Below are positions 1 through 61,990 of a stretch of DNA of 61,990 nucleotides, piece by piece. The notes under the pieces were generated by a model. The model worked only from the letters and a program-made list of their open reading frames with translations. It made no database searches and had not been told where the DNA came from. Within the stretch, counting starts at the first letter, position 1. Each line of letters starts with the position of its first letter. Source of the stretch: a virus. The translations under genes were made by a program, and so were the position numbers. Where the stretch lies: the IMG/VR virus record IMGVR_UViG_3300004461_001625, positions 1 to 61,990 of that record; one strand, given 5' to 3'.

Positions 1-27
1 CGCTCTAGCCAGCTGAGCTAATTCCCC
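1..27 (-). tRNA. tRNA, 5' part only (cut by window edge)
   Basis: The reverse complement of positions 1-27 begins GGGGAAT (7-nt acceptor strand), then TA, then a D arm of GCTC, loop AGCTGGCTA and GAGC. This is the standard 5' third of a tRNA. The anticodon lies beyond the window, so the amino acid cannot be assigned. It starts only 4 nt after the tmRNA CCA end, so both are probably processed from one transcript. Confidence 0.82.
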
Positions 28-31
28 GTTG

Positions 32-377
32 TGGTGGAGGTGGTGGGATTCGAACCCACGTCCAAAAAGTATTCATAAAAACATTTCTTACAGCTTAGGA
101 TAAGTTTCTTTAAACTTCCAAAATCAAATTTTGATATTCCATGGCCACAAAATTATAAAGGCTCTATTGGTTGTAATGTTTAGGGTACATTACTAAAACC
201 ACAATCTGCTTCCTTTTACATCTTAGTTATTTACAAGCATACTAATAACATGATGAGCATTACTTACCTACTTAGGCAGCCATTGCTAACTCAGCGTTGT
301 CGGCTAAGATTGATGTAGGTCATCACCCAGTGCTGTAGTTTTTATTTCAATCAGATTGTCAAAAACCGGTCACCCCC
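32..377 (-). ncRNA. ssrA: tmRNA (transfer-messenger RNA)
   Basis: The 5' end (377 downward) reads GGGGGTG and the 3' end (to 32) reads CACCTCC-A-CCA; these pair as a 7-bp acceptor stem with an encoded CCA. The T arm has stem GTGGG/CCCAC around TTCGAAT at about 42-58. The D-like segment GGTTTTTGACAA follows the 5' strand, as in bacterial tmRNAs. An internal reading frame (304 down to 272) encodes ADNAELAMAA then TAA, a typical degradation tag ending in two alanines. Length is about 346 nt. tmRNA rescues ribosomes stalled on broken mRNAs and tags the product for ClpXP. It lies just upstream of a tRNA on the same strand. Confidence 0.93.
272..304 (-). other. tmRNA proteolysis-tag reading frame
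   Basis: Within the tmRNA, the codons GCC GAC AAC GCT GAG TTA GCA ATG GCT GCC TAA encode ADNAELAMAA. The resume codon is inferred to be GCC at 304-302. The C-terminal AA is the ClpX-recognised feature of ssrA tags. The exact resume codon is inferred by analogy, not shown. Confidence 0.8.
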
Positions 378-395
378 AATAATTCAAAGAACGAT

Positions 396-725
396 TTATA
401 TATTATAAGTAATTTTAGGATGTAAATGAAATGCTCTATACATTGCTTCGTAAGCTTTCTTAGACCCAAACCTATTTTCTGTTCCTATATGCCATTCAAT
501 CTTTTCATAATCTTCATATGATCTAAATTCTTTATAATCATAAATAGTAAAAGTTGTACCATCCTCTGTTGTCATTTCCCATTCATTTTGAGTTACTTCA
601 TCAGAATCATCATCGTTATACATAACAGGACCACATACCTTTTCCAAATCTTCCTTAGAGGTTTCAAAATAGTGACCATGAAATGTATGATCTTGTAAAC
701 TGGAATTTTCTAATCTTTTTATCAT
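396..725 (-). CDS. hypothetical protein, 109 aa
   Basis: A short acidic protein that I do not recognise. It has a histidine-rich N-terminal stretch (HTFHGHYFETSKEDLEKV), an acidic DDDSDE patch near residue 40 and an aromatic, charged C-terminal half. There is no signal peptide, membrane segment or catalytic motif. It lies 18 nt from the 5' end of the tmRNA and about 57 nt downstream of the exonuclease gene, on the same strand. A small soluble phage accessory protein is the most that can be said. Confidence 0.75.
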   Translation of the reverse strand: MIKRLENSSLQDHTFHGHYFETSKEDLEKVCGPVMYNDDDSDEVTQNEWEMTTEDGTTFTIYDYKEFRSYEDYEKIEWHIGTENRFGSKKAYEAMYRAFHLHPKITYNI

Positions 726-782
726 CTTATGTATATGTTTAGTATATTATAATTATAACAAACTTTCTCTCTTTCTGAAAGA

Positions 783-1586
783 TTAGTATGGCATTTGTAT
801 ATTTTTATTTTCTTCTGATTTAAACTTTGCAACAAGTTTTCTACAAATAACTTTTAATTCTGTTGAGAATTCTCCTTTATCTATAATCCAATCAATGTAC
901 CTTCCATCCATTTCAAATACTTCTTTAAAAGGTTTACCTTTATTCTTTCCGAAATTAAATACGATTGTTCTCTTTCCATTTATTTCATCAAATTTTAGCT
1001 TACCTCCTAGATCAACTTGATCAGCTCTACGAGTATTTACTACCTTATCAATTTCTTCAGCAGTTTGTGGCATATCATATACTTCTCGTTGTTTTTGAAA
1101 TATTTCCATAGTAGCTCTAACATCAGCTTCAGCTCTATGCGCACCTTCTAAATCTTTACCTGTGAATTTTTTATAAGTATTTGTTAAATCTCGCTTTTCA
1201 TAGTTACTGTATATAAGGAAAGGATCCATTACAGCTCTACCTCTATGGTTAAATACAATACCACATCTCATAAATTCCTCACATAAGAAAGGAACATCAA
1301 AGAATAAGGCATTATACCCTCCTAAGTCACTATCACCAATAAAGTCATTGATTTCAGATGCTACTATTTCAAAGGTTGGTTTATCCTTTAACATCTCTAA
1401 AGATATGCCGTGCTTTTCTTCAGCTTCGGCTCTCATTGCTACATTTCCTGGATTTACTAATTGATTGTAAGTTTCAATCTCATTGCCATCAAAATCTGTT
1501 TTAATCATACAGATTTCAATTATGCGGTCAGCTGTTGTGCTGATTCCTGTGGTTTCTAAATCAAACCAAACTATATTTTTCTTCAT
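783..1586 (-). CDS. DEDDh 3'-5' exonuclease (DnaQ/ExoX-like)
   Basis: The N-terminal exonuclease domain has the Exo I motif WFDLETTG (D9, E11), a second acidic site in FFDVPF (D97), and the Exo III motif H150-x4-D155 in AHRAEADVRAT. This is the DEDDh metal-dependent 3'-5' exonuclease arrangement of the DnaQ and ExoX families. Residues about 200-262 (FNFGKNKGKPFKEV, YIDWIIDKGEFS) match the small domain found at the C terminus of ExoX-like proteins. In T4 the comparable enzyme is DexA, which degrades host DNA or trims recombination intermediates; which role applies here is unknown. The product is 267 aa, and the start ATG is preceded by an A/T-rich region without a Shine-Dalgarno sequence. Confidence 0.88.
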   Translation of the reverse strand: MKKNIVWFDLETTGISTTADRIIEICMIKTDFDGNEIETYNQLVNPGNVAMRAEAEEKHGISLEMLKDKPTFEIVASEINDFIGDSDLGGYNALFFDVPFLCEEFMRCGIVFNHRGRAVMDPFLIYSNYEKRDLTNTYKKFTGKDLEGAHRAEADVRATMEIFQKQREVYDMPQTAEEIDKVVNTRRADQVDLGGKLKFDEINGKRTIVFNFGKNKGKPFKEVFEMDGRYIDWIIDKGEFSTELKVICRKLVAKFKSEENKNIQMPY

Positions 1587-1644
1587 ACTATTCTAATTAA
1601 CTTTAACTGTTATAAATATTATATAGCTAAAATTAAAGATAGTT

Positions 1645-2079
1645 TTAAGAATCTGTGATAATTATATCATTAATAACTTCATCTTTTTTAATCTGTTCAA
1701 TTAATTCTATACCATCTATAACATGACCAAATGTAGTATAACTTGAATCCATATCTTTACCATACCATCTACCTAAACAAATAAAAAATACACCCATTGA
1801 TGTATGCTCACTACCAGCATTAGCAGCACTTAATACGCCATAAGCATGAAAATTATTATCTCTACCTCTACGTGGAGGTTTAATTTCATCGTACATATAT
1901 CTTCCAGGTTTTTTTGGCCCTGCTTGAATTATCCAATTTTTTATTACCCGGTAAAAAGTAATACCTTTAAATAAACCTTCATTAGCATTTCCTATAAATC
2001 TACCAACCTGAATTGGTGTTTCTTCATAAAGACGAAATTTTATATCCCCTCTATCCATTTTAAAAGTTGCGTATTTCAT
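1645..2079 (-). CDS. cyclophilin-type peptidyl-prolyl isomerase
   Basis: At 144 aa this is a minimal cyclophilin domain. It has the active-site segment TFYRVIKNWIIQAG (R44, Q52), the GVLSAANAG strand, the MGVFFI core strand and TTFGHVIDGIELIEQI near the C terminus, in the family order. The Trp and His of the CypA pocket are not obvious, so the proline pocket is divergent. The protein catalyses cis-trans isomerisation of proline peptide bonds and acts as a folding helper. The gene lies 11 nt downstream of the tape-measure gene and shares its strand, so a role in tail protein folding is a reasonable guess. No signal peptide, so cytoplasmic. Confidence 0.88.
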   Translation of the reverse strand: MKYATFKMDRGDIKFRLYEETPIQVGRFIGNANEGLFKGITFYRVIKNWIIQAGPKKPGRYMYDEIKPPRRGRDNNFHAYGVLSAANAGSEHTSMGVFFICLGRWYGKDMDSSYTTFGHVIDGIELIEQIKKDEVINDIIITDS

Positions 2080-2090
2080 AAGTTTTTAAT

Positions 2091-5075
2091 TTAATCAGGT
2101 AATGAAACTGTTATGTCTGCTGTTGCTATGGCTGTTTGCATTTTTCCTGGTAATGAATTGATTGCGCTGTTTAAGCTTCTTAAAGTTTTATCTAATTTGT
2201 TACTGCCTCCTGAACTACCTCCAGAGGATTTAGCAGCTGCACCAGTTCCAGTTATTTTTTCTAATAAGTTAGGACCATCTCCACCAGACTCTGACATCAT
2301 ATCTCTAATATCTTCTACTGCTCTAGCCAATGCTTTATATGCAGATCTGTTTTCGCCTAAGTCATTAGATGCTTTAAATAAATCCCCAAATGCTACTGTC
2401 TTATCAATATCTATTTTATTAATTGAATCTGCAATTTTAGAAATTCCTTCAGCAGCTTTTTCTAATTGTCCTTTTTCTGCAACATCCCCCAATGTTACTA
2501 TGAATGATTTAAAATCATCTAGTTCTTGAGACATTTCAGGATTAGCTGCGTAAAGATCACTGAATGCAGTTCCTATAGAAGTTAATAATTTACCTACTGA
2601 AGCAGCAACAGCTTCTGGTTGAAAATCACCACTGAATGCTTTAAGTCCTGCTGCTATATCAGTTAATGCAGCACCAGCTCCATCAACAGCCTCAATACCT
2701 TTTTGTATTTTATTTTCATCCCAACTAAAAAATAACCAAGAATCAGATTCTTCGTTTTCTGCACCACCAATAGAAGCAAACGCAGAACCAACTAAACCTA
2801 ATGTTGTTTTAATTTTCATAGCAACAGCTTCAGGATCTTCAATACCTGAAAATGTAGATAAAGCTTCTGCAATATTTCTTAATTCAGCACCTGCGCCTTG
2901 TACAGATTCAACACCTTCTGCTACTTTATTCTTTTTAATTCCAAGTAGGCTTCCCCAAAAACCACCAGCCTGTACATTACCTTGATCCGCAACGGCTGAA
3001 AAAGCTTCTTGTACAAAACCAACTGATTTAGATATAGCTGCACCAACTGCGTCAAAGTCTACTTTAGATTCAACTAATTTTTGAAATTCAGTTAAACCAA
3101 TTGCAATATCCTTTAAAGCAGATCCTGCACCTTGTACTGAAGATAATCCTTCTGCTACTTTATTCTTTTTAATTCCAAATAATGATCCAAAGAATCCACC
3201 AGCATCTACATTACCTTCCTCGGCTACAGCAGCAAATGCTCTTTGTATAAATCCAACCGTTTTAGATATAGCATCTCCTAATACAACAAAATCTACTTGA
3301 CTATCTACTAATTTTTGAAATTCTGTTAAACCTACTGCTATACTAGTTAATGCTTTACCTGCACCCATTACAGAATCTATTCCTTTCTTGGTTGCATTAG
3401 GACTAAATGCGTTTCCAAATACAGCTCCAAATAAACCTGTTGGGGTTGCAGCTTCTCCACCTGCTTGTGCAAAGGCTGTACTAATACCAGATAAAACTCC
3501 AGCTAATTGTACACTTTCTTCATCAGTCCAATCTAGTTTTTGATAATCTTTTAATCCTACTGATAATAAACTTAATGCTTTACCTGCAGCTGCAAATCCT
3601 GCGGCAGCCGATACCATAGCAACAGCATCTGCGCCACCACTTATTGCACCACCTATACTTGCAAATATTCCTTTTATTCCTCCACCTTTAGGAGGCCCTA
3701 TAAATGCCGTTTTTACACCAGCTAATGTTGTTGTTAGTTTAACAGCATCTTTTTCTGTAAAGTCAACATTCTTTATTGCTTGTAATCCTGGTGCTAATAA
3801 TAACAGTGCACCACCTATTGCTGCAAATGCAAGAGCTCCTGGTATAATAAATAATGCACCTAATCCTGCTGCTGCAAATTCTAAACCTAACATTAATAAT
3901 AATGCGCCTTGTACTCCAACATCTTCCATTGTAGTATCTTTAGTAGCATGAGCAAATGGAATGTAACCTAATCCAAAGACTAATAAACCTACACCCATAG
4001 CAACCATTGAAAGTGCACCTTGTATAATATAAGAAAATGCAAATCCTAATAAAGCAGTGGCTATTCCTAGGCCTACTAATATTCCTGCTTGTAGTGCTAT
4101 ATCACCTAATGTTGGTTTTGTTAATGCAATTAATCCTGCATAAGCTGCATATCCTAAACCAAATATTGCTAAACCGATTCCCATTACTGCTAATGCAACT
4201 GATCCTTTTTTAACTTGCTTATCAACTAAACCTAAAAGAGCCACTGCACCACCTATTAATATTATAGATCCTGCCATAGTCATCATTAGAGGAAGTCCAC
4301 CTTGCATAACAAAATAAGATACTAAAGCAAAGAGTGCTAAGCCAGCTGCAAACTTGACTAAACCCATACCCATATCAGCCATAGATTCTGCACCACCTTT
4401 AATTTGTTTTTCCGCCATTCCTAATAAAAGAAATAATGGAGTAACTAATATAGTAGTTAAATATAAAATAGGAATCCCTAATGCACCGATTAATAAAAGT
4501 GGTGCAGCTAATGCTAAACTTTTTGCAAATTTAAATATTGCCCCACCCATTGCAGCTAAATTATCAATTCCTGCCTTAACCTTTTTATTATCTTGTTCTG
4601 CTAATTTGGTATATGTTGTTTCGATAAAATCAACAAATTTAGTTACACCTTTCTTAGGGACAATAGCCCAAAGAGTCATTCCTAGTGCAGTTTTAATGGA
4701 CCCAACACCTAATGTTTTTAAGAGTGCTGAATTACCTTCTGCATTAGCATCTCCACCACCACCTTTATCACCTTTAGCAATTTTAGTAGCGCCGTCTTTA
4801 ACAGTTTTTAATATCTTTCTTAATGTAAATACTTGTGCAGCAAATTGAAATAAACCTTTTCCTGTTTGTTGATCAATTTCCTCATTAGACATTGCTATCT
4901 GTTGAAGTAAAAGAGTTTGTTTTTGTAACTCACCCATAATAGCCATACTACCACTACTATCAGACGCACCAGTAGAAACTGCAATAAGAGCATCTAACTT
5001 TTCATTGGTTTGTTGAGCAGCGGCCTCTATCTTAGATAAAGGGTCCATTAAATTCGCTAAGGTTACAGCGGCCAT
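2091..5075 (-). CDS. tape-measure-like tail protein, 994 aa
   Basis: A long Ala/Gly-rich protein with an N-terminal coiled region (KIEAAAQQTNEKLDALI), many strongly hydrophobic helices at about residues 120-430, and then imperfect repeats of about 75 residues. Each repeat carries a variant of VQGAGSALKDIAIGLTEF followed by a phenylalanine- and glycine-rich stretch (GGFFGSLFGIKKN). This composition and the position directly after the gp26-like tail chaperone pair are typical of tape-measure proteins, which set tail length and leave the tail during DNA delivery. T4 gp29 is shorter (590 aa). The name is inferred from architecture and gene order rather than from a diagnostic motif. Confidence 0.72.
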   Translation of the reverse strand: MAAVTLANLMDPLSKIEAAAQQTNEKLDALIAVSTGASDSSGSMAIMGELQKQTLLLQQIAMSNEEIDQQTGKGLFQFAAQVFTLRKILKTVKDGATKIAKGDKGGGGDANAEGNSALLKTLGVGSIKTALGMTLWAIVPKKGVTKFVDFIETTYTKLAEQDNKKVKAGIDNLAAMGGAIFKFAKSLALAAPLLLIGALGIPILYLTTILVTPLFLLLGMAEKQIKGGAESMADMGMGLVKFAAGLALFALVSYFVMQGGLPLMMTMAGSIILIGGAVALLGLVDKQVKKGSVALAVMGIGLAIFGLGYAAYAGLIALTKPTLGDIALQAGILVGLGIATALLGFAFSYIIQGALSMVAMGVGLLVFGLGYIPFAHATKDTTMEDVGVQGALLLMLGLEFAAAGLGALFIIPGALAFAAIGGALLLLAPGLQAIKNVDFTEKDAVKLTTTLAGVKTAFIGPPKGGGIKGIFASIGGAISGGADAVAMVSAAAGFAAAGKALSLLSVGLKDYQKLDWTDEESVQLAGVLSGISTAFAQAGGEAATPTGLFGAVFGNAFSPNATKKGIDSVMGAGKALTSIAVGLTEFQKLVDSQVDFVVLGDAISKTVGFIQRAFAAVAEEGNVDAGGFFGSLFGIKKNKVAEGLSSVQGAGSALKDIAIGLTEFQKLVESKVDFDAVGAAISKSVGFVQEAFSAVADQGNVQAGGFWGSLLGIKKNKVAEGVESVQGAGAELRNIAEALSTFSGIEDPEAVAMKIKTTLGLVGSAFASIGGAENEESDSWLFFSWDENKIQKGIEAVDGAGAALTDIAAGLKAFSGDFQPEAVAASVGKLLTSIGTAFSDLYAANPEMSQELDDFKSFIVTLGDVAEKGQLEKAAEGISKIADSINKIDIDKTVAFGDLFKASNDLGENRSAYKALARAVEDIRDMMSESGGDGPNLLEKITGTGAAAKSSGGSSGGSNKLDKTLRSLNSAINSLPGKMQTAIATADITVSLPD
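2540..3640 (-). repeat. about five 75-residue repeats inside the tape-measure gene
   Basis: The encoded protein repeats a block of the form (K)V-x-x-GxxSVQGAGxxLxxIAxGLxxF, then a Val/Ile-rich segment and a GGFxGSLxGIKKN-type end. The two central copies are the most alike; the outer copies diverge. Boundaries are approximate. Repeats of this sort set length in tape-measure proteins. Confidence 0.6.
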
Positions 5076-5088
5076 TTAGAATTTTATT

Positions 5089-5466
5089 TTATAGTCTAGG
5101 CATTTTTATCGAAGGCATCTTAGGAGCCTTATATTGACTCATATTTTTATTTGCCTGAGATTTTAGCCCATCCATATTGTATTTATCTTGAGTGTCTTTA
5201 GTATTTTGTTGTTCTTGCTTGTTACGCTCTTTCAACAAATCATTATAGATTTCCAAAGTAAATTCATATTCATAGAAAGGCAGCAAATCCAACTCAGTAG
5301 GTTGGAGATGCAACTTTTCTAATAATAAAACTCTAACTTTATAAAAGTTCAGAAGAGATATCTGGAATAATGAAGAGAGCCTTGATACCGCCGGGAAACG
5401 TGAGCGGAACGGTGACCTCCTCACCGCAGCTTTTACATGGGAATCCCATTTCAGGTTTAACACCAA
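5089..5466 (-). CDS. gp51-like tail assembly protein, overlapping frame
   Basis: The unique part (below about 5340) encodes a short charged protein: LLEKLHLQPTELDLLPFYEYEF, then LEIYNDLLKERNKQEQQ, then a Lys/Gln/Pro-rich tail. It overlaps the end of the gp26-like gene in the +1 frame. No ATG exists in the non-overlapping part before residue 98. The only ATG upstream is at 5466, and the 42 codons from there look like a shadow of the other frame. The product may therefore be a frameshift extension of the preceding gene, or it may start inside it. In T4, genes 26 and 51 are adjacent in the same order. It sits between the chaperone and the tape measure, the usual place for a tail-assembly chaperone. 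Confidence 0.55.
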   Translation of the reverse strand: MVLNLKWDSHVKAAVRRSPFRSRFPAVSRLSSLFQISLLNFYKVRVLLLEKLHLQPTELDLLPFYEYEFTLEIYNDLLKERNKQEQQNTKDTQDKYNMDGLKSQANKNMSQYKAPKMPSIKMPRL

Positions 5467-6337
5467 CTTTCATATCTTCAGCTAATCTATATACAATTGT
5501 ATATTTTGTAGCATCCCACCCTTGAAAGGATGTAATCTTTGCAAAAATATCTTTTTCATTCCATCCTCTCCACTCTCTTTGTAGATAAGGCAAGATAGCT
5601 AATGTAGATTTATCCCAGCTCTGGTTTTTCTCTTCTCTATCTCTGATATAATCAGTAATCGCCCTCATAACACCGATAGTAGGTGGTGCCATTTTAATTT
5701 CACCATAACTCTTAGTTGCTACAGTATAGCATTTATCAGCAGTATCATAGTATTTTTCAATTGTATCTATAACATTATTAAATTGTAAATTTTCAGTTCT
5801 TAATTCAACAGATTCTTGAGCTTTACAATTATTTTGTTTACAACCTTTTTTACCAACAGGCATCATTAATGTTTGTTCACCTGTTTTAAAAGTTAATTCT
5901 CTAATCGCTAAAATTAAATAAATTCTATCTTCTTCTAAAATATCTTTATAAGATCCTCTTTGATTACCATACAGAATTCTAGTACATGAAAGTACAATGT
6001 TATTTAATCCATCATCAACTTCTTTTAAGTTATTTTCATCTACAGTAGAAAAGGATCTAATCTCAGCAACCTTTGCAGCCCTAATATGAATTTCAAAATC
6101 ATCTCTGTAAAATTTACCTTTAGATGGAAATTGGCTTAAATTTAAAGCAGTGTAACCTACCATTGAATTTAATCTTTTTATTTCAGGATCATCTGGAGAA
6201 GTATGATCCATTTGTCTACTAACATCAACCTTTCCTAATTCTGTAACTACTTCTTTAGGTGTTTCTGTAGCTTCTACTGCAATACCTTCAGCAGCAGCAA
6301 ATTCTTTTTTAATATTTTCTTCGTGCTCTTTTGACAT
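5339..6337 (-). CDS. gp26-like baseplate/tail assembly protein
   Basis: This 332-aa protein has the pattern of the T4-like gp26 family: FPSKGKFYRDDFEIHIRAAKVAEIRSF near residue 75, a central domain, then GVMRAITDYIRDREEKN. Two Cys pairs, CKQNNC (mid protein) and CKSCGEE (near the C terminus), could bind zinc. T4 gp26 is a baseplate hub component of 208 aa, so this one is longer. It ends in ...SSELL-stop while the +1 frame stays open for 83 more codons (see the overlapping entry). Gene order, with the tape measure downstream and the tail tube upstream, supports a tail role. Confidence 0.68.
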   Translation of the reverse strand: MSKEHEENIKKEFAAAEGIAVEATETPKEVVTELGKVDVSRQMDHTSPDDPEIKRLNSMVGYTALNLSQFPSKGKFYRDDFEIHIRAAKVAEIRSFSTVDENNLKEVDDGLNNIVLSCTRILYGNQRGSYKDILEEDRIYLILAIRELTFKTGEQTLMMPVGKKGCKQNNCKAQESVELRTENLQFNNVIDTIEKYYDTADKCYTVATKSYGEIKMAPPTIGVMRAITDYIRDREEKNQSWDKSTLAILPYLQREWRGWNEKDIFAKITSFQGWDATKYTIVYRLAEDMKVGVKPEMGFPCKSCGEEVTVPLTFPGGIKALFIIPDISSELL

Positions 6338-6339
6338 TT

Positions 6340-6810
6340 TTAATTGTTTTTTATTAATTGTTTTTCAATTTTATTTTCATCAACAATATGTTCTACTATT
6401 AACTGTCTTACATACCTAGAAATTGCTACAGGCTTTATACCAGTTTCCATTGATTTTTGTATAATTATTGTATTTAAACTATCCTCATCTTCAGGTGTTA
6501 ATAAAACCTGTAATTTTTTAGTAAGCCTTCTTTTTTGTGGAATAAGTTCTTGTACCGTTTCATTAAAACCGTACTTAGGATTATCAGATTTAAATTTTTG
6601 AATCCAATATTCAACTCTTTTTAAAATGTTACCTAAAGATTCATTACTGTCAAAAGATTCTAATACTTCTCTTTTAAATGATGTTGTACCAAAATCTTTA
6701 ACGGCTCTTTTAATATATTTTCCTGTTCCAAAGTTATTAGGATTATCATTTACTGAATATCCTACATAAACTTTATTTGTTTTATTCTGTTGTAGTTTAT
6801 AGATTATCAT
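6340..6810 (-). CDS. GIY-YIG endonuclease with C-terminal DNA-binding segment
   Basis: Residues 1-60 form a GIY-YIG nuclease core: IIYKLQQNKTNKVYVGYS (GIY and YIG strands), FGTGKYIKRAVKDFG and SFKREVLESF. Residues about 92-145 (KRRLTKKLQVLLTPED, then SRYVRQLIVEHI) resemble a ribbon-helix-helix or MobC-like DNA-binding fold. Such proteins in T-even phages are free-standing homing endonucleases (Seg type) that spread by cutting alleles that lack them. It lies between the tail tube and the gp26-like gene, interrupting an otherwise structural operon, which fits a mobile insertion. The ATG overlaps an A/T-rich leader. Confidence 0.8.
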   Translation of the reverse strand: MIIYKLQQNKTNKVYVGYSVNDNPNNFGTGKYIKRAVKDFGTTSFKREVLESFDSNESLGNILKRVEYWIQKFKSDNPKYGFNETVQELIPQKRRLTKKLQVLLTPEDEDSLNTIIIQKSMETGIKPVAISRYVRQLIVEHIVDENKIEKQLIKNN

Positions 6811-6851
6811 TTCTATATTATATATTTTATATTATATATTAAGGAGTAAGC

Positions 6852-6885
6852 AAAAAAACTGGGAATACTTTAATATTCCCAGTTT
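6852..6885 (-). terminator. Rho-independent terminator after tail tube gene
   Basis: A perfect 12-bp inverted repeat, AAACTGGGAATA (6856-6867) and TATTCCCAGTTT (6874-6885), has a 6-nt loop. On the minus strand it is followed by a run of seven T. It lies 11 nt after the tail tube stop. Confidence 0.88.
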
Positions 6886-6895
6886 AATATTTAAT

Positions 6896-7450
6896 TTATG
6901 CTCCTACGTTCTCTTCAACCCAGTGATCACAACGATAAGTCATTGTTAATTCAGCAGGATCTTGAGTTTCATAATTCAATTCATCTACAAAATCAGGTTG
7001 TCCTGTTGGGAATACATCTTTAAATGTAATCTTTCTGAAGATATCTCCTGCTCTGTTATATTGAACTACGATCATACTTCCAACATAATCTTTCTTTAAT
7101 CCCATTTCACCAGTTAATGGATCATAGATTAAGTTATTCCAATTACGGAAAGTATTATAAATGTAGTTTTCGTTAGCTTCATTTAAGTTAAGACTGAAGT
7201 TAAGTGTTAAATCAACAAACGTCTGAGCTGGCATACCTGCATAAGATCTATCAGCAAACTTATATTTTTGATTTACAGCGTCTATTGATGGATTCAAATT
7301 ATTTAATCCTCCTATAGATTTTACTTGCTCTAAGATTAAACCCGTATCATCCCCTAGTGGTGAAAATACAGTCACCTCAAATAGGTTAGGCTGAATAGGT
7401 TCATACCTTTGGCTACTGGCCCTTGATTGGGTATAATGTGGTAGTGGCAT
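6896..7450 (-). CDS. tail tube protein (gp19-like)
   Basis: This 184-aa protein lies directly downstream of the sheath gene, the conserved position of gp19 in T4-like phages. T4 gp19 is 163 aa, so the length fits. The sequence is beta-rich, with a start PNLFEVTVFSPLG and an ending DPAELTMTYRCDHWVEE that resemble tube monomers (a strand with a conserved aromatic and polar pattern). It polymerises into the inner tube through which DNA passes. A terminator follows it and a TATATAAA element lies 14 nt before its ATG, so it may be transcribed as its own late unit. Confidence 0.82.
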   Translation of the reverse strand: MPLPHYTQSRASSQRYEPIQPNLFEVTVFSPLGDDTGLILEQVKSIGGLNNLNPSIDAVNQKYKFADRSYAGMPAQTFVDLTLNFSLNLNEANENYIYNTFRNWNNLIYDPLTGEMGLKKDYVGSMIVVQYNRAGDIFRKITFKDVFPTGQPDFVDELNYETQDPAELTMTYRCDHWVEENVGA

Positions 7451-7464
7451 ATTTTATTTGTTTT

Positions 7465-7474
7465 TTTATATATT
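7465..7474 (-). promoter_or_regulatory. late promoter candidate, TATATAAA
   Basis: The minus strand reads AATATATAAA ending 14 nt before the tail tube ATG. It belongs to a set of identical elements before structural genes and resembles the T4 late promoter TATAAATA, the target of gp55-type sigma factors. Confidence 0.6.
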
Positions 7475-7490
7475 CGTCTTCTTTAACTTC

Positions 7491-10400
7491 TTATTGGAAG
7501 TTTCCTGTACTAATTGCACCAGTTCTTAAAATAGTTGTTCTCTGTACAAGAATTTCCATTCCTCTCGTTGGTTCAATATATGTATCTAAGATACCTACGT
7601 TTTGATCAATAACTTCTGGTGTGTTATTAGTTTCATCCATTATATTTCTATAATCATAAACACCATCATCATTTTGAACAGTTGCCAAGAAGTTATCAGC
7701 TAATGTTTTAATTTCTAATCTTGTCTGGGCTGTATTAAATTCAAATAAGTAGTTTTTAAGGATTGCTTCAATACCATCTTGGATATAAATTACAACCTCT
7801 CTAACGTTAATTGAGCTTAAAGCAGATTTTGGAACCTGTTGTGCAGTTTTATTTGCAAATATAGTTGGTCCTGTTCCACTTTGGAATACAATCGGATTAA
7901 TTCCGAATGGCTCTAAGTAATAACGATCATCTTGGTCAAGATTAATTTCTAATCCTACAACCCCATTTCCTCCTATTACTCCACGTCTTACACCAGCCAC
8001 GATTGACCACGGTAAAGCATTTTCATATTTAAGAATAAAGTTATTAGATACATTTGCAGCAGGAGGAACACTTATGTTCTTTCCTAAATCTCTAACAGTT
8101 AAGAAAGGATAATAATATCCACCCCAAGATCCACCACTTGTAGAGGCAGGTAATGAGAACCTAATAGTTGGATTCAATGCAAGATCTCCACCTTCAGATA
8201 TAAACTTAGAAGATAAACCACCAGTTGCATCAGAGAAGCTTGGATTAGTATTTTTCTTAAAGTCTTTAGCAGATGGGGCATTAACAATCGCAAACGCATT
8301 TTTTCTACTCATACATAAGTTTGTATAGATAGCTTTACAATTTGCTTCAATTCCATTTCCATAAGTATCTACTAAATAACGGAAATTAATAGTTTCTCTA
8401 TCAATTAAAGCTTTATATAAATTAGTTCCACCTAATATTGGACTTAAACATTTATTTTGTCTAGAGTTTGTTCCATCTGGTACATGTTTATCTTTATCTA
8501 ATGCAAAACCTGGTAAAAGAAATACGTTAAGGTAATCTACCCAAGAATCAATTGGATAATAAACCTCTACTGTTTTTTGTCCTCCAGCGCCACCTATTGC
8601 AGTTACGCTTATTTCAGATTGGCATGTTACCTTTACACCTTTTACACCTGCAGGTAAAGTAGATAGAATTGGATATTCTGATGCAGTTAATCCACCTACT
8701 ACAGTATTAATTCTTGTTAATCTTGAGTGTGGTACAGTAACAGATCCTTCAGAATGTACTAAATAATTTCCTACAACGATATCAGCAATTTCTGGTGAGT
8801 TATCTGCTATAAGTATTTCATTCGGCTTTAATGTAGGTTCATTTAAAGTATCACCTTGAATATTTACAGTAAGGTTAAGAGCGCCTTTTAAAGTTTGTAC
8901 TGCTAAACAATTAGCAGCTGCATAAGTAGTACCATCAGATTGTAAAAATAATCCAGCACCATCTAAAGTAAATTGAGATTGTGGTGTTAGATTACTATAA
9001 GAATCTTCCTCGTAAGCAGTAATCTTTACAGCAGGTAAATTATATGCTGGATCAGATATTGCAATTTTATTAACTGCTTCTGTTGGAACTCCTGTATGAA
9101 TATATCCATAATCTATAGAATTCATTACTAAATATGAAGTATATTGAATTCCTCCTTCTACATAAACAGCTTCATCACCATCGGTTAAAGTTCCGTTAGC
9201 AAATTGTTTTTGTAACATGGATCCATAAGAACCTATAATACCAGCAGCACCGCCACTTGCATTTTCATTTACTACAAAATCAAAGTCAGCTTCATTAATA
9301 TAAGTATAAGCAGCAGTCGGTAATGTAGAAAAATCAGATGCCTGTACTCCACCAACGTCAGATAATAATACAGTTACAGTACCACCTATTACTTGGTGAG
9401 AAATTACTGGAACGTATTTATTAAGTACAGTATCGAGAATAAATGTACCTACTAAAGAAGATGTATTAGCGCGCATACCAGCAAATGCATCATATATAGC
9501 ATCACCCGTTACACCTGTTACTTGGATTTGAACCCCATTAAATGAAGATCCTTCTTGAACAGTTATAGTATTACCGGCATTTGTAACCAAAGTTCCCGGT
9601 TCAATCTTTCTGCAATATGTTAAATCAGAAACAATTGATCCACTGTATGATAAGAAATTAACATCATCTTGGATTGAAGTGGCTTGAGTATATTCAATAT
9701 TATGTCCTATCATATCAATTCCACCAGGTACACCATCTATTAATGTATCACCATCAAATAAATCTTCATTTACGGTAACAAATAATCCAGTACTTGCAGT
9801 ATCAGCATTAACAACTTTTTCAACAAAAAGGTTATTACCTAATAAATCTACAAAGTCAGGAAGTAAACATGCAGTATATGTTGCTTGTAATGTTACTTCT
9901 GTTTCATTAAAGAATTCTTGTAATAATGTATCACTAGAATCAGAAGTAAATTTCTTTCTCTTTAATCCTTGTGTTGGATCGAAATACTTTTGAAATAATG
10001 GATCTGCATTAAATCTAGAATAAGGAGTTGTAGTACTAAAGTCTCCACCAAAATTACCTTGTAATACAAAGATGTCTACAAAAAAGTCAGATATTAAACT
10101 ATCTTTGTTTAAATATCCAGGTACATTTGCAGCACCATACCATTCTTCAACAGTTACTTGATAAGGTAATACATTTGTTGCAGCAGATTTTTTAACAATT
10201 ACAGATATAGGATTTTGGCCTAAATTTGTAACATCTAATAAATCATTTACTGTTAATGAACTTAACTTTGTTTGATTTGCACCAACATTTGTTAAAAAAT
10301 CAGATGTTGATGGAAACCAAAATTTATCTCTGTTATAAAACTTTGCGTATTCATAATCAGCACCGATGTTTGCTTGTGTTTCTGGTGTTGCGGCTGTTGC

Positions 10401-10721
10401 AAAACGAACAGCATTAACTTTATCATTAGCATCTAAGCTTAATAGATTAAGTGCAAGAATAGGTCCTCTTTCAAGAGCTGATAAACAGCTTCTGTGGAAA
10501 AAAGAATCTTTTCTTTCTAAGTTTCTATCTATATCACCGTATACTTGTTTAAAGAAAGAAGTATCGGGAACAAAGACGGGTGTATTGAACGGGCCTGTCT
10601 TAGAAAAACCGACTACCAATCGAGTTTGATTTGCTGGAATACTTACGACTTGACTTTTATCAAATTCAAACCTATATGTTCCTGCAGCCTTAAGAGAAGC
10701 TATTTTTGGATCTAGTGCCAT
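7491..10721 (-). CDS. tail sheath protein (gp18-like), very large
   Basis: The N terminus (KIASLKAAGTYRFEFDKSQ, VVGFSKTGPFNTPVFVPD) and the C-terminal part (about residues 780-1070: LVDTYGNGIEANCKAIYTNL, then IFANKTAQQVPKSALSSINVREV, ending ILRTGAISTGNFQ) match the contractile sheath family. The C-terminal domain forms the contractile mesh. At 1076 aa it is much larger than T4 gp18 (659 aa). The extra length lies in the middle, where sheath proteins carry surface-exposed domains. It lies directly upstream of the tail tube gene and downstream of terminase, the standard T4-like order. Confidence 0.88.
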   Translation of the reverse strand: MALDPKIASLKAAGTYRFEFDKSQVVSIPANQTRLVVGFSKTGPFNTPVFVPDTSFFKQVYGDIDRNLERKDSFFHRSCLSALERGPILALNLLSLDANDKVNAVRFATAATPETQANIGADYEYAKFYNRDKFWFPSTSDFLTNVGANQTKLSSLTVNDLLDVTNLGQNPISVIVKKSAATNVLPYQVTVEEWYGAANVPGYLNKDSLISDFFVDIFVLQGNFGGDFSTTTPYSRFNADPLFQKYFDPTQGLKRKKFTSDSSDTLLQEFFNETEVTLQATYTACLLPDFVDLLGNNLFVEKVVNADTASTGLFVTVNEDLFDGDTLIDGVPGGIDMIGHNIEYTQATSIQDDVNFLSYSGSIVSDLTYCRKIEPGTLVTNAGNTITVQEGSSFNGVQIQVTGVTGDAIYDAFAGMRANTSSLVGTFILDTVLNKYVPVISHQVIGGTVTVLLSDVGGVQASDFSTLPTAAYTYINEADFDFVVNENASGGAAGIIGSYGSMLQKQFANGTLTDGDEAVYVEGGIQYTSYLVMNSIDYGYIHTGVPTEAVNKIAISDPAYNLPAVKITAYEEDSYSNLTPQSQFTLDGAGLFLQSDGTTYAAANCLAVQTLKGALNLTVNIQGDTLNEPTLKPNEILIADNSPEIADIVVGNYLVHSEGSVTVPHSRLTRINTVVGGLTASEYPILSTLPAGVKGVKVTCQSEISVTAIGGAGGQKTVEVYYPIDSWVDYLNVFLLPGFALDKDKHVPDGTNSRQNKCLSPILGGTNLYKALIDRETINFRYLVDTYGNGIEANCKAIYTNLCMSRKNAFAIVNAPSAKDFKKNTNPSFSDATGGLSSKFISEGGDLALNPTIRFSLPASTSGGSWGGYYYPFLTVRDLGKNISVPPAANVSNNFILKYENALPWSIVAGVRRGVIGGNGVVGLEINLDQDDRYYLEPFGINPIVFQSGTGPTIFANKTAQQVPKSALSSINVREVVIYIQDGIEAILKNYLFEFNTAQTRLEIKTLADNFLATVQNDDGVYDYRNIMDETNNTPEVIDQNVGILDTYIEPTRGMEILVQRTTILRTGAISTGNFQ

Positions 10722-10753
10722 CTTATAATATATTTTTTTTGTTTATTTGTTTT

Positions 10754-10763
10754 TTTATATATC
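10754..10763 (-). promoter_or_regulatory. late promoter candidate, TATATAAA
   Basis: The minus strand reads GATATATAAA 32 nt before the sheath ATG, followed by an A-rich leader that contains a second AT box (TATATTATAA) nearer the start. Confidence 0.55.
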
Positions 10764-10780
10764 TACCAAGTAACTACTTT

Positions 10781-12595
10781 TTATACTAAGTCATAGATAT
10801 CAAAATTTAGATTCCCACCCTTTGAATCTTTTTCTAGAATTTCTTCTATCTTATTTTGAATTGAAGAATCTATCTCATCATATATCTCTTCGACAAAATC
10901 AGAAAAATCTAAAGTGGTAAAGAACTCAGAACTATTTATACAAGTCATAATCAAATCATCATTACCTAACTGGCCTGCATATGATCCGTTTGGAAGTTTG
11001 CCAAAAGTAGAAGACTCTTTTACTGTATCTTTATCAAATATACTAATTTTGTTTTGTGAAATATATTTTTTAAAGTTTTGGCAAAAAATTGGTTTATTGT
11101 CTTTTTTCACCTTAAGGCCAAACTGTTTAGTTTTTGCATCAACCCTATGTTTAAATTTAACTACACTTTCTTCATCAAATTCATTCCTCTGTGGAAATAC
11201 CGTTTCCATTCTTTTTATTAATTCTCCACCAAACATATTCCATTCTATAATTAATTTTACATTTTCTGAATAGAATAAATCAAAGGCTAAGATGTATAGT
11301 GTTTTTGCAAATTCTTCTATAGTATGAGAGTTACTTCTAAATCTTCCAATTTGCCTAATTCCAAAAAAGTCAACAAAACTTCCTGGTGTTGTTACACCTT
11401 TCCAATCTTTTTCATCTAACATCTTAACTTGAAAAATATTAATAACTGAAAAGTCTCCACCTGTACCTTCTGCTATATCAACCGAGAATACCCAATAATT
11501 ATAATCTTCTTCTATTTCATCTAAATTAAAACCAGGTTGCCATAATAAACTAGAATAATCAATCTCAGCATCATCAAATTCTGGTATCTCTTTATGTTCA
11601 AATTCTACTTGGCCTTGTGTTAATTTTTTTAAACTAGCTGCACTTAATAGTAATGAAGAACTTGCTATAAATTGATTTCCGTATTGTCTATTAAATGCTT
11701 CATCACTTCCTAAGTTAGCAACCTCTTGTCTCATCCAAGTATCGTCTCTTCCTGGTACATCCCACCAATCTACTCGGAACGGTACATATTCACTTAATCC
11801 TTTATCAGCTGCTGTATAGATGTCATAAAACTTATTAAAACCATTTGGTGTACTAGTTATTATTACTTTTGAATTACTAGATGCAGATACCGTTGGATAA
11901 ACATTTTCATAAAAAGTATTTACAAAGTTTGCAGGTATATGCGCAAACTCATCCATAAATAATAAATGAATAGTAAAACCGATTGCTGCTTTCTTAGTTG
12001 TGGTCTGGCCTATAATTCTACAACCATTATCAAACTTGGAATTAAATACATCCCATTTAAGAGTACCGGGCTTGATAAAGAACGGTAAGTGTTCTAATAT
12101 AGTTTTACCTTTATCAATAATTTCTCTTGTTGTAGCACCCTTATTTGAAAGTATTAGCGAATTTTTATCAAAATTAAATACAGAATACCATGCAATAAAA
12201 ATAGATGAACATATTGTTTTACCAACTTGCCTACTTGCTAAACATATATTAAATCTTTCAGCTTGAAATTGCCTTAACATATTTTCTTGGTAAGGTCTTA
12301 GTTCAATTGTCTGTAAACCTTCATCTGTCATTACAGTACAATAAGTATTAGCAAAATAAACAATATCTTTTGCACACCTTTTAATTTCTCTTATCTCTTC
12401 ATCAGTATAATTAAATACAATATTACCTTTTCTTAGATTAGGATTCCCTTCATAAAAAGGTGTAGACTTTGGTTTATAACCTTCATCAATAGCCAGCATT
12501 AATTGCTCAACTTTATGACTAGTCCATGCAAAAGACTCAGCACCTTTCGATATCTTAAATTCAAATCCAGCTGATTCTGCTTGTGGTTTAGCCAT
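10781..12595 (-). CDS. terminase large subunit (gp17-like)
   Basis: The ATPase domain has Walker A SRQVGKT (121-127) and Walker B LLFMDEFAH (D215, E216), followed by the coupling segment VIITSTPNGFNKFYDIY. The C-terminal RNase H-fold nuclease begins with the strand VFSVDIAEG (about residue 370) and has IIEWNMFGGELIKRME later; these carry the metal-binding acidic residues. The 604-aa length is close to T4 gp17 (610 aa). The enzyme cuts concatemeric DNA and pumps it into the prohead through the portal. The start ATG overlaps the stop of the GroES-like gene by 8 nt, implying translational coupling. Confidence 0.95.
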   Translation of the reverse strand: MAKPQAESAGFEFKISKGAESFAWTSHKVEQLMLAIDEGYKPKSTPFYEGNPNLRKGNIVFNYTDEEIREIKRCAKDIVYFANTYCTVMTDEGLQTIELRPYQENMLRQFQAERFNICLASRQVGKTICSSIFIAWYSVFNFDKNSLILSNKGATTREIIDKGKTILEHLPFFIKPGTLKWDVFNSKFDNGCRIIGQTTTKKAAIGFTIHLLFMDEFAHIPANFVNTFYENVYPTVSASSNSKVIITSTPNGFNKFYDIYTAADKGLSEYVPFRVDWWDVPGRDDTWMRQEVANLGSDEAFNRQYGNQFIASSSLLLSAASLKKLTQGQVEFEHKEIPEFDDAEIDYSSLLWQPGFNLDEIEEDYNYWVFSVDIAEGTGGDFSVINIFQVKMLDEKDWKGVTTPGSFVDFFGIRQIGRFRSNSHTIEEFAKTLYILAFDLFYSENVKLIIEWNMFGGELIKRMETVFPQRNEFDEESVVKFKHRVDAKTKQFGLKVKKDNKPIFCQNFKKYISQNKISIFDKDTVKESSTFGKLPNGSYAGQLGNDDLIMTCINSSEFFTTLDFSDFVEEIYDEIDSSIQNKIEEILEKDSKGGNLNFDIYDLV

Positions 12596-12851
12596 TATCT
12601 TCTATTACAGCAATTATTTGATTAATGTGTATTACTTCAAATTCTGTATCATTTAAAGTTACCATTGTACCTTTGCCCATATTTTTTAATATAACATCAC
12701 CAGATTTTAAATGCTTTACATTACCAGCATTAATAATCTTTGCTTTGCGATTATATTTTTCTACAGGTATAATAATACCTGAATCTGTTTTAGTTTCTTG
12801 TTGTTCGATTTCCTGAATTAACAAGTAATCATTTTTCATTTTCATTTCCAT
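12588..12851 (-). CDS. GroES-like co-chaperonin (gp31 functional analogue)
   Basis: An 87-aa Cpn10 fold is visible from the sequence: NDYLLIQEIEQQETKTDSGIIIP is the first strand plus the mobile loop that contacts GroEL, and the rest has the order ...AGNVKHLKSGDVILKNMGKG...TEFEVIHINQIIAVIED, as in GroES. T4 supplies gp31 in place of host GroES to fold its large capsid protein; this protein probably does the same for the 640-aa capsid protein. It overlaps TerL at its 3' end and the likely TerS gene at its 5' end. ATG codons at 12851, 12845 and 12839 are all possible starts. Confidence 0.9.
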   Translation of the reverse strand: MEMKMKNDYLLIQEIEQQETKTDSGIIIPVEKYNRKAKIINAGNVKHLKSGDVILKNMGKGTMVTLNDTEFEVIHINQIIAVIEDNG

Positions 12852-13437
12852 CGACGTCTTCTATATCTTCTTCTTTAATAGTATCTTGTAAAGCTCTCAT
12901 TAAATCTTTAGTTCCTCTAGATTTAATACCACTTTGTTTATTGGAAGTTGAACTTTCATTACTATGATAAACATCCACATCACGGGATATCTTTTTAGCA
13001 TTCTCTTCGATAGCTACCATATACATAGTTTGGCTTTTAATAATATCTAAAAGAGTTCTTTGTAAATCACTAAGTACTTCAAACATTCTAGGGGATACAT
13101 CACCTTCATGTATTGTTTCCATTAATAATGTAATAGCAGTTTCACTATTTTGCATTTGTCTTATTAACATGGATAATGCAGATTCATCTAATTGAGCCTT
13201 TGCTCTAATGTATTCATGCTCTGCAATAATTTCTTCACTTAAATAAAAAGTTAATAAACTATTCATTACCTTTTCAGCCTTTGTCTTAGCTTTAACTAAA
13301 GCAGCACCTTGCCCACTGTCTACTCTTACTGGTTGTAGTTCTTCAGAATTATTTTCTAAACCTTCTACCTCATCTGGTAGATCATTTAATAAATCTCCTA
13401 AACTATCACGAAATTTACCTTTCGATGATTCTTTCAT
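12829..13437 (-). CDS. probable terminase small subunit (gp16-like)
   Basis: A mainly helical, charged 202-aa protein directly upstream of the GroES-like and TerL genes. Helices are predicted around residues 48-150 (KTKAEKVMNSLLTFYLSEEI, DLQRTLLDIIKSQTMYMVAI) with an acidic C-terminal tail. T4 gp16 is a 164-aa oligomeric helical protein that recognises DNA for packaging and lies next to gp17. No motif proves the name; the assignment rests on position, size and helical character. An AT-rich element (TATATTATAAATTTAAGG) lies just before the ATG. Confidence 0.55.
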   Translation of the reverse strand: MKESSKGKFRDSLGDLLNDLPDEVEGLENNSEELQPVRVDSGQGAALVKAKTKAEKVMNSLLTFYLSEEIIAEHEYIRAKAQLDESALSMLIRQMQNSETAITLLMETIHEGDVSPRMFEVLSDLQRTLLDIIKSQTMYMVAIEENAKKISRDVDVYHSNESSTSNKQSGIKSRGTKDLMRALQDTIKEEDIEDVDGNENEK

Positions 13438-13468
13438 TATACCTTAAATTTATAATATATATTCCAAG

Positions 13469-15442
13469 TTATCTTGGGTTAGTAACTGTTGGTAACATTA
13501 ATTCTGGTGAAGCATTATCTAAAAGTAAAGCTAAATGAGAATCCTTTACTACATACTGACTTAATATTAATTCTTGTAATTCTTCCTCTATTGGTTCACT
13601 CCATATTCTTATATTAGTTAAATCTTGCTCAGATCCTAATAATTTCCAAGAGTAATCATTTATTACTGCAATAGTTGGTACTGTTTGTGTATTTGTATAA
13701 ATATTTGTTAAGTCAGCTGTTCTAGTTGGATTTAATGCTGCTGTATCCTCAACAGTATTATAGATAAACAATGATAATTGCTTAGCAAGATTATTTAAGT
13801 TAATAACTGCTCCATACCATTTTCCTTTTTTAAGGTTTAAGAATTTTTTGGACAAGTCATATCTATAATAATCATTTCCAAATTTAATTATAAACCAATT
13901 AGTAGTGTAAGTAATGTTTACTAAGATATTATTAGGATTTTGGTCAGTGTCATACTGAATTACAGTATTACTTACTTCTTTGTTTAATTTAGCTGTATTA
14001 GAAATAGAATTATCAATGTAAGAAATATCTAAAGTTATTGTATTAGTTGCAATATCCACAGATTTAACTGGCTGTATTCCATTATATGAAGTAGTGCCTC
14101 TTATAACTACCCAGTCACCTGGTTTTATTTCATTATCTAAAGGTAGCCCTGGTGTAGTTATCATAGGATTACCAGCATTATTACTTATCTGTGTTATTAA
14201 TACATTCTTTCCTATTGGTTTATTATATTGTGGCCTAAACCAAAATGTAAATGCTCTATTTTCAGTTTCAGACCATCCATTCTTATATCTGTATTTAACA
14301 GCTAAAGTATCTTTAATTAAAGTTTGTAATGCATAATGATATTTAGAAACAATAGTCCACTGATTATAAACATTTTCCTCAGAGATGGTCATTTTTTTAT
14401 TTAAAGCCCTTCTTACATAATCATTTGATTGGCTACCTATAGTATTATACTCATTAGGCTTCCTAACATCTTTAAATTCATTTTCTCTCTCAACCCTAAA
14501 CTTTTCTTCTACATTAGAAACTAATGCTTCAGTAGATGCTTCTGCTGCATCACCTTCAACAGTATTTTCAAAACCTACATTTGTTCTTTGTTGATAAGTA
14601 ACAAGACTTACTCTCCAATAAGATCCAGTATACATAAAATCATCAGCTTCTGCGATTGCATCAACTTCATACATCCTATTCATAAATTGTTTAAAATATA
14701 AATAGTCCCTCATTTGAGGTTTAGAACCAATACCAAAGACTGCTTCAAATGCTGATTTAACAATATGAATTTCAAACTGAACTGGAAAATCCATCATTAA
14801 TGGATTAAAATTTATATCTCTAGTAGGTAATTCGTTATCAGGAACCATGATTTTAATTTCACCTTCCTTTATAACATCAAATAATGAATACTCTTTTAAG
14901 ATAACATCTCTACTTCTTTGGTCTGCTTTAGTCTTATAATAATCTACACAAAAACCAAATAAATTACTGGCCATTGCAGATAACTGAGTATACATTTGAC
15001 CAGCTCTTGATATATCATAAGGATTCCAAGTATCTCCACAACAATCAAATGCTAAGTTTAATGCACCACTACAACCATCAACACCGCCACAATCAATTTG
15101 GGGTATTTTACATATTACTCCACCATCCGTTACAATTTCTAAAGCAATAGAATTAAAAGTTAGAGTACAATCACCAACTTGTGTATATCTATATTGAATC
15201 CAAAATTTATTGGCAGGATTTAAAACTAATGCTTGTAAATTAACATCTGTAAGTTGAACCCAATCAGAATAAGTCACACCATCAATCCCCCACCTAAAAT
15301 CTTTGTTATAATAACAAGAGGTGGAATCACCAGTAATAGAGTCAGTAAATCCTGCAATTTCTACTACATTTTCATACGGTGTCTTAAGACTAATTAATAG
15401 CTGATCGCCATTAGCATCTGTACTTGATCCAGTTACTGCCAT
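13469..15442 (-). CDS. virion structural protein with lectin-like C-terminal domain
   Basis: I do not recognise this 657-aa protein with certainty. The N-terminal region is beta-rich, with several cysteines between residues 110 and 140 (CKIPQIDCGGVDGC, DCCGDTW). The C-terminal third (about residues 370-645: AFTFWFRPQYN, WYGAVINLNN, LSLFIYNTVED, NIRIWSEPI) looks like a concanavalin-type laminin-G fold, which often binds sugars. It lies between the packaging genes and a small membrane protein, inside the structural block, so a baseplate, fibre or neck component that binds host glycan is plausible. Confidence 0.6.
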   Translation of the reverse strand: MAVTGSSTDANGDQLLISLKTPYENVVEIAGFTDSITGDSTSCYYNKDFRWGIDGVTYSDWVQLTDVNLQALVLNPANKFWIQYRYTQVGDCTLTFNSIALEIVTDGGVICKIPQIDCGGVDGCSGALNLAFDCCGDTWNPYDISRAGQMYTQLSAMASNLFGFCVDYYKTKADQRSRDVILKEYSLFDVIKEGEIKIMVPDNELPTRDINFNPLMMDFPVQFEIHIVKSAFEAVFGIGSKPQMRDYLYFKQFMNRMYEVDAIAEADDFMYTGSYWRVSLVTYQQRTNVGFENTVEGDAAEASTEALVSNVEEKFRVERENEFKDVRKPNEYNTIGSQSNDYVRRALNKKMTISEENVYNQWTIVSKYHYALQTLIKDTLAVKYRYKNGWSETENRAFTFWFRPQYNKPIGKNVLITQISNNAGNPMITTPGLPLDNEIKPGDWVVIRGTTSYNGIQPVKSVDIATNTITLDISYIDNSISNTAKLNKEVSNTVIQYDTDQNPNNILVNITYTTNWFIIKFGNDYYRYDLSKKFLNLKKGKWYGAVINLNNLAKQLSLFIYNTVEDTAALNPTRTADLTNIYTNTQTVPTIAVINDYSWKLLGSEQDLTNIRIWSEPIEEELQELILSQYVVKDSHLALLLDNASPELMLPTVTNPR

Positions 15443-15443
15443 T

Positions 15444-15710
15444 TTATGAATTTATTTGTTGGTCTTCTCCAATAGGTTTTTTCTTTCCAAAAATCTTATC
15501 AGCCGAAGCAAGACCTAAACCACCAATACATATTGCTGCTACCGCATTAACAAGGGTAGGCTCTACTGGTGTTTCAGTGTAAAGATTAATGAATAGTGCC
15601 GCACATAAAGATAAACCTGCAACAATACCAATAAATCTTTTTGAAGATGGAGTACCTTTTTCATCTCGTAAAAGGCCGCTTATCCAATTAATAATCTTTT
15701 TCATATACAA
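15444..15710 (-). CDS. small two-helix membrane protein, holin candidate
   Basis: This 88-aa protein has two hydrophobic segments, FIGIVAGLSLCAALFINLY (about 27-45) and LVNAVAAICIGGLGLASA (about 54-71), each flanked by charged residues, and a Lys-rich, acidic C terminus. The DEKGTPSSKRF segment before the first helix recurs in small phage membrane proteins of the holin type. A holin permeabilises the inner membrane at lysis. No endolysin gene is seen beside it, so the role is only suggested. It lies 1 nt from the structural protein downstream and has a late promoter candidate upstream. Confidence 0.5.
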   Translation of the reverse strand: MYMKKIINWISGLLRDEKGTPSSKRFIGIVAGLSLCAALFINLYTETPVEPTLVNAVAAICIGGLGLASADKIFGKKKPIGEDQQINS

Positions 15711-15720
15711 ACATATTTTG

Positions 15721-15730
15721 TTTATATATT
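15721..15730 (-). promoter_or_regulatory. late promoter candidate, TATATAAA
   Basis: The minus strand reads AATATATAAA 10 nt before the ATG of the small membrane protein. Confidence 0.55.
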
Positions 15731-15736
15731 CATGTT

Positions 15737-16405
15737 CTAATACGGTGTATAGTCAGTCTTAACTAAAAGTATTGGATCATCTTCTTCTATTTTAGGATCA
15801 ACTGAAGTTATAATATCAAAAGCATCAAAAACCTGTGCTTCATCCATTTCCGAAAGTATATCAAATAAAACTGTAGCTTTAATATAAAAATAAGGAGTTC
15901 TTTCAAGATACTTATTTTTCATAATTCCTACATCCATAAATCTTTTGTTAAAAGTATCTAATTGCACCCTATCTAATATTTGTGTAAGATCAAATGTACC
16001 TTCTATAATATTAAAATGAAAACTTACTATTTCTCTACCACCATCAACTTTAACCAACCTAGAAAATATTTTTTCATCTGATATTTTAAAGGTGATTTTA
16101 TTAAGGTTAGCCAATCTATTGATAATAGATTGTAAAAAGAAAATAGAATTTGGTTTAAAGTTAGGATTAGGTAATAAATCCTGATCTAAAGTTTTCTTTA
16201 ATTCAGCTCTTAAAAAGGCAGAGGTTTGGATTGCATGTTGGAATTCCTCTAAAGATACAATGAATTCATTTTTCTTTTTAGATTCATTTCTGCATTCTTT
16301 CTTTACTTTAGATATAATAAGATTATCAATGTAATCATTCTTATATAAAGTAAAGGCAATGTGGGTTGGAATTTCTAATTCAAATCTATTATCAACTAAC
16401 ATCAT
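15737..16405 (-). CDS. hypothetical protein, 222 aa
   Basis: I do not recognise this protein. It has no membrane segment or catalytic motif. It is mixed alpha/beta with many Phe and Lys residues, and its middle (FKISDEKIFSRLVKVDGG, then FHFNIIEGTFDLTQILDRV) reads like a beta sheet. It overlaps the start of the gp62-like gene by 14 nt, so the two are probably co-translated. Two ATG codons in tandem make the exact start uncertain by one codon. A phage-specific tail or replication accessory role cannot be told apart. Confidence 0.7.
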   Translation of the reverse strand: MMLVDNRFELEIPTHIAFTLYKNDYIDNLIISKVKKECRNESKKKNEFIVSLEEFQHAIQTSAFLRAELKKTLDQDLLPNPNFKPNSIFFLQSIINRLANLNKITFKISDEKIFSRLVKVDGGREIVSFHFNIIEGTFDLTQILDRVQLDTFNKRFMDVGIMKNKYLERTPYFYIKATVLFDILSEMDEAQVFDAFDIITSVDPKIEEDDPILLVKTDYTPY

Positions 16406-16802
16406 TACTCATCTGTTTTTCTAATACGTTTATTGCATTTTTAATTTCAGATGGCATGTGTTTCATTGCTTCTTTATAATCACGTTCACCTATTTCATTA
16501 ATCTTTAAATACATTTCTAAAGCTGCTGGGTTAGGTTCCCATTTTTTTACTTTTTTAGATGCTTTGGTTTTTGTATAGATAAAACCAGGTACTCTATTAA
16601 ATTTTGATGCAACCATTCTCCATGCTTCAGCTTGACCTACTGGATCAATCTTCAGTGCGTTAAACATATTTGCTTGTATAGGAAATTTAATACTCATAAA
16701 TCTGTTTGTCATAAATGAATTTTTAGATTTATCATATCCTTTTAATTTATTCCATTGCTGGTCTCGACCAAACAAAACCTTTATGTAATCAAATAGCTTC
16801 AT
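16392..16802 (-). CDS. clamp loader small subunit candidate (gp62-like)
   Basis: This 136-aa protein begins LFDYIKVLFG and has the segment NSFMTNRFMSIKFPIQANMFNAL. That resembles the conserved 'PFMINRxLS' segment of phage clamp-loader A subunits (gp62 family). T4 gp62 is 187 aa and pairs with gp44 to load the gp45 clamp. Here gp44 lies about 2.4 kb upstream, separated by a glycosyltransferase-like and an RNase H gene. The assignment rests on one motif and gene content. The protein is basic and helical, consistent with an adaptor that binds the gp44 ring. Confidence 0.5.
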   Translation of the reverse strand: MKLFDYIKVLFGRDQQWNKLKGYDKSKNSFMTNRFMSIKFPIQANMFNALKIDPVGQAEAWRMVASKFNRVPGFIYTKTKASKKVKKWEPNPAALEMYLKINEIGERDYKEAMKHMPSEIKNAINVLEKQMSNDVS

Positions 16803-16812
16803 TACCTTTTAT

Positions 16813-16820
16813 TATTTATA
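16813..16820 (-). promoter_or_regulatory. late promoter candidate, exact TATAAATA
   Basis: The minus strand carries TATAAATA, the T4 late promoter consensus, 10 nt before the gp62-like ATG and followed by ATAAAAGGTA. Confidence 0.55.
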
Positions 16821-16840
16821 TGATGAGTTAGTGTGTTTGT

Positions 16841-17767
16841 TTATAATTTATCCCAAGTTCGTGAATTAATTTTATCATTAGGACTTTTAGAAATTTCTAT
16901 TTGTTTCTTTAATTGATAAACGCTACCTTCACTTAAGCTTTTTGGATTTTTTTCATATTCTTTAATACGCTCACTCATTATTTCTTCTGTGCAGTATCTT
17001 ATTCCCCATGTCCATTCACCAATATGCTCTATGAAATTTTCCTTGTTTTTATTATAAAAAGAAATACACCAATCATCCACAAGATAATTTAATTTTTTAT
17101 GAAAAGCTTTATACGCAGATAATACAATAAAGATAACACCTTCACAATATACATGTTTATTTAGTTCTAGTAAATTTATATCTTTTAACAATGGTAATTT
17201 ATTTTCTTTCCACATATTAATTGCATCCAATAATGGTTTAGTTTTTGTTAATGAAAAAGATGCATCAAATGTTCCTTTTTTAAAATGATTAGAATTAAAA
17301 GTATAAAAATCATTCCACCTTTTCATTGGTGTTTTATTTACACTAACTTCATTTGCTTCTTGTGGCCAATACCAATTCATTTGATACGCTAAAGCTACTT
17401 GAATACATTCTTTATCATAATAAGTATATTCAATTAAATCATCTATGTTTATAGGAGCATTAATAATAAGATCATCTTCCTGGTGCCAAATAAAATCATA
17501 ATCTTTTTTTAAGTTAGTTAAAATACTATAACTTTCTTCCCATGTATAAGTTATTCCTTTATTTTCTTTATGTAAAATAACGTGATTGTAGCCATGTGAT
17601 TCTGCTAGTGATCTTATTAAATCATCATCTCTATCTGTGGGCATATCATCTATAAATATCCCATCAACTTCATGATTACCCCAATTTATAAATTTAGAAG
17701 ATGATTCTAAGGTAGGAATTAAATATTCTAGTCTATTAGTAGACCATATAATCTTACATATTTTCAT
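16841..17767 (-). CDS. GT-A fold glycosyltransferase-like protein
   Basis: This 308-aa protein starts with a Rossmann-like strand (KICKIIWSTNRLEYLIPTLESS). It continues with IFIDDMPTDRDD and VILHKENKGITYTWEESY, and then has the diagnostic strand DYDFIWHQEDDLIIN, where EDD is the DXD-type metal and sugar-nucleotide site of GT2-like enzymes. The later helices are lysine- and tryptophan-rich. It probably transfers a sugar from a nucleotide donor; the acceptor is unknown. The start ATG abuts the RNase H stop (1 nt), so it is co-transcribed with replication genes, an odd place for a sugar gene. Five other sugar-transfer-like genes occur in the window. Confidence 0.72.
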   Translation of the reverse strand: MKICKIIWSTNRLEYLIPTLESSSKFINWGNHEVDGIFIDDMPTDRDDDLIRSLAESHGYNHVILHKENKGITYTWEESYSILTNLKKDYDFIWHQEDDLIINAPINIDDLIEYTYYDKECIQVALAYQMNWYWPQEANEVSVNKTPMKRWNDFYTFNSNHFKKGTFDASFSLTKTKPLLDAINMWKENKLPLLKDINLLELNKHVYCEGVIFIVLSAYKAFHKKLNYLVDDWCISFYNKNKENFIEHIGEWTWGIRYCTEEIMSERIKEYEKNPKSLSEGSVYQLKKQIEISKSPNDKINSRTWDKL

Positions 17768-19003
17768 TTAAAATATTTTTCCTTTTGTTGTTTTATTTGT
17801 AATAAATGACATATCAGATGAATCATCTGAATCACCTTTAAAGAAACTTGCCTTAAATGCAGAATTATCATCACCATCATGTTTAGTTCCTTCTACTATT
17901 TTTTTCATAGTAGAAACATTAGGCAGTACTAATTCATTAATATTTATTTGAGACTCAACGGATTGAAACATTTCATCTAAAATACCTTCTGGGATAGTAT
18001 GAGAACTAAGAACCATAAGATTAACGTTGGATTTTAGGTTAGATATAATCTGCTCTCTACTCATATGTTTAGCTTTCATATGCCTAATAAGTATATTAGC
18101 TAAATCAGTAATATAACCTTCATCATATAGATACATATGTGATAGGGAACCATGTTTATCTTTAAATTCCTGAATAATAGCACCTGCCTTAGCTTCGCTA
18201 ATACCATACCTCCTAGGATTACCATTTTTAGGAGTTGATATATGCCAATATGCAGGTGGTACATTATCACCAGAGTCACCGGTTAGAACCTTTCGGAAAC
18301 GGAAATCTTCAGGGTCTACTTCTACAACTGAAACTTTCTTTTTAGAAATAATAGATGAAAGTAGTTTTTTAGATTGTGACTCTGGTGATGATGAAGTTTT
18401 TAGTACGTCAAACAAATCTGTAGAAGTTTCTTTTTCTTCAGTTGTTAGCCATTCAGAAAAACCTTGATAAGTATATAATTTTTTATGAGCAGGTGAAAAT
18501 AATATAGTATGAGTATTGTTATTTTTGCTCCTATTTACTAATTGAACTAAATCTTTATCCCCAGTAAACATAATAACAGATTTGTCATTAGCTAATGATT
18601 CAGTATTCCAGGCATACATTAAATCATCACCTTCTGCTCCATTTACTTTAGAATAGATAACTCCTTGTTTAATTAATAGCTGTGTAAATTCTTCTGTAAC
18701 TTTTGAAAAGTTTGCCCAGTTAATTGAACTGTCTTGTTTACGATTACCTTTATATTCTGCTTCTGGATAAAAATCCTTTCTCCATGATCTTGAATCAATG
18801 GTCCATACAACTTTGTCAATAAGACCTTCGAATAATCTAATTTGATATGCAAAATCTGTTGCAAGCTTTCTCATAAAGACAGTTGCATCTTCATCAGTAG
18901 CAAGCATTTCTGTCTTTTTTGATTTTCTAGGTAAAACATATAATGTTCTAAAAAGAAAATAATTACCGTCTATTACAAACGTATGCCTTCCTGTTTTTCT
19001 CAT
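17768..19003 (-). CDS. RNase H / 5'-3' flap exonuclease (T4 Rnh-like)
   Basis: A 411-aa FEN/5' nuclease. Motifs in order: TFVIDGNYFLFRTLY (D13), WTIDSRSWRKDFYPEAEYKG, GAEGDDLMYAW, FTGDKDLVQLV, and LTGDSGDNVPPAYW, which begins the helix-3-turn-helix that binds DNA. These acidic residues coordinate two metal ions. The T4 homologue (305 aa) removes RNA primers and flaps on the lagging strand. The extra length lies in the linker after the metal sites and in an acidic C-terminal tail. It lies between gp44 and the gp62-like gene, consistent with a replication block. Confidence 0.93.
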   Translation of the reverse strand: MRKTGRHTFVIDGNYFLFRTLYVLPRKSKKTEMLATDEDATVFMRKLATDFAYQIRLFEGLIDKVVWTIDSRSWRKDFYPEAEYKGNRKQDSSINWANFSKVTEEFTQLLIKQGVIYSKVNGAEGDDLMYAWNTESLANDKSVIMFTGDKDLVQLVNRSKNNNTHTILFSPAHKKLYTYQGFSEWLTTEEKETSTDLFDVLKTSSSPESQSKKLLSSIISKKKVSVVEVDPEDFRFRKVLTGDSGDNVPPAYWHISTPKNGNPRRYGISEAKAGAIIQEFKDKHGSLSHMYLYDEGYITDLANILIRHMKAKHMSREQIISNLKSNVNLMVLSSHTIPEGILDEMFQSVESQININELVLPNVSTMKKIVEGTKHDGDDNSAFKASFFKGDSDDSSDMSFITNKTTKGKIF

Positions 19004-19034
19004 ATTATTGTATTTAATATAATTATAACAAATT

Positions 19035-19190
19035 TTAATTAAAACTGAAAGTAGAATTTAAAACAATTTCCTCGCATTCTTCTTTAGTTAATTTTGTTTG
19101 TCTTAAGTCATAATATCTTTTAACTGCTGCTCCTAATTGATAATGATTAGGATATTTCTTTACTAGTTTTTCTAAAAATGGTGCTCTCAT
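19035..19190 (-). CDS. small hypothetical protein, 51 aa, coupled to gp44
   Basis: ATG at 19190 opens a 51-codon frame (MRAPFLEKLVKKYPNHYQLG..., ending ...LNSTFSFN) that stops at 19035. The ATG overlaps the gp44 stop as ATGA, a classic coupling arrangement. The product is basic at the N terminus (KKYPNHYQ, VKRYYD) with an acidic EECEEIV helix near the end. I do not recognise it. In T4 the gene after gp44 is gp62, which is far longer, so this may be a replisome accessory or an unrelated small protein. Confidence 0.68.
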   Translation of the reverse strand: MRAPFLEKLVKKYPNHYQLGAAVKRYYDLRQTKLTKEECEEIVLNSTFSFN

Positions 19191-20149
19191 ACGCCGTTTA
19201 ATATTGATTGCAGTTCATAAATACAAGCAAGCATTGATACTGCAGGATCAATAACCTGTTGTCTTTGTGATTGATATTTTGCTACTGTAATAATAACCTG
19301 TGGGATAAATTGAATATAGGATTGTCTTTCCTGTTGAATAAATTCTATAAATTCTGCACCTAAAGAAGATAATACATCATCAGTTCTATTAGAATAATTT
19401 GATAACATATATTGATAATTCTTTACTGGATCTTCACCATCTATAACTAAATCATAAATATCTCTATATACAGAACTAAATTGTTTTATATCTTCAACTG
19501 TTATTTTATCTTTTCCTTGAGATTGAAAACCTTGTAACTGATTTAACATATTTCTTAAATCTGGAAATTTTCTTTTAACTAATTCTACAGCTGCATGTTT
19601 ATCAATATCAATTGCTTCATCTTTACAGATTTTTAGAATCCTCATAATGTAATGTTTCATTATTTCAGTTTCTTCATCTTTAGAGAAATCAAAATCAATC
19701 ATTTCAAATCTTGATTGAATTGGATCTGGTACTTTATTAATATAATTACATGTTGCTACAAATCTAGCATTTACAGCAAATTGATCCATTGTAGCTCTTA
19801 ATGCTTTAAAGAACTGATCCGATACACCGTCAATCTCATCAAGTATAATTACTTTCATTTTTCCTGGCTCATCCATTATTGAACGATTGGCACAGAAATC
19901 TGTTATTCTATTTCTTACAATATCAACTGAAGTATCTGTAGAAGCATTAATATAAAGATAAGGGTGTTTAAAATGTTTAACCAATACTTTAGCAGCCGAT
20001 GTTTTTCCAGTACCTGGGCTACCGTGTAATAGTAAATGCTGATAAACGCCTTTGCTTAGTTTCTCACCTACTCTTTTAGGTGTTATTAAATCCTCTAATG
20101 CCTTTGGGCGATATTTTTCAGTAAGTAAAATGTTTTGTATATTCCGCAT
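19187..20149 (-). CDS. clamp loader large subunit (gp44-like)
   Basis: An AAA+ ATPase. EKYRPKALEDLITP (start), Walker A GSPGTGKT (43-50), Walker B IILDEID (D104, E105), the sensor strand VATCNYINKVPDPIQSRF with arginine finger, and a C-terminal collar helix. The 320-aa length fits T4 gp44 (319 aa). The pentameric gp44/gp62 complex loads the sliding clamp on primed DNA. I chose the ATG at 20149: it gives the family length and is preceded by a promoter-type element (TATAAAAATAAA), whereas the longer frame upstream adds hydrophobic residues from the intergenic region. Confidence 0.94.
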   Translation of the reverse strand: MRNIQNILLTEKYRPKALEDLITPKRVGEKLSKGVYQHLLLHGSPGTGKTSAAKVLVKHFKHPYLYINASTDTSVDIVRNRITDFCANRSIMDEPGKMKVIILDEIDGVSDQFFKALRATMDQFAVNARFVATCNYINKVPDPIQSRFEMIDFDFSKDEETEIMKHYIMRILKICKDEAIDIDKHAAVELVKRKFPDLRNMLNQLQGFQSQGKDKITVEDIKQFSSVYRDIYDLVIDGEDPVKNYQYMLSNYSNRTDDVLSSLGAEFIEFIQQERQSYIQFIPQVIITVAKYQSQRQQVIDPAVSMLACIYELQSILNGV

Positions 20150-20156
20150 GAATTTG

Positions 20157-20175
20157 TTTATTTTTATATGTAAAA
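20157..20175 (-). promoter_or_regulatory. replication-type promoter motif before gp44
   Basis: The minus strand reads TTTTACATATAAAAATAAA, 7 nt before the gp44 ATG. It is the partner of a divergent copy at 20187-20203. Confidence 0.55.
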
Positions 20176-20186
20176 ATATAAGATTG

Positions 20187-20203
20187 TTTACATATAGAAT
20201 AAA
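20187..20203 (+). promoter_or_regulatory. replication-type promoter motif on plus strand
   Basis: The plus strand reads TTTACATATAGAATAAA, 18 nt before the ATG at 20222. It mirrors the gp44 motif, so the two form a divergent pair and provide a start site for the only plus-strand gene. Confidence 0.5.
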
Positions 20204-20221
20204 TATTAAAATAAGAAAGTT

Positions 20222-21016
20222 ATGCAAAAGAGAAGGACTGTTAGAAAAATTATACAGGAACCTAATGCTATTGAATATAAGACTAATATTCAACGTAGAA
20301 ATACAAAAGAAGATAAAAGAAGCCCTTTTGTAAAACCACCATCACACTATGTACCAAAAAATATAGAATTACAAAATGCATCACAGCCTTTAATGACTAA
20401 AATAGTTTATGCCACAGTTCCTAAATTATATGATGGAGAAACTATTTATATTATTGGAGGTGGCCCGTCATTAAAAAACTTTAAATTTGAAAGTTTGCAT
20501 GGCTGTAGAACCATTGCTATTAATAAGGCTATACTTTTTTATCCTGATGCAGATGTTTTATATTGGACCGACGGTAGATTTTATACTTGGTATAAAAATG
20601 AAGTAGATAATTATAAAGGATTAAAATATTCTTTAAAGGGTGGTGCCCAATATACACGAGATATTAATATTCTTAAGAAAGGAGAAGCACATGGCTTGTC
20701 AAAAGATCCTCAAACATTATCTCATGGTTTTAATAGTGGTTATGCAGCTATTAATTTAGCGTATCACCTAGGAGCAAAAAGAATAATACTATTAGGGTTT
20801 GATATGGGTAGTGATGGAACATTAACACATTTTCATGATGGATACCCAAGCAGGTCTACAGGTGAAGCTATTTATAGAGATAGATTTATACCTTCATTTA
20901 ATGAATTAAAGACTGATATTAAAGAACTTAATTTAACTATATTAAATGCATCACCCTATAGTAAGTTAAATGTATTTCCAAAAATTACGTTAGATCAGGC
21001 ATTAAGTTTTAGATGA
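20222..21016 (+). CDS. DUF115/MptE-like or sialyltransferase-like protein
   Basis: The only plus-strand gene, 264 aa. After a basic N-terminal tail of about 60 residues come IYIIGGGPSLKNF (nucleotide-binding strand), TIAINKAILFYPDADVLYWTD and SGYAAINLAYHLGAKRIILLGFDMGS. This GGGPSL ... LGxxxIxLxGFDM layout occurs in the DUF115/Maf-like (6-hydroxymethylpterin kinase MptE-like) family and in CST-type sialyltransferases; both are linked to surface-sugar or flagellin glycosylation. The fold is clear, the substrate is not. It diverges from gp44 and overlaps the 3' end of the minus-strand zinc-finger gene by 15 nt. Confidence 0.62.
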   Translation: MQKRRTVRKIIQEPNAIEYKTNIQRRNTKEDKRSPFVKPPSHYVPKNIELQNASQPLMTKIVYATVPKLYDGETIYIIGGGPSLKNFKFESLHGCRTIAINKAILFYPDADVLYWTDGRFYTWYKNEVDNYKGLKYSLKGGAQYTRDINILKKGEAHGLSKDPQTLSHGFNSGYAAINLAYHLGAKRIILLGFDMGSDGTLTHFHDGYPSRSTGEAIYRDRFIPSFNELKTDIKELNLTILNASPYSKLNVFPKITLDQALSFR

Positions 21017-21493
21017 TCGTTTAGCATAGGACATAAACTCTCTTTGTTCTTTTTTAAGGAGGTGTTTACAGTGTTTAGTAAATCTAATAGATGTATCTAT
21101 AATTCTACCATCTACACTTCTGTTCCGTGAGTTATGGGCTTTAGAACATTTACTACAAACAAAATTCTCCACCTTTTTAGAATCCATTCTAGATTTAATA
21201 GGAACTTTACAAATACCACAATTCCAATCAATAAGATCTGCATCTTTTTCTAATTCTTTAAGTGTGGTAAATGTTTCTCTGAAAGGATTCCAAATAGCTT
21301 TATTAACATTCTTTTCATGGCCATTCATATCCTCTACTTTAAATATAACTTCAAAGGCTTGAGTATCAGACTCTAACCATTTCATATGACGGTTATTTAA
21401 AAGCAATTTTTGTTTTAAAGGTGGTAGATTTTCTAAAAGAATTCCATACCGCCTTTTATACCATCCGAAATTTATTTTTCTAACCTTATACAT
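21002..21493 (-). CDS. hypothetical zinc-ribbon protein
   Basis: I chose the ATG at 21493 (MYKVRKINFGWYKRR), giving 163 aa; this leaves a 4-nt gap to the upstream stop, whereas the longer frame to 21589 would overlap the upstream gene by 92 nt. The N-terminal half is basic. The C-terminal half has a four-cysteine zinc-ribbon candidate, CGIC near residue 110 and CSKC near 128, and then a basic stretch (RFTKHCKHLLKKEQRE). Zinc ribbons of this type bind nucleic acid or protein. I do not recognise the family. Its 3' end overlaps the plus-strand gene. Confidence 0.66.
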   Translation of the reverse strand: MYKVRKINFGWYKRRYGILLENLPPLKQKLLLNNRHMKWLESDTQAFEVIFKVEDMNGHEKNVNKAIWNPFRETFTTLKELEKDADLIDWNCGICKVPIKSRMDSKKVENFVCSKCSKAHNSRNRSVDGRIIDTSIRFTKHCKHLLKKEQREFMSYAKRSSKT

Positions 21494-21497
21494 TATC

Positions 21498-22562
21498 TTA
21501 AGCAAGTTTTCTAATAGGATGTCTATGTTTATCTTTTGGCCATTCCACAACCCCATCCTTAAAATAATAAACATGAGATCTATTTTCATGTGAAACTAAA
21601 TTTTCAGCTTGATGTAACCATAGATGATAATACTTTTTATAATTACTTAAATGACAAATTTGACTAAACCAATTAACACTACTTAGTCTACCTAAAAGAT
21701 ATTTAGATTTCATAAGTATAAGTAAATCTAAAACAGCATCTTGGTAAAATAATGGATCACGAAATGCGGCTTGTAAACTATTTACTCCTTCTCCTCCTTG
21801 AAATTCTTTTTGAGAAAGATCATTAGAAGATTCATTTAGATATTTACTATCTCGCCATATAAGCTTGTGTTTTTTATTAGAAAATTCTTTTTGTAATGAT
21901 AGTGCGTCTTCTCTGTTATCTGTGGCTACATAAATATAATCTACTTCAGGATTTTCAGAAAGTGCCCGTTTGATAAGTTCTTTATATTTTTTAAATACTT
22001 CACGATTGTAATCTTTAAATAATTTAATTTTACCTTCTTTAGATAAATTACTATCAGAGTCTTTTCTTAGTTTACTTACAGTATTAACATCAGTCATTCT
22101 TAAATGAATTCCTAAAACATTGGTAGAATTATTAAAATTATTCTCATAGAATAAATTTGCATTTTCTATAAGCTCAGGTTTAAATTTTATTTGTTTAGAG
22201 GTTTCACGAGCAAGTTTCATATAGGTAGCTAAATCTTCATAATACGTAACATGAAGATTTGTATATGGTCCTTGAGTATTTTTTTGATCTTGGAATGGAA
22301 TAGGTTCTTGGTCGAGTATAGAATCAAAAAAGTTATGGTGTGATAGCGACATAAATGAAGTAGCACCACCAGTAGCTGTAACTGGTCTAATAGAAAAATA
22401 AGGAACTTCTCTCGGATTATAAAAAGAGTTTAATTGTTTACCATCAATTATCATATTTGCTGTATCTATTGACATTATATTATCTCGTCTCATTAAATAT
22501 TCCATTAATATCATAAAGTGAGAAAATATACCACCTCCACCAGTCCTAATAATTTGCTTCAT
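21498..22562 (-). CDS. fucosyltransferase-fold glycosyltransferase
   Basis: This 354-aa protein contains NVLGIHLRMTDVNTVSKL (about residues 147-164) and VDYIYVATDNREDALSLQKEF (about 211-231), then a region ending LLGRLSSVNWFSQICHL. This is the H-x-R-x-T-D plus 'ATD' pattern of the GDP-fucose-type GT-B superfamily (GT11/GT23/NodZ-like). The same pattern recurs in the C-terminal half of the 625-aa protein at 51502. The N terminus TGGGGIFSHFMI fits the first Rossmann loop. It probably transfers a deoxy-sugar; donor and acceptor are unknown. It shares a block with a sulfotransferase. Confidence 0.7.
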   Translation of the reverse strand: MKQIIRTGGGGIFSHFMILMEYLMRRDNIMSIDTANMIIDGKQLNSFYNPREVPYFSIRPVTATGGATSFMSLSHHNFFDSILDQEPIPFQDQKNTQGPYTNLHVTYYEDLATYMKLARETSKQIKFKPELIENANLFYENNFNNSTNVLGIHLRMTDVNTVSKLRKDSDSNLSKEGKIKLFKDYNREVFKKYKELIKRALSENPEVDYIYVATDNREDALSLQKEFSNKKHKLIWRDSKYLNESSNDLSQKEFQGGEGVNSLQAAFRDPLFYQDAVLDLLILMKSKYLLGRLSSVNWFSQICHLSNYKKYYHLWLHQAENLVSHENRSHVYYFKDGVVEWPKDKHRHPIRKLA

Positions 22563-22570
22563 AATTGTTA

Positions 22571-23239
22571 TTATAAATTATTCCAGTGATTAAGAATATG
22601 TTTTAATTCTGTATTGGCTAATTCTACTTGAGAAGGTGTCCATACAGATTCCCACGTACTTAAACCGTTACCTACATGATTTCCATGAATATGTGTTCCA
22701 TCTTCCCATGAATGAAAATCTTTATATTTTGATTGTATAGATTTTATTGATTCTTTAGAATATTCCTTTTTAATTAAATCTCTAATTTCATTATTAATTT
22801 TACCATTAAAAGATTTTTCTAAAATATTAAATAAGTAATCAAAATCTTCATGCCAATTTTCATATTTTAAAACTATTTTATTTTCATTTTCATTTTCACA
22901 TTGAATAATATCCCAATAAGTTGGAATTATCCATTGACGAGATATAAATTTAATTCTTGATTCAACACTTATTAATGGCTCATTTCGATTATTAAAATCA
23001 TCTTCATATAATCTTATAAATGAAATGACTACATCCCTCGGATCTCGCCATGTAGTAATTAAATAAGAATCTTTATTAGATATCTTTTCCCAAGAATGCG
23101 CACCTTTACCAGGTGTTATATCATAGCGATAATCCCAATCCTTAAAACATCTATATTCATTAAATAATTTATTAAGAATTAATCGAAGAACAGTAGTTCC
23201 AGATCTCATCATACTTTTTTGTATTAAGGTTCTTTTCAT
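22571..23239 (-). CDS. sulfotransferase (PAPS-dependent)
   Basis: This 222-aa protein has the three sulfotransferase signatures in order: the 5'-phosphosulfate loop SMMRSGTTVLRL (residues 9-20), the 3'-phosphate strand TTWRDPRDVVISF (63-74), and a C-terminal HVGNGLSTWESVWTPSQVE (about 193-211), which parallels the family's GxxGxW...T motif. It would move sulfate from PAPS onto a hydroxyl or amine, probably of a sugar given the adjacent glycosyltransferase-like gene. No signal peptide, so it acts in the cytoplasm. Somewhat shorter than animal cytosolic enzymes (about 290 aa). Confidence 0.8.
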   Translation of the reverse strand: MKRTLIQKSMMRSGTTVLRLILNKLFNEYRCFKDWDYRYDITPGKGAHSWEKISNKDSYLITTWRDPRDVVISFIRLYEDDFNNRNEPLISVESRIKFISRQWIIPTYWDIIQCENENENKIVLKYENWHEDFDYLFNILEKSFNGKINNEIRDLIKKEYSKESIKSIQSKYKDFHSWEDGTHIHGNHVGNGLSTWESVWTPSQVELANTELKHILNHWNNL

Positions 23240-23264
23240 TATAATTTATTAAAAGGTTATAAAT

Positions 23265-23295
23265 AACAAAAGAGCTAAAGTAGCCCTTTTTTGTT
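23265..23295 (-). terminator. Rho-independent terminator after the cysteine-rich gene
   Basis: The minus strand folds as AAAAAGGGCTA-CTT-TAGCTCTTTT with one mismatch, followed by TGTTATTT. It lies 23 nt after the stop of the 21-residue cysteine-rich gene and would end that late transcript before the sulfotransferase gene. Confidence 0.6.
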
Positions 23296-23318
23296 ATATA
23301 CATTATTTTAGAGTTTGT

Positions 23319-23384
23319 TTAACAGTTACAACATGTACAATCACATGATGAACCACAGTTACATACTTTACAATCGCATTTCAT
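23319..23384 (-). CDS. 21-residue metallothionein-like cysteine-rich protein
   Basis: ATG at 23384 opens a 21-codon frame ending TAA at 23319. Nine of 21 residues are cysteine, arranged as KCDCKVCNC, then GSSCDCTCCNC. C-x-C, C-x-x-C and CC spacings are the metal-binding pattern of metallothioneins. Such a frame is very unlikely by chance. It begins 14 nt after the stop of the 401-aa gene upstream, follows it in the same operon, and has no Shine-Dalgarno sequence but an A/T-rich leader. A metal chelator or zinc store is inferred. It is far shorter than known bacterial metallothioneins (about 50-60 aa). Confidence 0.62.
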   Translation of the reverse strand: MKCDCKVCNCGSSCDCTCCNC

Positions 23385-23398
23385 ATTAATAATTATTT

Positions 23399-24604
23399 TT
23401 ACAGGGTTTTTCTTAATCTTGCAAATTTCTGAGAAACAGATTCAGCTACATAATCAAAAGATTCTGGTATTTTACCTTTAGTTGCTTTAACATCTGAAAA
23501 CATGTATTCTCGCATTTTATCTTTTCTTGCATCAGCTAATGAATTTTCCCACCCGTTAATAGTATCTTCTATATCTCTTTTCATTACTCTTTTCATCTTA
23601 AGTCTTTTCAGAGCTAATGTTTTAAGTTCTTTTTCATCAGGTGCCTGGATACCTTTACGAATACCTTTTCTAATATCATCTAATAACATATTAGTAAGTT
23701 GATCGGCGGTATACATACCTTCATTAACAGCATTAGCCTCAGATTCAAATACAGACAATTCAGATTCTATAATAGCAACATATTTATCATCTAAGAAAGA
23801 TTCCCATGATTCTGCTTGTAAGCTATCTATTTTTTGTTGATATTTTTTTTTCTTTTCTTCGTCATCGGTTTTATCTAAAAGGTCTTGGTATCTTTTAAGT
23901 TTTCCTTCTTTACTATTTTTAGCCTTTTGTTCAGGTGTTAGTTCAGTTTGACCAGTTTGTTTAGTATCATCTGTCTTTGGTTTTTCCTCTGTCTTTGGTT
24001 TTTCCTCTGCTGCTGGAGTTTTCTCTGCTGCTGGAGTTTTCTCTGCTGCTGGAGTATCATCTGTCTTTGGTTTACCATCTGTCTTTGGCTTACCTTCTCC
24101 TGCATCAAATGCAGGACCGTCATCTCCTTTTTTCTTTTCAGTTGATTCATAATCTGCTAATGCCTTTTGTTGGCCTGCAGCATCTGTTGCTAATTCCTTT
24201 TGTTTAATCTTTAATTGTTTAGCTTCTTCTCCAGTTGCAGCCTTAAGAGCAATTTGATTAGCAGCCAATGAAGCTTTAGTTTTGGCTAATTGAGCAACTC
24301 TTTTTAAACCTGTAGTTGTAGCAAGATCAGACATTCTTTGTGCTACATTTGATGCTGCATCTTTTAGTGCAGCATTTTTAGCTTTATTTGCTTGATTTAA
24401 AACTTCAATCTTTTCTTTAGGTAAATCAGCAGCTTTACCCTTTTCTTTTCTCTTTGCAAAATCTACATCATTAAGTGCTTGTGCTACTTTAGCTTTTTGA
24501 TATTTCTTTGCATTGTTTTTAATTTTTTTCCACTTAATTGGATTCTTAACGGCATCTATTAATGCTTCGTTAACAAATTCACTATATGTCTTTAATTTTG
24601 CCAT
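23399..24604 (-). CDS. Lys/Ala-rich internal or core protein candidate
   Basis: A 401-aa basic protein I cannot name. The N terminus TYSEFVNEALIDA resembles the prohead-protease-cleaved leaders of T4-like internal proteins (cleavage after Glu). Residues 20-160 are highly charged Lys/Ala coiled-coil. Residues about 165-220 are a low-complexity Pro/Lys/Thr/Glu repeat (KTDDTPAAEKTPAAEK type). The C-terminal 130 residues contain helices and ESEANAVNEG and SFDYVAESVS segments. The gene lies directly downstream of the capsid gene, separated by a terminator, with its own late promoter candidate. An internal, core or DNA-condensing head protein is the best guess. Confidence 0.6.
   Translation of the reverse strand: MAKLKTYSEFVNEALIDAVKNPIKWKKIKNNAKKYQKAKVAQALNDVDFAKRKEKGKAADLPKEKIEVLNQANKAKNAALKDAASNVAQRMSDLATTTGLKRVAQLAKTKASLAANQIALKAATGEEAKQLKIKQKELATDAAGQQKALADYESTEKKKGDDGPAFDAGEGKPKTDGKPKTDDTPAAEKTPAAEKTPAAEEKPKTEEKPKTDDTKQTGQTELTPEQKAKNSKEGKLKRYQDLLDKTDDEEKKKKYQQKIDSLQAESWESFLDDKYVAIIESELSVFESEANAVNEGMYTADQLTNMLLDDIRKGIRKGIQAPDEKELKTLALKRLKMKRVMKRDIEDTINGWENSLADARKDKMREYMFSDVKATKGKIPESFDYVAESVSQKFARLRKTL
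23960..24100 (-). repeat. in-frame low-complexity tandem repeats
   Basis: The stretch encodes repeats of KTPAAE, KPKTEE and KPKTDD units. On the plus strand TCTGTCTTTGG and TCTGCTGCTGGAG recur three to five times. Such repeats expand and contract by slippage and encode a disordered linker. Confidence 0.7.
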
Positions 24605-24627
24605 GATCTATTATTGTTTTTAATTTT

Positions 24628-24637
24628 TTTATATATT
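24628..24637 (-). promoter_or_regulatory. late promoter candidate, TATATAAA
   Basis: The minus strand reads AATATATAAA 23 nt before the ATG of the 401-aa gene, and lies after the capsid-gene terminator. Confidence 0.55.
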
Positions 24638-24654
24638 AGAGATGTAAGAACAAA

Positions 24655-24678
24655 AAAGCCACCCCGAAGAGTGGCTTT
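24655..24678 (-). terminator. Rho-independent terminator after capsid gene, TTCG loop
   Basis: On the minus strand, AAAGCCACTC, TTCG, GGGTGGCTTT form a 10-bp stem with the stable UUCG tetraloop and a T run after it. It lies 28 nt after the capsid gene stop. Confidence 0.93.
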
Positions 24679-24706
24679 CTATATAAAGATATTACTTTGA
24701 TATAAA

Positions 24707-26629
24707 TTATATCAGAGAAGCACCAGCATTAAAGTTGAAGCCCATTGTGTAATACATTAATTCTGGATTAAATCCTGCATCTACTAAAGCAAATCTAGAC
24801 TTAATAGCGATTTTCGGCGCCATTGTTCCTTCTGCGATAGTTTCTACAGATTCAGCCATTAAGTATGGCATAAATACTAATCCTGGAGAATTACCATCAC
24901 CTTTACGTCCTACACAAATTGTATAGTCATTAAAAGCTCTGTTAGGATCTACATAAATTGTTACCCCAGCAATTGCACCGATTGGATATAAAGATCCACC
25001 AGCTTGGTTAACTGTATTAGATAACGGATATGCAATAAATCCAGCCACAGATTGAAGAGCAGTTGCCATTTCTCCACCTGTTACTGCAAACGTTGCAGGT
25101 CCTCTTCTTCCTCTAGTAGCAATTAAGTTACTTGCAGCAAGAATTTTAGTATAGATTCTACGTTGTACATCACCTTGAGTTGAACCACCCTGAGCAACAG
25201 ATGTAAACTGAGCAATTGCTTGCGCCTGGTTTGCATTAGTTGTATTGTTTGGTCCTAAGTTGACAGCAACACCAGCACCAGCACCTACAGCAGTAGTAAA
25301 TGATGCAGATAATGTAGTAGCGTTAATACCAAAGATATTTACAGCGTTAGTTGTTCCATTTCTGAAAATTCTGTCTAGGATGTATTTATTGATAGATTGA
25401 GTTAACTCATTTACCAATACAGCCTCAACTTGAGCAACAGCATCAATTCCGAATTGCTTCAGATCTTGAACTTGTTCTCTAGTCACAGCAGCAGCAACTT
25501 GGAAAGTTTCAGCAGCTACAGACTTGTTGAATAAGCTTAGTCCCATGATGTTATCAACAGTAGATTCACCTACACCTCTTTGGTAAGGATCGTTTCCGTT
25601 AATATTCTCAGTTCCAAAAGCAGGGAAGCCAGTTGCAGGGTCGTTAGTTGGTTGGAAAGCATTACCAGAAAAACCAGTAATATGATCTTCCAAAGCTTTA
25701 ACTAAACCTAAACTTGGAGCAGCAGCACATGATGCCATTACAGTAATAGTTGCACCAGCACCCATATCGGTTGCAGCAGAACCAGCTCTTACTGATGTAG
25801 CTAAAGCTCTTGCTAATCCATAAAGCTTACATGTTGCAGAACCAGCTACAGCAGCAGCAGGTTGAGCTACAATTGAATTATAGATTGTTGATGCAGCTAA
25901 TTCAGAACCTTGAGCATAATTAGATCCAACGTTAGTTGAAGTTGCTCCTAAGTTTGTATTAGCAGTTGTTAAACCTTGTGCAGTATTGTTAGCTCTAACT
26001 CTGAATATTTGTAAACCATCGATTCTTGATACACCTACAAAAGTAAGTTCATAAGAAGCAAAAGCTAAATTCGCAGCTACTGGAGTTAACGCAGTTGATG
26101 ATGAGTTGTATTGATCAGCATATAATACATCATTTACTAAGAAAGCAGTTCCATCATTATTAGTTGCACTAAATTTAATTAGTAATGGAGCAGCAGATGT
26201 ATCTAAAGCGCCGTTAACAGGAGCTCCTGATCCTCTACCTCCACCGTATACAAAGTCTAGGTAAGTTAAAACTCCCATTGGGCCTTGCATTGGTACTACA
26301 GGTACTAAGTCTAAACCTACAGTCTGAGCAGCTACTTGCATTGCAAGTGGTAGCAAAGAAAAAGGTCTGTCACCAGATCCAGTAGCTTGTGCTGGGAAAG
26401 CATTCATTGATCCAGGGTTTCCTGGCAATGTTACGTTCCCCATACTTTGAACATTCATGTTCGGGTTAAGGTGTACAGTATTGTAAACACTCTCATTAAG
26501 ATTATGGTAATGGCAGTACTTAGACATCCAAGATAACTTAGACTTTTCAGTAATTCCAGTACTTTCCTCAATAACAGGTCCCCAAGTCTTTTGAACCTCA
26601 GCCTCGTTGATTAATTGATTTGCGTACAT
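24707..26629 (-). CDS. major capsid protein (gp23-like)
   Basis: This 640-aa protein has the gp23 pattern after residue 85: SGDRPFSLLPLAMQVAAQTV, GLDLVPVVPMQGPMGVLTYLDF, later QVAAAVTREQVQDLKQFGIDAV, then RRGPATFAVTGGEMATAL, GVTIYVDPNR and GLVFMPYLMAESV, ending NPELMYYTMGF. T4 gp23 is 521 aa, so this has extra loop segments. The N terminus LINEAEVQKTWGP contains a Glu-Ala site that could be cut by the prohead protease. It forms the hexamers of the head. A TTCG hairpin terminator follows it. No TATATAAA element lies directly before it, but a small hairpin sits about 28 nt upstream of the ATG. Confidence 0.94.
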   Translation of the reverse strand: MYANQLINEAEVQKTWGPVIEESTGITEKSKLSWMSKYCHYHNLNESVYNTVHLNPNMNVQSMGNVTLPGNPGSMNAFPAQATGSGDRPFSLLPLAMQVAAQTVGLDLVPVVPMQGPMGVLTYLDFVYGGGRGSGAPVNGALDTSAAPLLIKFSATNNDGTAFLVNDVLYADQYNSSSTALTPVAANLAFASYELTFVGVSRIDGLQIFRVRANNTAQGLTTANTNLGATSTNVGSNYAQGSELAASTIYNSIVAQPAAAVAGSATCKLYGLARALATSVRAGSAATDMGAGATITVMASCAAAPSLGLVKALEDHITGFSGNAFQPTNDPATGFPAFGTENINGNDPYQRGVGESTVDNIMGLSLFNKSVAAETFQVAAAVTREQVQDLKQFGIDAVAQVEAVLVNELTQSINKYILDRIFRNGTTNAVNIFGINATTLSASFTTAVGAGAGVAVNLGPNNTTNANQAQAIAQFTSVAQGGSTQGDVQRRIYTKILAASNLIATRGRRGPATFAVTGGEMATALQSVAGFIAYPLSNTVNQAGGSLYPIGAIAGVTIYVDPNRAFNDYTICVGRKGDGNSPGLVFMPYLMAESVETIAEGTMAPKIAIKSRFALVDAGFNPELMYYTMGFNFNAGASLI

Positions 26630-26737
26630 TTTTTAAAATTATTTTTCGCATTTTGTGGAATACTATTAATATTCCGTTTTTAATCGCCTGAGTCCTTTTC
26701 TTCTTGACTATTCGATTATATTGTTTAGATTAAATGA

Positions 26738-28450
26738 TTATCTATTTAATCTGAATTTCATTTTTTGAATTAAATCTGCTTGGTAGCTTTCATTTAATAA
26801 TGGCTCAGATTTTTCCTGAGCAGCTTCAGCAGCAGTTTTACTTTCGTTCAGAGTTTCTAAATTCATTTGAGTATCTCTAAGATCTCTTGTTTGCCAAAAG
26901 TTATTAATGGCATAAGGAGTACTTAACGAATGGAATTTAGATTCTGATATGATTTGTTCTTTTCTATTTTCAGAAAGAGCATTCCATTTATCAGAATACT
27001 TTGATGGCATATCATCAATAAAGTTAATTGCCTTTCTTTCTACTATAAAACATGATTCCCAAACATTCTCAGCTTGCACAGTTGACATGATAGAATCTTT
27101 ATTCATTGATTCAACTATTAAACCTCTTTTGTCTTCAGATAAAGAATCAAATTCATTCTTTTTAGATTCTGATAAGAAGTTCATAAAGTGCATTTCAGAT
27201 AGATTCTTAGTTTCTGCTTTAGAAATTAAGTTTGCTAATTTTTCGCTAATAGTATCTTTATAAGATTTCTTCTCTTCTTTAATTTCAACTGATTCATTAA
27301 TAGCTTCTTCAATTACTGGATCAGATGATTCTTCATTAATTGATTCAGTAGCTACAGCAGCTACATTTTCTGCAATGTATTCAGAATATTTAATACTCTT
27401 ATCTACATTTTCTCCAAGATATTCAGAGTAAGCAATATTTTGATCAACCTTTTCAGCAACATATTCAGAATACTTAATTCCTTTATCCAAGCTTTCACCT
27501 AAATAATTAGAATATGCAATTCCTTTATCTGCCTGTTCAGCAACATGCTCAGTATATTGAATAGAACTGTCTAGTTCTTCTCCTAAGTAAGAAGCATAAT
27601 TTTTAATTTTGTCGATGTTCTCTGCTAAGTAGTCAGAGTGAGATATGCTCTTGTCTAGATTTTCTGATAAGTATTCAGTATAATCAGTAACCTGATTTAC
27701 TTTCTCTGCAATATGCTCAGTATATTTAACTAGCTTTTCAATTAACTCATCGTTATTAGAATTTGCAGATTCCTTAACACTGTCTAATGTATTCTTTACA
27801 TATTCAGTGTACTTATTAAAATCGTCAACAGTTACAAATTTGTCTGATGTATTTTCCATTGTTAGATCTGTTTTATTTGTTTTATTTATTTCATCTTCAG
27901 TTTCTGCCATTTCATAAATGTATAAACCTTCAGTATCTCCAAAACCATAAGATTCATTTACTTTTGATAATTCAGCATTTTCAAATCCAGGATCTGCAAC
28001 TAAATCATACGTGAAGAATTTTTTAATTTTAACCTTTCCAGCTTCATCAACTGTTCCAGCTGCTCTGCTTGAAATATGTAATGGAATACCATCTTCTATT
28101 AATGCCTGAGCTTCTTTACCTTTTGAAGTATTTAATAATCTTATTCTTCCTAGAACTTGTTTCTTGTCCTTATCATATTCTAAATCTTCAATAACATGAG
28201 AAACGTTTGATAGGCTAATATCAAAATCTTTTGGGTGATCAAGTTCACCTAACAATTTGTTAGTTTTAACTTTTTCCTTTAATTCATTAATATGAGGAAG
28301 TACTTCAGCTTCTTCATAAATTCTATTATTTTTATTCTTTACTCCAATCTCAGTAAATACACCTTCAAGGACAACAGAGCCATCGGCATCCTTTGTCATA
28401 CTTAAATTAGACTTAGATCTTTCTAGAATTAAAAGTTTCTTATTTGACAT
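26738..28450 (-). CDS. prohead protease fused to scaffold-like repeat region
   Basis: Residues 1-165 carry a gp21-type herpesvirus-fold serine protease. The catalytic His is H72 in LLGELDHP and the catalytic Ser is in HISSRAAG (S127/S128). Residues 243-368 are nine tandem 14-residue repeats (for example YTEYLSENLDKSIS), which predict a long helical rod. The C-terminal part is acidic and helical. In T4 the protease (gp21, 212 aa) and scaffold (gp22) are separate, so this 570-aa protein looks like a fusion of the two. It lies between portal and capsid as in T4. It would cut head proteins and perhaps itself (sites such as AINES, LLNES). Confidence 0.85.
   Translation of the reverse strand: MSNKKLLILERSKSNLSMTKDADGSVVLEGVFTEIGVKNKNNRIYEEAEVLPHINELKEKVKTNKLLGELDHPKDFDISLSNVSHVIEDLEYDKDKKQVLGRIRLLNTSKGKEAQALIEDGIPLHISSRAAGTVDEAGKVKIKKFFTYDLVADPGFENAELSKVNESYGFGDTEGLYIYEMAETEDEINKTNKTDLTMENTSDKFVTVDDFNKYTEYVKNTLDSVKESANSNNDELIEKLVKYTEHIAEKVNQVTDYTEYLSENLDKSISHSDYLAENIDKIKNYASYLGEELDSSIQYTEHVAEQADKGIAYSNYLGESLDKGIKYSEYVAEKVDQNIAYSEYLGENVDKSIKYSEYIAENVAAVATESINEESSDPVIEEAINESVEIKEEKKSYKDTISEKLANLISKAETKNLSEMHFMNFLSESKKNEFDSLSEDKRGLIVESMNKDSIMSTVQAENVWESCFIVERKAINFIDDMPSKYSDKWNALSENRKEQIISESKFHSLSTPYAINNFWQTRDLRDTQMNLETLNESKTAAEAAQEKSEPLLNESYQADLIQKMKFRLNR
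27347..27724 (-). repeat. nine 14-residue tandem repeats in the scaffold domain
   Basis: Nine units of 14 residues begin Y/H-S/T-x-Y/H-hydrophobic (examples YTEHIAEKVNQVTD, YSEYLGENVDKSIK). The 42-bp unit is degenerate in DNA but constant in protein phase. Two heptads per unit suggest a regular helical rod or coiled coil. Confidence 0.88.
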
Positions 28451-28468
28451 CTTTCTAGTATTATTTGA

Positions 28469-28478
28469 TTTATATATT
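28469..28478 (-). promoter_or_regulatory. late promoter candidate, TATATAAA
   Basis: The minus strand reads AATATATAAA 18 nt before the ATG of the protease/scaffold gene. Confidence 0.58.
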
Positions 28479-28495
28479 ATAACTCTTGATAGTTT

Positions 28496-30142
28496 TTAGA
28501 TTCCAGCTAATGGGTCTTCATCTATTCCATCAGATTTCTTCTCAGGCTTAAAATCTTTAGGATTTGCACCTAACAAGATCTTTTCAATATCTTCTTCTTT
28601 ATAACCATCTGCTTCTAACTCAGTACGTTCTTTAGCTCGAGCATTGGCTTTAATATCATCGCGTGTAAATCCACCATATCTCTTAATTAAGAATCCTAAA
28701 TCAAAATATGGTATTTCTTCCATCTCAGCAGTCATTGTACTTAATTGAGTTTTCATATTACCTATAAAATCAACACGTTTAGTTTGGAGTTCCATCTCTT
28801 TCATTTCTTCAAATACATTATCCTTCATAAAGTTTAATCCTAAACCTGCTTTAAAAGCAATATCATTTTTTAATTCAGGATGGTTAAGACACATTTGAAG
28901 ATATACAGGTTTAACTAGTATTTCTTGAAATATTGATCTTAATCTTGAAATAAACCTTCCAAACTTAATTTCATCTCTTAACATACCACTTGCTTCCATA
29001 TCATATGTATTACCACCTTCTCTATCAAACCTAGAGAATGGTATCTTAGATGCTAATTGTAATTTATCAGAGAAATATTTTAAAGATTCAGTATCTCCTA
29101 AATCAGGACCGTCCCCACCTATTGTTTGAATTTCTGGTGATTCCCCATCTTTAGAAGGTAACCAATATTCTTTATTGAATGGCATCATTGGTTTACCATT
29201 GGTTTGAATCTCACCACTTTCAAAATTAAAGTCTACAACCTCACGATATGAATTCATTAATGTTGCTAGAGATTGCTTTGCTCTTGTTTTAGATTTACCT
29301 CCGACAGGTATTGTAAACTGTGTTTTAAATGAAGCATTAGATACAGCCCAGATAATTCTACTATGTTCCATTATTCTTAAAAGGTTAAAAGATCTTATTA
29401 ATCTTTCCACATAAGATATTCTCATTGGGGAATTTACTGAAGAATATGAAATGTATATTATTTGAGAATCCCATAATGTTCTTTCCTTTGCACCTTCACC
29501 TTTATATTGAATCCAAACTTTTTTACCGTCATCCGTATCGATACCTGGCATTAATGATATTGGATCTAATTCTTTAAAACCAATAATTTCTGTTTGCTTA
29601 TCATTATAAACTATTTCAAATGCAAGAAATCCATCAATTAACCATTTTCTAAAATAATTCCACGGAGCAACCATATCATTAAATCCAAAGTAATTATAGA
29701 TATTATTATATACATCATTAATTTCTTCTTCGATTGATTCTCCAATATGGCCATTAAAGTCTGCATAAGCCATGTAATTAGATTCGTCAAATACAATTGC
29801 TTCATCAGTTAATACATCTAAGATATCTTCTATTTCATCTTGTACTGCAAAGGTTCTAAGTTGGTCTCTTTTTCTAACATAGTCTTGATCAAAAAATGCA
29901 ATATTTTTCTTTAGGTTTGTATCAGTTAATGATAGTGCAGCAAATGCACCATACATATCATCACCATCCGAACCCATAGGATTAAATGAATAACCCATTT
30001 GATTTTCAGTAAAACCTACTGCACGTGAATTACGAATGATCATATCATCGTATGCCATTCCTAAATTAGAAAGATCTTTTAGAAGTCTTCTTACTGGATT
30101 TCCAGTACTTAAAGGACCTCTTCTATCTGTAAAACCTGCCAT
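28496..30142 (-). CDS. portal protein (gp20-like)
   Basis: This 548-aa protein lies directly upstream of the protease/scaffold gene, the T4 portal position, and is close to T4 gp20 (524 aa). Portal-family features include LIDGFLAFEIVYNDKQTEIIGF (wing), SYVERLIRSFNLLRIMEHS, and SKIPFSRFDREGGNTYDMEAS before the helical stem region. The C-terminal segment has ADGYKEEDIEKIL. Twelve copies form the DNA channel at the head vertex and the binding site of terminase. It has a TATATAAA promoter candidate whose sequence overlaps the stop codon of the upstream gene. Confidence 0.93.
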   Translation of the reverse strand: MAGFTDRRGPLSTGNPVRRLLKDLSNLGMAYDDMIIRNSRAVGFTENQMGYSFNPMGSDGDDMYGAFAALSLTDTNLKKNIAFFDQDYVRKRDQLRTFAVQDEIEDILDVLTDEAIVFDESNYMAYADFNGHIGESIEEEINDVYNNIYNYFGFNDMVAPWNYFRKWLIDGFLAFEIVYNDKQTEIIGFKELDPISLMPGIDTDDGKKVWIQYKGEGAKERTLWDSQIIYISYSSVNSPMRISYVERLIRSFNLLRIMEHSRIIWAVSNASFKTQFTIPVGGKSKTRAKQSLATLMNSYREVVDFNFESGEIQTNGKPMMPFNKEYWLPSKDGESPEIQTIGGDGPDLGDTESLKYFSDKLQLASKIPFSRFDREGGNTYDMEASGMLRDEIKFGRFISRLRSIFQEILVKPVYLQMCLNHPELKNDIAFKAGLGLNFMKDNVFEEMKEMELQTKRVDFIGNMKTQLSTMTAEMEEIPYFDLGFLIKRYGGFTRDDIKANARAKERTELEADGYKEEDIEKILLGANPKDFKPEKKSDGIDEDPLAGI

Positions 30143-30160
30143 AATCTATTTTTTTATTAG

Positions 30161-30170
30161 TTTATATATT
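30161..30170 (-). promoter_or_regulatory. late promoter candidate, TATATAAA, overlapping a stop codon
   Basis: The minus strand reads AATATATAAA 18 nt before the portal ATG. Its TAA is also the stop codon of the 192-aa gene, so transcription control and the end of the upstream gene are merged. Confidence 0.58.
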
Positions 30171-30740
30171 CTTATAGTATAATGCTTGGGCTTGGTTAAT
30201 ATTTCCACCATAAAAATCGCTTTCATTATTAACTGCCCCAACATACCAATCCTCATATCCTAAAACATAAGGGTTTTTCATTTTCTTTATTATATACTGT
30301 CTTGTACAGTAAGTTAAATTATATTTTTTACCAAATGCTTGTTTGACAAATTCCCACCTAAAGGCTGTAATAGGTGCTTGTGAGTCAGGATTGCCTAATG
30401 CTTTACCTTTAGTTAAAGCTGCTATTTGTGTTTTTAGCGATACTGTAAGTTCTGTTAAGAAAGGTATTCTTGCCTCATACGGCATATAATGTAAATTAAT
30501 ACCTAATTGGTGTCCGTTGTCAGATTCTCCTAAACCTATAACTAGTGGATGTGAATCATAAAAAGCCTCATCTTTAGTATAATAATAAAAACTATACATT
30601 TGACCAGGATTTAAAACACCATCAGCCTTTGCAGAAATTCGAGGTATATCTATTTGTGATTGTTTAGATGCACGATTTCTACCTTTACTTTCAGCAAGAT
30701 AAAGTTCTAAGTCTTCTGTAAATGATCCTATTAAAGCCAT
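30162..30740 (-). CDS. structural protein candidate, 192 aa
   Basis: I do not recognise this protein firmly. The N terminus SFTEDLELYLAESKGRNRASKQ has a LxE-type site like those cut by the T4 prohead protease. The middle (GQMYSFYYYTKDEAFYDSHPLVIGLG, then HQLGINLHYMPYEARIPFL) is beta-rich and reads like an oligomeric tail or head protein. It lies directly downstream of gp4 (1 nt) and upstream of the portal, among head genes. No membrane segment. Candidates include a baseplate-wedge, DNA-end-protector or neck protein; none could be confirmed from motifs alone. Confidence 0.6.
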   Translation of the reverse strand: MALIGSFTEDLELYLAESKGRNRASKQSQIDIPRISAKADGVLNPGQMYSFYYYTKDEAFYDSHPLVIGLGESDNGHQLGINLHYMPYEARIPFLTELTVSLKTQIAALTKGKALGNPDSQAPITAFRWEFVKQAFGKKYNLTYCTRQYIIKKMKNPYVLGYEDWYVGAVNNESDFYGGNINQAQALYYKNI

Positions 30741-31222
30741 TAAAATAATTTTGAATCTTCAGTTAATAGCATTACTTTACAATTTCTTTCTTTTGCCATT
30801 TTGTTTAGTGCATTAGTTTTACATAAATTTCTTACATATGATTCGTAAGCATATTTAAAATTCTTTAATGCTTTTGCTGTTTTTCTTTTAGGTTCCTTTG
30901 GTTTTTGTAATTGTGCCTTAGGTTTTATTTCTACTACATATTCTTGAGTCTCATCTCCTTTTTTCATTTTAAAGAAAAAATCAGGATAATACTTATGAAA
31001 CTTATTATCTAGCAAATTAAAATAAGGTATAGAGAAAGGTTCTGATATCCAATAAATCACATCTTCATTATGATCGCACCAATAACAAAATTTTCTTTCC
31101 CAACTACTTCTATATATGATTGGACCTTCCCCTCGATATTTTTGAGGGTACTTAGGTTTATAATAACCTTGTTTAAATCCAGACTTTGAAGTAGGCTTTA
31201 CCTTTTTAATGCTCATAGGCAA
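30740..31222 (-). CDS. head completion protein (gp4/gp50-like), nuclease-fold
   Basis: A 160-aa basic protein with the gp4 signature: PIIYRSSWERKFCYWCDHNEDVI, then WISEPFSIPYF, then KYYPDFFFKMKKGDETQEYVVEIKPK. The D-x(n)-E-x-K pattern (PDFF ... EIKPK) resembles restriction-endonuclease folds, as in gp4 family members. T4 gp4 (150 aa) is added to filled heads before tail joining. The gene overlaps its neighbour by 1 nt and is preceded by the sigma factor gene. Two Cys residues (FCYWCDH) could bind metal. Confidence 0.88.
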   Translation of the reverse strand: MPMSIKKVKPTSKSGFKQGYYKPKYPQKYRGEGPIIYRSSWERKFCYWCDHNEDVIYWISEPFSIPYFNLLDNKFHKYYPDFFFKMKKGDETQEYVVEIKPKAQLQKPKEPKRKTAKALKNFKYAYESYVRNLCKTNALNKMAKERNCKVMLLTEDSKLF

Positions 31223-31226
31223 TTAA

Positions 31227-31592
31227 CTATATTGTATAAATTCCTTCGCTATCAGCGCTCCCGTTAATTGATACAGTGCCATGATATTTCTTTGGGTGTA
31301 ATTTGTTCCAACCTTTTGCAAATCCTCTTTTTGCTATTTCAGTAAAATAAGCAAATGCATTGGTACTTTTTTCTGGATTAAAATTTCTCCAATATCTATA
31401 AAGATCCATATAAGCATAAGCAATACAATCTTGCCTATCTTCTGGGTTTCTATAAGTTAATTTCCTAGAACACTTATCAGCTAATAACATTAAAAATTCC
31501 AAAGCCTTTGGCGTTAATTCATCCTTTTCTTTAGATAATACAATCTGCTCAAGGAGATCTCTGTTATTTAAATAATTTCTTTTTCTTGCCAT
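31227..31592 (-). CDS. late transcription sigma factor (gp55-like)
   Basis: A 121-aa protein matching the gp55 family: LNNRDLLEQIVLSKEK at the N terminus, LTPKALEFLMLLADKCSRKL, and the diagnostic YWRNFNPEKSTNAFAYFTEIAKRGF, where T4 gp55 has the similar 'FDPEKSKNPFAYFTQI'. This segment corresponds to sigma region 2. T4 gp55 is 185 aa. It directs host RNA polymerase to late promoters, helped by the gp45 clamp. The phage carries TATATAAA boxes before its late genes, which are the probable targets. It has its own terminator upstream. Confidence 0.86.
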   Translation of the reverse strand: MARKRNYLNNRDLLEQIVLSKEKDELTPKALEFLMLLADKCSRKLTYRNPEDRQDCIAYAYMDLYRYWRNFNPEKSTNAFAYFTEIAKRGFAKGWNKLHPKKYHGTVSINGSADSEGIYTI

Positions 31593-31620
31593 TAGATTTG
31601 TTTAATTTATTATTATATAC

Positions 31621-31655
31621 AAAAAAGGACCGATTGTTTAATTTCAATCGGTCCT
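31621..31655 (-). terminator. Rho-independent terminator before the sigma factor gene
   Basis: The minus strand forms AGGACCGATTG, an 8-nt loop, and CAATCGGTCCT, a perfect 11-bp stem, followed by TTTTTT. It lies 31 nt after the stop of the 632-aa gene. A second AT element (TATATAATAATAAATT) after it can start transcription of the sigma gene. Confidence 0.93.
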
Positions 31656-31686
31656 CTAATTATATTAAACTAGAATGTATTGCAGA

Positions 31687-33585
31687 TTAAATCTTAACCT
31701 CTAGATCACCTTTAGGTAATATTATACTTTTCCCATCCTTAGGAACAATTATACTTAACATATCATCATCGCCTAGAGAAGCATATTCTTCAGCATTAAC
31801 TAAGACTTCTTGTCTCTTTTTAAGACCTTGTCCACTTTTTTTAACCGATGCTTCTACGAAACCATCATTTAAATAGTCGTCTTTACTTTTTTTTTCAGAA
31901 ATATATGAATCAGCTAATTCTTTTTCTTTTCCTTTTAACTCTTCAGCTAATAAATTTAAAGCTTCAGTTAATTCTTCAGTTTCACCTAACTTTTTAATAG
32001 CGGCTTCAACTTCAGCTTTCTTTTCTTCTAAGAAAGAAATAGAATCAGTAAGATCTTTTCTTTTGTTTTCATCAATTGCCTTTTCATTATTCTCTGCAAT
32101 TAATCTTTCAGAAAGAATTGGAGAAACATCAAAGTTAATAAATTCTTTTACTATTTCAACAGTTTCAGTAGCAGTATCAATTTTTACCATTTCATTTAAG
32201 TTCATTCCAGGATTTACTTTATTAATGTAAATACCTTCATTTACCCCAATCATTGTTAAAAATACATCTAAGAATTCTTGATTTTGTACTGTTGTAAAAT
32301 TATCCATTTCAGCGATTAAATCAACTGATTCAAAGAATTTACAGATTTTATCATTTTGCCATTGGTTTCTGTATCCTGAAAAGTTAGTTGCTAATAAAGA
32401 TTCTTTTAATTCAATTATACTGTAGTTAGTCATATTAACTTTACCCATTGTTAAAGTTCCTTCAGTAATGTTATATTCTAATGATTTACCATTTTCTCCA
32501 TGTAATGAAAGAATGTTTCCATTTCTTGAGAACATATTTAAACCTTCAGATACATCGAAGAATCTTGGATCAGTTACATTAGCTTCAGTAATGTCAGTTC
32601 CATTATAAGTATAATTCTTTCCATGTAAGTGGAATGTTAATCCTTCTTCAGATTCTAATACTGGAGAAAGAACAGATACAACTTTACCATTTGCAGTAGA
32701 TGCAACTTTTTGATCTTCAGCATTCATTTCATTTACTATTTGCTTAGCATCCATTGACCATGGGTGTTTTGTAGCAACAACAGCAAATTTAGATTTTACA
32801 TCTGATTCATTTAATAAAGAAACTAAATCAGAATTAAATGATTCCATTAATTTTCCTTTTTGATTTGAAGTTCTTTCAATAGATTCACTAATTCTAAAGT
32901 ACCATTTGGAATTATTATATGATTCCATTATATACTCTCTTAATTCAGAAATTGGATTTAACCAAGTTGACTGAGCTAATTTAGTATATAAGTTTCTTGC
33001 AATTTTAAATTTAAGGTCCGGGCTAACTGAATTTTCTAGTTCTTCACTAATTGCAGTAAGATCGGCATTTTTAAGTTTCATTGGAAATGCAGTTATTGCT
33101 TCTTCCAAAATAGTTAAAGATTCTTTAACAGAATACGAAACCCTGGAATTGTCATTATCCATTGCCTTCAATCCATTAATGCTATCCATAACGTTTTCGT
33201 ACAGGTCTGTTAATGTAAATTTCATTTTGTTATGATTTTTTTGATTATTATTTTCAGTGTATATATCGGACTGTTCTTTAGTCATTTCACGATATTTTGC
33301 AATACCACTCATTGCCATTTGCTGTGGAATTCCCATCCCAACTAATATTGCCATGACTTGTTGATCTGTCATAGACTCACTATGAGTAATTTTTCCATCT
33401 ATATTATCTCCAGTTGGTGCCACATCTGACATTTTACCACTTTGGCTAAATAATACATGAATTATATCTATTAATTGTTGCTTAGGGTTATTAAGATAAA
33501 GGGCATTAGTATTTACACCAGGTTGAGCATCAATTGCCCCATCTGCATAAACTTGTGTTTGTCCTTCGTTAACTGTGTTTTCCAT
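31687..33585 (-). CDS. large structural/core protein candidate, 632 aa
   Basis: I do not recognise this 632-aa protein. The N-terminal 100 residues are soluble and Gln/Asn-rich. The middle contains many Glu-rich helices with repeated 'ESF', 'LLNES' and 'VNEM' segments, which resemble prohead protease sites. A coiled coil is predicted at about residues 515-560 (FLEEKKAEVEAAIKKLGETEEL). It lies in the head gene block with its own late promoter candidate and terminator. It may be an internal core protein, a head decoration or a tail fibre; no enzyme motif is visible. Confidence 0.6.
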   Translation of the reverse strand: MENTVNEGQTQVYADGAIDAQPGVNTNALYLNNPKQQLIDIIHVLFSQSGKMSDVAPTGDNIDGKITHSESMTDQQVMAILVGMGIPQQMAMSGIAKYREMTKEQSDIYTENNNQKNHNKMKFTLTDLYENVMDSINGLKAMDNDNSRVSYSVKESLTILEEAITAFPMKLKNADLTAISEELENSVSPDLKFKIARNLYTKLAQSTWLNPISELREYIMESYNNSKWYFRISESIERTSNQKGKLMESFNSDLVSLLNESDVKSKFAVVATKHPWSMDAKQIVNEMNAEDQKVASTANGKVVSVLSPVLESEEGLTFHLHGKNYTYNGTDITEANVTDPRFFDVSEGLNMFSRNGNILSLHGENGKSLEYNITEGTLTMGKVNMTNYSIIELKESLLATNFSGYRNQWQNDKICKFFESVDLIAEMDNFTTVQNQEFLDVFLTMIGVNEGIYINKVNPGMNLNEMVKIDTATETVEIVKEFINFDVSPILSERLIAENNEKAIDENKRKDLTDSISFLEEKKAEVEAAIKKLGETEELTEALNLLAEELKGKEKELADSYISEKKSKDDYLNDGFVEASVKKSGQGLKKRQEVLVNAEEYASLGDDDMLSIIVPKDGKSIILPKGDLEVKI

Positions 33586-33604
33586 ATTACACTATTTGAT
33601 TTGT

Positions 33605-33614
33605 TTTATATATT
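33605..33614 (-). promoter_or_regulatory. late promoter candidate, TATATAAA
   Basis: The minus strand reads AATATATAAA 19 nt before the ATG of the 632-aa gene. Confidence 0.58.
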
Positions 33615-33636
33615 ATAAGTCTCTTTGATTAATTGT

Positions 33637-34638
33637 TTATCCATCAAAACCTGAATCAACACTTCCTAATCCTGATTCATCTACTTTAGGTTTAGCCTTT
33701 GCATTCCTATAATTTAAACTTTCTAAGGATTCAGGAACTATTGGAGCGGACGTTATAGTTGCATCTAAATAAGGACCTCCTGTTTGTATAGCATCTGGAT
33801 TAATATAACCTTTATTGCTGAAAGTTCCACTAGGCTGAACTTTCAATAAACTTTCTTCTGTATAATTAAATTTTTGAAATATTCCACCAAAGTATATTCC
33901 TAATTCATTGTCTATACCTGATCTTAACATTCCTACACCTGCAGCTTTAGGGTTAGCTTTAATTGCTGCTTTAGTCATTAAACTTATTTCAGGAATTAAA
34001 ATACCATGTTCAAATACTGGCATAAATGAAGCTACTTCGATAGGAAAGGTTACACTCCATTCTTTTTTATCATTTAACTGAAATTCAAATAATCTATTTT
34101 GAGTATAGTCTTCTGGGACTGCAAAACTGGCCTGAACTCTCATCATGCCTAGATCAACTTGAAACAGTGTATTTTTATAAATCTTACTCATTAAAGATTC
34201 AGTAACCTTTAACATTTCTAAATTAGAAGAGCATACTACTGTGCAATCAAACGACATGTTAAGAGGTAAAAAGTTAGTCTCCATTGAAAAGGTTTTTAAT
34301 ATACCTTCCCATTCTTGAACAAACTCACCTCTAGCGAACTTATTTGTTTGGTTACCTGAATCTATGGATATGCCAGTTAGCTGTACTATACCTCTTGGTA
34401 CTGTCTCATAGTCACCAATAGCCTTACCTGAGGCTTCGGCATCAAACAAAAAATTATCCATTAAAAATCTACCGTCTCCTGTTATTGAATAAAAGAAAGG
34501 AACTGGTATTTTCTTTAAAGTATCTTCATCTATTTGATTATAATAATAAACCTTATCTTTTAGTTCTGCTAAAAGAGCTACTATAATATAACGTAGTATA
34601 GTATTGTCTTTATTAAACTCTTGATTATATGCTGACAT
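33637..34638 (-). CDS. virion/neck or tail-completion protein candidate, 333 aa
   Basis: A beta-rich 333-aa protein with segments PVPFFYSITGDGRFLMD, ETVPRGIVQLTGISID, NMSFDCTVVCSSNLEMLKVTES and ASFAVPEDYTQNRLFEFQ. This layout occurs in phage neck and tail-terminator-type structural proteins, but I cannot pick the exact T4 counterpart (gp3, gp13, gp14 and gp15 are possibilities). It lies between the core protein and the gp46 gene, at the junction of head and replication modules. Confidence 0.55.
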   Translation of the reverse strand: MSAYNQEFNKDNTILRYIIVALLAELKDKVYYYNQIDEDTLKKIPVPFFYSITGDGRFLMDNFLFDAEASGKAIGDYETVPRGIVQLTGISIDSGNQTNKFARGEFVQEWEGILKTFSMETNFLPLNMSFDCTVVCSSNLEMLKVTESLMSKIYKNTLFQVDLGMMRVQASFAVPEDYTQNRLFEFQLNDKKEWSVTFPIEVASFMPVFEHGILIPEISLMTKAAIKANPKAAGVGMLRSGIDNELGIYFGGIFQKFNYTEESLLKVQPSGTFSNKGYINPDAIQTGGPYLDATITSAPIVPESLESLNYRNAKAKPKVDESGLGSVDSGFDG

Positions 34639-34669
34639 TCGTCATGTTTAATTTTTTCTTGTATTATAT

Positions 34670-36340
34670 TTATCCAATAGTTTCAATTGTAAATTCACTA
34701 AAGCCTGCATCTTTTGTTATTTCTAACTTTTTATCAAAATATTCACTAGGTAATACTGTATGATTAATCACAAATGTATTTAATCCTATATCTTGTATAG
34801 TATCATGAAGTATATTAATTATATGATATACACCATCAGAATCAATAGAAGAAAAGATTTCATCTAAAAATAAAATATTTAAAGATGGGAACCTAACTTT
34901 AATCATTTTCATCAATGCCATAATAATTACAAAGTCTACTTTTTTCTTTTCACCTGTGCTTAATGTCTTTGCACTTATTTCAGTTCCTAAGTGATGTAAT
35001 GTACAATAAAACTTTTCATTAAATCTAATACCAAATGGAATTCCCATTTCTCTTCCCATTAAAAGTATATGATTATTAAAAGAAGGTAAGATAGATCTTA
35101 CTGCTAAATTCTTTATACCATCTTCACCCATTAAGTTTTCTAAGATAGTTAAATAAAAATCATCTGCTTCACTTTTTAGTTTACCATTTGACTTTTCAGT
35201 TTTGCGAATTTTAAAATCTTTCACCAATTGTTTTAAATTGGTAGACGAATCTGATTCATCCTTTTCAGATAATTCAATTAACTTATCTTTAATAGCTTCC
35301 ATTTGAGTTTCTAATTGACCAGCCTTAACATGAATCTGCCTACCTTTTGTTCTTAAATCTGTTAACTTAGATTCTGCTTCTTCATATTGAATTTTAATAA
35401 CCTCAAATTGTTTAGTAAGAGTTATTAATGATTTTTCCTTTTCTTTTTTAATATCTAAGTGAAAGTCTGAAGTAAGAGGAGCTGTACATGTTGGGCATGT
35501 AGAATTTTCAAATAATTTTAAATCTTTTTTAACATTTAAAATTTGATGATTAAGAGAGGAGTGATCTGTTGCTTTTTTTCTAGAATCCTTATCTAATTCT
35601 TCAAGCTTTAGCTTTGTTGTTTGTGTAAATGTATTTAATTTTTTTCTATTTTCATTTAAAGAAATTAAATCTTCCTTTAATTTTTTAACTTTAGATTTAT
35701 CCTTTTCTGCTGTTAATAATTCTATTTGTTCTATCTTATCATAAACCGAGCCAATGGATTCATTAAGAGTTCTTATTTCATCTTCATAAGTTCTAATTTC
35801 TTCAATGATTCCTTTTCTTTTTTCTTTAACAGCTTCAGCCATTTCATTAATAATTGAAAAGCCAAATATTTTATCAATAATTCTTTTCTTATCATAAGGA
35901 GACATTGTAATAAAAGATTTAAAATCATTTACCGATAAAATAATTACATTCTTAAAAACATGATATGGTATTTCATAAATTTCTGTTTCTAAAAAATCTT
36001 GTAAATTTACTTTACCTGCAACATCATATTCAGAACCATTAATCTTAACATTAAATATGCCTGGATTAATTCCTCTTTCTATTTCAATTTTATTACCTTT
36101 TGATTCTAACCATATTCTTCCATAAAGTTCTCCATTTACTCTGTTAGGTAAATCTTTTAACGTTGAGCCTTCTACTTTACCATAACATAAATAAGTTATA
36201 ACTTTTGCTAGTGTACTTTTACCAGCACCGTTTCCGCCTAGTACTAAGTATAAGTTGCTCTTATCTTCTTCAAAATCTATTATTTGCAATCTATTTCCAT
36301 AACTTGCAAAATTCTTAAACTCTACCTTTTTAATTTTCAT
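34670..36340 (-). CDS. recombination endonuclease subunit (gp46, SbcC/Rad50-like)
   Basis: An ABC-type SMC-like ATPase of 556 aa. Walker A GGNGAGKST (35-43), a central coiled coil, the zinc hook CPTC (near residue 280) where two coils join, the signature LSTGEKKK and Walker B LNILFLDEIFSSID near the C terminus, then a His switch region (FVINHT). It partners with gp47 to resect DNA ends for recombination-dependent replication, as in T4. The start overlaps the gp47 stop by 11 nt. Confidence 0.94.
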   Translation of the reverse strand: MKIKKVEFKNFASYGNRLQIIDFEEDKSNLYLVLGGNGAGKSTLAKVITYLCYGKVEGSTLKDLPNRVNGELYGRIWLESKGNKIEIERGINPGIFNVKINGSEYDVAGKVNLQDFLETEIYEIPYHVFKNVIILSVNDFKSFITMSPYDKKRIIDKIFGFSIINEMAEAVKEKRKGIIEEIRTYEDEIRTLNESIGSVYDKIEQIELLTAEKDKSKVKKLKEDLISLNENRKKLNTFTQTTKLKLEELDKDSRKKATDHSSLNHQILNVKKDLKLFENSTCPTCTAPLTSDFHLDIKKEKEKSLITLTKQFEVIKIQYEEAESKLTDLRTKGRQIHVKAGQLETQMEAIKDKLIELSEKDESDSSTNLKQLVKDFKIRKTEKSNGKLKSEADDFYLTILENLMGEDGIKNLAVRSILPSFNNHILLMGREMGIPFGIRFNEKFYCTLHHLGTEISAKTLSTGEKKKVDFVIIMALMKMIKVRFPSLNILFLDEIFSSIDSDGVYHIINILHDTIQDIGLNTFVINHTVLPSEYFDKKLEITKDAGFSEFTIETIG

Positions 36341-37418
36341 GGTTTGGAGATAATGTTCTTTTATATAATTCTTGCACTGATACCTTTAGTCTTTCCTTTA
36401 AATCTTCATCATAATCTAAAGAATTAATATGCTCTGCTGCAATATTCATTAAGTTTAATTCACCGTTAAAATCTGACATTTCACCATCTTCTCTATCATA
36501 AGGATTTTCTTCATCATAAATCCTCGGTTCTAATTTTCTAGCTAAACCGTCAAGATAATCCATAAACATATTAATATTATACTTACCTAATACATTAGAA
36601 GGAATAAAAACATCTACAAAATTATCTTGTATTTCCTTTGCAACATCTTCCATTCTCATTTCTAATATTTCATTAATATAATATCTAATAAAAATAGGGC
36701 TTACATGATTTTCAAAAAACTGATGCTTTCCAGTTTCTAAATCTAATAAGTATATCCCTTTTTGATTATCCCTATCAGATCTTGTCATTTGATAAGGGTT
36801 TCCTACAAGAACAAAATTTTCTTTATCTTGTCTATAGTGAATATGGCCAGAATAAACTCTCTTAAATCTTTTAAAGATTCCTACCTCATTTCCACCGTCA
36901 TGTAAATGTTTTGTACTAGGACTAGTCTGAACCCCTCGAGTTTCAGTATGACAAAACATATAATCAATCTTATCTTTAATATTATCTAAAGTTTCTTTTT
37001 CATGTTCATGATTTCTTCTCCACGGCATTAATAAACACGTAGCATCTTTATATTTTAAAACCTTAGGTTCTTTTAATACGTTTACATTAGGTAAATATTT
37101 TAAACAGTCAACAGATGATATTTCATTACTGTTTTTTCTCATTATATCATGATTACCTACAATGATATGAATATCTGGAAATATCTTTCCTAATTCTTCA
37201 AATACTCTAATGGCTAAATCTTGTGCTGCTAAATTAACACTTTGTCTGTTATCAAATACATCACCTAAATGATAAAGAACATCACCTTTCTTATATTCTT
37301 TTTTTACTAAAGGTATAAAGAATTCAAAAAAGTAATCTTCAATTATTTTAAGCCATAAAACAGAATTTGACCTGCAGCCTAAATGAGAATCGGATAACAT
37401 CCATATTCTTTTTGTCAT
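36330..37418 (-). CDS. recombination endonuclease subunit (gp47, SbcD/Mre11-like)
   Basis: A calcineurin-type metallophosphoesterase of 362 aa with all motifs: SDSHLGCR (D10, H12), YHLGDVFDNRQS, IVGNHDIM, CHTETRG, and VYSGHIHYRQ. These coordinate two metal ions. It cuts DNA ends with gp46. T4 gp47 is 339 aa. The gene overlaps gp46 by 11 nt and is followed by a helicase-linked gene, fitting the T4 recombination and replication group. Confidence 0.94.
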   Translation of the reverse strand: MTKRIWMLSDSHLGCRSNSVLWLKIIEDYFFEFFIPLVKKEYKKGDVLYHLGDVFDNRQSVNLAAQDLAIRVFEELGKIFPDIHIIVGNHDIMRKNSNEISSVDCLKYLPNVNVLKEPKVLKYKDATCLLMPWRRNHEHEKETLDNIKDKIDYMFCHTETRGVQTSPSTKHLHDGGNEVGIFKRFKRVYSGHIHYRQDKENFVLVGNPYQMTRSDRDNQKGIYLLDLETGKHQFFENHVSPIFIRYYINEILEMRMEDVAKEIQDNFVDVFIPSNVLGKYNINMFMDYLDGLARKLEPRIYDEENPYDREDGEMSDFNGELNLMNIAAEHINSLDYDEDLKERLKVSVQELYKRTLSPNHEN

Positions 37419-37419
37419 A

Positions 37420-37914
37420 TTAAAATAATTTTCTAATTTTTCTTTTTTCTAAAATATTGTATTTTGCATCTAATTCTTTTATAAGCTCATCCTTAAATTT
37501 ATTGGATAATGAATTGTAAAATTTATTAGGAAATACATCAAAATAATCTGAAAGAACACTAAATAAATCTATTCTAGTATAATCATCACCTGTGTTTTCT
37601 ATAATATAAAAAAAGACTTTATTAATTTGAACTTTATTTAATTTTTTAATAACGCCTTCTGGTGTTGCTTCGTTTAAATGCTCAAATTCACTACCTTTAA
37701 TTAATTTATCAATTACTTCAAATAACGAATCATAGTGCTGTTTATCATCTGGATCCATTCCGTCTAACCATGACGATGATACTGTAAAGTTTATCTTTTG
37801 GCCACCTAAATCCTGTTCTCCATAAGTATTATTAAAAATCTTATCTTTTTCTTGATAGCCTGATTTTTTATCTTCTTCTGCTTTTGTAAGTTTCTTTTTC
37901 TTTTTACCCCACAT
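37420..37914 (-). CDS. hypothetical protein between gp41 and gp47
   Basis: A 164-aa protein with a basic start (MWGKKKKKLTKAEEDKKSGYQEKD), an acidic middle and helical segments (VQINKVFFYIIENTGDDYTRIDLF, FYNSLSNKFKDELIKELD). I do not recognise it. It is in the same operon, 1 nt from gp47 and 17 nt from gp41. A helicase-loading or recombination accessory role (T4 gp59 or UvsY type) is possible but unsupported by a motif. Confidence 0.7.
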   Translation of the reverse strand: MWGKKKKKLTKAEEDKKSGYQEKDKIFNNTYGEQDLGGQKINFTVSSSWLDGMDPDDKQHYDSLFEVIDKLIKGSEFEHLNEATPEGVIKKLNKVQINKVFFYIIENTGDDYTRIDLFSVLSDYFDVFPNKFYNSLSNKFKDELIKELDAKYNILEKRKIRKLF

Positions 37915-37931
37915 AATGTTTTATTTTATTT

Positions 37932-39218
37932 TTATCCTGATATATCATCAGTTTCTGTTAATCTCATATGTTCATAGTCAATATTAAACCTACATCTTGA
38001 TCCCTTTCCTTGACCGTCTCTAATTTTTAAAACCTTTAACCAATATTCACGCTCAGCATGCATTACTGAATCTTGTATCAGTGCATACATTACATCGGCA
38101 GTATGCGCAAGACCTGCGGATTCTGCTATATTTTCCATTCTTACTTCTGTTGCATCCCATGCGCCACGATTAATCTGAGTAGCAGAGATAACTAGCATAT
38201 CTCTTTTAACTGCTAATGCTCTAAGATCTTCAGCTATTTGCTTAATCTTCATATAAGTATTTTCAGTATTAGGATTTCTATAATTTGCAAGAATATTAAT
38301 ATAATCTACAACTAATACATTTACTTTATGATCTGTTGATTCTTCTAAATCTTTTAAGTATGATTCAATATCTGGTATAGTTCCTTGTGAAGTTGGATAT
38401 TCTTTAACAAATAATTTACCAGGAGGTAATAAACCCCTAGATACCTTTTCCAACTTTCTTTTCATATAATCCCTATTAGTTGCATTTTTATCATAATCAC
38501 TCATTGGAACATGTAAAAGATTAGCACCTATTCTTTTTAATACCTTTTGAGCTGACATTTCTGCTGTTATAAAAACTACATTATGCCCCATCTTTACAAA
38601 ATTGGCTGCATCGTTTGCTAACCATATAGATTTACCAATGTTTTGTTCTCCTGCATAAACTATTAATGATTTAGTATCATAACCTCCACCAGATACTCGG
38701 TCTACAAAGCTCCAACCTGTTTCTATTTTCTTTGATGTTCTTTGAATATGAGATTCAGGATTAAAGAAATCTAAACCTGTATCAGTATCAAAATTAATTG
38801 ACCCATCAGTTGAGATCATTCCTATTGCGCGCTGAACTACATCCTCTACATTTTCTGGTGATACATCTTGAGTTTTTACATATTCAATTGTTCTAACTAA
38901 TTGTTTATCAAAATGTTTCCATTTAACCCACGCCTCTCCAGTTCTCTTTAACCAATCTTGATCATATTCATTAATATTAATATCAAAAACAGATTTTACA
39001 ATATCCTGAGATATCTCATTAGGGTCATCCTTAACTAAAGCTGACATCTGTTGTTTAGACGGGCTTTCGCCAAATTTTAAATAGAAATCTTTTGAGAGTT
39101 TTGCAATCTGATCTAAATCTCTATTTGCAAAAAAGCCTTTACCTGTTCCTTTCAGATAATGTGGCTTTGTTAAAAAATAGTTAAAGAAAATCTTTTCGTG
39201 ATCTATACTTGATTTCAT
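37932..39218 (-). CDS. replicative DNA helicase (gp41, DnaB-like)
   Basis: This 428-aa protein has an N-terminal helical domain and a RecA-type C-terminal core. Walker A GEQNIGKS (190-197), VVFITAEMSAQKVLKRIGANLL, Walker B VNVLVVDYINIL, and MLVISATQINRGAWDATEV (the switch and arginine-finger region). T4 gp41 is 475 aa. It unwinds the fork as a hexamer with a primase, which is not in this window. It has a replication-type promoter motif 5 nt before the ATG. Confidence 0.93.
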   Translation of the reverse strand: MKSSIDHEKIFFNYFLTKPHYLKGTGKGFFANRDLDQIAKLSKDFYLKFGESPSKQQMSALVKDDPNEISQDIVKSVFDININEYDQDWLKRTGEAWVKWKHFDKQLVRTIEYVKTQDVSPENVEDVVQRAIGMISTDGSINFDTDTGLDFFNPESHIQRTSKKIETGWSFVDRVSGGGYDTKSLIVYAGEQNIGKSIWLANDAANFVKMGHNVVFITAEMSAQKVLKRIGANLLHVPMSDYDKNATNRDYMKRKLEKVSRGLLPPGKLFVKEYPTSQGTIPDIESYLKDLEESTDHKVNVLVVDYINILANYRNPNTENTYMKIKQIAEDLRALAVKRDMLVISATQINRGAWDATEVRMENIAESAGLAHTADVMYALIQDSVMHAEREYWLKVLKIRDGQGKGSRCRFNIDYEHMRLTETDDISG

Positions 39219-39223
39219 GTAGT

Positions 39224-39243
39224 TTTATTTTTATATGCTAAAA
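39224..39243 (-). promoter_or_regulatory. replication-type promoter motif before gp41
   Basis: The minus strand reads TTTTAGCATATAAAAATAAA, identical over 20 nt to the copy at 42165-42184. It ends 5 nt before the gp41 ATG. Confidence 0.65.
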
Positions 39244-39256
39244 AACATATTTAGTT

Positions 39257-39562
39257 TTATTGATAAGGATTATAGATTACTTCATAAGTTGTATATGCAG
39301 AATTCTGTAAAGATATTTCTAAAAACTTATGCTTTAATAATTCTTTTAAAATAATATCACATTGTTCTTTGGATAAGTTCCAGCGTTTTGCCATTGAAAC
39401 ATCTGTAAATTTTATGTCTTTAGAAACTTTCCCACAGTAGTCTCTAATTAATTCAAAAAGTATATCTTCAGCATCAGGGTAATGTGGCAATGTTGTGTGG
39501 TTTCCTAATACATACTTTACTTTAAGCTTTGTAGTATTAAGAGTTTTCGGTAACATCATCAA
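39257..39562 (-). CDS. small winged-helix-like protein
   Basis: A 101-aa protein with a predicted helix-turn-helix core: SMAKRWNLSKEQCDIILKELL, followed by KHKFLEISLQ as a wing. The N terminus is short and basic, with three Met codons in tandem at the start. It overlaps the uvsX 3' end by 26 nt and lies just upstream of gp41. I do not recognise the family. It could be a regulator or a helicase-loading accessory (the T4 gp59 gene is near uvsX in some relatives), but that is speculation. Confidence 0.66.
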   Translation of the reverse strand: MMMLPKTLNTTKLKVKYVLGNHTTLPHYPDAEDILFELIRDYCGKVSKDIKFTDVSMAKRWNLSKEQCDIILKELLKHKFLEISLQNSAYTTYEVIYNPYQ

Positions 39563-40742
39563 CTGTTTCTGTAATTATATTACCTAATTCTTCCTGGTCT
39601 AATTCATCACCGTATGTAAACTTTTCAGCAACAATAGGTTCTAGTAATTTTAATACATCATCAGTTAATACTTGTGGTGAATATAATTGATTAAGATCTA
39701 CTGTATCATTTAAATGTTTTACACAGAGCTTACGAGCAGTTGGAGAAGGTTGAAAATAAACAATTACATCCTTTTTATCTTTTTTAAATGAATGCTTTCT
39801 ACAGTCAGCCTTTCCTGGATCAGTTAATTTATTAAATGCACCGTCAGTTATAAACCTTCCTCTTTCAATGCCACAGATATCCCAGCCTATGTATTCTTCT
39901 AAACCTACATAAGGATTCATACCTTTATTAAAAGAAATATGGAATTTAATATTTGTTGGTTTTGCAAATCTGTTTTTATTTGGTTTAGCAGTTACAATAA
40001 TTCCAGTCTGTTCTATACCTTCTTTAAGTTTAGCTTTACCTAAAAATAAAATAATTGAGGCTGCATATTCTGGACCAGTACCGCCGCCGCCAACTTGTCT
40101 TGAAAATAAATCTTGAGTTTGGTATGTATGATTAGTAAATAAGAATGGAATTTTACAAATACCAAATTGTGTCATAATAATTCTAAAAGTAGATTTTAAA
40201 AGTTTAGCTCTTGTCATATCAGCTTTACTACTTCCAGTCTTTGCATCATCAATTTCTTTTTGCGTTGCAAGGTTACCAGCAGAATCTAAAACTACCATTA
40301 TTTTAGGCAATTCAATTCCTTTTTTCTTTTGCTCAATTAGTACATCAGTAATTGCAGTTACTGAACTTCTAAATTCTTGAACAGTATTACACGGTTCATA
40401 TCTAAATGTTTTTGGATCAATACCAAATTTTTCAACTAATTTTTTATCTACTGCATTTTCGGAATCATAAAAAATTATACTATACCCTTGTTTTTGTGCT
40501 TGTTTAATTGCATTTAAAATAAGATAAGTTTTACCAGTCCCAGATGGTCCTGCTAATGCAACTGCTCTGTTGTTAGGATAACCTCCAAATAGAGATCCTG
40601 TTAAGCATGCATTAAGATGATAATTTCCTGTTGGTATATAATGATCAATTTCTGAAATTGTTGATTTGTCTAAAGTATTTCCGTACTCGGATATCTTTGA
40701 CATTTCTTTGTTTAAATCTGCGAATGAGAATTCCTTTGCCAT
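39537..40742 (-). CDS. uvsX: recombinase UvsX (RecA-like)
   Basis: This 401-aa RecA/UvsX protein has Walker A GPSGTGKT (65-72), FYDSENAVD, Walker B KIMVVLDSAGNLAT, the strand IPFLFTNHTYQ and VGGGGTGPEYAASIILFLG (L2 region). T4 UvsX is 391 aa. It coats single-stranded DNA and drives strand invasion for recombination-dependent replication. The start is preceded by an AT element (ATCAATATAATAATAAA at 40753-40769). A winged-helix gene overlaps its end. Confidence 0.94.
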   Translation of the reverse strand: MAKEFSFADLNKEMSKISEYGNTLDKSTISEIDHYIPTGNYHLNACLTGSLFGGYPNNRAVALAGPSGTGKTYLILNAIKQAQKQGYSIIFYDSENAVDKKLVEKFGIDPKTFRYEPCNTVQEFRSSVTAITDVLIEQKKKGIELPKIMVVLDSAGNLATQKEIDDAKTGSSKADMTRAKLLKSTFRIIMTQFGICKIPFLFTNHTYQTQDLFSRQVGGGGTGPEYAASIILFLGKAKLKEGIEQTGIIVTAKPNKNRFAKPTNIKFHISFNKGMNPYVGLEEYIGWDICGIERGRFITDGAFNKLTDPGKADCRKHSFKKDKKDVIVYFQPSPTARKLCVKHLNDTVDLNQLYSPQVLTDDVLKLLEPIVAEKFTYGDELDQEELGNIITETVDDVTENS

Positions 40743-40752
40743 ATTATTTTTG

Positions 40753-40769
40753 TTTATTATTATATTGAT
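40753..40769 (-). promoter_or_regulatory. replication-type promoter motif before uvsX (variant)
   Basis: The minus strand reads ATCAATATAATAATAAA, 10 nt before the uvsX ATG; a weaker match to the replication motif. Confidence 0.4.
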
Positions 40770-40789
40770 TTTTTGCCTTTTGTTTAAAG

Positions 40790-41914
40790 TTAAAATAGGC
40801 TTGTAGTGTAAATCAAATTTCTATTAAATGCTTTAAATCCCATTGCAGTTACTACTCGATTAATAGGATCTAGTATTGTTTTTTCAAATTGTCTATCATG
40901 ATCCATTTCTGGTGCAAATTCATAAGGATATTCACCAGGTGCAAATGCAAACACATCACATGCTTTATCTTTAGAGAAATACATTTTACATTTTTCACCA
41001 TTGCCTAGCGGCTGATACTTACCTTTAGATGTAGAATTATTTAATAAATAATTATGGTAACCTGCAGATCTTACTCCAATGGGACACCTTGATGCAAATT
41101 CAAAAGCTTCATAATCATTTGTAATGTATTTTTGATAATTATTTACTTTTCTAGAAAAACAAATTTGATCTACATTTGCCAATTTAAATTGTCTTTTTAT
41201 ATCTTTAAGTAATGCGGCAAATGCTTTCATATCTAACTTATCAACAGAGAATATGTATGTTAATAAATCTTTTAGTTTTTCTCTAGCAAATATTGGAGTA
41301 GACGATTGAATAATTTCAAAACCTTTTGAACTAATTTTAGACAAATCTTCATAATGAATATCTGGATCTTTCCATACAATATTTTGCATGTACTTTTTCT
41401 TAGCTAACCATATTGCATTTTTGGCAATGCTTTCTAATTCAAAAGATAAAAAGTTTTCTGCATTATTATCATCAGCATATTTTTGAAGAATTTTTTCTAA
41501 ATAACCATTTACTCTAACCTTATATAATTTTAAAATAAATTCCTTTTCATCACCTTTCCAACCTTCTGATTTTTCTATTACTTCATCAAACTTTACATAT
41601 ACTGAATCTGTATCAATATAAATACCTACAGGATTTTCTATTCTTCCAGTTACTGTTATTCCCATTTCTTTATGAGCAGCAATGTCTTTATGCCAATATT
41701 TACTAAAGTACATGTTAAGTAATTCTTCAGTATATAAAATTGCATCTTTACCTTGTAATGTTATAGTCTCTGCTATATCAACATTAAAGAAATAAAAGTA
41801 AGGATTACCAAATGCACCATAAATAGAGTTAAGCATTAACTTAACTGCTTGCTCATAATTATAAAACTTACTTGCTTCTTTATTGATTTGCTGTAATTCT
41901 GTAAGCTCTGTCAT
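40790..41914 (-). CDS. DNA polymerase family B, C-terminal half (gp43 part B)
   Basis: A 374-aa protein that begins inside a polymerase. It contains motif B, AVKLMLNSIYGAFGNPYF (K25, N29, Y32, G33), and motif C, GIYIDTDSVYV (D101, D103), followed by the thumb region (KKKYMQNIVW, KGFEIIQSSTP, ending MGFKAFNRNLIYT). It lacks the exonuclease domain and motif A. These are encoded by the 471-aa gene at 58652-60067. The two together total 845 aa, close to T4 gp43 (898 aa). ATG at 41914 fits a natural protein start (MTELTELQQINKEASKFY). Confidence 0.93.
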   Translation of the reverse strand: MTELTELQQINKEASKFYNYEQAVKLMLNSIYGAFGNPYFYFFNVDIAETITLQGKDAILYTEELLNMYFSKYWHKDIAAHKEMGITVTGRIENPVGIYIDTDSVYVKFDEVIEKSEGWKGDEKEFILKLYKVRVNGYLEKILQKYADDNNAENFLSFELESIAKNAIWLAKKKYMQNIVWKDPDIHYEDLSKISSKGFEIIQSSTPIFAREKLKDLLTYIFSVDKLDMKAFAALLKDIKRQFKLANVDQICFSRKVNNYQKYITNDYEAFEFASRCPIGVRSAGYHNYLLNNSTSKGKYQPLGNGEKCKMYFSKDKACDVFAFAPGEYPYEFAPEMDHDRQFEKTILDPINRVVTAMGFKAFNRNLIYTTSLF

Positions 41915-41915
41915 A

Positions 41916-42155
41916 TTATGTTAATTCAGTAGAAGTTGTAGCAAAGTCTTGATTTATAAGTAATGTATCATTGCCTTCAAAATATATGAGGGTTTTTTCG
42001 GTGTCAAATAAACCTGTTAAAGGATTATAATATTCGGTGATATACTGAATATAGGTATCTTGGTATCTTGCATCAAATTCTATAAACTCTATTGTATCTT
42101 GACCATTCTTTTTAGTTATATTAGCTCTGAGACCAATTTTTGTTTTATATGCCAT
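41916..42155 (-). CDS. hypothetical protein, 79 aa
   Basis: A small protein (MAYKTKIGLRANITKKNGQD...) with a basic N terminus and aromatic, acidic centre (YQDTYIQYITEYYNPLTGLF). It lies 1 nt upstream of polymerase part B and has the strongest replication-type promoter motif before it. I do not recognise it. Its tight coupling to the polymerase suggests a replication accessory role, but no motif supports that. Confidence 0.72.
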   Translation of the reverse strand: MAYKTKIGLRANITKKNGQDTIEFIEFDARYQDTYIQYITEYYNPLTGLFDTEKTLIYFEGNDTLLINQDFATTSTELT

Positions 42156-42164
42156 AATTTATTA

Positions 42165-42184
42165 TTTATTTTTATATGCTAAAA
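42165..42184 (-). promoter_or_regulatory. replication-type promoter motif before polymerase part B
   Basis: The minus strand reads TTTTAGCATATAAAAATAAA, 9 nt before the ATG at 42155, identical to the gp41 copy. It follows the clamp terminator. Confidence 0.65.
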
Positions 42185-42204
42185 ACTATAAAAAGTTTAA
42201 GAAA

Positions 42205-42231
42205 AAAGGCACCTCATATAGAGATGCCTTT
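42205..42231 (-). terminator. Rho-independent terminator after sliding clamp
   Basis: The minus strand pairs AAAGGCATCTC with GAGGTGCCTTT (11 bp, one G-U) around TATAT, followed by a run of T. It lies 23 nt after the clamp stop. Confidence 0.9.
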
Positions 42232-42254
42232 ATTATATTAAGGATAAGTAAAAA

Positions 42255-43004
42255 TTAATCCTCGTCAGTAATCGCCACAGCGACAGTTAAGTGAGTGTTG
42301 GTATCTAAAGATCTAAATACAACTTTATTATTACAAACTACCACTTTATAGTTTTCTTTATCTAAAAGGTTAATATATTTTTTGTAAATTACAACCTTTT
42401 GTCCTACTGCATTTTCACCTTCATATGAATGAGCTAAAGTAGCATCATAAGAAAGACCTTGTACTGCAATACCTTTATCAGTTACTGCTAATGTAAATGT
42501 ATCTTCTTCTCTTTCTAAATTAAATAAAGATTTCATTTTATCCACATGAGTTGTTAAAAGATCAAACTGAAATATATTACCGTCAGTTCCAAATGCACGA
42601 TCAGTTTCTTCTTTACTCATTTCCATAAATGATAATGATGGATCAGCACATGCTAAATTAATTTGAAGATCAGCATTCTCTAAAGTAAAATCACTTGCCA
42701 TTAATTCTCCATCAATTTCTGAGTACTTAATTTTACCTTGTACATCTCCATTAAAATGAGATAGTGCATCGATTACTTTGGTACCATTATAAAAACTAAC
42801 CTTTACTGGATTAGTAATGTCAGTGTCAAAGATATCAGATGTTGGTGTTGATACTAATTTCACTGCATCCCTTTCTGGGAAGTATACAGATGAAACGGTT
42901 CCTTCCTTTCCAATTTTCATAAAAATGAATTTATCAATTGGTAAAAGTTTTTTGACGAATGTACTTAATTCGTAACCGTCAATTTTTTTAATAGTTGCTT
43001 CCAT
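42255..43004 (-). CDS. sliding clamp (gp45-like)
   Basis: A 249-aa acidic beta-rich protein. The first strand and helix (EATIKKIDGYELSTFVKKLLP, IDKFIFMKIGKEGTVSSVYF) and a second similar repeat (DLLTTHVDKMKSLFNLERE, TFTLAVTDKGIAVQ) give the two-domain clamp layout. T4 gp45 is 228 aa. It forms a ring that holds the polymerase and serves as a co-activator for gp55-driven late transcription. A terminator follows it, and a variant replication motif (GCATATAACAATAAA, 43020-43034) lies 15 nt upstream. Confidence 0.88.
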   Translation of the reverse strand: MEATIKKIDGYELSTFVKKLLPIDKFIFMKIGKEGTVSSVYFPERDAVKLVSTPTSDIFDTDITNPVKVSFYNGTKVIDALSHFNGDVQGKIKYSEIDGELMASDFTLENADLQINLACADPSLSFMEMSKEETDRAFGTDGNIFQFDLLTTHVDKMKSLFNLEREEDTFTLAVTDKGIAVQGLSYDATLAHSYEGENAVGQKVVIYKKYINLLDKENYKVVVCNNKVVFRSLDTNTHLTVAVAITDED

Positions 43005-43019
43005 TGAATTTATTATTTG

Positions 43020-43034
43020 TTTATTGTTATATGC
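43020..43034 (-). promoter_or_regulatory. replication-type promoter motif before sliding clamp
   Basis: The minus strand reads GCATATAACAATAAA, 15 nt before the clamp ATG; a variant of the motif before gp41. Confidence 0.45.
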
Positions 43035-43051
43035 ATTAATTTAATTTAGTT

Positions 43052-44320
43052 TTAAAAAGTACTCTTAACTTTATACTTCTTTTTAGGTACTGCGCCCAGT
43101 TCTTCTGTTACTAGGATTTTTTGGTTTGTATTATCCTGTTTCATAAAAGTAAAGTTTGTCATTTTAGATTTACCTTCACAGAACTTTTTAACTTCAACTG
43201 CCATATCCATAGCCGTTGTTGCAGGTACATTTTGAGCAATATGATTAACTTGCCTAGCATCCTTAATACCAAAGTCTAAAGGTAATCCCATTAAGTGTAA
43301 CATTTCTCTAATGTTTAAATATCGGTTTTCCGTTGGGTGTACACCATTAAACATATTTCTACCGATAAGAGCTGAGAAACTTTCATTAAAGAAGTGAGGT
43401 GATGCATCCCAATAACCTAAACCTTGGCTTGTTTTATATTTCTGATGCTCTAACATATCACCAAATGATTTTGTGGATTTTTTATTAGAGAACCCTTGTT
43501 TATGATAATTTTTATCTAACCATTGAATACATTCATCAAGTAATTCATTCTTTTCTAAATACTGAGCAATTGTACCTTTACCAAACTTCTTAGCAAAATC
43601 AGCATGATTCAATTCTTCTTTTTCTAATACGAATTCATAAGGTTTATAATGATCCGTTACCTTTCCGGCTACCATAAACATATCTTGTAATGTTGCATCT
43701 TCTGGTATTTCTTTAAGATAATCTATAAGATGTTTCTTTTCTCTGAATTTCCATTCCAATAAAGGTACAGTTGGTGTATTCCAAAAGAAATAGAATGTTC
43801 GTATTCTTCTTTGTGGAATTCCATGTAATTCAGTATTTGTTTTAATTAAAGAAAAGCTATATCCATATTTTTCACCGATGGCCTTTAGCCTATTAACAAC
43901 ACCTTCACCCATTTTGGTAAATAATCCTGGCGCGTTTTCACCCCATAAGACTTTAGGTTTAACATTCTCCAAAACATACTCCGATGAATTATACATCCAT
44001 TGATTTTGAACCGCATCAGATCCTCTAGATGAGGCGCTACCGCTAGCAGAATTTAACTGTGACAATCCTGCACAAGGGCAAACTGAATTTACAAAATCAA
44101 CTTTTTCAAATGTTTGATTAGGAATATCTAATTCTTCATGATCTAGCCTATACATCGGTACTTCTGGCCAATAATCTTCAATATGACTTTCATTTGCAGC
44201 AAATGCTTCATAGCTTAAATGAAATGCTGGTAAATTACCTGTTGCTTTATTACAACCTATTGCACTACCACCAATCAGTGGAATTATAGTACCCCATTTT
44301 AATTCTTTTTCTTTTTTCAT
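43052..44320 (-). CDS. C5-cytosine DNA methyltransferase
   Basis: This 422-aa protein has the C5-methyltransferase motifs: motif I region IIPLIGGSAIGCNKATG, motif IV SVCPCAGLSQ (catalytic C83 in P82-C83), motif VI WGENAPGL, motif VIII HGIPQRRIR, and a C-terminal target-recognition region plus motif X-like VNHIAQNVPATTAMDM. It would methylate the C5 of cytosine in DNA. It overlaps the epimerase gene upstream by 4 nt and is the last gene of the modification-like operon. Possible roles are evasion of host restriction or a first step of a larger modification. Confidence 0.88.
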   Translation of the reverse strand: MKKEKELKWGTIIPLIGGSAIGCNKATGNLPAFHLSYEAFAANESHIEDYWPEVPMYRLDHEELDIPNQTFEKVDFVNSVCPCAGLSQLNSASGSASSRGSDAVQNQWMYNSSEYVLENVKPKVLWGENAPGLFTKMGEGVVNRLKAIGEKYGYSFSLIKTNTELHGIPQRRIRTFYFFWNTPTVPLLEWKFREKKHLIDYLKEIPEDATLQDMFMVAGKVTDHYKPYEFVLEKEELNHADFAKKFGKGTIAQYLEKNELLDECIQWLDKNYHKQGFSNKKSTKSFGDMLEHQKYKTSQGLGYWDASPHFFNESFSALIGRNMFNGVHPTENRYLNIREMLHLMGLPLDFGIKDARQVNHIAQNVPATTAMDMAVEVKKFCEGKSKMTNFTFMKQDNTNQKILVTEELGAVPKKKYKVKSTF

Positions 44321-45336
44321 ATTTTAACTTTTTCAATTTCTAAATCTTCCATGAATGTAAAAGGATCAATATTACCTTCTTCTATTTCATTTTCCAAATA
44401 TACAATAGTTTCTTTGATTGTATCAGTTATATCTTTTTTAGGTTCCCATCCCATTGATTTTGCTTTAGAAATATCTCCATAAGAATTTAATGCTTCTCCT
44501 GCAATTGCATCATAATGATCAAAATCAACATTAACATCCATAATGTCTGCTATCATATTTTTAAGATCCATTAGGTTAGTCATTTTACCAGTTCCTAGAT
44601 TAAATGTTTGATTTGCAGTATCTTCATTTTCCATACAAAGAATATGGAATGCATTAACATCAGATACATCTATATAATCTCTTGCCTTCATATAATCACC
44701 AAACACAATAGGATTACGGCCACCTTTGATTCTTAGAATAAATCCAGCAAAAACTGGTGGGATTGTTCTTTCGTAATCTTGTAGTGGTCCTGCTACATTA
44801 AAATATCTAAGTGCAGTATAATTCAATCCTTTAGTTCTACAATAAGATTCTGCTAATAGGGCAAGACATGCTTTTGTTGTAGAATAAATTGTAGTAGGAT
44901 CTGATTGAGTTTCATTAAATCCTGCTTTAGGCATTTCGCAATTTTCATATACTGCTGAAGTTTCACTAAAGATAATTCTTTTAACATCTGCCTTAAGACA
45001 GCCATTCATTACATTAATACTTCCTAAGATATTATTATCTACTGCTTCATATACATCTTCATGACAATCATAAATTGAAACTAAACCTGCAAAGTGATAA
45101 ACATAATCTGGTGCAAATTTTTCAATAATTGTTTCTACAAATTGATTTCTAATATCAACTCTATGAAAGTTTTCTATTTGATCATGAACTTTAGGAATAT
45201 AAGTTCCATGTTCCATATTATCAATAACTGCAATACATTCAGGATTATGTCCTCTATTTAATAAATCATTGATAAAATTTGTACCAACGAACCCAGCACC
45301 ACCGGTGACTAGGATTTTAGTTTCAGAATTATACAT
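44317..45336 (-). CDS. NAD-dependent nucleotide-sugar epimerase/dehydratase
   Basis: Short-chain dehydrogenase fold, 339 aa. The NAD loop is VTGGAGFVGTNF (about 11-22), and the active site is the SETSAVYE strand plus YSTTK (Tyr and Lys). It carries RYFNVAGP and GDYMKARDYIDV segments typical of the GalE/WbpP group of nucleotide-sugar epimerases and decarboxylases. It converts one UDP- or GDP-sugar to an isomer for a glycosyltransferase. The substrate cannot be fixed from sequence. It is 4 nt from the GT-B gene upstream and overlaps the methyltransferase by 4 nt. Confidence 0.87.
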   Translation of the reverse strand: MYNSETKILVTGGAGFVGTNFINDLLNRGHNPECIAVIDNMEHGTYIPKVHDQIENFHRVDIRNQFVETIIEKFAPDYVYHFAGLVSIYDCHEDVYEAVDNNILGSINVMNGCLKADVKRIIFSETSAVYENCEMPKAGFNETQSDPTTIYSTTKACLALLAESYCRTKGLNYTALRYFNVAGPLQDYERTIPPVFAGFILRIKGGRNPIVFGDYMKARDYIDVSDVNAFHILCMENEDTANQTFNLGTGKMTNLMDLKNMIADIMDVNVDFDHYDAIAGEALNSYGDISKAKSMGWEPKKDITDTIKETIVYLENEIEEGNIDPFTFMEDLEIEKVKI

Positions 45337-45340
45337 ATAT

Positions 45341-46585
45341 TTAGTTTGTTATTTTGTTATAAGCTTCCCATATTTTATTATCTACGTGTTCTCCAGTATA
45401 ATAAGAATCTTTTAAATACTTTTCTTGGAGATTATAAAAGAGTTTTTTATAATGCTCTGGGTTTGCATTTAAAAAATCTACTTTCTTTTTTAAATCTTCT
45501 GGAGATTTACATCTAATGAAATGACCGTCAGGGAAGACATTAAATTCAGTATCGTAAGATGGATGTAAGAATGGTATAATACCATAGTGTAGCATTTCAG
45601 CATACTTAGAGGTTACCATTCCTTCTTTAATAGGTACACAGAAAGTATACTTAGTAGAAAGTAATTCATCTGTCATTGATTCAATTCTTTTTTCTCCTTT
45701 AAACCAATTTGGATATTTTTCTTTTAATTCATCATCCCACTTACCATAAATATCTGTCTTTATATCATTCTCTACAATATAATCTTTAACTGGATCCCAT
45801 CGGTCCATTCCTCCCGTACCTTTTCCTTGATTTTGTAACATCATAAATGAATTTGTCTTTTTCATTTCAAACAATTCATCAGTGTTATACCTAGTCTTAT
45901 CTAAAAGAAAGACAGTTTCAATACCTGAATATTCATAAGTAGAAGTAATTGTTTTAACATCTCTTAGTGGTGGTTGATAAAAATACTGCTCTTCTTTTGT
46001 AAAATTATTTTGAGCTAAGTAATATGTAGGTCTATTATTAATACCCCAATCTTTACAGGCTAATACATATCGATTATCTACAAGTAAACCAACAATTGGT
46101 ACTTTCTTTTCCAATTCATTCATTGCTTGAATTATTGGTGCTGCATAATATTTAAAAAAGTCTAATGATTTAACTTGACCATTCCCATCCTTCTTATTAA
46201 TATAATTAGGAATATTAACTGTACTTGATGGTCCAGTGTAAAAGAAAATAAAATCTAAATCTAATTCTTTTATAAATTTTACAGTTTCATCAGCAGATTT
46301 TCTATTCTCCATTTTAGAATGAAATTCATGAATGTTTGATTCTGCCGCTGACTCTGCTTTAACAGGATCTCCAAATAATGATTGAACTGCCGGCTTTTCT
46401 TTTGCTCTAACTCTGCCTAAATCATTAGGGCTTAATAACCAATATTCAATATTAGGATTTCTTTTTGCTATTGCATTTATTAATTGCTTAGGTTCACAAT
46501 CTCCACCGATTGCGCCCCAACTGTTTTCATTAAACTTAATCGCTTTACCAAGTTTAAAGAAACCTACTTTTTTAACATTTTCCAT
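45341..46585 (-). CDS. GT-B glycosyltransferase, possibly T4 AGT-like
   Basis: A 414-aa protein with GT-B layout. N-terminal domain: VGFFKLGKAIKF, IAKRNPNIEYWLLSPND and DFIFFYTGPSS. A middle stretch QYFYQPPLRDVKTITSTYEY resembles a segment of T4 alpha-glucosyltransferase as I remember it. C-terminal domain: YTFCVPIKEGMVTSKYAEMLHYGIIPFLH, with the E-x(n)-G donor loop. It lies in an operon with a DNA methyltransferase and sugar-activation genes, so it may glycosylate modified DNA bases, but the acceptor could also be a glycan or protein. The AGT link is a memory-based impression, not an alignment. Confidence 0.62.
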   Translation of the reverse strand: MENVKKVGFFKLGKAIKFNENSWGAIGGDCEPKQLINAIAKRNPNIEYWLLSPNDLGRVRAKEKPAVQSLFGDPVKAESAAESNIHEFHSKMENRKSADETVKFIKELDLDFIFFYTGPSSTVNIPNYINKKDGNGQVKSLDFFKYYAAPIIQAMNELEKKVPIVGLLVDNRYVLACKDWGINNRPTYYLAQNNFTKEEQYFYQPPLRDVKTITSTYEYSGIETVFLLDKTRYNTDELFEMKKTNSFMMLQNQGKGTGGMDRWDPVKDYIVENDIKTDIYGKWDDELKEKYPNWFKGEKRIESMTDELLSTKYTFCVPIKEGMVTSKYAEMLHYGIIPFLHPSYDTEFNVFPDGHFIRCKSPEDLKKKVDFLNANPEHYKKLFYNLQEKYLKDSYYTGEHVDNKIWEAYNKITN

Positions 46586-47290
46586 TTAACACGTTTTAAT
46601 TAAATCTTCTATTACTTCTTTATCATTTTCATACGTTAGATCATACCAACATATATTTAATTCCTCAAACTTTAAATTATCCATTGAATTAATAAGATGG
46701 GTAATTTCATATTCATTTCTATTTGACATTTTAATACTATCAAGATTATCAAATGCTTCTTTTGAAAATATCATATAACCACAGAAATATCTTCCTGAAA
46801 CAATTCCATGTGGTTTTTCTATAACAACATTTTCTAATATGGAAGCTAATTGTAAATTCCTAGCTCTTGTATCATAATCTTTGTAAGTAACTACTGTACT
46901 GTTTGGATCATGATATTCTAATCCTATATTTCCTTGATAATAATTATCTCCAAATAAACACAAGAAGCCTTCATTAAATTTACCAGCCCAAACCTTTATT
47001 GCTGCACCTGGACCATATTCATCATCCTTTTGAAATTCATAAAATATGTTAATGTCTTTTTTATACTTATTAAGTTTTTCTATAATAGGATGAGAAAGTT
47101 TTATACTATCTTTAAAAAAGAAATCGGCTTTACTAATTGTTACATAACAATCTTCTATTCCATTCTCAATACAAAATTCAATACAATATTCAACTGTTGA
47201 TTTGCCTAAGATAGGATCAACTAATTTATTTTTGCCATATCTTGTAGAACGGCCTGCTGCTAATATAATTGCTTTACTTACTCTTTTCAT
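46586..47290 (-). CDS. sugar-1-phosphate nucleotidyltransferase
   Basis: A 234-aa NTP-transferase fold. The NTP-binding loop is IILAAGRSTRYGKNKLV (residues 8-24), followed by FLCLFGDNYYQ (metal-binding Asp) and a glycine-rich GRYFCGYMIF later. The length fits short nucleotidyltransferases of capsule and LPS pathways. It attaches NMP to a sugar phosphate to give the nucleotide-sugar donor. Its stop lies next to the ATG of the GT-B gene, and its ATG overlaps the kinase stop by 4 nt, so the genes form one operon. Confidence 0.86.
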   Translation of the reverse strand: MKRVSKAIILAAGRSTRYGKNKLVDPILGKSTVEYCIEFCIENGIEDCYVTISKADFFFKDSIKLSHPIIEKLNKYKKDINIFYEFQKDDEYGPGAAIKVWAGKFNEGFLCLFGDNYYQGNIGLEYHDPNSTVVTYKDYDTRARNLQLASILENVVIEKPHGIVSGRYFCGYMIFSKEAFDNLDSIKMSNRNEYEITHLINSMDNLKFEELNICWYDLTYENDKEVIEDLIKTC

Positions 47291-48033
47291 TTAGTATACT
47301 TTATTTCTAATTCATCAAATAATTCATGTCCTTTTTTAAGGAAAGATCCTGCTAATTCATACCTTTCATTTAATTCAAAGAAAGGTACTGCTCCTAATAA
47401 ATGAACAGCTAAAAAGAACTTAAGTTGATATTCATCACACCATTCATACATTATCTTTTCAGCTTCTTTACAGAACTTACTGTATTTTTTATTTGGATTA
47501 TTGTATATATGGGACTCATATTCCATGACAAATGATTGCATCAGTTTTCCATAATCATAATAGTCCTGTTCTTCGGTACCTCTTGGGTCTATAAAAAGAA
47601 AATCTTTATCATGTAAAATGTTACTTACGGTTAAATCTCCATGTACAAAACCCCAACAAGATACTGCATCAAATTTACCTTCATAAGTATAACCTGTTCT
47701 TAATTGAAGTTTATTAAAATAATCTTGAGTCTTTACATCAGATCCTATATTATCAAACTTGCCTATAATTGAAATAAGATTTTCTAATTGATTTAATGAG
47801 TTAGTAATAGGTTGAGTTAAAATTTTATCATACCAAGTTGAAAACCTTTTCATTTCATAACTTGTTTCTGATAGAGGCTTAACATTAATAAAATTAGGAT
47901 GATCACAGCACATAAGAAATTCCATTTGCTGTTTGAATTTTTCTGGATAATGCCCAGCCTCTTTAATTACTTTGTTACCTTGGAGAAATACTTTATCTCC
48001 ACTATTCCCTACTAAAATTTTACTATTATGCAT
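47287..48033 (-). CDS. APH-like small-molecule kinase
   Basis: A 248-aa protein with the aminoglycoside-phosphotransferase-type kinase core: GFVHGDLTVSNIL (H-G-D-x(4)-N catalytic loop), DFLFIDPRG (metal Asp) and QDYYDYGKLMQSF. This set often accompanies sugar nucleotidyltransferases in capsule loci, where it phosphorylates a sugar or related metabolite. It overlaps the HAD gene by 22 nt and the nucleotidyltransferase by 4 nt. The substrate is unknown; antibiotic resistance is not implied. Confidence 0.83.
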   Translation of the reverse strand: MHNSKILVGNSGDKVFLQGNKVIKEAGHYPEKFKQQMEFLMCCDHPNFINVKPLSETSYEMKRFSTWYDKILTQPITNSLNQLENLISIIGKFDNIGSDVKTQDYFNKLQLRTGYTYEGKFDAVSCWGFVHGDLTVSNILHDKDFLFIDPRGTEEQDYYDYGKLMQSFVMEYESHIYNNPNKKYSKFCKEAEKIMYEWCDEYQLKFFLAVHLLGAVPFFELNERYELAGSFLKKGHELFDELEIKYTK

Positions 48034-48563
48034 TTTATTCCTAGTTTACGTGCAAAGGTTGAATCTACGTCAGAATCACCAACCATTAAAAAGTCTTCTT
48101 TGTTATATTGTGGAAATTTTTCTATTATTAGATTTCCCATATCTATAGACGGTTTTTTATTTGATACATCTTCTCTTGTATATATGTAATCAAATAACTT
48201 AGGATCTATTTGATGATAACTCATGATTCTATCTACATTTTCTCTAGAAGAATTAGATGCTATAACTAAATTTTTAAATACTTTACTCTTACACATATAT
48301 AAAAGTAATTCATTTACTTTAGTTTTATGTAAGTTTTTTGAAAATATTTCCTTTTTATATTTTTGTGCTAACTTAGATTCTTTATTAGTTAATTGATATT
48401 TTTCTAATAAAACATCCATACCATAATTAATATCTGCCATGATAGCGGATAACGGTATTTCTATGTTTAAGACCTTTTCTAATGCCTTTCTCCAGGAATC
48501 AGCATGAATCTCAATAGTTTTAACTAGTGTATCATCAAAATCTAACATTAAACATTTTTCCAT
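48012..48563 (-). CDS. HAD-superfamily phosphatase
   Basis: A 183-aa HAD hydrolase with motif I DFDDTLVKT (nucleophile Asp), motif II VIASNSS, motif III SNKKPSID (Lys) and motif IV VGDSDVDSTFA. The cap is small. It dephosphorylates a small metabolite, most plausibly a sugar phosphate, in the nucleotide-sugar pathway encoded downstream. It is the first gene of its operon; a promoter-type motif (CATATAATAATAAAT) lies just before the ATG and a strong terminator lies upstream. Confidence 0.85.
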   Translation of the reverse strand: MEKCLMLDFDDTLVKTIEIHADSWRKALEKVLNIEIPLSAIMADINYGMDVLLEKYQLTNKESKLAQKYKKEIFSKNLHKTKVNELLLYMCKSKVFKNLVIASNSSRENVDRIMSYHQIDPKLFDYIYTREDVSNKKPSIDMGNLIIEKFPQYNKEDFLMVGDSDVDSTFARKLGIKCIIVKF

Positions 48564-48573
48564 ATAAATCCTA

Positions 48574-48595
48574 ATTTATTATTATATGGATAAAA
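48574..48595 (-). promoter_or_regulatory. replication-type promoter motif before the modification operon
   Basis: The minus strand reads TTTTATCCATATAATAATAA, about 10 nt before the ATG of the HAD gene and downstream of the strong terminator at 48635-48667, so it likely starts the six-gene operon. Confidence 0.5.
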
Positions 48596-48634
48596 TAACA
48601 AATGTTTTAAGAGTGCTAGAGATATTTTTAAGAC

Positions 48635-48667
48635 AAAAAAAGACCGCCTAGATGGCAGCCTCTTTTT
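48635..48667 (-). terminator. strong bidirectional terminator after histone-like gene
   Basis: On the minus strand AAAAAGAGGCTGCC pairs with GGCGGTCTTTTTTT around ATCTA with several G-U pairs, and T runs lie on both sides. It separates the surface-sugar operon from the methyltransferase operon. Confidence 0.88.
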
Positions 48668-48685
48668 AGGTGAACGGTATTTGTA

Positions 48686-48862
48686 TTAAAGACTGTTCTT
48701 AGTATCTTGTACGTGTATTCTTACTTCTTGTGCTAGATTTTTAATATCTTGCATTGTTTTACGAATTCTAACAGCAGCAGCTTTATTTCCTTTTACATAA
48801 AACTTATCTACATCTTCATTACACGCTTCGATTAACGCTTTAATTTCTTCAAATTTTTCCAT
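48686..48862 (-). CDS. histone H1-like (Hc1 family) DNA-binding protein
   Basis: ATG at 48862 opens a 58-codon frame. The protein (MEKFEEIKALIEACNEDV, then KFYVKGNKAAAVRIRKTM, then NLAQEVRIHVQDTKNS) matches the Bacteroidota histone H1/Hc1 family, in which the segments KFYxKGNxAA and RxRKxMQxxKNLAQxIRxxVQ recur. Family members are small helical proteins thought to compact DNA. A phage copy could condense or protect viral or host DNA. It lies between the GT2-like gene and the strong terminator, closing the surface-sugar operon. It is a useful marker that the host is Bacteroidota. Confidence 0.87.
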   Translation of the reverse strand: MEKFEEIKALIEACNEDVDKFYVKGNKAAAVRIRKTMQDIKNLAQEVRIHVQDTKNSL

Positions 48863-48910
48863 AATTAATTGTTTTTGTTGTTATTGTTTATTTAATCTAT
48901 ATATTCATCA

Positions 48911-49819
48911 CTAGAACTTACCTTCACGGTTTCTGTAAAAACTTGTTACTTTAGGAATGTACATATAATTTTTTCCTTTGTCCTTGACGTTCATCATGAC
49001 TCTTTTAAACATGTCCCAATCAGCAGGTAATATACCACCTGAATTAGATGGTGCACCCTTTAGCTTAGGAGCAGTGTTTTTCTGTTGATCTGGATTTCTA
49101 TATCTTAATTTACCTATTATGCTAGGTCTCCAAGACACAGCAGAATGCGAAGTATCATTTGCTCCGTATCCTTTATTATTTAAATCCATATCATATTCTT
49201 TTTGCGGTTGCATAAATACTTTCTTTGCAGTATTATGAGCAGTTACTTTCTTTTTACTTCTAGTAAACACAAAACCTAAATCAGGAAATTGTGAGTACGC
49301 TTTAGCAATAGTCTCTAAGTGATTAGGAGCCCATTTATCATCATGATCTAATCGTATGATATAATCACAACCGTCTTTGTCTGCCATATTTAAGGAATCA
49401 TTTAATGCACCACAGCCTGCAGTAAATCTAATTTGTTTAGTTGTCCACTTTTTATTATTTCTTTCACCTGGTGTTGATCTATTCTTATATTGAATTTGAT
49501 CAGCAGGTATAATATCTTCTATTACTTTTTTAATTTCATTCTCATCACCTTCATATTTATCAGCAGTCAAATAAATTTTCCAGTTTTTATATTTTTGATT
49601 CTTAATAGAATTTAAAGCATCTGCTAAAACGCCAGGAGTTGTCATATGCTTTGCCCTCTGTTTGTTTGCAGCACCAGCATTCATATCATGAGTAGCCATC
49701 ACTATTCCAAACTTAATATCATTATCTATTTTTGATCCAAGATTTTTTTCTAAAAGAATTTGAAAATTTTCTTGGCCTATATAAGACTCTAATAAGTTAT
49801 ATTCTTCAAAAGTTATCAT
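48911..49819 (-). CDS. GT2-family glycosyltransferase with N-terminal extension
   Basis: A GT-A domain begins near residue 36: DIKFGIVMATHDMN, SIKNQKYKNWKIYLTADK, then YIIRLDHDDKWAPNHLETI, with the DHDD metal and donor site, and FVFTRSKK. The first 35 residues (TFEEYNLLESYIGQENF) are an added helix with an LxE-type site. Such leaders mark T4-like proteins packaged in heads. The transferase is 302 aa. It lies next to the bacillosamine-type pathway genes, with its start overlapping the aminotransferase stop by 4 nt. The acceptor is unknown. Confidence 0.78.
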   Translation of the reverse strand: MITFEEYNLLESYIGQENFQILLEKNLGSKIDNDIKFGIVMATHDMNAGAANKQRAKHMTTPGVLADALNSIKNQKYKNWKIYLTADKYEGDENEIKKVIEDIIPADQIQYKNRSTPGERNNKKWTTKQIRFTAGCGALNDSLNMADKDGCDYIIRLDHDDKWAPNHLETIAKAYSQFPDLGFVFTRSKKKVTAHNTAKKVFMQPQKEYDMDLNNKGYGANDTSHSAVSWRPSIIGKLRYRNPDQQKNTAPKLKGAPSNSGGILPADWDMFKRVMMNVKDKGKNYMYIPKVTSFYRNREGKF

Positions 49820-50931
49820 TTATTAAAAAATGTTTTTATAGACTTTATAATTCTTTTCATATCTTTGTTTGTAAGATCTGAACCTGAAGGTAAACAAATA
49901 CCTTGTAAGAATAATAAAGAACTGTTTCCATTTATATATTTTTTATATCCTTGCATAACTGGTTGTTCATGCATTGGTTTCCAAATTCTTCTTGCTTCTA
50001 TATTATCATTAGCTAAATGGTCAATTAAATCTTCTGGTTTATCTTCACCTTTCATAAGAGCACAGCTTAACCACATATTAGATCTATCAGTTTCTCTCTC
50101 TTCTTGAAAAGAATAAAATAAATTACCTACTTCTTTTCTATAAATTTGATTAATTTCTCTTGTTCTTTTTATTCTATCTTCTATAGACTCCATTTGGCCT
50201 ACACCAATTGCAGCAAGAACATTACTCATTCTATAATTATAACCTATTTCAGTATGATGATAAAATGGTTTTTTATCTTTAGCTTGCGTAGATAAAAATC
50301 TCATATAATCTGCAAGTTTATCATCATTGGTTACAATAACCCCACCACCTGAGGTAGATAATAACTTATTTCCATTAAAAGAATAAACACCAATAGGACC
50401 AAAGGTTCCTGTGTGCTTATTATTAAAAGTAGATCCCAAACTTTCAGCGGCATCTTCAATAATAGGTATGTCATATTCATCTGATAATTTTTTAATTGCA
50501 TCCATATTACATGGTACTCCAAAAATATGGACGGGTATAATAGCTTTTGGTTTTTTACCTAAAGCTGTTGAATTAAGAATTGCTTTTTCTAATAGTATAG
50601 GATCCATATTCCATGTACCTTCTTCTGAATCAATAAAAATAGGTTCAGCACCACAGTAAATTATAGGATTAACGGTTGCTACGAAAGTTAATGAAGAACA
50701 TAAAACATAATCACCTTCTTCAACCCTTAATGCTCTTAATGCTAAATGAATACCTGCAGTTGCTGAAGTAACAGCTACTGCGTATTTAGAATTAGTATAT
50801 TCTTTAACAGTATCTTCAAACATATTAAGATGTGGCCCAATTGGAGCTATCCAATTATCTTTAAACACATCATTAATATATTCTAACTCTTTGCCTGACA
50901 TATGAGGCGGTGAAAGATAAATTTTTTTCAT
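49816..50931 (-). CDS. PglE-like sugar aminotransferase (DegT/DnrJ/EryC1)
   Basis: A 371-aa PLP-dependent aminotransferase: SATAGIHLALRALRV, IIPVHIFGVPCNM, PIIEDAAESLGS (Asp for the PLP ring), and SFNGNKLLSTSGGGVIV, with the catalytic lysine K189. The pattern FNGNKxxxTSGGG is like PglE, which aminates the 4-keto group of UDP-4-keto-6-deoxy-GlcNAc. Its ATG overlaps the acyltransferase stop by 4 nt, and the matching 4,6-dehydratase is 2.4 kb upstream, so it fits the middle step of diacetylbacillosamine synthesis. Confidence 0.88.
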   Translation of the reverse strand: MKKIYLSPPHMSGKELEYINDVFKDNWIAPIGPHLNMFEDTVKEYTNSKYAVAVTSATAGIHLALRALRVEEGDYVLCSSLTFVATVNPIIYCGAEPIFIDSEEGTWNMDPILLEKAILNSTALGKKPKAIIPVHIFGVPCNMDAIKKLSDEYDIPIIEDAAESLGSTFNNKHTGTFGPIGVYSFNGNKLLSTSGGGVIVTNDDKLADYMRFLSTQAKDKKPFYHHTEIGYNYRMSNVLAAIGVGQMESIEDRIKRTREINQIYRKEVGNLFYSFQEERETDRSNMWLSCALMKGEDKPEDLIDHLANDNIEARRIWKPMHEQPVMQGYKKYINGNSSLLFLQGICLPSGSDLTNKDMKRIIKSIKTFFNK

Positions 50932-51509
50932 AATTTTATTTTAACAGGATTTCCATAAGCAGTAATTCCATCAGGTAAATTTTTTGTAACAACTGAGCCT
51001 GCACCAATCATACAATTTTTACCAATTTTAATATAAGGTAATATCACAGCACCTGCTCCAATAAATGTACCTTCTCCAATTTCTACACCACCACACAATG
51101 TTGCATTAGGTCCTATAAAACTAAAGTCTCCTAATATACAATCATGATCTATTGATGCCGCCGTATTTATTATACAATGCTTTCCTATTTTAGTACCAAC
51201 TTGTATTGTAGAATTATGCAATATCTGAGAACCCTTCCCAGGATTAATATTTCTATCCAAAACAGCCGAGTCATGAATTACTGTAATATAACAATCATTT
51301 CCTAATAATTCTGCTATTCTTTTTCTTGAACTATTATTACCAATAGCAATTAACCAATCACCTTCTATATTATTATTATAAGGATCAAAATCCCCAACTT
51401 CTTTTTCATAACTTTCATCATCCCAAAATTTTATTTGTTTAGGGTGTGTATTATACAAAACAGAACTTATTACTTTTGCATGCCCGCCTTTTCCGTAAAT
51501 ATTAATCAT
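50928..51509 (-). CDS. PglD/NeuD-like sugar O/N-acetyltransferase
   Basis: A 193-aa left-handed beta-helix acetyltransferase. N-terminal Rossmann part: INIYGKGGHAKVISSVLY (UDP-sugar site) and IAIGNNSSRKRI. The hexapeptide repeat region includes HNSTIQVGTKIGKHCIINTAASIDHD, GPNATLCGGVEIGEGTFIGAGAVI and VVTKNLPDG. The catalytic His is probably in the SIDHDC segment. It would acetylate the 4-amino-sugar made by the PglE-like enzyme. It lies between that enzyme and the bifunctional glycosyltransferase in the same operon. Confidence 0.88.
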   Translation of the reverse strand: MINIYGKGGHAKVISSVLYNTHPKQIKFWDDESYEKEVGDFDPYNNNIEGDWLIAIGNNSSRKRIAELLGNDCYITVIHDSAVLDRNINPGKGSQILHNSTIQVGTKIGKHCIINTAASIDHDCILGDFSFIGPNATLCGGVEIGEGTFIGAGAVILPYIKIGKNCMIGAGSVVTKNLPDGITAYGNPVKIKL

Positions 51510-53352
51510 TTATTTTTGCAAATTTTTCTATTTCTTCTTCAGATAATTCTAACCTATCCCAACCACCAGAAGGTAAAAATGTTTTAACATATTTTCTTCT
51601 TTCTTTTTCTAATTCATTATGATCATTAAAAAATTCATTAATGCAATAATATTTTTTAATATTCTCATTTAATATTATAGAAAAATTTGTCACAGAACTT
51701 ATTCTTCCTATAAAAATAGGAAATTTAGATAGCATATGTACATCTCTAAAAAGCTCATATGCATTATCTTTCTTTTCCCAGTTAAGTATTTGTTGAGTAA
51801 CTTGAGAATCTGTTTGGTCGGTTAGGTCTACTCTTTCTATATTAAAATAATAAATAGGTGGAAGATCGGAAAACGTTTTTAAATACTCAATGCTCTTTAC
51901 TGCATCACTTGCTATAAAAATCTTATTAATATTAGGATTTTCTTTTATAACCTTACGAATTAAAATAAGGTAATCACTTAACTCTGCCTTACCCCACTCT
52001 GTATGTAAATTCATATCAGTAGTTCTTAGATGAACTCCTAATGTATTAGAATCTAACTTCCACTTTTTATAATAATTATTTACATCATTTATTAATGAAG
52101 GTTTCCATTTACATAATGTATTGACGACCTTTCTCATAATAGGCAAAAGATCCTTATCCCTTTTATTAGTAATAAGATTAGTACAAGGTATTATATAATT
52201 ATCATTACATAGATTAGGGCGATAAAGATTTAATACTTTATTATTTTCGTTTGGAGATTGATCAAAAACAAAATCAAACCAATTAGGAACTCTTCGTAGT
52301 CCTTTATTGTCTTTAAGCCAATGGCTTTTAATATGCTCACCTAATTTTATATAAATTGATGGTGCTTCTTCTATTGTTTTTAGCAACTTAGGATTATGTA
52401 CAAGAGATTTAACCATTACTTCTAATTGAGAAAGTGTCCCACCGCCGTCTAAATTAAAATCAATAGTTAAATTATCCGAAGATTCACTTTTTAAAAGATC
52501 AGATAAACCTGACCTCCAAATAATATCGCCAAAACTTAAGTGTTTAAAACATTCTTTAAAATTATGCTTAATTTCTTTTTCTTTTGAATTGTAAAATTCA
52601 GAAGTTAATTTATTGCTAGTTAAGATATCATATAATTCTTCAGCTGTATTAAAAAATATCATACCATCTGTATTAAACCCTTCCCATTGCTTAGTATCTT
52701 TATGGCCCCATATTATAGGAATAGTACCAGTTAACATACAATCTAAATGTTTCTCTGTTAAAAAATAAGGAAATTCGTTTTCTACAACTATTTCATATCT
52801 ATAATCCTTTAATACATCAATCTTTTTTACAGGATTATTCCAATCAACAGTCTTAGGTATTTTATTTTTTATATAGTCCCTTGCAGTATGTCTTAATATA
52901 TGCCCTTGCAGCCCAAGGTTTTTATTAGACCATATAGCCGTGACATTTTTACTTTTATTATAAATTTTTCTTTCATTAGAATCAATAAAAGTTCTGGAAC
53001 CAGCTATATAATACTTATACTTTTCCGGATATTTACCTGTGCCTTTCCATGCAGGGTAATGAACAAATATTAAATCAAATAAATGTTCATTCTCTAAAAT
53101 CCAAGAATGTAAAGCTCTATTAAAACTCATAGGTTCCATTTGAACCATAACTTTATATTTTTGATTTGAATTTTTAACTATAGTTTCTAAATTATCTAGT
53201 GAACCGTCATAATCTACAAAAATAGCAACATCTGTAGGATCATTAGTCCATTCTATATACTGACTAGGTGTAGAAGGTAAATGCCCAGCCCTCTCCTCAT
53301 TTCCAAAGTTCCATTTATCCCAATATAAATTAATTTTTCTTTTTTTATTCAT
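51502..53352 (-). CDS. bifunctional glycosyltransferase: GT10-like plus fucosyltransferase fold
   Basis: I place the ATG at 53352 (MNKKRKINLYWDKW); upstream codons belong to the overlap with the dehydratase. Part one (about residues 1-290) ends in YRYEIVVENEFPYFLTEKHLDCML, TGTIPIIWGHK, the acceptor/donor signature of GT10 alpha-1,3-fucosyltransferases. Part two (about 320-615) has TLGVHLRTTDMNLHTEW and NKIFIASDAVKSIEYL, then FIGRISSVTNFSIIL, a second fucosyltransferase-type fold resembling the protein at 21498. Two transferases in one 616-aa chain would add sugars in sequence. It overlaps the stop of the dehydratase by 8 nt. Confidence 0.75.
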   Translation of the reverse strand: MNKKRKINLYWDKWNFGNEERAGHLPSTPSQYIEWTNDPTDVAIFVDYDGSLDNLETIVKNSNQKYKVMVQMEPMSFNRALHSWILENEHLFDLIFVHYPAWKGTGKYPEKYKYYIAGSRTFIDSNERKIYNKSKNVTAIWSNKNLGLQGHILRHTARDYIKNKIPKTVDWNNPVKKIDVLKDYRYEIVVENEFPYFLTEKHLDCMLTGTIPIIWGHKDTKQWEGFNTDGMIFFNTAEELYDILTSNKLTSEFYNSKEKEIKHNFKECFKHLSFGDIIWRSGLSDLLKSESSDNLTIDFNLDGGGTLSQLEVMVKSLVHNPKLLKTIEEAPSIYIKLGEHIKSHWLKDNKGLRRVPNWFDFVFDQSPNENNKVLNLYRPNLCNDNYIIPCTNLITNKRDKDLLPIMRKVVNTLCKWKPSLINDVNNYYKKWKLDSNTLGVHLRTTDMNLHTEWGKAELSDYLILIRKVIKENPNINKIFIASDAVKSIEYLKTFSDLPPIYYFNIERVDLTDQTDSQVTQQILNWEKKDNAYELFRDVHMLSKFPIFIGRISSVTNFSIILNENIKKYYCINEFFNDHNELEKERRKYVKTFLPSGGWDRLELSEEEIEKFAKIND

Positions 53353-54406
53353 TGCCTTCTCTTTTAAATTCAGGAACAATACTTTTCATTAATAGAAGTA
53401 TTTTGTAAAAATCATTTGATCTAATTTTAGATAACTTTTCTATTTTAGGAATAAGTGTTTTAAAGTCATAATCTATATGATTAAGTTTCATTATATTATT
53501 ATCTTCGGTAGTTACCATATTTTCGCCATCACATAATAGTTCTTCATATAGCTTTTCACCGGGCCTTAATCCTATGTATTCTATCTTAGCTTTACTTTTA
53601 AAATGTTTAATAAGATTTTTTGCTAAATCATTTATACTTACAGGTTCTCCCATATCAAATAAAAATACTTCTCCACCTTTACCTAATACACTCCCCTGTA
53701 AAACCAATTGGCATGCCTCAGGTATAGTCATAAAGTATCTTATAACTTCTTTATGGGTAACACTTACAGGACCACCGCTTTTAATTTGTTTTAAAAATGT
53801 TGGAATTACTGAGCCTTCAGATCCTAATACATTACCAAATCTTGTTACTATAAAATTAGTGGCTGACTTAGTTTCTAAAAACTGAGTATATAATTCTGCT
53901 ATTCTTTTCGTAGCACCCATTATGTTTGTAGGATTAACTGCTTTATCTGTTGATACCATAACAAATTTATCAACCTCATTCATAAAAGAAATATCAGCAA
54001 CATTCTTTGTTCCTAGAACATTTGTTTTAATTGCTTCAATTGGATTAGCCTCCATCATAGGAACATGTTTATAAGCAGCTGCATGAAATACTACGTTAGG
54101 TTTAAAGCTTTCAAAAACTTCTTCTAATCTATACTTATCTCTTACATCACCTATTACATATTTTATATGAGATTTTGGATTTGACCTACTAATCTCTTGT
54201 TCCAAATGAAACATAGATGCTTCAGCATTATCAAAAACAGTTACTGATGAGGCATTAAAATTAACAAGTTGTCTTACTATTTCACTACCTATTGAACCTG
54301 CACCACCGGTTACAAGTATTCTTTTACCTTTAATAAAATCTTTTATTAACTTAAGATCAGTTACTATAGGCTTGCGATTAAGCAGCTTAGAATAGTTTAA
54401 TTTCAT
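53345..54406 (-). CDS. PglF/FlaA1-type UDP-GlcNAc 4,6-dehydratase
   Basis: A 353-aa SDR dehydratase. NAD loop ILVTGGAGSIGSEIV (30-44), HAAAYKHVPMMEANP (109-122) and active-site stretch VSTDKAVNPTNIMGATKR (151-168), with T153-D154-K155 and Met163 where classical SDRs have Tyr. This Met form marks the retaining 4,6-dehydratases of the PglF/WbpM/CapD group. It lacks the N-terminal membrane domain of PglF (590 aa) and is soluble like FlaA1 (333 aa). It makes UDP-4-keto-6-deoxy-GlcNAc, substrate for the PglE-like aminotransferase at 49816. Its 5' ATG overlaps the kdsA 3' end by 4 nt. Confidence 0.9.
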   Translation of the reverse strand: MKLNYSKLLNRKPIVTDLKLIKDFIKGKRILVTGGAGSIGSEIVRQLVNFNASSVTVFDNAEASMFHLEQEISRSNPKSHIKYVIGDVRDKYRLEEVFESFKPNVVFHAAAYKHVPMMEANPIEAIKTNVLGTKNVADISFMNEVDKFVMVSTDKAVNPTNIMGATKRIAELYTQFLETKSATNFIVTRFGNVLGSEGSVIPTFLKQIKSGGPVSVTHKEVIRYFMTIPEACQLVLQGSVLGKGGEVFLFDMGEPVSINDLAKNLIKHFKSKAKIEYIGLRPGEKLYEELLCDGENMVTTEDNNIMKLNHIDYDFKTLIPKIEKLSKIRSNDFYKILLLMKSIVPEFKREGNE

Positions 54407-55149
54407 ATATTATTTATTTGAGACACTAACCAATCCAATTCTACTTGACTAGCAGAATCAGAAATAGCATTCTCAGGATCAGGGTGTGTTTCAATAAATA
54501 CGCCATCATATTCAAAAATCTTTGCTGCTTGAGCATATTGTTTAGCTAATTTACGACTACCTCCAGTTATACCTTCTCCAGCCATTTGGGTTGAATGAGT
54601 ACAATCTAAAATAACTTTGTCTGCAAATTCTTTCATTACATCTACACCTCTAAAATCTACAATTAATCTATCATAACCAAAATTAGATCCTCTTTCAGTT
54701 ACCCACACTTCACAATTAGGATCAACTTCCTTTATCTTTGCAACTGCATGTTTCATTGATTCAGCAGATAGCCATTGACCTTTTTTAATATTAATTATAT
54801 TAAAGTTTTTTGCACATGCAATTAAAAGATCTGTTTGTCTGCATAAGAATGCTGGTATTTGAATAACATCAACAACTTCAGACAGTGGTAATGCTTGGTT
54901 AGGATTATGAATATCAGTTACAATTTTAATGTTAGGATAATGGTGTTTGACTGTTCTCATAATTTCCATCCCTTCATCTAAACCTGGACCTCTATCTGAA
55001 TGTATTGAAGTTCTATTAGCTTTATCAAAAGAACCTTTGAGATACCATTCCTTGGTTCCCATGTAGCCATCTAAAGTTTTTGCTACTTCTAAAAAGTTGT
55101 CCTCGTTTTCAATACTGCAAGGACCAAGTATATATGTATAGTTTTTCAT
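54403..55149 (-). CDS. kdsA: KDO-8-phosphate synthase (KdsA-like)
   Basis: A 248-aa aldolase of the DAHP/KDO8P synthase family. ILGPCSIEN (start), GSFDKANRTSIHSDRGPGLDEG, VVDVIQIPAFLCRQTDLL, INIKKGQWLSAE, TERGSNFGYDRLIVDFRG and FIETHPDPENAISD are all KdsA signatures. Bacterial KdsA is about 280 aa, so it is slightly short. It condenses arabinose-5-phosphate with PEP to KDO-8-phosphate, the precursor of the LPS sugar KDO. A phage copy suggests altered host LPS or a KDO-like sugar on the virion. It overlaps the nrdA start by one nucleotide. Confidence 0.93.
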   Translation of the reverse strand: MKNYTYILGPCSIENEDNFLEVAKTLDGYMGTKEWYLKGSFDKANRTSIHSDRGPGLDEGMEIMRTVKHHYPNIKIVTDIHNPNQALPLSEVVDVIQIPAFLCRQTDLLIACAKNFNIINIKKGQWLSAESMKHAVAKIKEVDPNCEVWVTERGSNFGYDRLIVDFRGVDVMKEFADKVILDCTHSTQMAGEGITGGSRKLAKQYAQAAKIFEYDGVFIETHPDPENAISDSASQVELDWLVSQINNI

Positions 55150-56924
55150 TACCCATCACAGCTTAAACATTCTTCCATTGCTGATTTAGCAATATCTCCT
55201 CTTAATACAGATTCAGTTCTCATATAATAAAGAGTTTTAATTCCTTGCTTCCATGCTTCAAGATGAACTTGATTAATCCATTTAGGAGTAGCTTCTTTTG
55301 GAAAAGCAAGATTTAAAGAAACTGCCTGATCTACATATTGTTGTCTTATACCACCTTGTCTTATTAAATCTAATTGATTAATTTCTTTAAATGTTTTAAA
55401 TACATCTTTAAAAGGAACGCCTTCTTGAAATTCTGGTACATCTTTACATTTAATTAACATACCTTTTAAGAAACACCAATCATCTAAAAATTTAAGACCT
55501 TGTACAGAACCACCATCTGCCATGATCTTATCCCATACTTTTTTATTATTATGTCCCATTTTTTCTAAGTAACCTAATAATTGTTGATTCTTTCTAATAA
55601 AAGTCCCTTTGGCCGATTGATCTGTCCATATATTAGCAGGTACTGGTTCTATACCAGCAGAAATTCCACCAGCTAATTTTGAATTAGACACTGTTGGAGC
55701 AACTGCTCTTAGGTGAGTATTTCTAAAGCCAGTATCTCTACACCATAAAGGTTCTCCGTACGCCTCGGCAAGATCTCGGCTTGCCCTTTCACTTTCTACT
55801 TTTATTTGAGAAAATATATTACGAGTTTCATACTGTGCTTCTAAACCTTCAAACGCAATACCTCTTTGTTGCAAATAAGTATGCCATCCTAATACACCTA
55901 AACCTACTGCTCTACCTTTTTCTGCTGTTCTTACGGAGTTTTCAAAACCTTTTCTATATTTAGCCTTTTGAATAAATTCTTCAAGTACACCGTCTAAAAA
56001 CCATGTTGCATCATAAATAAGATTAGTATTTTTCCATTCATCATATTTAGAAAGATTAAGAGAACTTAAACAACAAACAAAAGAATGATTTTCATCTGTA
56101 TGTAAAACAATTTCAGAACAAATGTTAGTCATAAATACTTTTAAACCATTTCTCTTGTATGCCTCAGGATTTTGTTTATTAACATTTCCTCTATACATTA
56201 TATAAGGTTGCCCAGTCTGTCTTCTTTTTCTTTGGACTGCTGCATACCTTTTTCTAGATTCTGCATCTCCTTCTAAAACATTTCTCATAAACTTATCACC
56301 TATGACAACACATTGGTTTGTATTTAAACACTGTCTATTAATATCACCTTTAGGTTCTCTAATTTCTAACCATTCCCAAAAATCTCCATGTTCTATACTT
56401 AAATTAGTACTTGCTGCTCCTCTTCTAACCGCTCCTTGATTAGTGGCAAGAATTGTAGAATCATTAATTTTAATAAAGGGTACTACACCATCGCTTGTTC
56501 CATTATCAGTTATATTAGATCCGGCTGGTCTGATTTGATTATGACCTACTCCTACACCACCACCATGTTTTGCTAATAACATAAGTTCTAAATTCTTTTG
56601 GCCTATATCATTAATGCTATCCGCTACATCTATACCAAAACAACTAATAGGTAAACCTCTTTCAGATCCAGTGTTGCTTAATACTGGTGATGCTAAATTT
56701 AACCACCCTTTCCAAATGTACTTCATAAACTTATCTGCCATTTCTGGTTTCTTAAGCCTATTAGCTACAGTTGTTGCTACTCTCCAGTATGCATCCTTTG
56801 GGGTTTCTCCTGGTAAACAATATCCTCTTGATATTGTATTTAAGTAAACATCGGTATGCCCCCAGTCAGGATAATCAACGCCTCTTTCCCATCCTAATTC
56901 TTTTTCTATTTGATCTGCTGTCAT
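55149..56924 (-). CDS. nrdA: ribonucleotide reductase, class I large subunit (NrdA-like)
   Basis: A 591-aa class I RNR large chain. It has no ATP-cone domain at the N terminus. Motifs: LNLASPVLSNTG, LPISCFGIDV (first redox Cys), HGGGVGVGHNQIRPAG, VFMTNICSEIVL (radical Cys and Glu pair), FVCCLSSLNL (second redox Cys), and C-terminal AMEECLSCDG with CxxC-type exit cysteines. It reduces ribonucleoside diphosphates with NrdB at 57557. A 200-aa acyltransferase gene separates nrdA and nrdB. Lack of an ATP cone implies no dATP shut-off by that domain. Confidence 0.94.
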   Translation of the reverse strand: MTADQIEKELGWERGVDYPDWGHTDVYLNTISRGYCLPGETPKDAYWRVATTVANRLKKPEMADKFMKYIWKGWLNLASPVLSNTGSERGLPISCFGIDVADSINDIGQKNLELMLLAKHGGGVGVGHNQIRPAGSNITDNGTSDGVVPFIKINDSTILATNQGAVRRGAASTNLSIEHGDFWEWLEIREPKGDINRQCLNTNQCVVIGDKFMRNVLEGDAESRKRYAAVQRKRRQTGQPYIMYRGNVNKQNPEAYKRNGLKVFMTNICSEIVLHTDENHSFVCCLSSLNLSKYDEWKNTNLIYDATWFLDGVLEEFIQKAKYRKGFENSVRTAEKGRAVGLGVLGWHTYLQQRGIAFEGLEAQYETRNIFSQIKVESERASRDLAEAYGEPLWCRDTGFRNTHLRAVAPTVSNSKLAGGISAGIEPVPANIWTDQSAKGTFIRKNQQLLGYLEKMGHNNKKVWDKIMADGGSVQGLKFLDDWCFLKGMLIKCKDVPEFQEGVPFKDVFKTFKEINQLDLIRQGGIRQQYVDQAVSLNLAFPKEATPKWINQVHLEAWKQGIKTLYYMRTESVLRGDIAKSAMEECLSCDG

Positions 56925-56944
56925 TTTTATTTAATTTTCTTTGG

Positions 56945-57547
56945 TCATCTTGACCATTCAATATTTCTTTTTATTATTTTTGCAGGTGTACCTGCAATTA
57001 TTACATTACTTTCTTCAAATGATTTATTAACCAATGATGATGATCCAATAACACAGTCATCTTTAATATTAACACCCTTCATAATTTTACTATATGCACA
57101 AACCCAAACATGATTTCCTATGATAATATCAGAAGGATTATTAATTCTATCGTGAGTACCTTTTTCATATATAAAATGGCTATCACCAGTTCTCATTTCA
57201 ATATCATGAGCAAATAAACAGTCATTACCTATGATCACCTTTTTACCTTCTAATGATGCTATATGTAATCCTTCAATCCTTGTATTATTTCCAATTATTA
57301 TAGAAGTATTATATTCTAACCAAAGTAATGCATTTTGATGAATCCTAGTATTAGATTTAATATGTAAAATAGAATCTGATCCTTCAAAGCGAAATTTAAC
57401 ATTATATAATTTAACACCTTCATCAATAATCAAAGTATTATTTTGACCGTATGTTAGGATTTCACAATTTACCATTTCAACCGATGAGTGAATGTTAATT
57501 ATATGACCTTTTATTTCTAAGTCATTTTTTATGTTATTTATATACAT
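56945..57547 (-). CDS. hexapeptide-repeat acetyltransferase
   Basis: A 200-aa left-handed beta-helix protein: repeated turns such as YNTSIIIGNNTRIEGLHIASLEGKKVIIGNDCLFAHDIEM and ...IIIGNHVWVCAYSKIMKGVNIKDDCVIGSSSLVNKSF, ending AGTPAKIIKR. This is the WbbJ/LacA-type O-acetyltransferase fold that uses acetyl-CoA. A His in the GDSHFIY segment may be catalytic. It likely acetylates a sugar. It is odd to find it between nrdB and nrdA, a splitting of the RNR genes that suggests insertion of a surface-sugar gene. Confidence 0.78.
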   Translation of the reverse strand: MYINNIKNDLEIKGHIINIHSSVEMVNCEILTYGQNNTLIIDEGVKLYNVKFRFEGSDSILHIKSNTRIHQNALLWLEYNTSIIIGNNTRIEGLHIASLEGKKVIIGNDCLFAHDIEMRTGDSHFIYEKGTHDRINNPSDIIIGNHVWVCAYSKIMKGVNIKDDCVIGSSSLVNKSFEESNVIIAGTPAKIIKRNIEWSR

Positions 57548-57556
57548 ATTTAAAAT

Positions 57557-58552
57557 TTACCAAATGTCATCCCAATCATCACCTTCACCTGCTTTAGCAT
57601 AATCAGTTGGTCTGATTGCAAAAAAGTCAGTATGGGTATGGCCGCCTGTTAAATGATAAAACCAGTCTAAAGCATCAGCTGATTTTTCATCATATTCAAA
57701 TATCGGATCTAATCCTAATTCTTGTAATTTTTCATTTGTTCTTCTATAAATAAAATTCTTTAAGTCGTAAGCCTTTAAATTTTCAATATCACCCATTTCA
57801 AAAATCTTATCAATATAATCATGCTCCATATCTACCATTAACTTTGCAGCTTCATAAATAGATTCTTTAACATCGTCCCTTAATGTTTCATCCTCAGAAC
57901 ACATATGATTAAATAACCTACATCCCATTTTAGAATGCAACGATTCATCTCTTACGGACCATTTCATCTGTTGGCCAATTCCTTTTAAAAGATTTCTCAT
58001 TTGAAAACTATATAAAACTGCGAATGAACTATATAAAGATACACCTTCAGCAAATGCAGAAAATATTGCAAGACTTCTAGCAACTTCCTTTCTTGCATCT
58101 TTATTTTTTAATAAATCTTTATCAGTATAATCAGCCTTTGTTGACATTAAGAAGTCAAATTTATCAGCCATTGAAGGTTCATGTAAAAATGCAGTATAAT
58201 CTTCAAGACCTAATGTTTCATTTAAATAACTATAAGCAACTGCATGAATTGTTTCTTGTGAACCAAACATCATTGCCATTTGTCTTATCTCATGTTTAGG
58301 AAACCATTTTGTAACCATTCCTGTCCAATAATCAGATACTGCACATTCAGTTTGAGCAAACCCTAAAAGAATATTGCCTACTAAGTTTTTTTCATGAGGT
58401 TTTATATTTTCATTCCAATCCTTTAAATCACCTTGCATTGATATTTCAGTATGTAACCAAAATGCTTGTGCTTGTGGTAGCCAACCATCCAAATAATATT
58501 CAGGGTATTCAAAAGGTTTATATTCGACTCGATTAGTGAAAAGTTTGCTCAT
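57557..58552 (-). CDS. nrdB: ribonucleotide reductase small subunit (NrdB-like)
   Basis: A 331-aa ferritin-like RNR chain. Metal ligands are readable: E69 (QTECAVSDYW), E100 and H103 (SQETIHAVAYSYL), E169 (AFAEGVSLYSSF), E203 and H206 (RDESLHSKMG). The radical tyrosine is probably Y107 in HAVAY. The C terminus ends DDWDDIW, the tail that binds the large subunit. It makes the tyrosyl radical needed by NrdA. A palindromic hairpin lies between polymerase part A and this gene. Confidence 0.93.
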   Translation of the reverse strand: MSKLFTNRVEYKPFEYPEYYLDGWLPQAQAFWLHTEISMQGDLKDWNENIKPHEKNLVGNILLGFAQTECAVSDYWTGMVTKWFPKHEIRQMAMMFGSQETIHAVAYSYLNETLGLEDYTAFLHEPSMADKFDFLMSTKADYTDKDLLKNKDARKEVARSLAIFSAFAEGVSLYSSFAVLYSFQMRNLLKGIGQQMKWSVRDESLHSKMGCRLFNHMCSEDETLRDDVKESIYEAAKLMVDMEHDYIDKIFEMGDIENLKAYDLKNFIYRRTNEKLQELGLDPIFEYDEKSADALDWFYHLTGGHTHTDFFAIRPTDYAKAGEGDDWDDIW

Positions 58553-58576
58553 AGTTTTTTATTATTTTAGACAAAA

Positions 58577-58604
58577 CATGCAACTCAGTAAAAGTAGTTG
58601 CATG
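58577..58604 (-). terminator. hairpin between polymerase part A and nrdB
   Basis: A perfect 9-bp stem (CATGCAACT and AGTTGCATG, loop 10 nt) is followed on the minus strand by TTTTG only. It may be a weak terminator, an attenuator or an mRNA-stabilising end. Confidence 0.6.
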
Positions 58605-58651
58605 TCGTTAATTAGTATTGTTTTTTATTTATTCTACTTAAGACTTGAGTT

Positions 58652-60067
58652 TTAATCATTGTCTTGTTTTTTTAACTCTTGTTCCAAATCATATGCTTTT
58701 TGTTGAAGTCTAAATGATTCTTTCTTATAAGTCTTTCTTTGATCATACAACCTACTTAATACGTCTTTAAGTATTGATCTCTCTGTACTATATACCGCAC
58801 CTGTAACTGAAACAATCCTATCATCACCTACTTCCTTATCTCTAATTTCTGGTTTTACTTTTCTAATAAAACTTTCTGGAGATACATTTAATTGTCTCAT
58901 AATAGAAGGATATAGTGAAGCAAAATCAAACGCAGCTACAGCATTATGCATTCCTGTTTTAGGTTCTTTTACAAAGGCTCCTTCAAATTGTTGTCTTTTA
59001 GTTGGAGGTGCTTTAGGATCTTTTGCCATTACTAAATCTCTGGTTAAAAATTCTCTGGCTAATAATGCTTCAGTAATTGCTACAGGTGATGCTGCTTTAA
59101 ATATACTAATCTGAGTCATATGAGCAATAGTTAAAGCAATTTCCATTGTTTTAATTTTTTCATGAATTAAATAAACTAATGCAGTATCAACAGCATTATA
59201 AAAAATGTATTTAGGATAATCCTTTTCATACATATCCTGTATTGTTCCGTCATATTTAATTTTACGAATACCTACAACAGCTTCACCTACTGTATCTAAT
59301 TTAAAATCTTCTTTAATATCAACAGTCCTATCCCATTTTGCATAAATATCTAAATAATCCATTACGCCTACATGGCATGGAAATTCATGTTTACCAAACG
59401 TTCTACCTATAGGAGAAGCTATAGAAGGATCAATTCCTAATTTCTTACAACGATTTACAATATACTGCCAGTCAAATTGAACATAATTCCAACCTGTCAT
59501 CATAGAAAACTTTTTAACAAAAGAATCCATAAAAGTATAAAGCATATCATACTCATTTTTAAAACATTTAAAGATAAATGAAAATTCTTCGCCTATACTT
59601 TTAAAGTGTTCATCTATTTGTTTTTGAATTTTAGATTGTGTTTGTCTATCTAAATCTTTTGTAGCTAAAACTATACATTGCTTTTCTGGAGTAACAATAC
59701 AAATTGCAGTTACTGGATTAGGTGCCTTGCTTGGTTCTGGAAATGAATCAGTTACCTCTACTTCAATATCTACAAAAAAAGTTTTTGGAAAATGATAACC
59801 GAATATGAGCTCTCTATCAGAAAAAGATAGCTGATCCATATATTCAATAATTCTATACTTATTTAAATATCTTGATCTTGCTTTCTTTACAGAACGACCA
59901 TCCCAGTTTTTAATTTTCTTATCTGCTTTAGGATCGCCGCCTTCACAAACCTCCCAGTTAAACATATCCTCTGGTTGAAGATCATAAGTTTTAAATCTAG
60001 TTTTTCCGTCAAGATTAAAATAAGAAACCCATAATTGGCGATCTTCTTGAGTTATATCTAATAGCAT
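58652..60067 (-). CDS. DNA polymerase family B, N-terminal half (gp43 part A)
   Basis: A 471-aa protein with the 3'-5' exonuclease domain: FVDIEVEVTD (D100, E102), GWNYVQFDW (N194, D199), YNAVDTALV (D294), plus polymerase motif A, AFDFASLYPSIM (D381). It then enters the fingers helices and ends ...YKKESFRLQQKAYDLEQELKKQDND. Motifs B and C are missing; they are in the 374-aa gene at 40790. The T4 gp43 has all in one chain. Both parts are intact ORFs, so the split looks functional rather than a broken gene. Confidence 0.94.
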   Translation of the reverse strand: MLLDITQEDRQLWVSYFNLDGKTRFKTYDLQPEDMFNWEVCEGGDPKADKKIKNWDGRSVKKARSRYLNKYRIIEYMDQLSFSDRELIFGYHFPKTFFVDIEVEVTDSFPEPSKAPNPVTAICIVTPEKQCIVLATKDLDRQTQSKIQKQIDEHFKSIGEEFSFIFKCFKNEYDMLYTFMDSFVKKFSMMTGWNYVQFDWQYIVNRCKKLGIDPSIASPIGRTFGKHEFPCHVGVMDYLDIYAKWDRTVDIKEDFKLDTVGEAVVGIRKIKYDGTIQDMYEKDYPKYIFYNAVDTALVYLIHEKIKTMEIALTIAHMTQISIFKAASPVAITEALLAREFLTRDLVMAKDPKAPPTKRQQFEGAFVKEPKTGMHNAVAAFDFASLYPSIMRQLNVSPESFIRKVKPEIRDKEVGDDRIVSVTGAVYSTERSILKDVLSRLYDQRKTYKKESFRLQQKAYDLEQELKKQDND

Positions 60068-60090
60068 ATTTTATTTTTTATAGGTAATGA

Positions 60091-60585
60091 TTAATAATTG
60101 TTTTCTTGCCTGTTCCAATTCTCTTCATTCTTAGAAAGATAATAATTATAGAACTCTTTTGGAGAAACGCCGATAGCTAAACCTGCATTAAATACAAAAT
60201 GCATTACATCAATCCATTCCATTTTTAATTCCTTTAAATCACCTGGTGTTAAATCAGATAATTTTTGTTTTCTGATTTCAGGATTTTTAGATTTCCAAGG
60301 TTTCCATGCAGCATTACCAACACCGTCTTCGATTCCTCCAACCGCATCTACCATTTCATGTAGCTCATCAATGATTGCATGATTAGTAACCATTAAAAAA
60401 TCTATAACATCACCTATAGTGAACTCTGAGAAAGGTTTTCTACCTTGCTTTTCAAAATACATATTTTGAGTTTTAGCTTGTAGAGAATAAAGTTCTTCTA
60501 ATGAATTAACTTTAACATCATATTCTTTCTCTTTCCAATAATCTCTAACATCGAGATCCTTACATTTATTATCAGTGTTTGCCAT
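60091..60585 (-). CDS. dUTPase-like all-alpha NTP pyrophosphatase (MazG-like)
   Basis: A 164-aa helical protein with the dimeric dUTPase/MazG metal-binding helices: HAIIDELHEMVDAVGG (E-x-x-E type), then ELKMEWIDVMHFVFNAGLAIGV (E and D ligands), and NYYLSKNEENWNRQ at the end. It probably hydrolyses dUTP to dUMP and PPi, keeping uracil out of phage DNA and feeding dTMP synthesis. It is near NrdB, the polymerase part and a Fpg/Nei glycosylase, so the block handles nucleotides and repair. A replication-type motif lies just upstream of the ATG. Confidence 0.84.
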   Translation of the reverse strand: MANTDNKCKDLDVRDYWKEKEYDVKVNSLEELYSLQAKTQNMYFEKQGRKPFSEFTIGDVIDFLMVTNHAIIDELHEMVDAVGGIEDGVGNAAWKPWKSKNPEIRKQKLSDLTPGDLKELKMEWIDVMHFVFNAGLAIGVSPKEFYNYYLSKNEENWNRQENNY

Positions 60586-60596
60586 ACTCTTTTTAA

Positions 60597-60617
60597 TTTA
60601 TTTTTATATAGCTAAAA
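60597..60617 (-). promoter_or_regulatory. replication-type promoter motif before dUTPase-like gene
   Basis: The minus strand reads TTTTAGCTATATAAAAATAA(A), 11 nt before the ATG at 60585; a one-base-longer relative of the gp41 and polymerase copies. Confidence 0.6.
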
Positions 60618-60629
60618 TGTAAGTTTGTT

Positions 60630-61460
60630 TTATTTTTGTTTAGAGATATATTCTAACATTTGAATATTCCATTTAGGATCAAACCAAAACCTTCTTCCAT
60701 TCTTATCCATGATATGCCCCATGTTTTTATTGTTATAACATTTGATGAATCTTTCAAATTTTTCTTTATCTGATTGCCACGGATTTTCCCAGTCTTTTAA
60801 TTGGCCACCACCTAATGAATAAGCTTTTCTTGGTATAGTTGTACATAGTTCTAATACCTTTGGGCAATTGTCTATAACTTCTCTAGCATCCATAAAAGGA
60901 TTTACTTCAGGTAGCCTATATAAGATCTCAGCTCTAAGATAATTACCAATACCATTAAAATATTTTTGATTCATTAATACTAAATGAATAGGTTGATCAA
61001 ATACTCTTTTATCCAAATTCTTTAATACATTATATTTAAATTCATCTACTTCAGTTGTAGGATCTGGTCCACGATTCGTACTCCATGTTTCACCGGCTTT
61101 CCATTTACCAAATCTCCTTACATCAACAAACGATAATGTAGTTCCATCCTTTCTATAAAATTTTAAATGAGCATGCTTTGATTCTTGGCCAGTATTTGTT
61201 AATTTAAAATGACCACTCATTCCCATTGACATTCTAAGAGGAGTAGTTTTATCACCTTCTTTAATGTATAATATTAATTCCTTTCCTCTACTCTCCGCAG
61301 ATAAACCAAAATAACCCGTAGGGTTCTCGGGTGTAATACAATGAGTTCCTTTGTGAGCAGGATTTTTTTCAATTTTTATATAATGAATCATAGGACCTTC
61401 ACCTTGGCTACATTCATTTATATAATCTGCTGTTAATCTAAGTTCTGCTAATTCTGGCAT
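60630..61460 (-). CDS. Fpg/Nei-family DNA glycosylase/AP lyase
   Basis: A 276-aa protein beginning MPELAEL, where the exposed Pro2 and Glu3 are the catalytic residues of Fpg/Nei enzymes. It has LRMSMGMSGHF, VDVRRFGKW and the helix-two-turn-helix NQKYFNGIGNYLRAEILYRL. The C-terminal region ends without the usual CxxC...CxxC zinc finger, so it may be a zincless type. It removes oxidised bases such as formamidopyrimidines and nicks the abasic site. It lies next to the dUTPase-like gene. Confidence 0.9.
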   Translation of the reverse strand: MPELAELRLTADYINECSQGEGPMIHYIKIEKNPAHKGTHCITPENPTGYFGLSAESRGKELILYIKEGDKTTPLRMSMGMSGHFKLTNTGQESKHAHLKFYRKDGTTLSFVDVRRFGKWKAGETWSTNRGPDPTTEVDEFKYNVLKNLDKRVFDQPIHLVLMNQKYFNGIGNYLRAEILYRLPEVNPFMDAREVIDNCPKVLELCTTIPRKAYSLGGGQLKDWENPWQSDKEKFERFIKCYNNKNMGHIMDKNGRRFWFDPKWNIQMLEYISKQK

Positions 61461-61463
61461 ATG

Positions 61464-61976
61464 TTAATTATTAAATCCTTTTATATGGATATTTAGGTTT
61501 GTTAAAAGTTCAGGAGTTCTTATTCCACTCCGGTTAATACTATCAAGTATTTTTTGCTCAGATTTTAAAATCCATGCTATCTTAAAATTATCTATTAATA
61601 TTTTATAGATAGGTAATACTAGATCAAGATTATCAAGTTCATAAAGCTTTTTTGCTATTTGAGATATAGGAACAATATGCTCTAAATGAAATATACCATT
61701 TTTTCTACCGATATCTTTTAGTCCGCTTTTATTTGTTTGTTCTCTCCATGTAATCCACTTTAGCTTTTCTTCAGGATCATCTATATCTAGTTTAATAGCT
61801 TCCTGTAGAGCGGCGCTCGAATACATATAAGGGAGTCCTAATTCTTTAGGGGTATTACTATAAAACCTAATAAGTCTTGTTACAGTGTACTTAATCTCTT
61901 TGTCATTAGGATTATCTTTAATCCATTTCAATAAAGGTTGTAATGTTTTTGCATACAAAATTATTTTTTCTATCAT
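61464..61976 (-). CDS. HNH-like endonuclease candidate
   Basis: A 170-aa protein with a core KNGIFHLEHIVPISQIAKKLYELDNLDLVLPIYKIL that resembles the HNH motif region (EHIVPIS as the first His segment, an Asn in the ELDNLDL segment and a polar helix after it). The N-terminal half is basic with no clear domain. HNH proteins of phages are often homing endonucleases. The third H is not clear, so this is a candidate only. ATG at 61976 lies 14 nt from the window edge. Confidence 0.5.
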   Translation of the reverse strand: MIEKIILYAKTLQPLLKWIKDNPNDKEIKYTVTRLIRFYSNTPKELGLPYMYSSAALQEAIKLDIDDPEEKLKWITWREQTNKSGLKDIGRKNGIFHLEHIVPISQIAKKLYELDNLDLVLPIYKILIDNFKIAWILKSEQKILDSINRSGIRTPELLTNLNIHIKGFNN

Positions 61977-61990
61977 ATTAACCTTTCATA

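Follow-up and report, generated by a model that had tools for sequence, protein, structure and literature searches.

A 21-residue, nine-cysteine metallothionein-like gene shared by T4-like phages and a small-genome flavobacterial lineage

The closest described counterparts of the gene reported here are metallothioneins (MTs). The animal MT beta domain likewise has nine Cys in a mix of CxC, CxxC, and CC and lacks aromatic residues, and its spacing, CKCKECKC...CC.C, appears to resemble that of our peptide; however, the beta domain is part of a two-domain protein, and there is no significant sequence match between the two. Among the Cys-rich metal-thiolate proteins of bacteria, which are similar in kind, MTs of the SmtA/BmtA type differ in length (50 to 80 residues), zinc-finger-like fold, and His ligands, while mycobacterial MymT, a small Cys-rich copper buffer, is more than twice as long and gave no match in family scans. 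A further bacterial example, the Pseudomonas MT PflQ2, holds a Zn3Cys9His cluster (PMC7387436). Similar in length are the Fungi-I copper MTs of Agaricus bisporus and Neurospora crassa, which are stand-alone, form a single cluster, have C-x-C pairs, share a CxCGSxCxC-like stretch with our peptide, and bind about six Cu(I) (PMC13107397). They differ in having seven Cys, no CC, and another spacing, are eukaryotic, and gave no match in a profile search. As the N. crassa protein has only 25 residues (solved structure, PDB 1t2y), the first-pass annotation of this locus overstated its case in calling the peptide far smaller than known MTs. Host-derived auxiliary genes of marine phages provide a parallel of another kind, being optional, shared with bacteria, and located in late-gene regions of T4-like phages. 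Our analysis indicates, with a probability that we put at about 70%, that the locus is a genuine gene for a one-cluster MT-like peptide and a host-shared, optional phage auxiliary gene that buffers metal.

The gene lies in a 62-kb viral record that was analyzed over its whole length of 61,990 nucleotides (the window) and that carries T4-type genes for a Gp23 capsid protein, an S77/S80 protease, a T4-type portal, a terminase, and a sheath. It runs on the minus strand from an ATG at 23384 to a TAA ending at 23319 and translates as MKCDCKVCNCGSSCDCTCCNC; the plus strand across 23319 to 23384 has two stops. This translation bears out the frame originally annotated at these coordinates, with its start and stop codons, 21 residues, and nine Cys in C-x-C, C-x-x-C, and CC spacings, and places it on the minus strand. 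Cys accounts for 43% of the peptide versus 0.8% of residues in 47 minus-strand frames of the window. The window contains a single instance of the nine-Cys pattern followed by a stop, and 100 dinucleotide shuffles gave no instance at all (expected number, 0). The ATG is preceded by an A/T-rich leader (23385 to 23398, minus strand; AAATAATTATTAAT, part of the clade-shared AAAATAATTATTAAT) in which no Shine-Dalgarno sequence is present. The annotated distance of 14 nt to the preceding gene is exact, counted from the stop of the 401-residue gene at 23399 to 24604, and the annotated terminator corresponds to a terminator-like hairpin 3' of the gene at 23290 to 23268 (minus strand; local fold z = -3.1).

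Scanning IMG/VR for the Cys pattern gave at least 120 stretches, and poly-Cys repeats were removed. At least 68 distinct phage homologs, 20 to 23 residues long, share C-x-C-xx-C-x-C-xxx-C-x-C-x-CC-x-C-stop and, among the sequences aligned, show no gap after the first Cys. As these homologs at large were gathered by the nine-Cys pattern, their Cys invariance is partly a selection of the data and diversity in Cys number is underestimated; the window clade and the bacterial genus described below are the less biased sets for Cys conservation. There are at least eight kinds of gene neighborhood in phages, among them positions after a scaffold-like gene (window clade), upstream of a DnaG-type primase, and close to tail sheath genes or small late genes. 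In 27 loci (e.g., L322, L328, L334, L356, L379, and L384), the gene precedes a phage NAD/FAD oxidoreductase, typically by ~180 nt, and genes for an AAA_28 protein and a terminase come next. Placement in the head operon, as first proposed, thus holds for the window clade and fails elsewhere, where the gene precedes the FAD oxidoreductase or the primase, follows tail genes, or sits in a bacterial chromosome. Of 73 distinct phage copies, 69 have the end of a same-strand ORF within 60 nt upstream, so close that the gene looks cotranscribed. The oxidoreductase downstream of the gene is distantly related to an annotated Campylobacter phage dehydrogenase.

Among eight complete reference phages, seven of them named isolates, every match to a loose version of the pattern was either interrupted by a stop or lacked a start codon, and no cultured phage is known to carry the gene. 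One carrier group has a primase sharing 65% identity with the primase of the cultured Flavobacterium phage immuto, which lacks the gene at the corresponding place beside the primase. A tblastn search with the 21-mer gave no match in collections of phages and plasmids, where low-complexity filtering may mask the query, and blastn with the 66-nt consensus returned chance matches only (E of 0.5 to 6). The literature searched yielded no phage MT, and the gene may be listed unnamed among the small phage genes of Fremin et al. (2022).

In several respects the peptides resemble the MT class. They are short and very Cys-rich, with CxC, CxxC, and CC arrangements (at least 68 phage variants and 18 bacterial orthologs), their spacer residues are free to vary, and aromatics are near absent, only 1 of the at least 68 phage peptides having aromatic or His residues. 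The odd number of Cys and the C-x-C pairs suit a metal cluster better than disulfides, and a metal-thiolate cluster also fits the fixed spacing, the free spacers, and the scarcity of aromatics. All nine Cys are retained in the window clade and the bacterial genus, with the sole exception of a Cys16His change in phages L043 and L044. Members having a codon that begins with a base other than T in place of Cys3, Cys10, or Cys16 were sought across the whole collection; none of the matches for Cys3 or Cys10 was genuine, and Cys16 yielded only Cys-to-His (L043, L044, L475, and L498). Since His can replace Cys at a metal, not in a disulfide, and the change needs two base changes, Cys16His favors a metal-ligand role, although as a sign of a metal-thiolate cluster it is suggestive only. 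The description "metallothionein-like" is thus well supported, resting on an invariant nine-Cys scaffold, variable spacers, few aromatics, and, at the three positions scanned, tolerance of Cys-to-His alone.

The same cannot be said of membership in a described family. Pfam gave no significant match, with weak similarity to Metallothio_2 only (7 of 40 members; best E, 0.54), NCBIfam and PHROGs gave no match, and a PDB profile search retrieved no chain up to an E of 10, 1t2y included. The peptides fall outside SmtA/BmtA, having no Pfam or NCBIfam match and a length of 20 to 23 residues versus near 50 to 60, and outside the Fungi-I copper MTs, having nine rather than seven Cys, other spacing, and no sequence match. 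No metal-related neighbor gene or metal-responsive promoter was identified. Because no known MT sequence model matches significantly, we describe the peptide as one that works like an MT, not as a member of a known MT family.

A very high density of thiols, together with the position ahead of a phage NAD/FAD oxidoreductase in the 27 loci, could also point to a redox or thiol buffer, whose Cys would act in infection as oxidant scavengers or maintain thiols in the reduced state and would bind metal only secondarily. MTs generally are able to scavenge oxygen and nitrogen species (PMC7387436). Such a function does not need an exact nine-Cys spacing, yet the spacing is fixed after the first Cys in the compared sequences; moreover, Cys-to-His was kept once, and a CxxC-thioredoxin-like context is lacking. 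We therefore regard redox buffering as a doubtful primary role and retain metal binding as the preferred one.

The genes around the locus bear on whether the peptide acts in the virion. By capsid protein, the nearest references to the window are an uncultured 462-kb phage and Lak phages, followed by Tenacibaculum phages and other Bacteroidota phages. The major capsid gene (Pfam Gp23; 24707 to 26629, minus strand) is followed by a terminator-like hairpin (24653 to 24680, minus strand), so the upstream gene and the nine-Cys gene possibly form a unit of their own. That upstream gene (23399 to 24604, minus strand), directly after the major capsid gene, encodes a K/E-rich protein of 401 residues that has no Pfam or PHROG match; its N terminus, MAKLKTYSEFVNEA, appears to resemble the T4 capsid-targeting sequence, and the protein is probably a scaffold or internal head protein. 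The first-pass view of it as structural accordingly agrees with its place after the major capsid protein and gains nothing from Pfam or PHROG families. Its length differs widely among relatives.

Relatives were retrieved with the capsid protein as the query, and 47 of the 80 loci obtained reach far enough beyond the capsid gene to score. In 27 of the 47, the nine-Cys gene follows the same upstream gene or gene pair, so the frame proposed in the first-pass annotation does recur in related phages; the remaining 20 lack it, with flanks intact. Empty sites are marked by the gene that lies directly 3' of the nine-Cys gene in most relatives (in the window, 21002 to 21589, minus strand; MYKVRKINFGWYKRRYG...). 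One empty site, in L018, retains AACTGTTAA, the final nine bases of the gene, and in L029 and L030 the upstream stop is fused directly to the downstream leader, which indicates deletions. In others without the gene, the start codon of the next gene overlaps the stop codon of the preceding one and no trace of the gene is seen. Given 27 loci with and 20 without it at the same site, the gene is an optional cassette or cargo, not an essential head gene. The window also has, between the nine-Cys gene and the gene following it in most relatives, a sulfotransferase-like gene (PF00685, at the cutoff; 22571 to 23239, minus strand). Most relatives have no sulfotransferase-like gene at this position, so the site 3' of the nine-Cys gene collects cargo. 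A terminator-like hairpin precedes this sulfotransferase-like gene. An O-fucosyltransferase-like gene (PF10250, just over the cutoff) lies at 21498 to 22562 of the window, and in L033, L034, L035, and L041 a MKQIIRTGGGGIFSHF gene of the O-fucosyltransferase-like kind comes immediately after the nine-Cys gene.

The first-pass annotation had suggested metal transport in the virion, by which a packaged or head-bound peptide would deliver metal or thiols with the DNA. In the window clade, the gene's place immediately 3' of what is probably a scaffold or internal head gene is consistent with this, as is, in other phages, the position after genes near the tail sheath or after small late genes. The intact flanks of the 20 relatives without the gene leave the suggestion unsupported, the peptide has no capsid-targeting N terminus, its neighbors differ between phage groups, and bacteria possess it without a phage context; a virion carrier is thus very unlikely. 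As the main reading, virion transport was rejected on presence and absence among relatives.

Genuine bacterial matches occur in 4 of 397 Flavobacteriaceae genomes. In the genus of one of these genomes (G361), whose members have genomes of 0.8 to 1.3 Mb, 18 of 25 genomes carry a syntenic copy between a Na/Ca exchanger gene and, where the locus is long enough, a pirin gene, beside a tRNA-Arg. The other seven assemblies may simply miss the region, because the flanking exchanger gene is not matched there either; where the flanking locus was found, the gene is present in 18 of 18 genomes. One copy (L457) has ATA in place of the ATG of the others, and its start is uncertain. A second genus has the gene in 2 of 22 genomes, at two different sites. 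Bacteroidota-wide and order-wide genome samples held no further true copies, and a pattern scan of genome contigs gave only poly-Cys repeats among the matches listed. The bacterial homologs are chromosomal and outside prophages, adjoining tRNA, Na/Ca exchanger, and pirin genes. The tRNA genes beside them (L445 to L448 and L452 to L467) are Arg-acg in the main genus and Val-gac in L446, and the copy in L445 is preceded by a tRNA-like 3' end. This proximity may hint at tRNA-associated integration. Many of the genus's copies (e.g., L456 and L466) are preceded by an ORF of 119 to 122 residues that has no convincing Pfam match, ends 24 to 31 nt before the gene, and may form an operon with it.

Two traits of phage auxiliary genes are thus seen, a bacterial chromosomal homolog outside prophages and presence or absence among near relatives. 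Being fixed in bacteria and patchy in phages, the gene is best read as a host-shared auxiliary gene, probably metal buffering. Small accessory phage proteins often target hosts, and optional presence in phages would also suit a peptide that removes zinc or copper from a metalloprotein or regulator of the host, or one that blocks the host peptide by mimicry. However, the same peptide is an ordinary conserved bacterial gene, and reinforcing a host function is the simpler interpretation, making host takeover very improbable indeed.

Selection was assessed in the two less biased sets. Mean dN divided by mean dS gives 0.21 for 14 distinct sequences of the window clade and 0.16 for 18 sequences of the bacterial genus. 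In both sets, Cys codons alternate between TGT and TGC and nearly all non-Cys aligned positions are variable; length changes are of whole codons only, ahead of the first Cys. Purifying selection acts at the protein level. That the frame is no gene, being instead a Cys-rich frame that arose by chance or a conserved DNA or RNA element, is barely credible: its 21 codons and missing Shine-Dalgarno sequence stand against zero expected occurrences in shuffles, the same peptide in unrelated neighborhoods, a dN/dS of about 0.2, synonymous wobble in Cys codons, and whole-codon length changes before the first Cys. A chance frame was rejected on the shuffles (0 of 100) and a conserved nucleic acid element on dN/dS.

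The nine-Cys frame is a real protein-coding gene of phages and bacteria, optional in phages, with its Cys under purifying selection. Under the metal-buffering reading, nine thiolates in 21 residues would wrap a small metal-thiolate cluster and serve as a cytosolic thiol and metal buffer; by analogy, the cluster might hold three Zn or Cd if it follows the nine-Cys domains, with Zn3Cys9His in the Pseudomonas MT (PMC7387436) as a precedent, or some six Cu(I), the number bound by the seven-Cys MTs of Neurospora and other fungi (PMC13107397). A small-genome Flavobacteriaceae lineage has the gene as a fixed chromosomal one, and T4-like phages, for which such bacteria are the probable hosts, carry it as an optional gene shared with them, at the ends of late-gene units. 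Made in the infected cell, presumably with the late genes, the peptide would hold down the concentration of free metal, with Cu(I) or Zn as the probable metal, during virion assembly. We further consider it reasonably probable that these peptides constitute an undescribed MT family that ranks, at 20 to 23 residues and about 43% Cys, with the smallest and most Cys-dense gene-encoded ones and that is fixed in the small-genome flavobacterial lineage and widely present in T4-like phages as a metal-buffering auxiliary gene.

Cys-rich genes of 21 codons escape gene callers and low-complexity filters. Although absent from every family library searched, this one turns up again and again in contigs of uncultured phages, and one bacterial genus has it as a fixed gene. 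If the peptide binds metal, phages carry metal-buffering genes, and it is among the shortest natural peptides to build a nine-thiolate cluster. One may also ask what need infected flavobacteria have of additional metal or thiol buffering.

A longer form is also found. In L339, the frame ending in the pattern match at 795 to 854 is an extended Cys-rich copy of 36 residues, MRNRQNCNCENCKCQKACNCMKCNCSKSCDCACCDC, apparently a partial duplication, and this copy shows that extensions of the family exist. In the group B phages, some members of c4, a family of longer proteins encoded nearby (e.g., at about -1.4 kb from the nine-Cys gene), begin with a Cys cluster of their own, MCNCGCNSCDS or MCDCGCNTCET.

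Follow-up and report, generated by a model that had tools for sequence, protein, structure and literature searches.

A tail-less Hc1-family protein encoded in the replication block of a T4-like phage, with a virion-type promoter-like motif before its gene

The Hc1 protein of Chlamydia (HctA) condenses DNA; its lysine-rich C-terminus binds DNA and its conserved N-terminus dimerises (PMC2848022). In phages, the corresponding Pfam family PF07432 is already known from jumbo moraphages, large aquatic phages with predicted Bacteroidota hosts, where Perez-Hernandez et al. 2025 report it in four complete genomes and speculate on genome compaction during packaging (PMC12619734). The parts of that paper available to us argue from eukaryotic H1, medusavirus and Chlamydia, and do not treat the missing tail, the promoter context, other phage lineages or non-Bacteroidota hosts (PMC12619734). 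Only five annotated phage records carry Hc1, namely three huge metagenomic phages and two entries of Synechococcus phage S-SRM01, an isolated cyanophage of the Kyanoviridae whose ‘histone H1’ PQC13_gp281 scores 53.8 bits against PF07432. Bacteroidota carry chromosomal Hc1 proteins, mostly of 57–60 aa and tail-less; in the literature searched, we found nothing on the function of these proteins, and no DNA-binding measurement for any tail-less Hc1 member.

The stretch analysed here (the window) is a 61,990-base linear virus contig from IMG/VR. It derives from a T4-like phage, with genes for terminase, portal, prohead protease, major capsid protein, tail sheath and UvsX. The nearest matches to its terminase and capsid proteins come from the huge metagenomic phage LR756500 (49.5% and 51.8%, respectively); the terminase also matches Sphingomonas phage PAU, Tenacibaculum phage PTm1 and the Lak phages, among others, and Lak phages come next for the capsid. 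Like the moraphages, it encodes a PF07432 protein:

48686..48862 (including the stop codon), minus strand: hc1, 58 aa, Pfam PF07432 Hc1 core; ATG at 48862, stop codon ending at 48686

The original prediction had placed a 58-residue histone H1-like gene here without naming its strand. The gene is confirmed, on the minus strand; the plus-strand frame across the same interval is interrupted by stops. In a profile search, its product matches PF07432 with 80.7 bits (E 7e-23; gathering cut-off 23.5 bits), residues 1–57 covering positions 1–57 of the 57-position profile, and the hairpin-turn motif of the family, KFY..GN.AAG.R.RK, is present as KFYVKGNKAAAVRIRK. Residues F21, A29, R32, R34, Q38 and R48 are invariant across 57 aligned rows. 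Judged by profile and motif, assignment to the Hc1 family is certain, as had been predicted. A PHROG search with the protein returned no family at E ≤ 0.01. Likeness to the chlamydial protein is weak and confined to its N-terminal region: the NCBIfam equivalog HctA aligns over profile positions 7–38 of 121 with 17.9 bits (15 bits in the genome search), 82 bits short of its cut-off of 100 bits. Among 25 distinct nucleotide sequences of the window’s lineage, median dN/dS is 0.08, and 0.12 for pairs with dS < 1. From its relatives and this signature of purifying selection, hc1 is not a chance open reading frame. Its median protein identity to the window copy (81%) exceeds that of the upstream glycosyltransferase (56%) and the downstream HAD hydrolase (68%), and some other neighbours reach 84–90%.

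The gene is widespread among viruses. A single-sequence scan found 37 viral loci with 45–100% identity, a viral profile scan gave at least 550 candidates, and two further scans added more. All 226 viral loci that we examined contain the hc1 frame; they fall into at least six types of phage neighbourhood and encode 159 distinct Hc1 sequences as called. Bacterial copies are also common, as the original prediction held for Bacteroidota: 68 of 118 Bacteroidota genomes encode the family, and the best 80 genome matches are all Bacteroidota or their MAGs. These proteins are about 49–63% identical to the window protein and share with the phage copies the motif KFY.KGN.AAGTRVRK.MQ.LK.LAQ.IR.EVQ..KN; an Ala/Pro/Lys extension occurs in one (L116) of 80 bacterial relatives. 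Phage copies nevertheless sit mostly on branches of their own, apart from the bacterial ones, and about three switches between phage and bacterial labels suffice to explain the 57-column tree, which does not discriminate between origins.

The proposal that hc1 serves as a host marker does not hold as a rule. Bacteroidota make little use of Shine-Dalgarno sites, and such sites precede 3% of genes in the window’s lineage versus ~40% in the large phage lineages IV and VI. Because these two lineages are rich in Shine-Dalgarno-like sites and S-SRM01 carries PF07432, hc1 alone is no mark of Bacteroidota. The S-SRM01 gene differs from that of the window in host phylum and neighbours and sits on a very long branch. 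In that phage (L312, 177661–189810), hc1 lies ~3 kb from a Dps-type DNA-protection gene. For the window itself, a Bacteroidota-type host is favoured.

An AlphaFold2 monomer model of the protein consists of helices 2–22 and 29–57 (mean pLDDT 96.7), predicting a single two-helix hairpin that probably assembles into a dimer or small helical bundle. Foldseek found no match to this model in the PDB or BFVD at E ≤ 0.001; the weaker matches are helical hairpins of a generic kind (small terminase, designed bundles, uL29), and the likeness of the model to them is one of shared topology only. We found no solved structure for any Hc1 family member, and 1jfm, matched by profile at E 0.00045 over the second half only, was set aside as chance. 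The best viral (BFVD) match to the model is a 131-aa protein of Klosneuvirus KNV1, A0A1V0SJN2 (TM 0.93, 31% identity, E 0.005), a possible Hc1-like domain in a eukaryotic virus.

The window protein ends three residues past the conserved K55, so that the lysine-rich C-terminal tail of the chlamydial protein is missing, and its net charge is +1. With their starts trimmed, the first 97 viral copies span 57–69 aa and charges of −5 to +5; longer viral frames stem from upstream alternative starts, and no lysine-rich C-terminal tail occurs among the viral copies listed, these longer frames included. As called, 66 of 226 viral copies are neutral or acidic. Charge is unevenly spread across the viral rows, with an acidic helix 1 (mean −2.6) and a basic remainder (+4.3), and basic residues at positions 20, 32, 34, 35, 41, 48 and 55 are conserved at 90% or more. 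Conserved K/R/Q residues (32, 34, 35, 38, 41, 45, 48, 52 and 55) cluster on one face of helix 2, with p = 0.006 against other polar positions at a period of 3.5 residues and p = 0.064 at 3.6. This stripe fits contact with a polyanion, and a polar helix interface as well.

On the map, hc1 lies inside the replication block and not among the head genes. The features of this region are:

37932..39218, minus strand: DnaB-like helicase
39537..40742, minus strand: UvsX-like recombinase
40790..41914, minus strand: DNA polymerase B, C-terminal part
42255..43004, minus strand: sliding clamp, PCNA/gp45-like fold; the next gene after hc1 in lineage III and LR756500
48012..48563, minus strand: HAD-superfamily hydrolase, downstream neighbour of hc1
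48911..49819, minus strand: glycosyltransferase family 2 (GT2), upstream neighbour of hc1, member of a glycan block
55149..56924, minus strand: ribonucleotide reductase (RNR) large subunit; the gene immediately before hc1 in lineage III
57557..58552, minus strand: ribonucleotide reductase small subunit
58652..60067, minus strand: DNA polymerase B, N-terminal part (split gene)

The frame at 42255–43004 has no Pfam match. Its AlphaFold2 model (pLDDT 87.8) finds PCNA as the best Foldseek match (E 1.7e-10), and all of the 50 PDB matches listed are sliding clamps or complexes with one, which identifies it, by predicted fold, as a sliding clamp. In a lineage III locus (L134), the gene order is polymerase B N-terminal part, RNR small subunit, RNR large subunit, hc1, clamp, polymerase B C-terminal part, UvsX, a small frame and DnaB. 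All these genes have homologues in the window, arranged alike except that glycan genes are inserted to either side of hc1, and the 462-kb phage LR756500 keeps the order with interruptions, hc1 adjoining the clamp. The two inserted blocks (43052–48563 and 48911–55149) carry glycan and nucleotide-sugar genes (DegT aminotransferase, GT2, epimerases, polysaccharide synthesis protein), accompanied by a C5-cytosine methyltransferase, and occupy what is a compact replication block in lineage III. The two polymerase B frames of the window lie ~17 kb apart, the gene of L134 being split likewise, and a further polymerase-exonuclease-like frame is found at 783–1586. Lineage IV, which has a family A polymerase, carries hc1 after a gp32-type single-stranded DNA-binding protein (SSB) gene and before RecA, exonuclease and DnaB; overall, an SSB gene directly adjoins hc1 in 58 of 226 loci. 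In lineage VI, RNR, NT5C, NifU and IscA lie close to hc1, which rules out a head-module context there.

Upstream of hc1 lies a promoter-like motif, AATATATA, which also precedes virion genes of the window, and a terminator-type hairpin follows the gene:

48898..48905, minus strand: AATATATA before hc1, 43 nt from its start
33607..33614, minus strand: AATATATA before the 632-aa open reading frame 31687–33585, 29 nt from its start; position kept in three relatives
30163..30170, minus strand: AATATATA before the portal gene, 28 nt from its start; position kept in three relatives
28471..28478, minus strand: AATATATA before the prohead protease gene, 28 nt from its start; position kept in three relatives
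48634..48668, minus strand: terminator-type hairpin and T run after hc1 (−18.9 kcal/mol, z −5.1)

Across the window’s lineage, AATATATA stands 29–43 nt upstream of hc1 in 29 of 30 loci, a spacing like that before the portal, prohead protease and other virion genes. It is absent before other genes of these loci (0/28, 0/30 and so on), with the exception of the GT2 gene (4/26). Within the window, 7 of 28 genes in the structural half have the motif within 50 nt of their start, whereas in the other half, apart from hc1, none of 28 genes does (Fisher p = 0.01), and 8 sites near gene starts were observed versus 1.4 expected from shuffles. Three relatives carry it at matching sites before hc1 and before the orthologues of the portal, protease, 31687–33585 and 12829–13437 genes. 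An order-1 Markov test and shuffles gave no overall excess of AATATATA, so that the evidence is positional, and no exact copy precedes the major capsid gene. Of the apparent early matches in the relatives, one, at the RNR large-subunit gene of G119, is a script artefact, and another stands 7 nt from its gene start. We consider AATATATA probably the virion-gene promoter of this lineage, and probably active late. Other minus-strand sites lie at 6833, 7467, 13456 and 24630, and the motif could serve to predict the expression class of other genes in the lineage.

Relatives have a hairpin at the matching place after hc1, in 30 of 30 cases below −12 kcal/mol; the sequences vary, and some are not plain terminators. 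The consensus terminator scan did not list the 48634..48668 hairpin, and the sigma-70 and terminator scans yielded nothing useful. By its flanking elements, hc1 is thus a putative transcription unit of its own in the window’s lineage, and this arrangement, with the virion-type AATATATA, is what is new here. In lineage III, TAnnTTTG, which we take to be the Bacteroidota −7 element, precedes hc1 in 5 of 12 loci versus 2 of 106 other genes, and most loci have a terminator-type hairpin at hc1. The gene therefore appears to tend towards its own transcription unit, with a promoter type that varies by lineage, and because lineage III has this host-type element instead, timing may differ between lineages. 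In those lineage IV loci (L140–L228) that were inspected for it, a C-rich/G-rich element, CCCCCCCACAGGGAGGC...GGTTATCAGGTGTCTCA, occupies the interval between the SSB gene and hc1 with almost no variation, possibly a terminator or RNA element.

For the window’s lineage, the gene’s own AATATATA and hairpin suggest late expression, as judged from map position and the shared motif, and point to a role on replicated phage DNA. The promoter type would also be compatible with a protein carried inside the phage head, like the internal virion proteins of T4. A putative DNA-handling role late in infection is likely. The specific reading that we put forward, which falls somewhat short of probable, is that the hc1 product, small and probably dimeric, binds nucleic acids weakly, is made together with the virion genes and organises replicated DNA for packaging. 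Transcribed as its own unit from a virion-type promoter and ended by its own terminator, hc1 would probably yield abundant protein late in infection. Through the conserved R/K/Q face of helix 2, the protein would make weak, sequence-independent contacts with the phosphate backbone. As a small protein of the nucleoid-associated type, it would organise or protect phage DNA fresh from replication, both ahead of packaging and while packaging proceeds. We infer late timing, dimerisation, DNA binding and the packaging role alike. This reading is weakened because the part of the chlamydial protein that binds DNA is the tail that hc1 lacks, because the charge is +1 and so many viral copies are neutral or acidic, because the gene maps in the replication block and the fold is generic, and because AATATATA shows no general excess and lacks an exact copy before the capsid gene. 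The prediction that the protein could compact viral DNA was, as worded, extrapolated from Chlamydia Hc1, whereas the phage protein is the near-neutral core only.

Map position favours a different, rather unlikely reading, in which the protein is a replisome or recombination accessory. It would work together with the sliding clamp, SSB and UvsX, at the replication fork or in its wake, for instance coating or bridging nascent DNA, and packaging would not be its chief role. The colinear block of L134, its order retained with interruptions in the window and LR756500, the sliding-clamp-fold gene after hc1, the SSB neighbour in the unrelated lineage IV, where RecA, exonuclease and DnaB follow, and the direct adjacency of SSB in 58 of the 226 loci all speak for it. 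However, replication and nucleotide genes are not enriched beside hc1 (17% of adjacent genes versus 16–25% elsewhere in 12 kb), loci inside one lineage are not independent, and in the window’s lineage hc1 has a virion-type promoter motif and a terminator that are not common to the replication genes.

The missing tail, near-neutral charge, generic hairpin fold and a match confined to the N-terminal region of HctA (15–18 bits) would equally suit a small dimerisation or adaptor module that binds no nucleic acid, ‘histone H1-like’ then being a historical accident derived from the chlamydial Hc1 tail. We regard this as doubtful, since most of the near-invariant residues are basic or Gln, and these lie on one helix face, as expected of polyanion contact, with the caveat that this face could also be a polar interface between helices. 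Finally, the original prediction raised silencing of host genes. In such a takeover, as we picture it, the phage copy would pair with host Hc1 or coat the host nucleoid and stop host transcription. Mixed phage–host dimers are possible because the likely hosts encode the same core, at about 49–63% identity to the window protein. Yet such takeover proteins are normally early, AATATATA is common to virion and not replication genes, which makes silencing less likely in the window’s lineage, and most phage copies keep to their own tree branches; we consider this explanation highly improbable.

The phage and Bacteroidota proteins correspond to a domain of chlamydial Hc1 other than its known DNA binder, since the tail is absent. 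Their ‘histone H1-like’ labels lean on the chlamydial protein, of which the DNA-binding part is absent from them; as a function, ‘histone’ is putative. To our knowledge, accounts of phage DNA packaging do not usually involve dedicated chromatin proteins. A broad and doubtful proposal is that the tail-less core is a general late phage chromatin protein, used by unrelated tailed-phage lineages in different bacterial phyla, and represents the ancestral nucleic-acid-binding unit of the family; if true, it would owe its retention in phages to a role in condensing or ordering replicated DNA for packaging. Strongly selected in hundreds of phages and apparently co-expressed with virion genes, hc1 would qualify as a candidate for a chromatin or packaging factor of phages.
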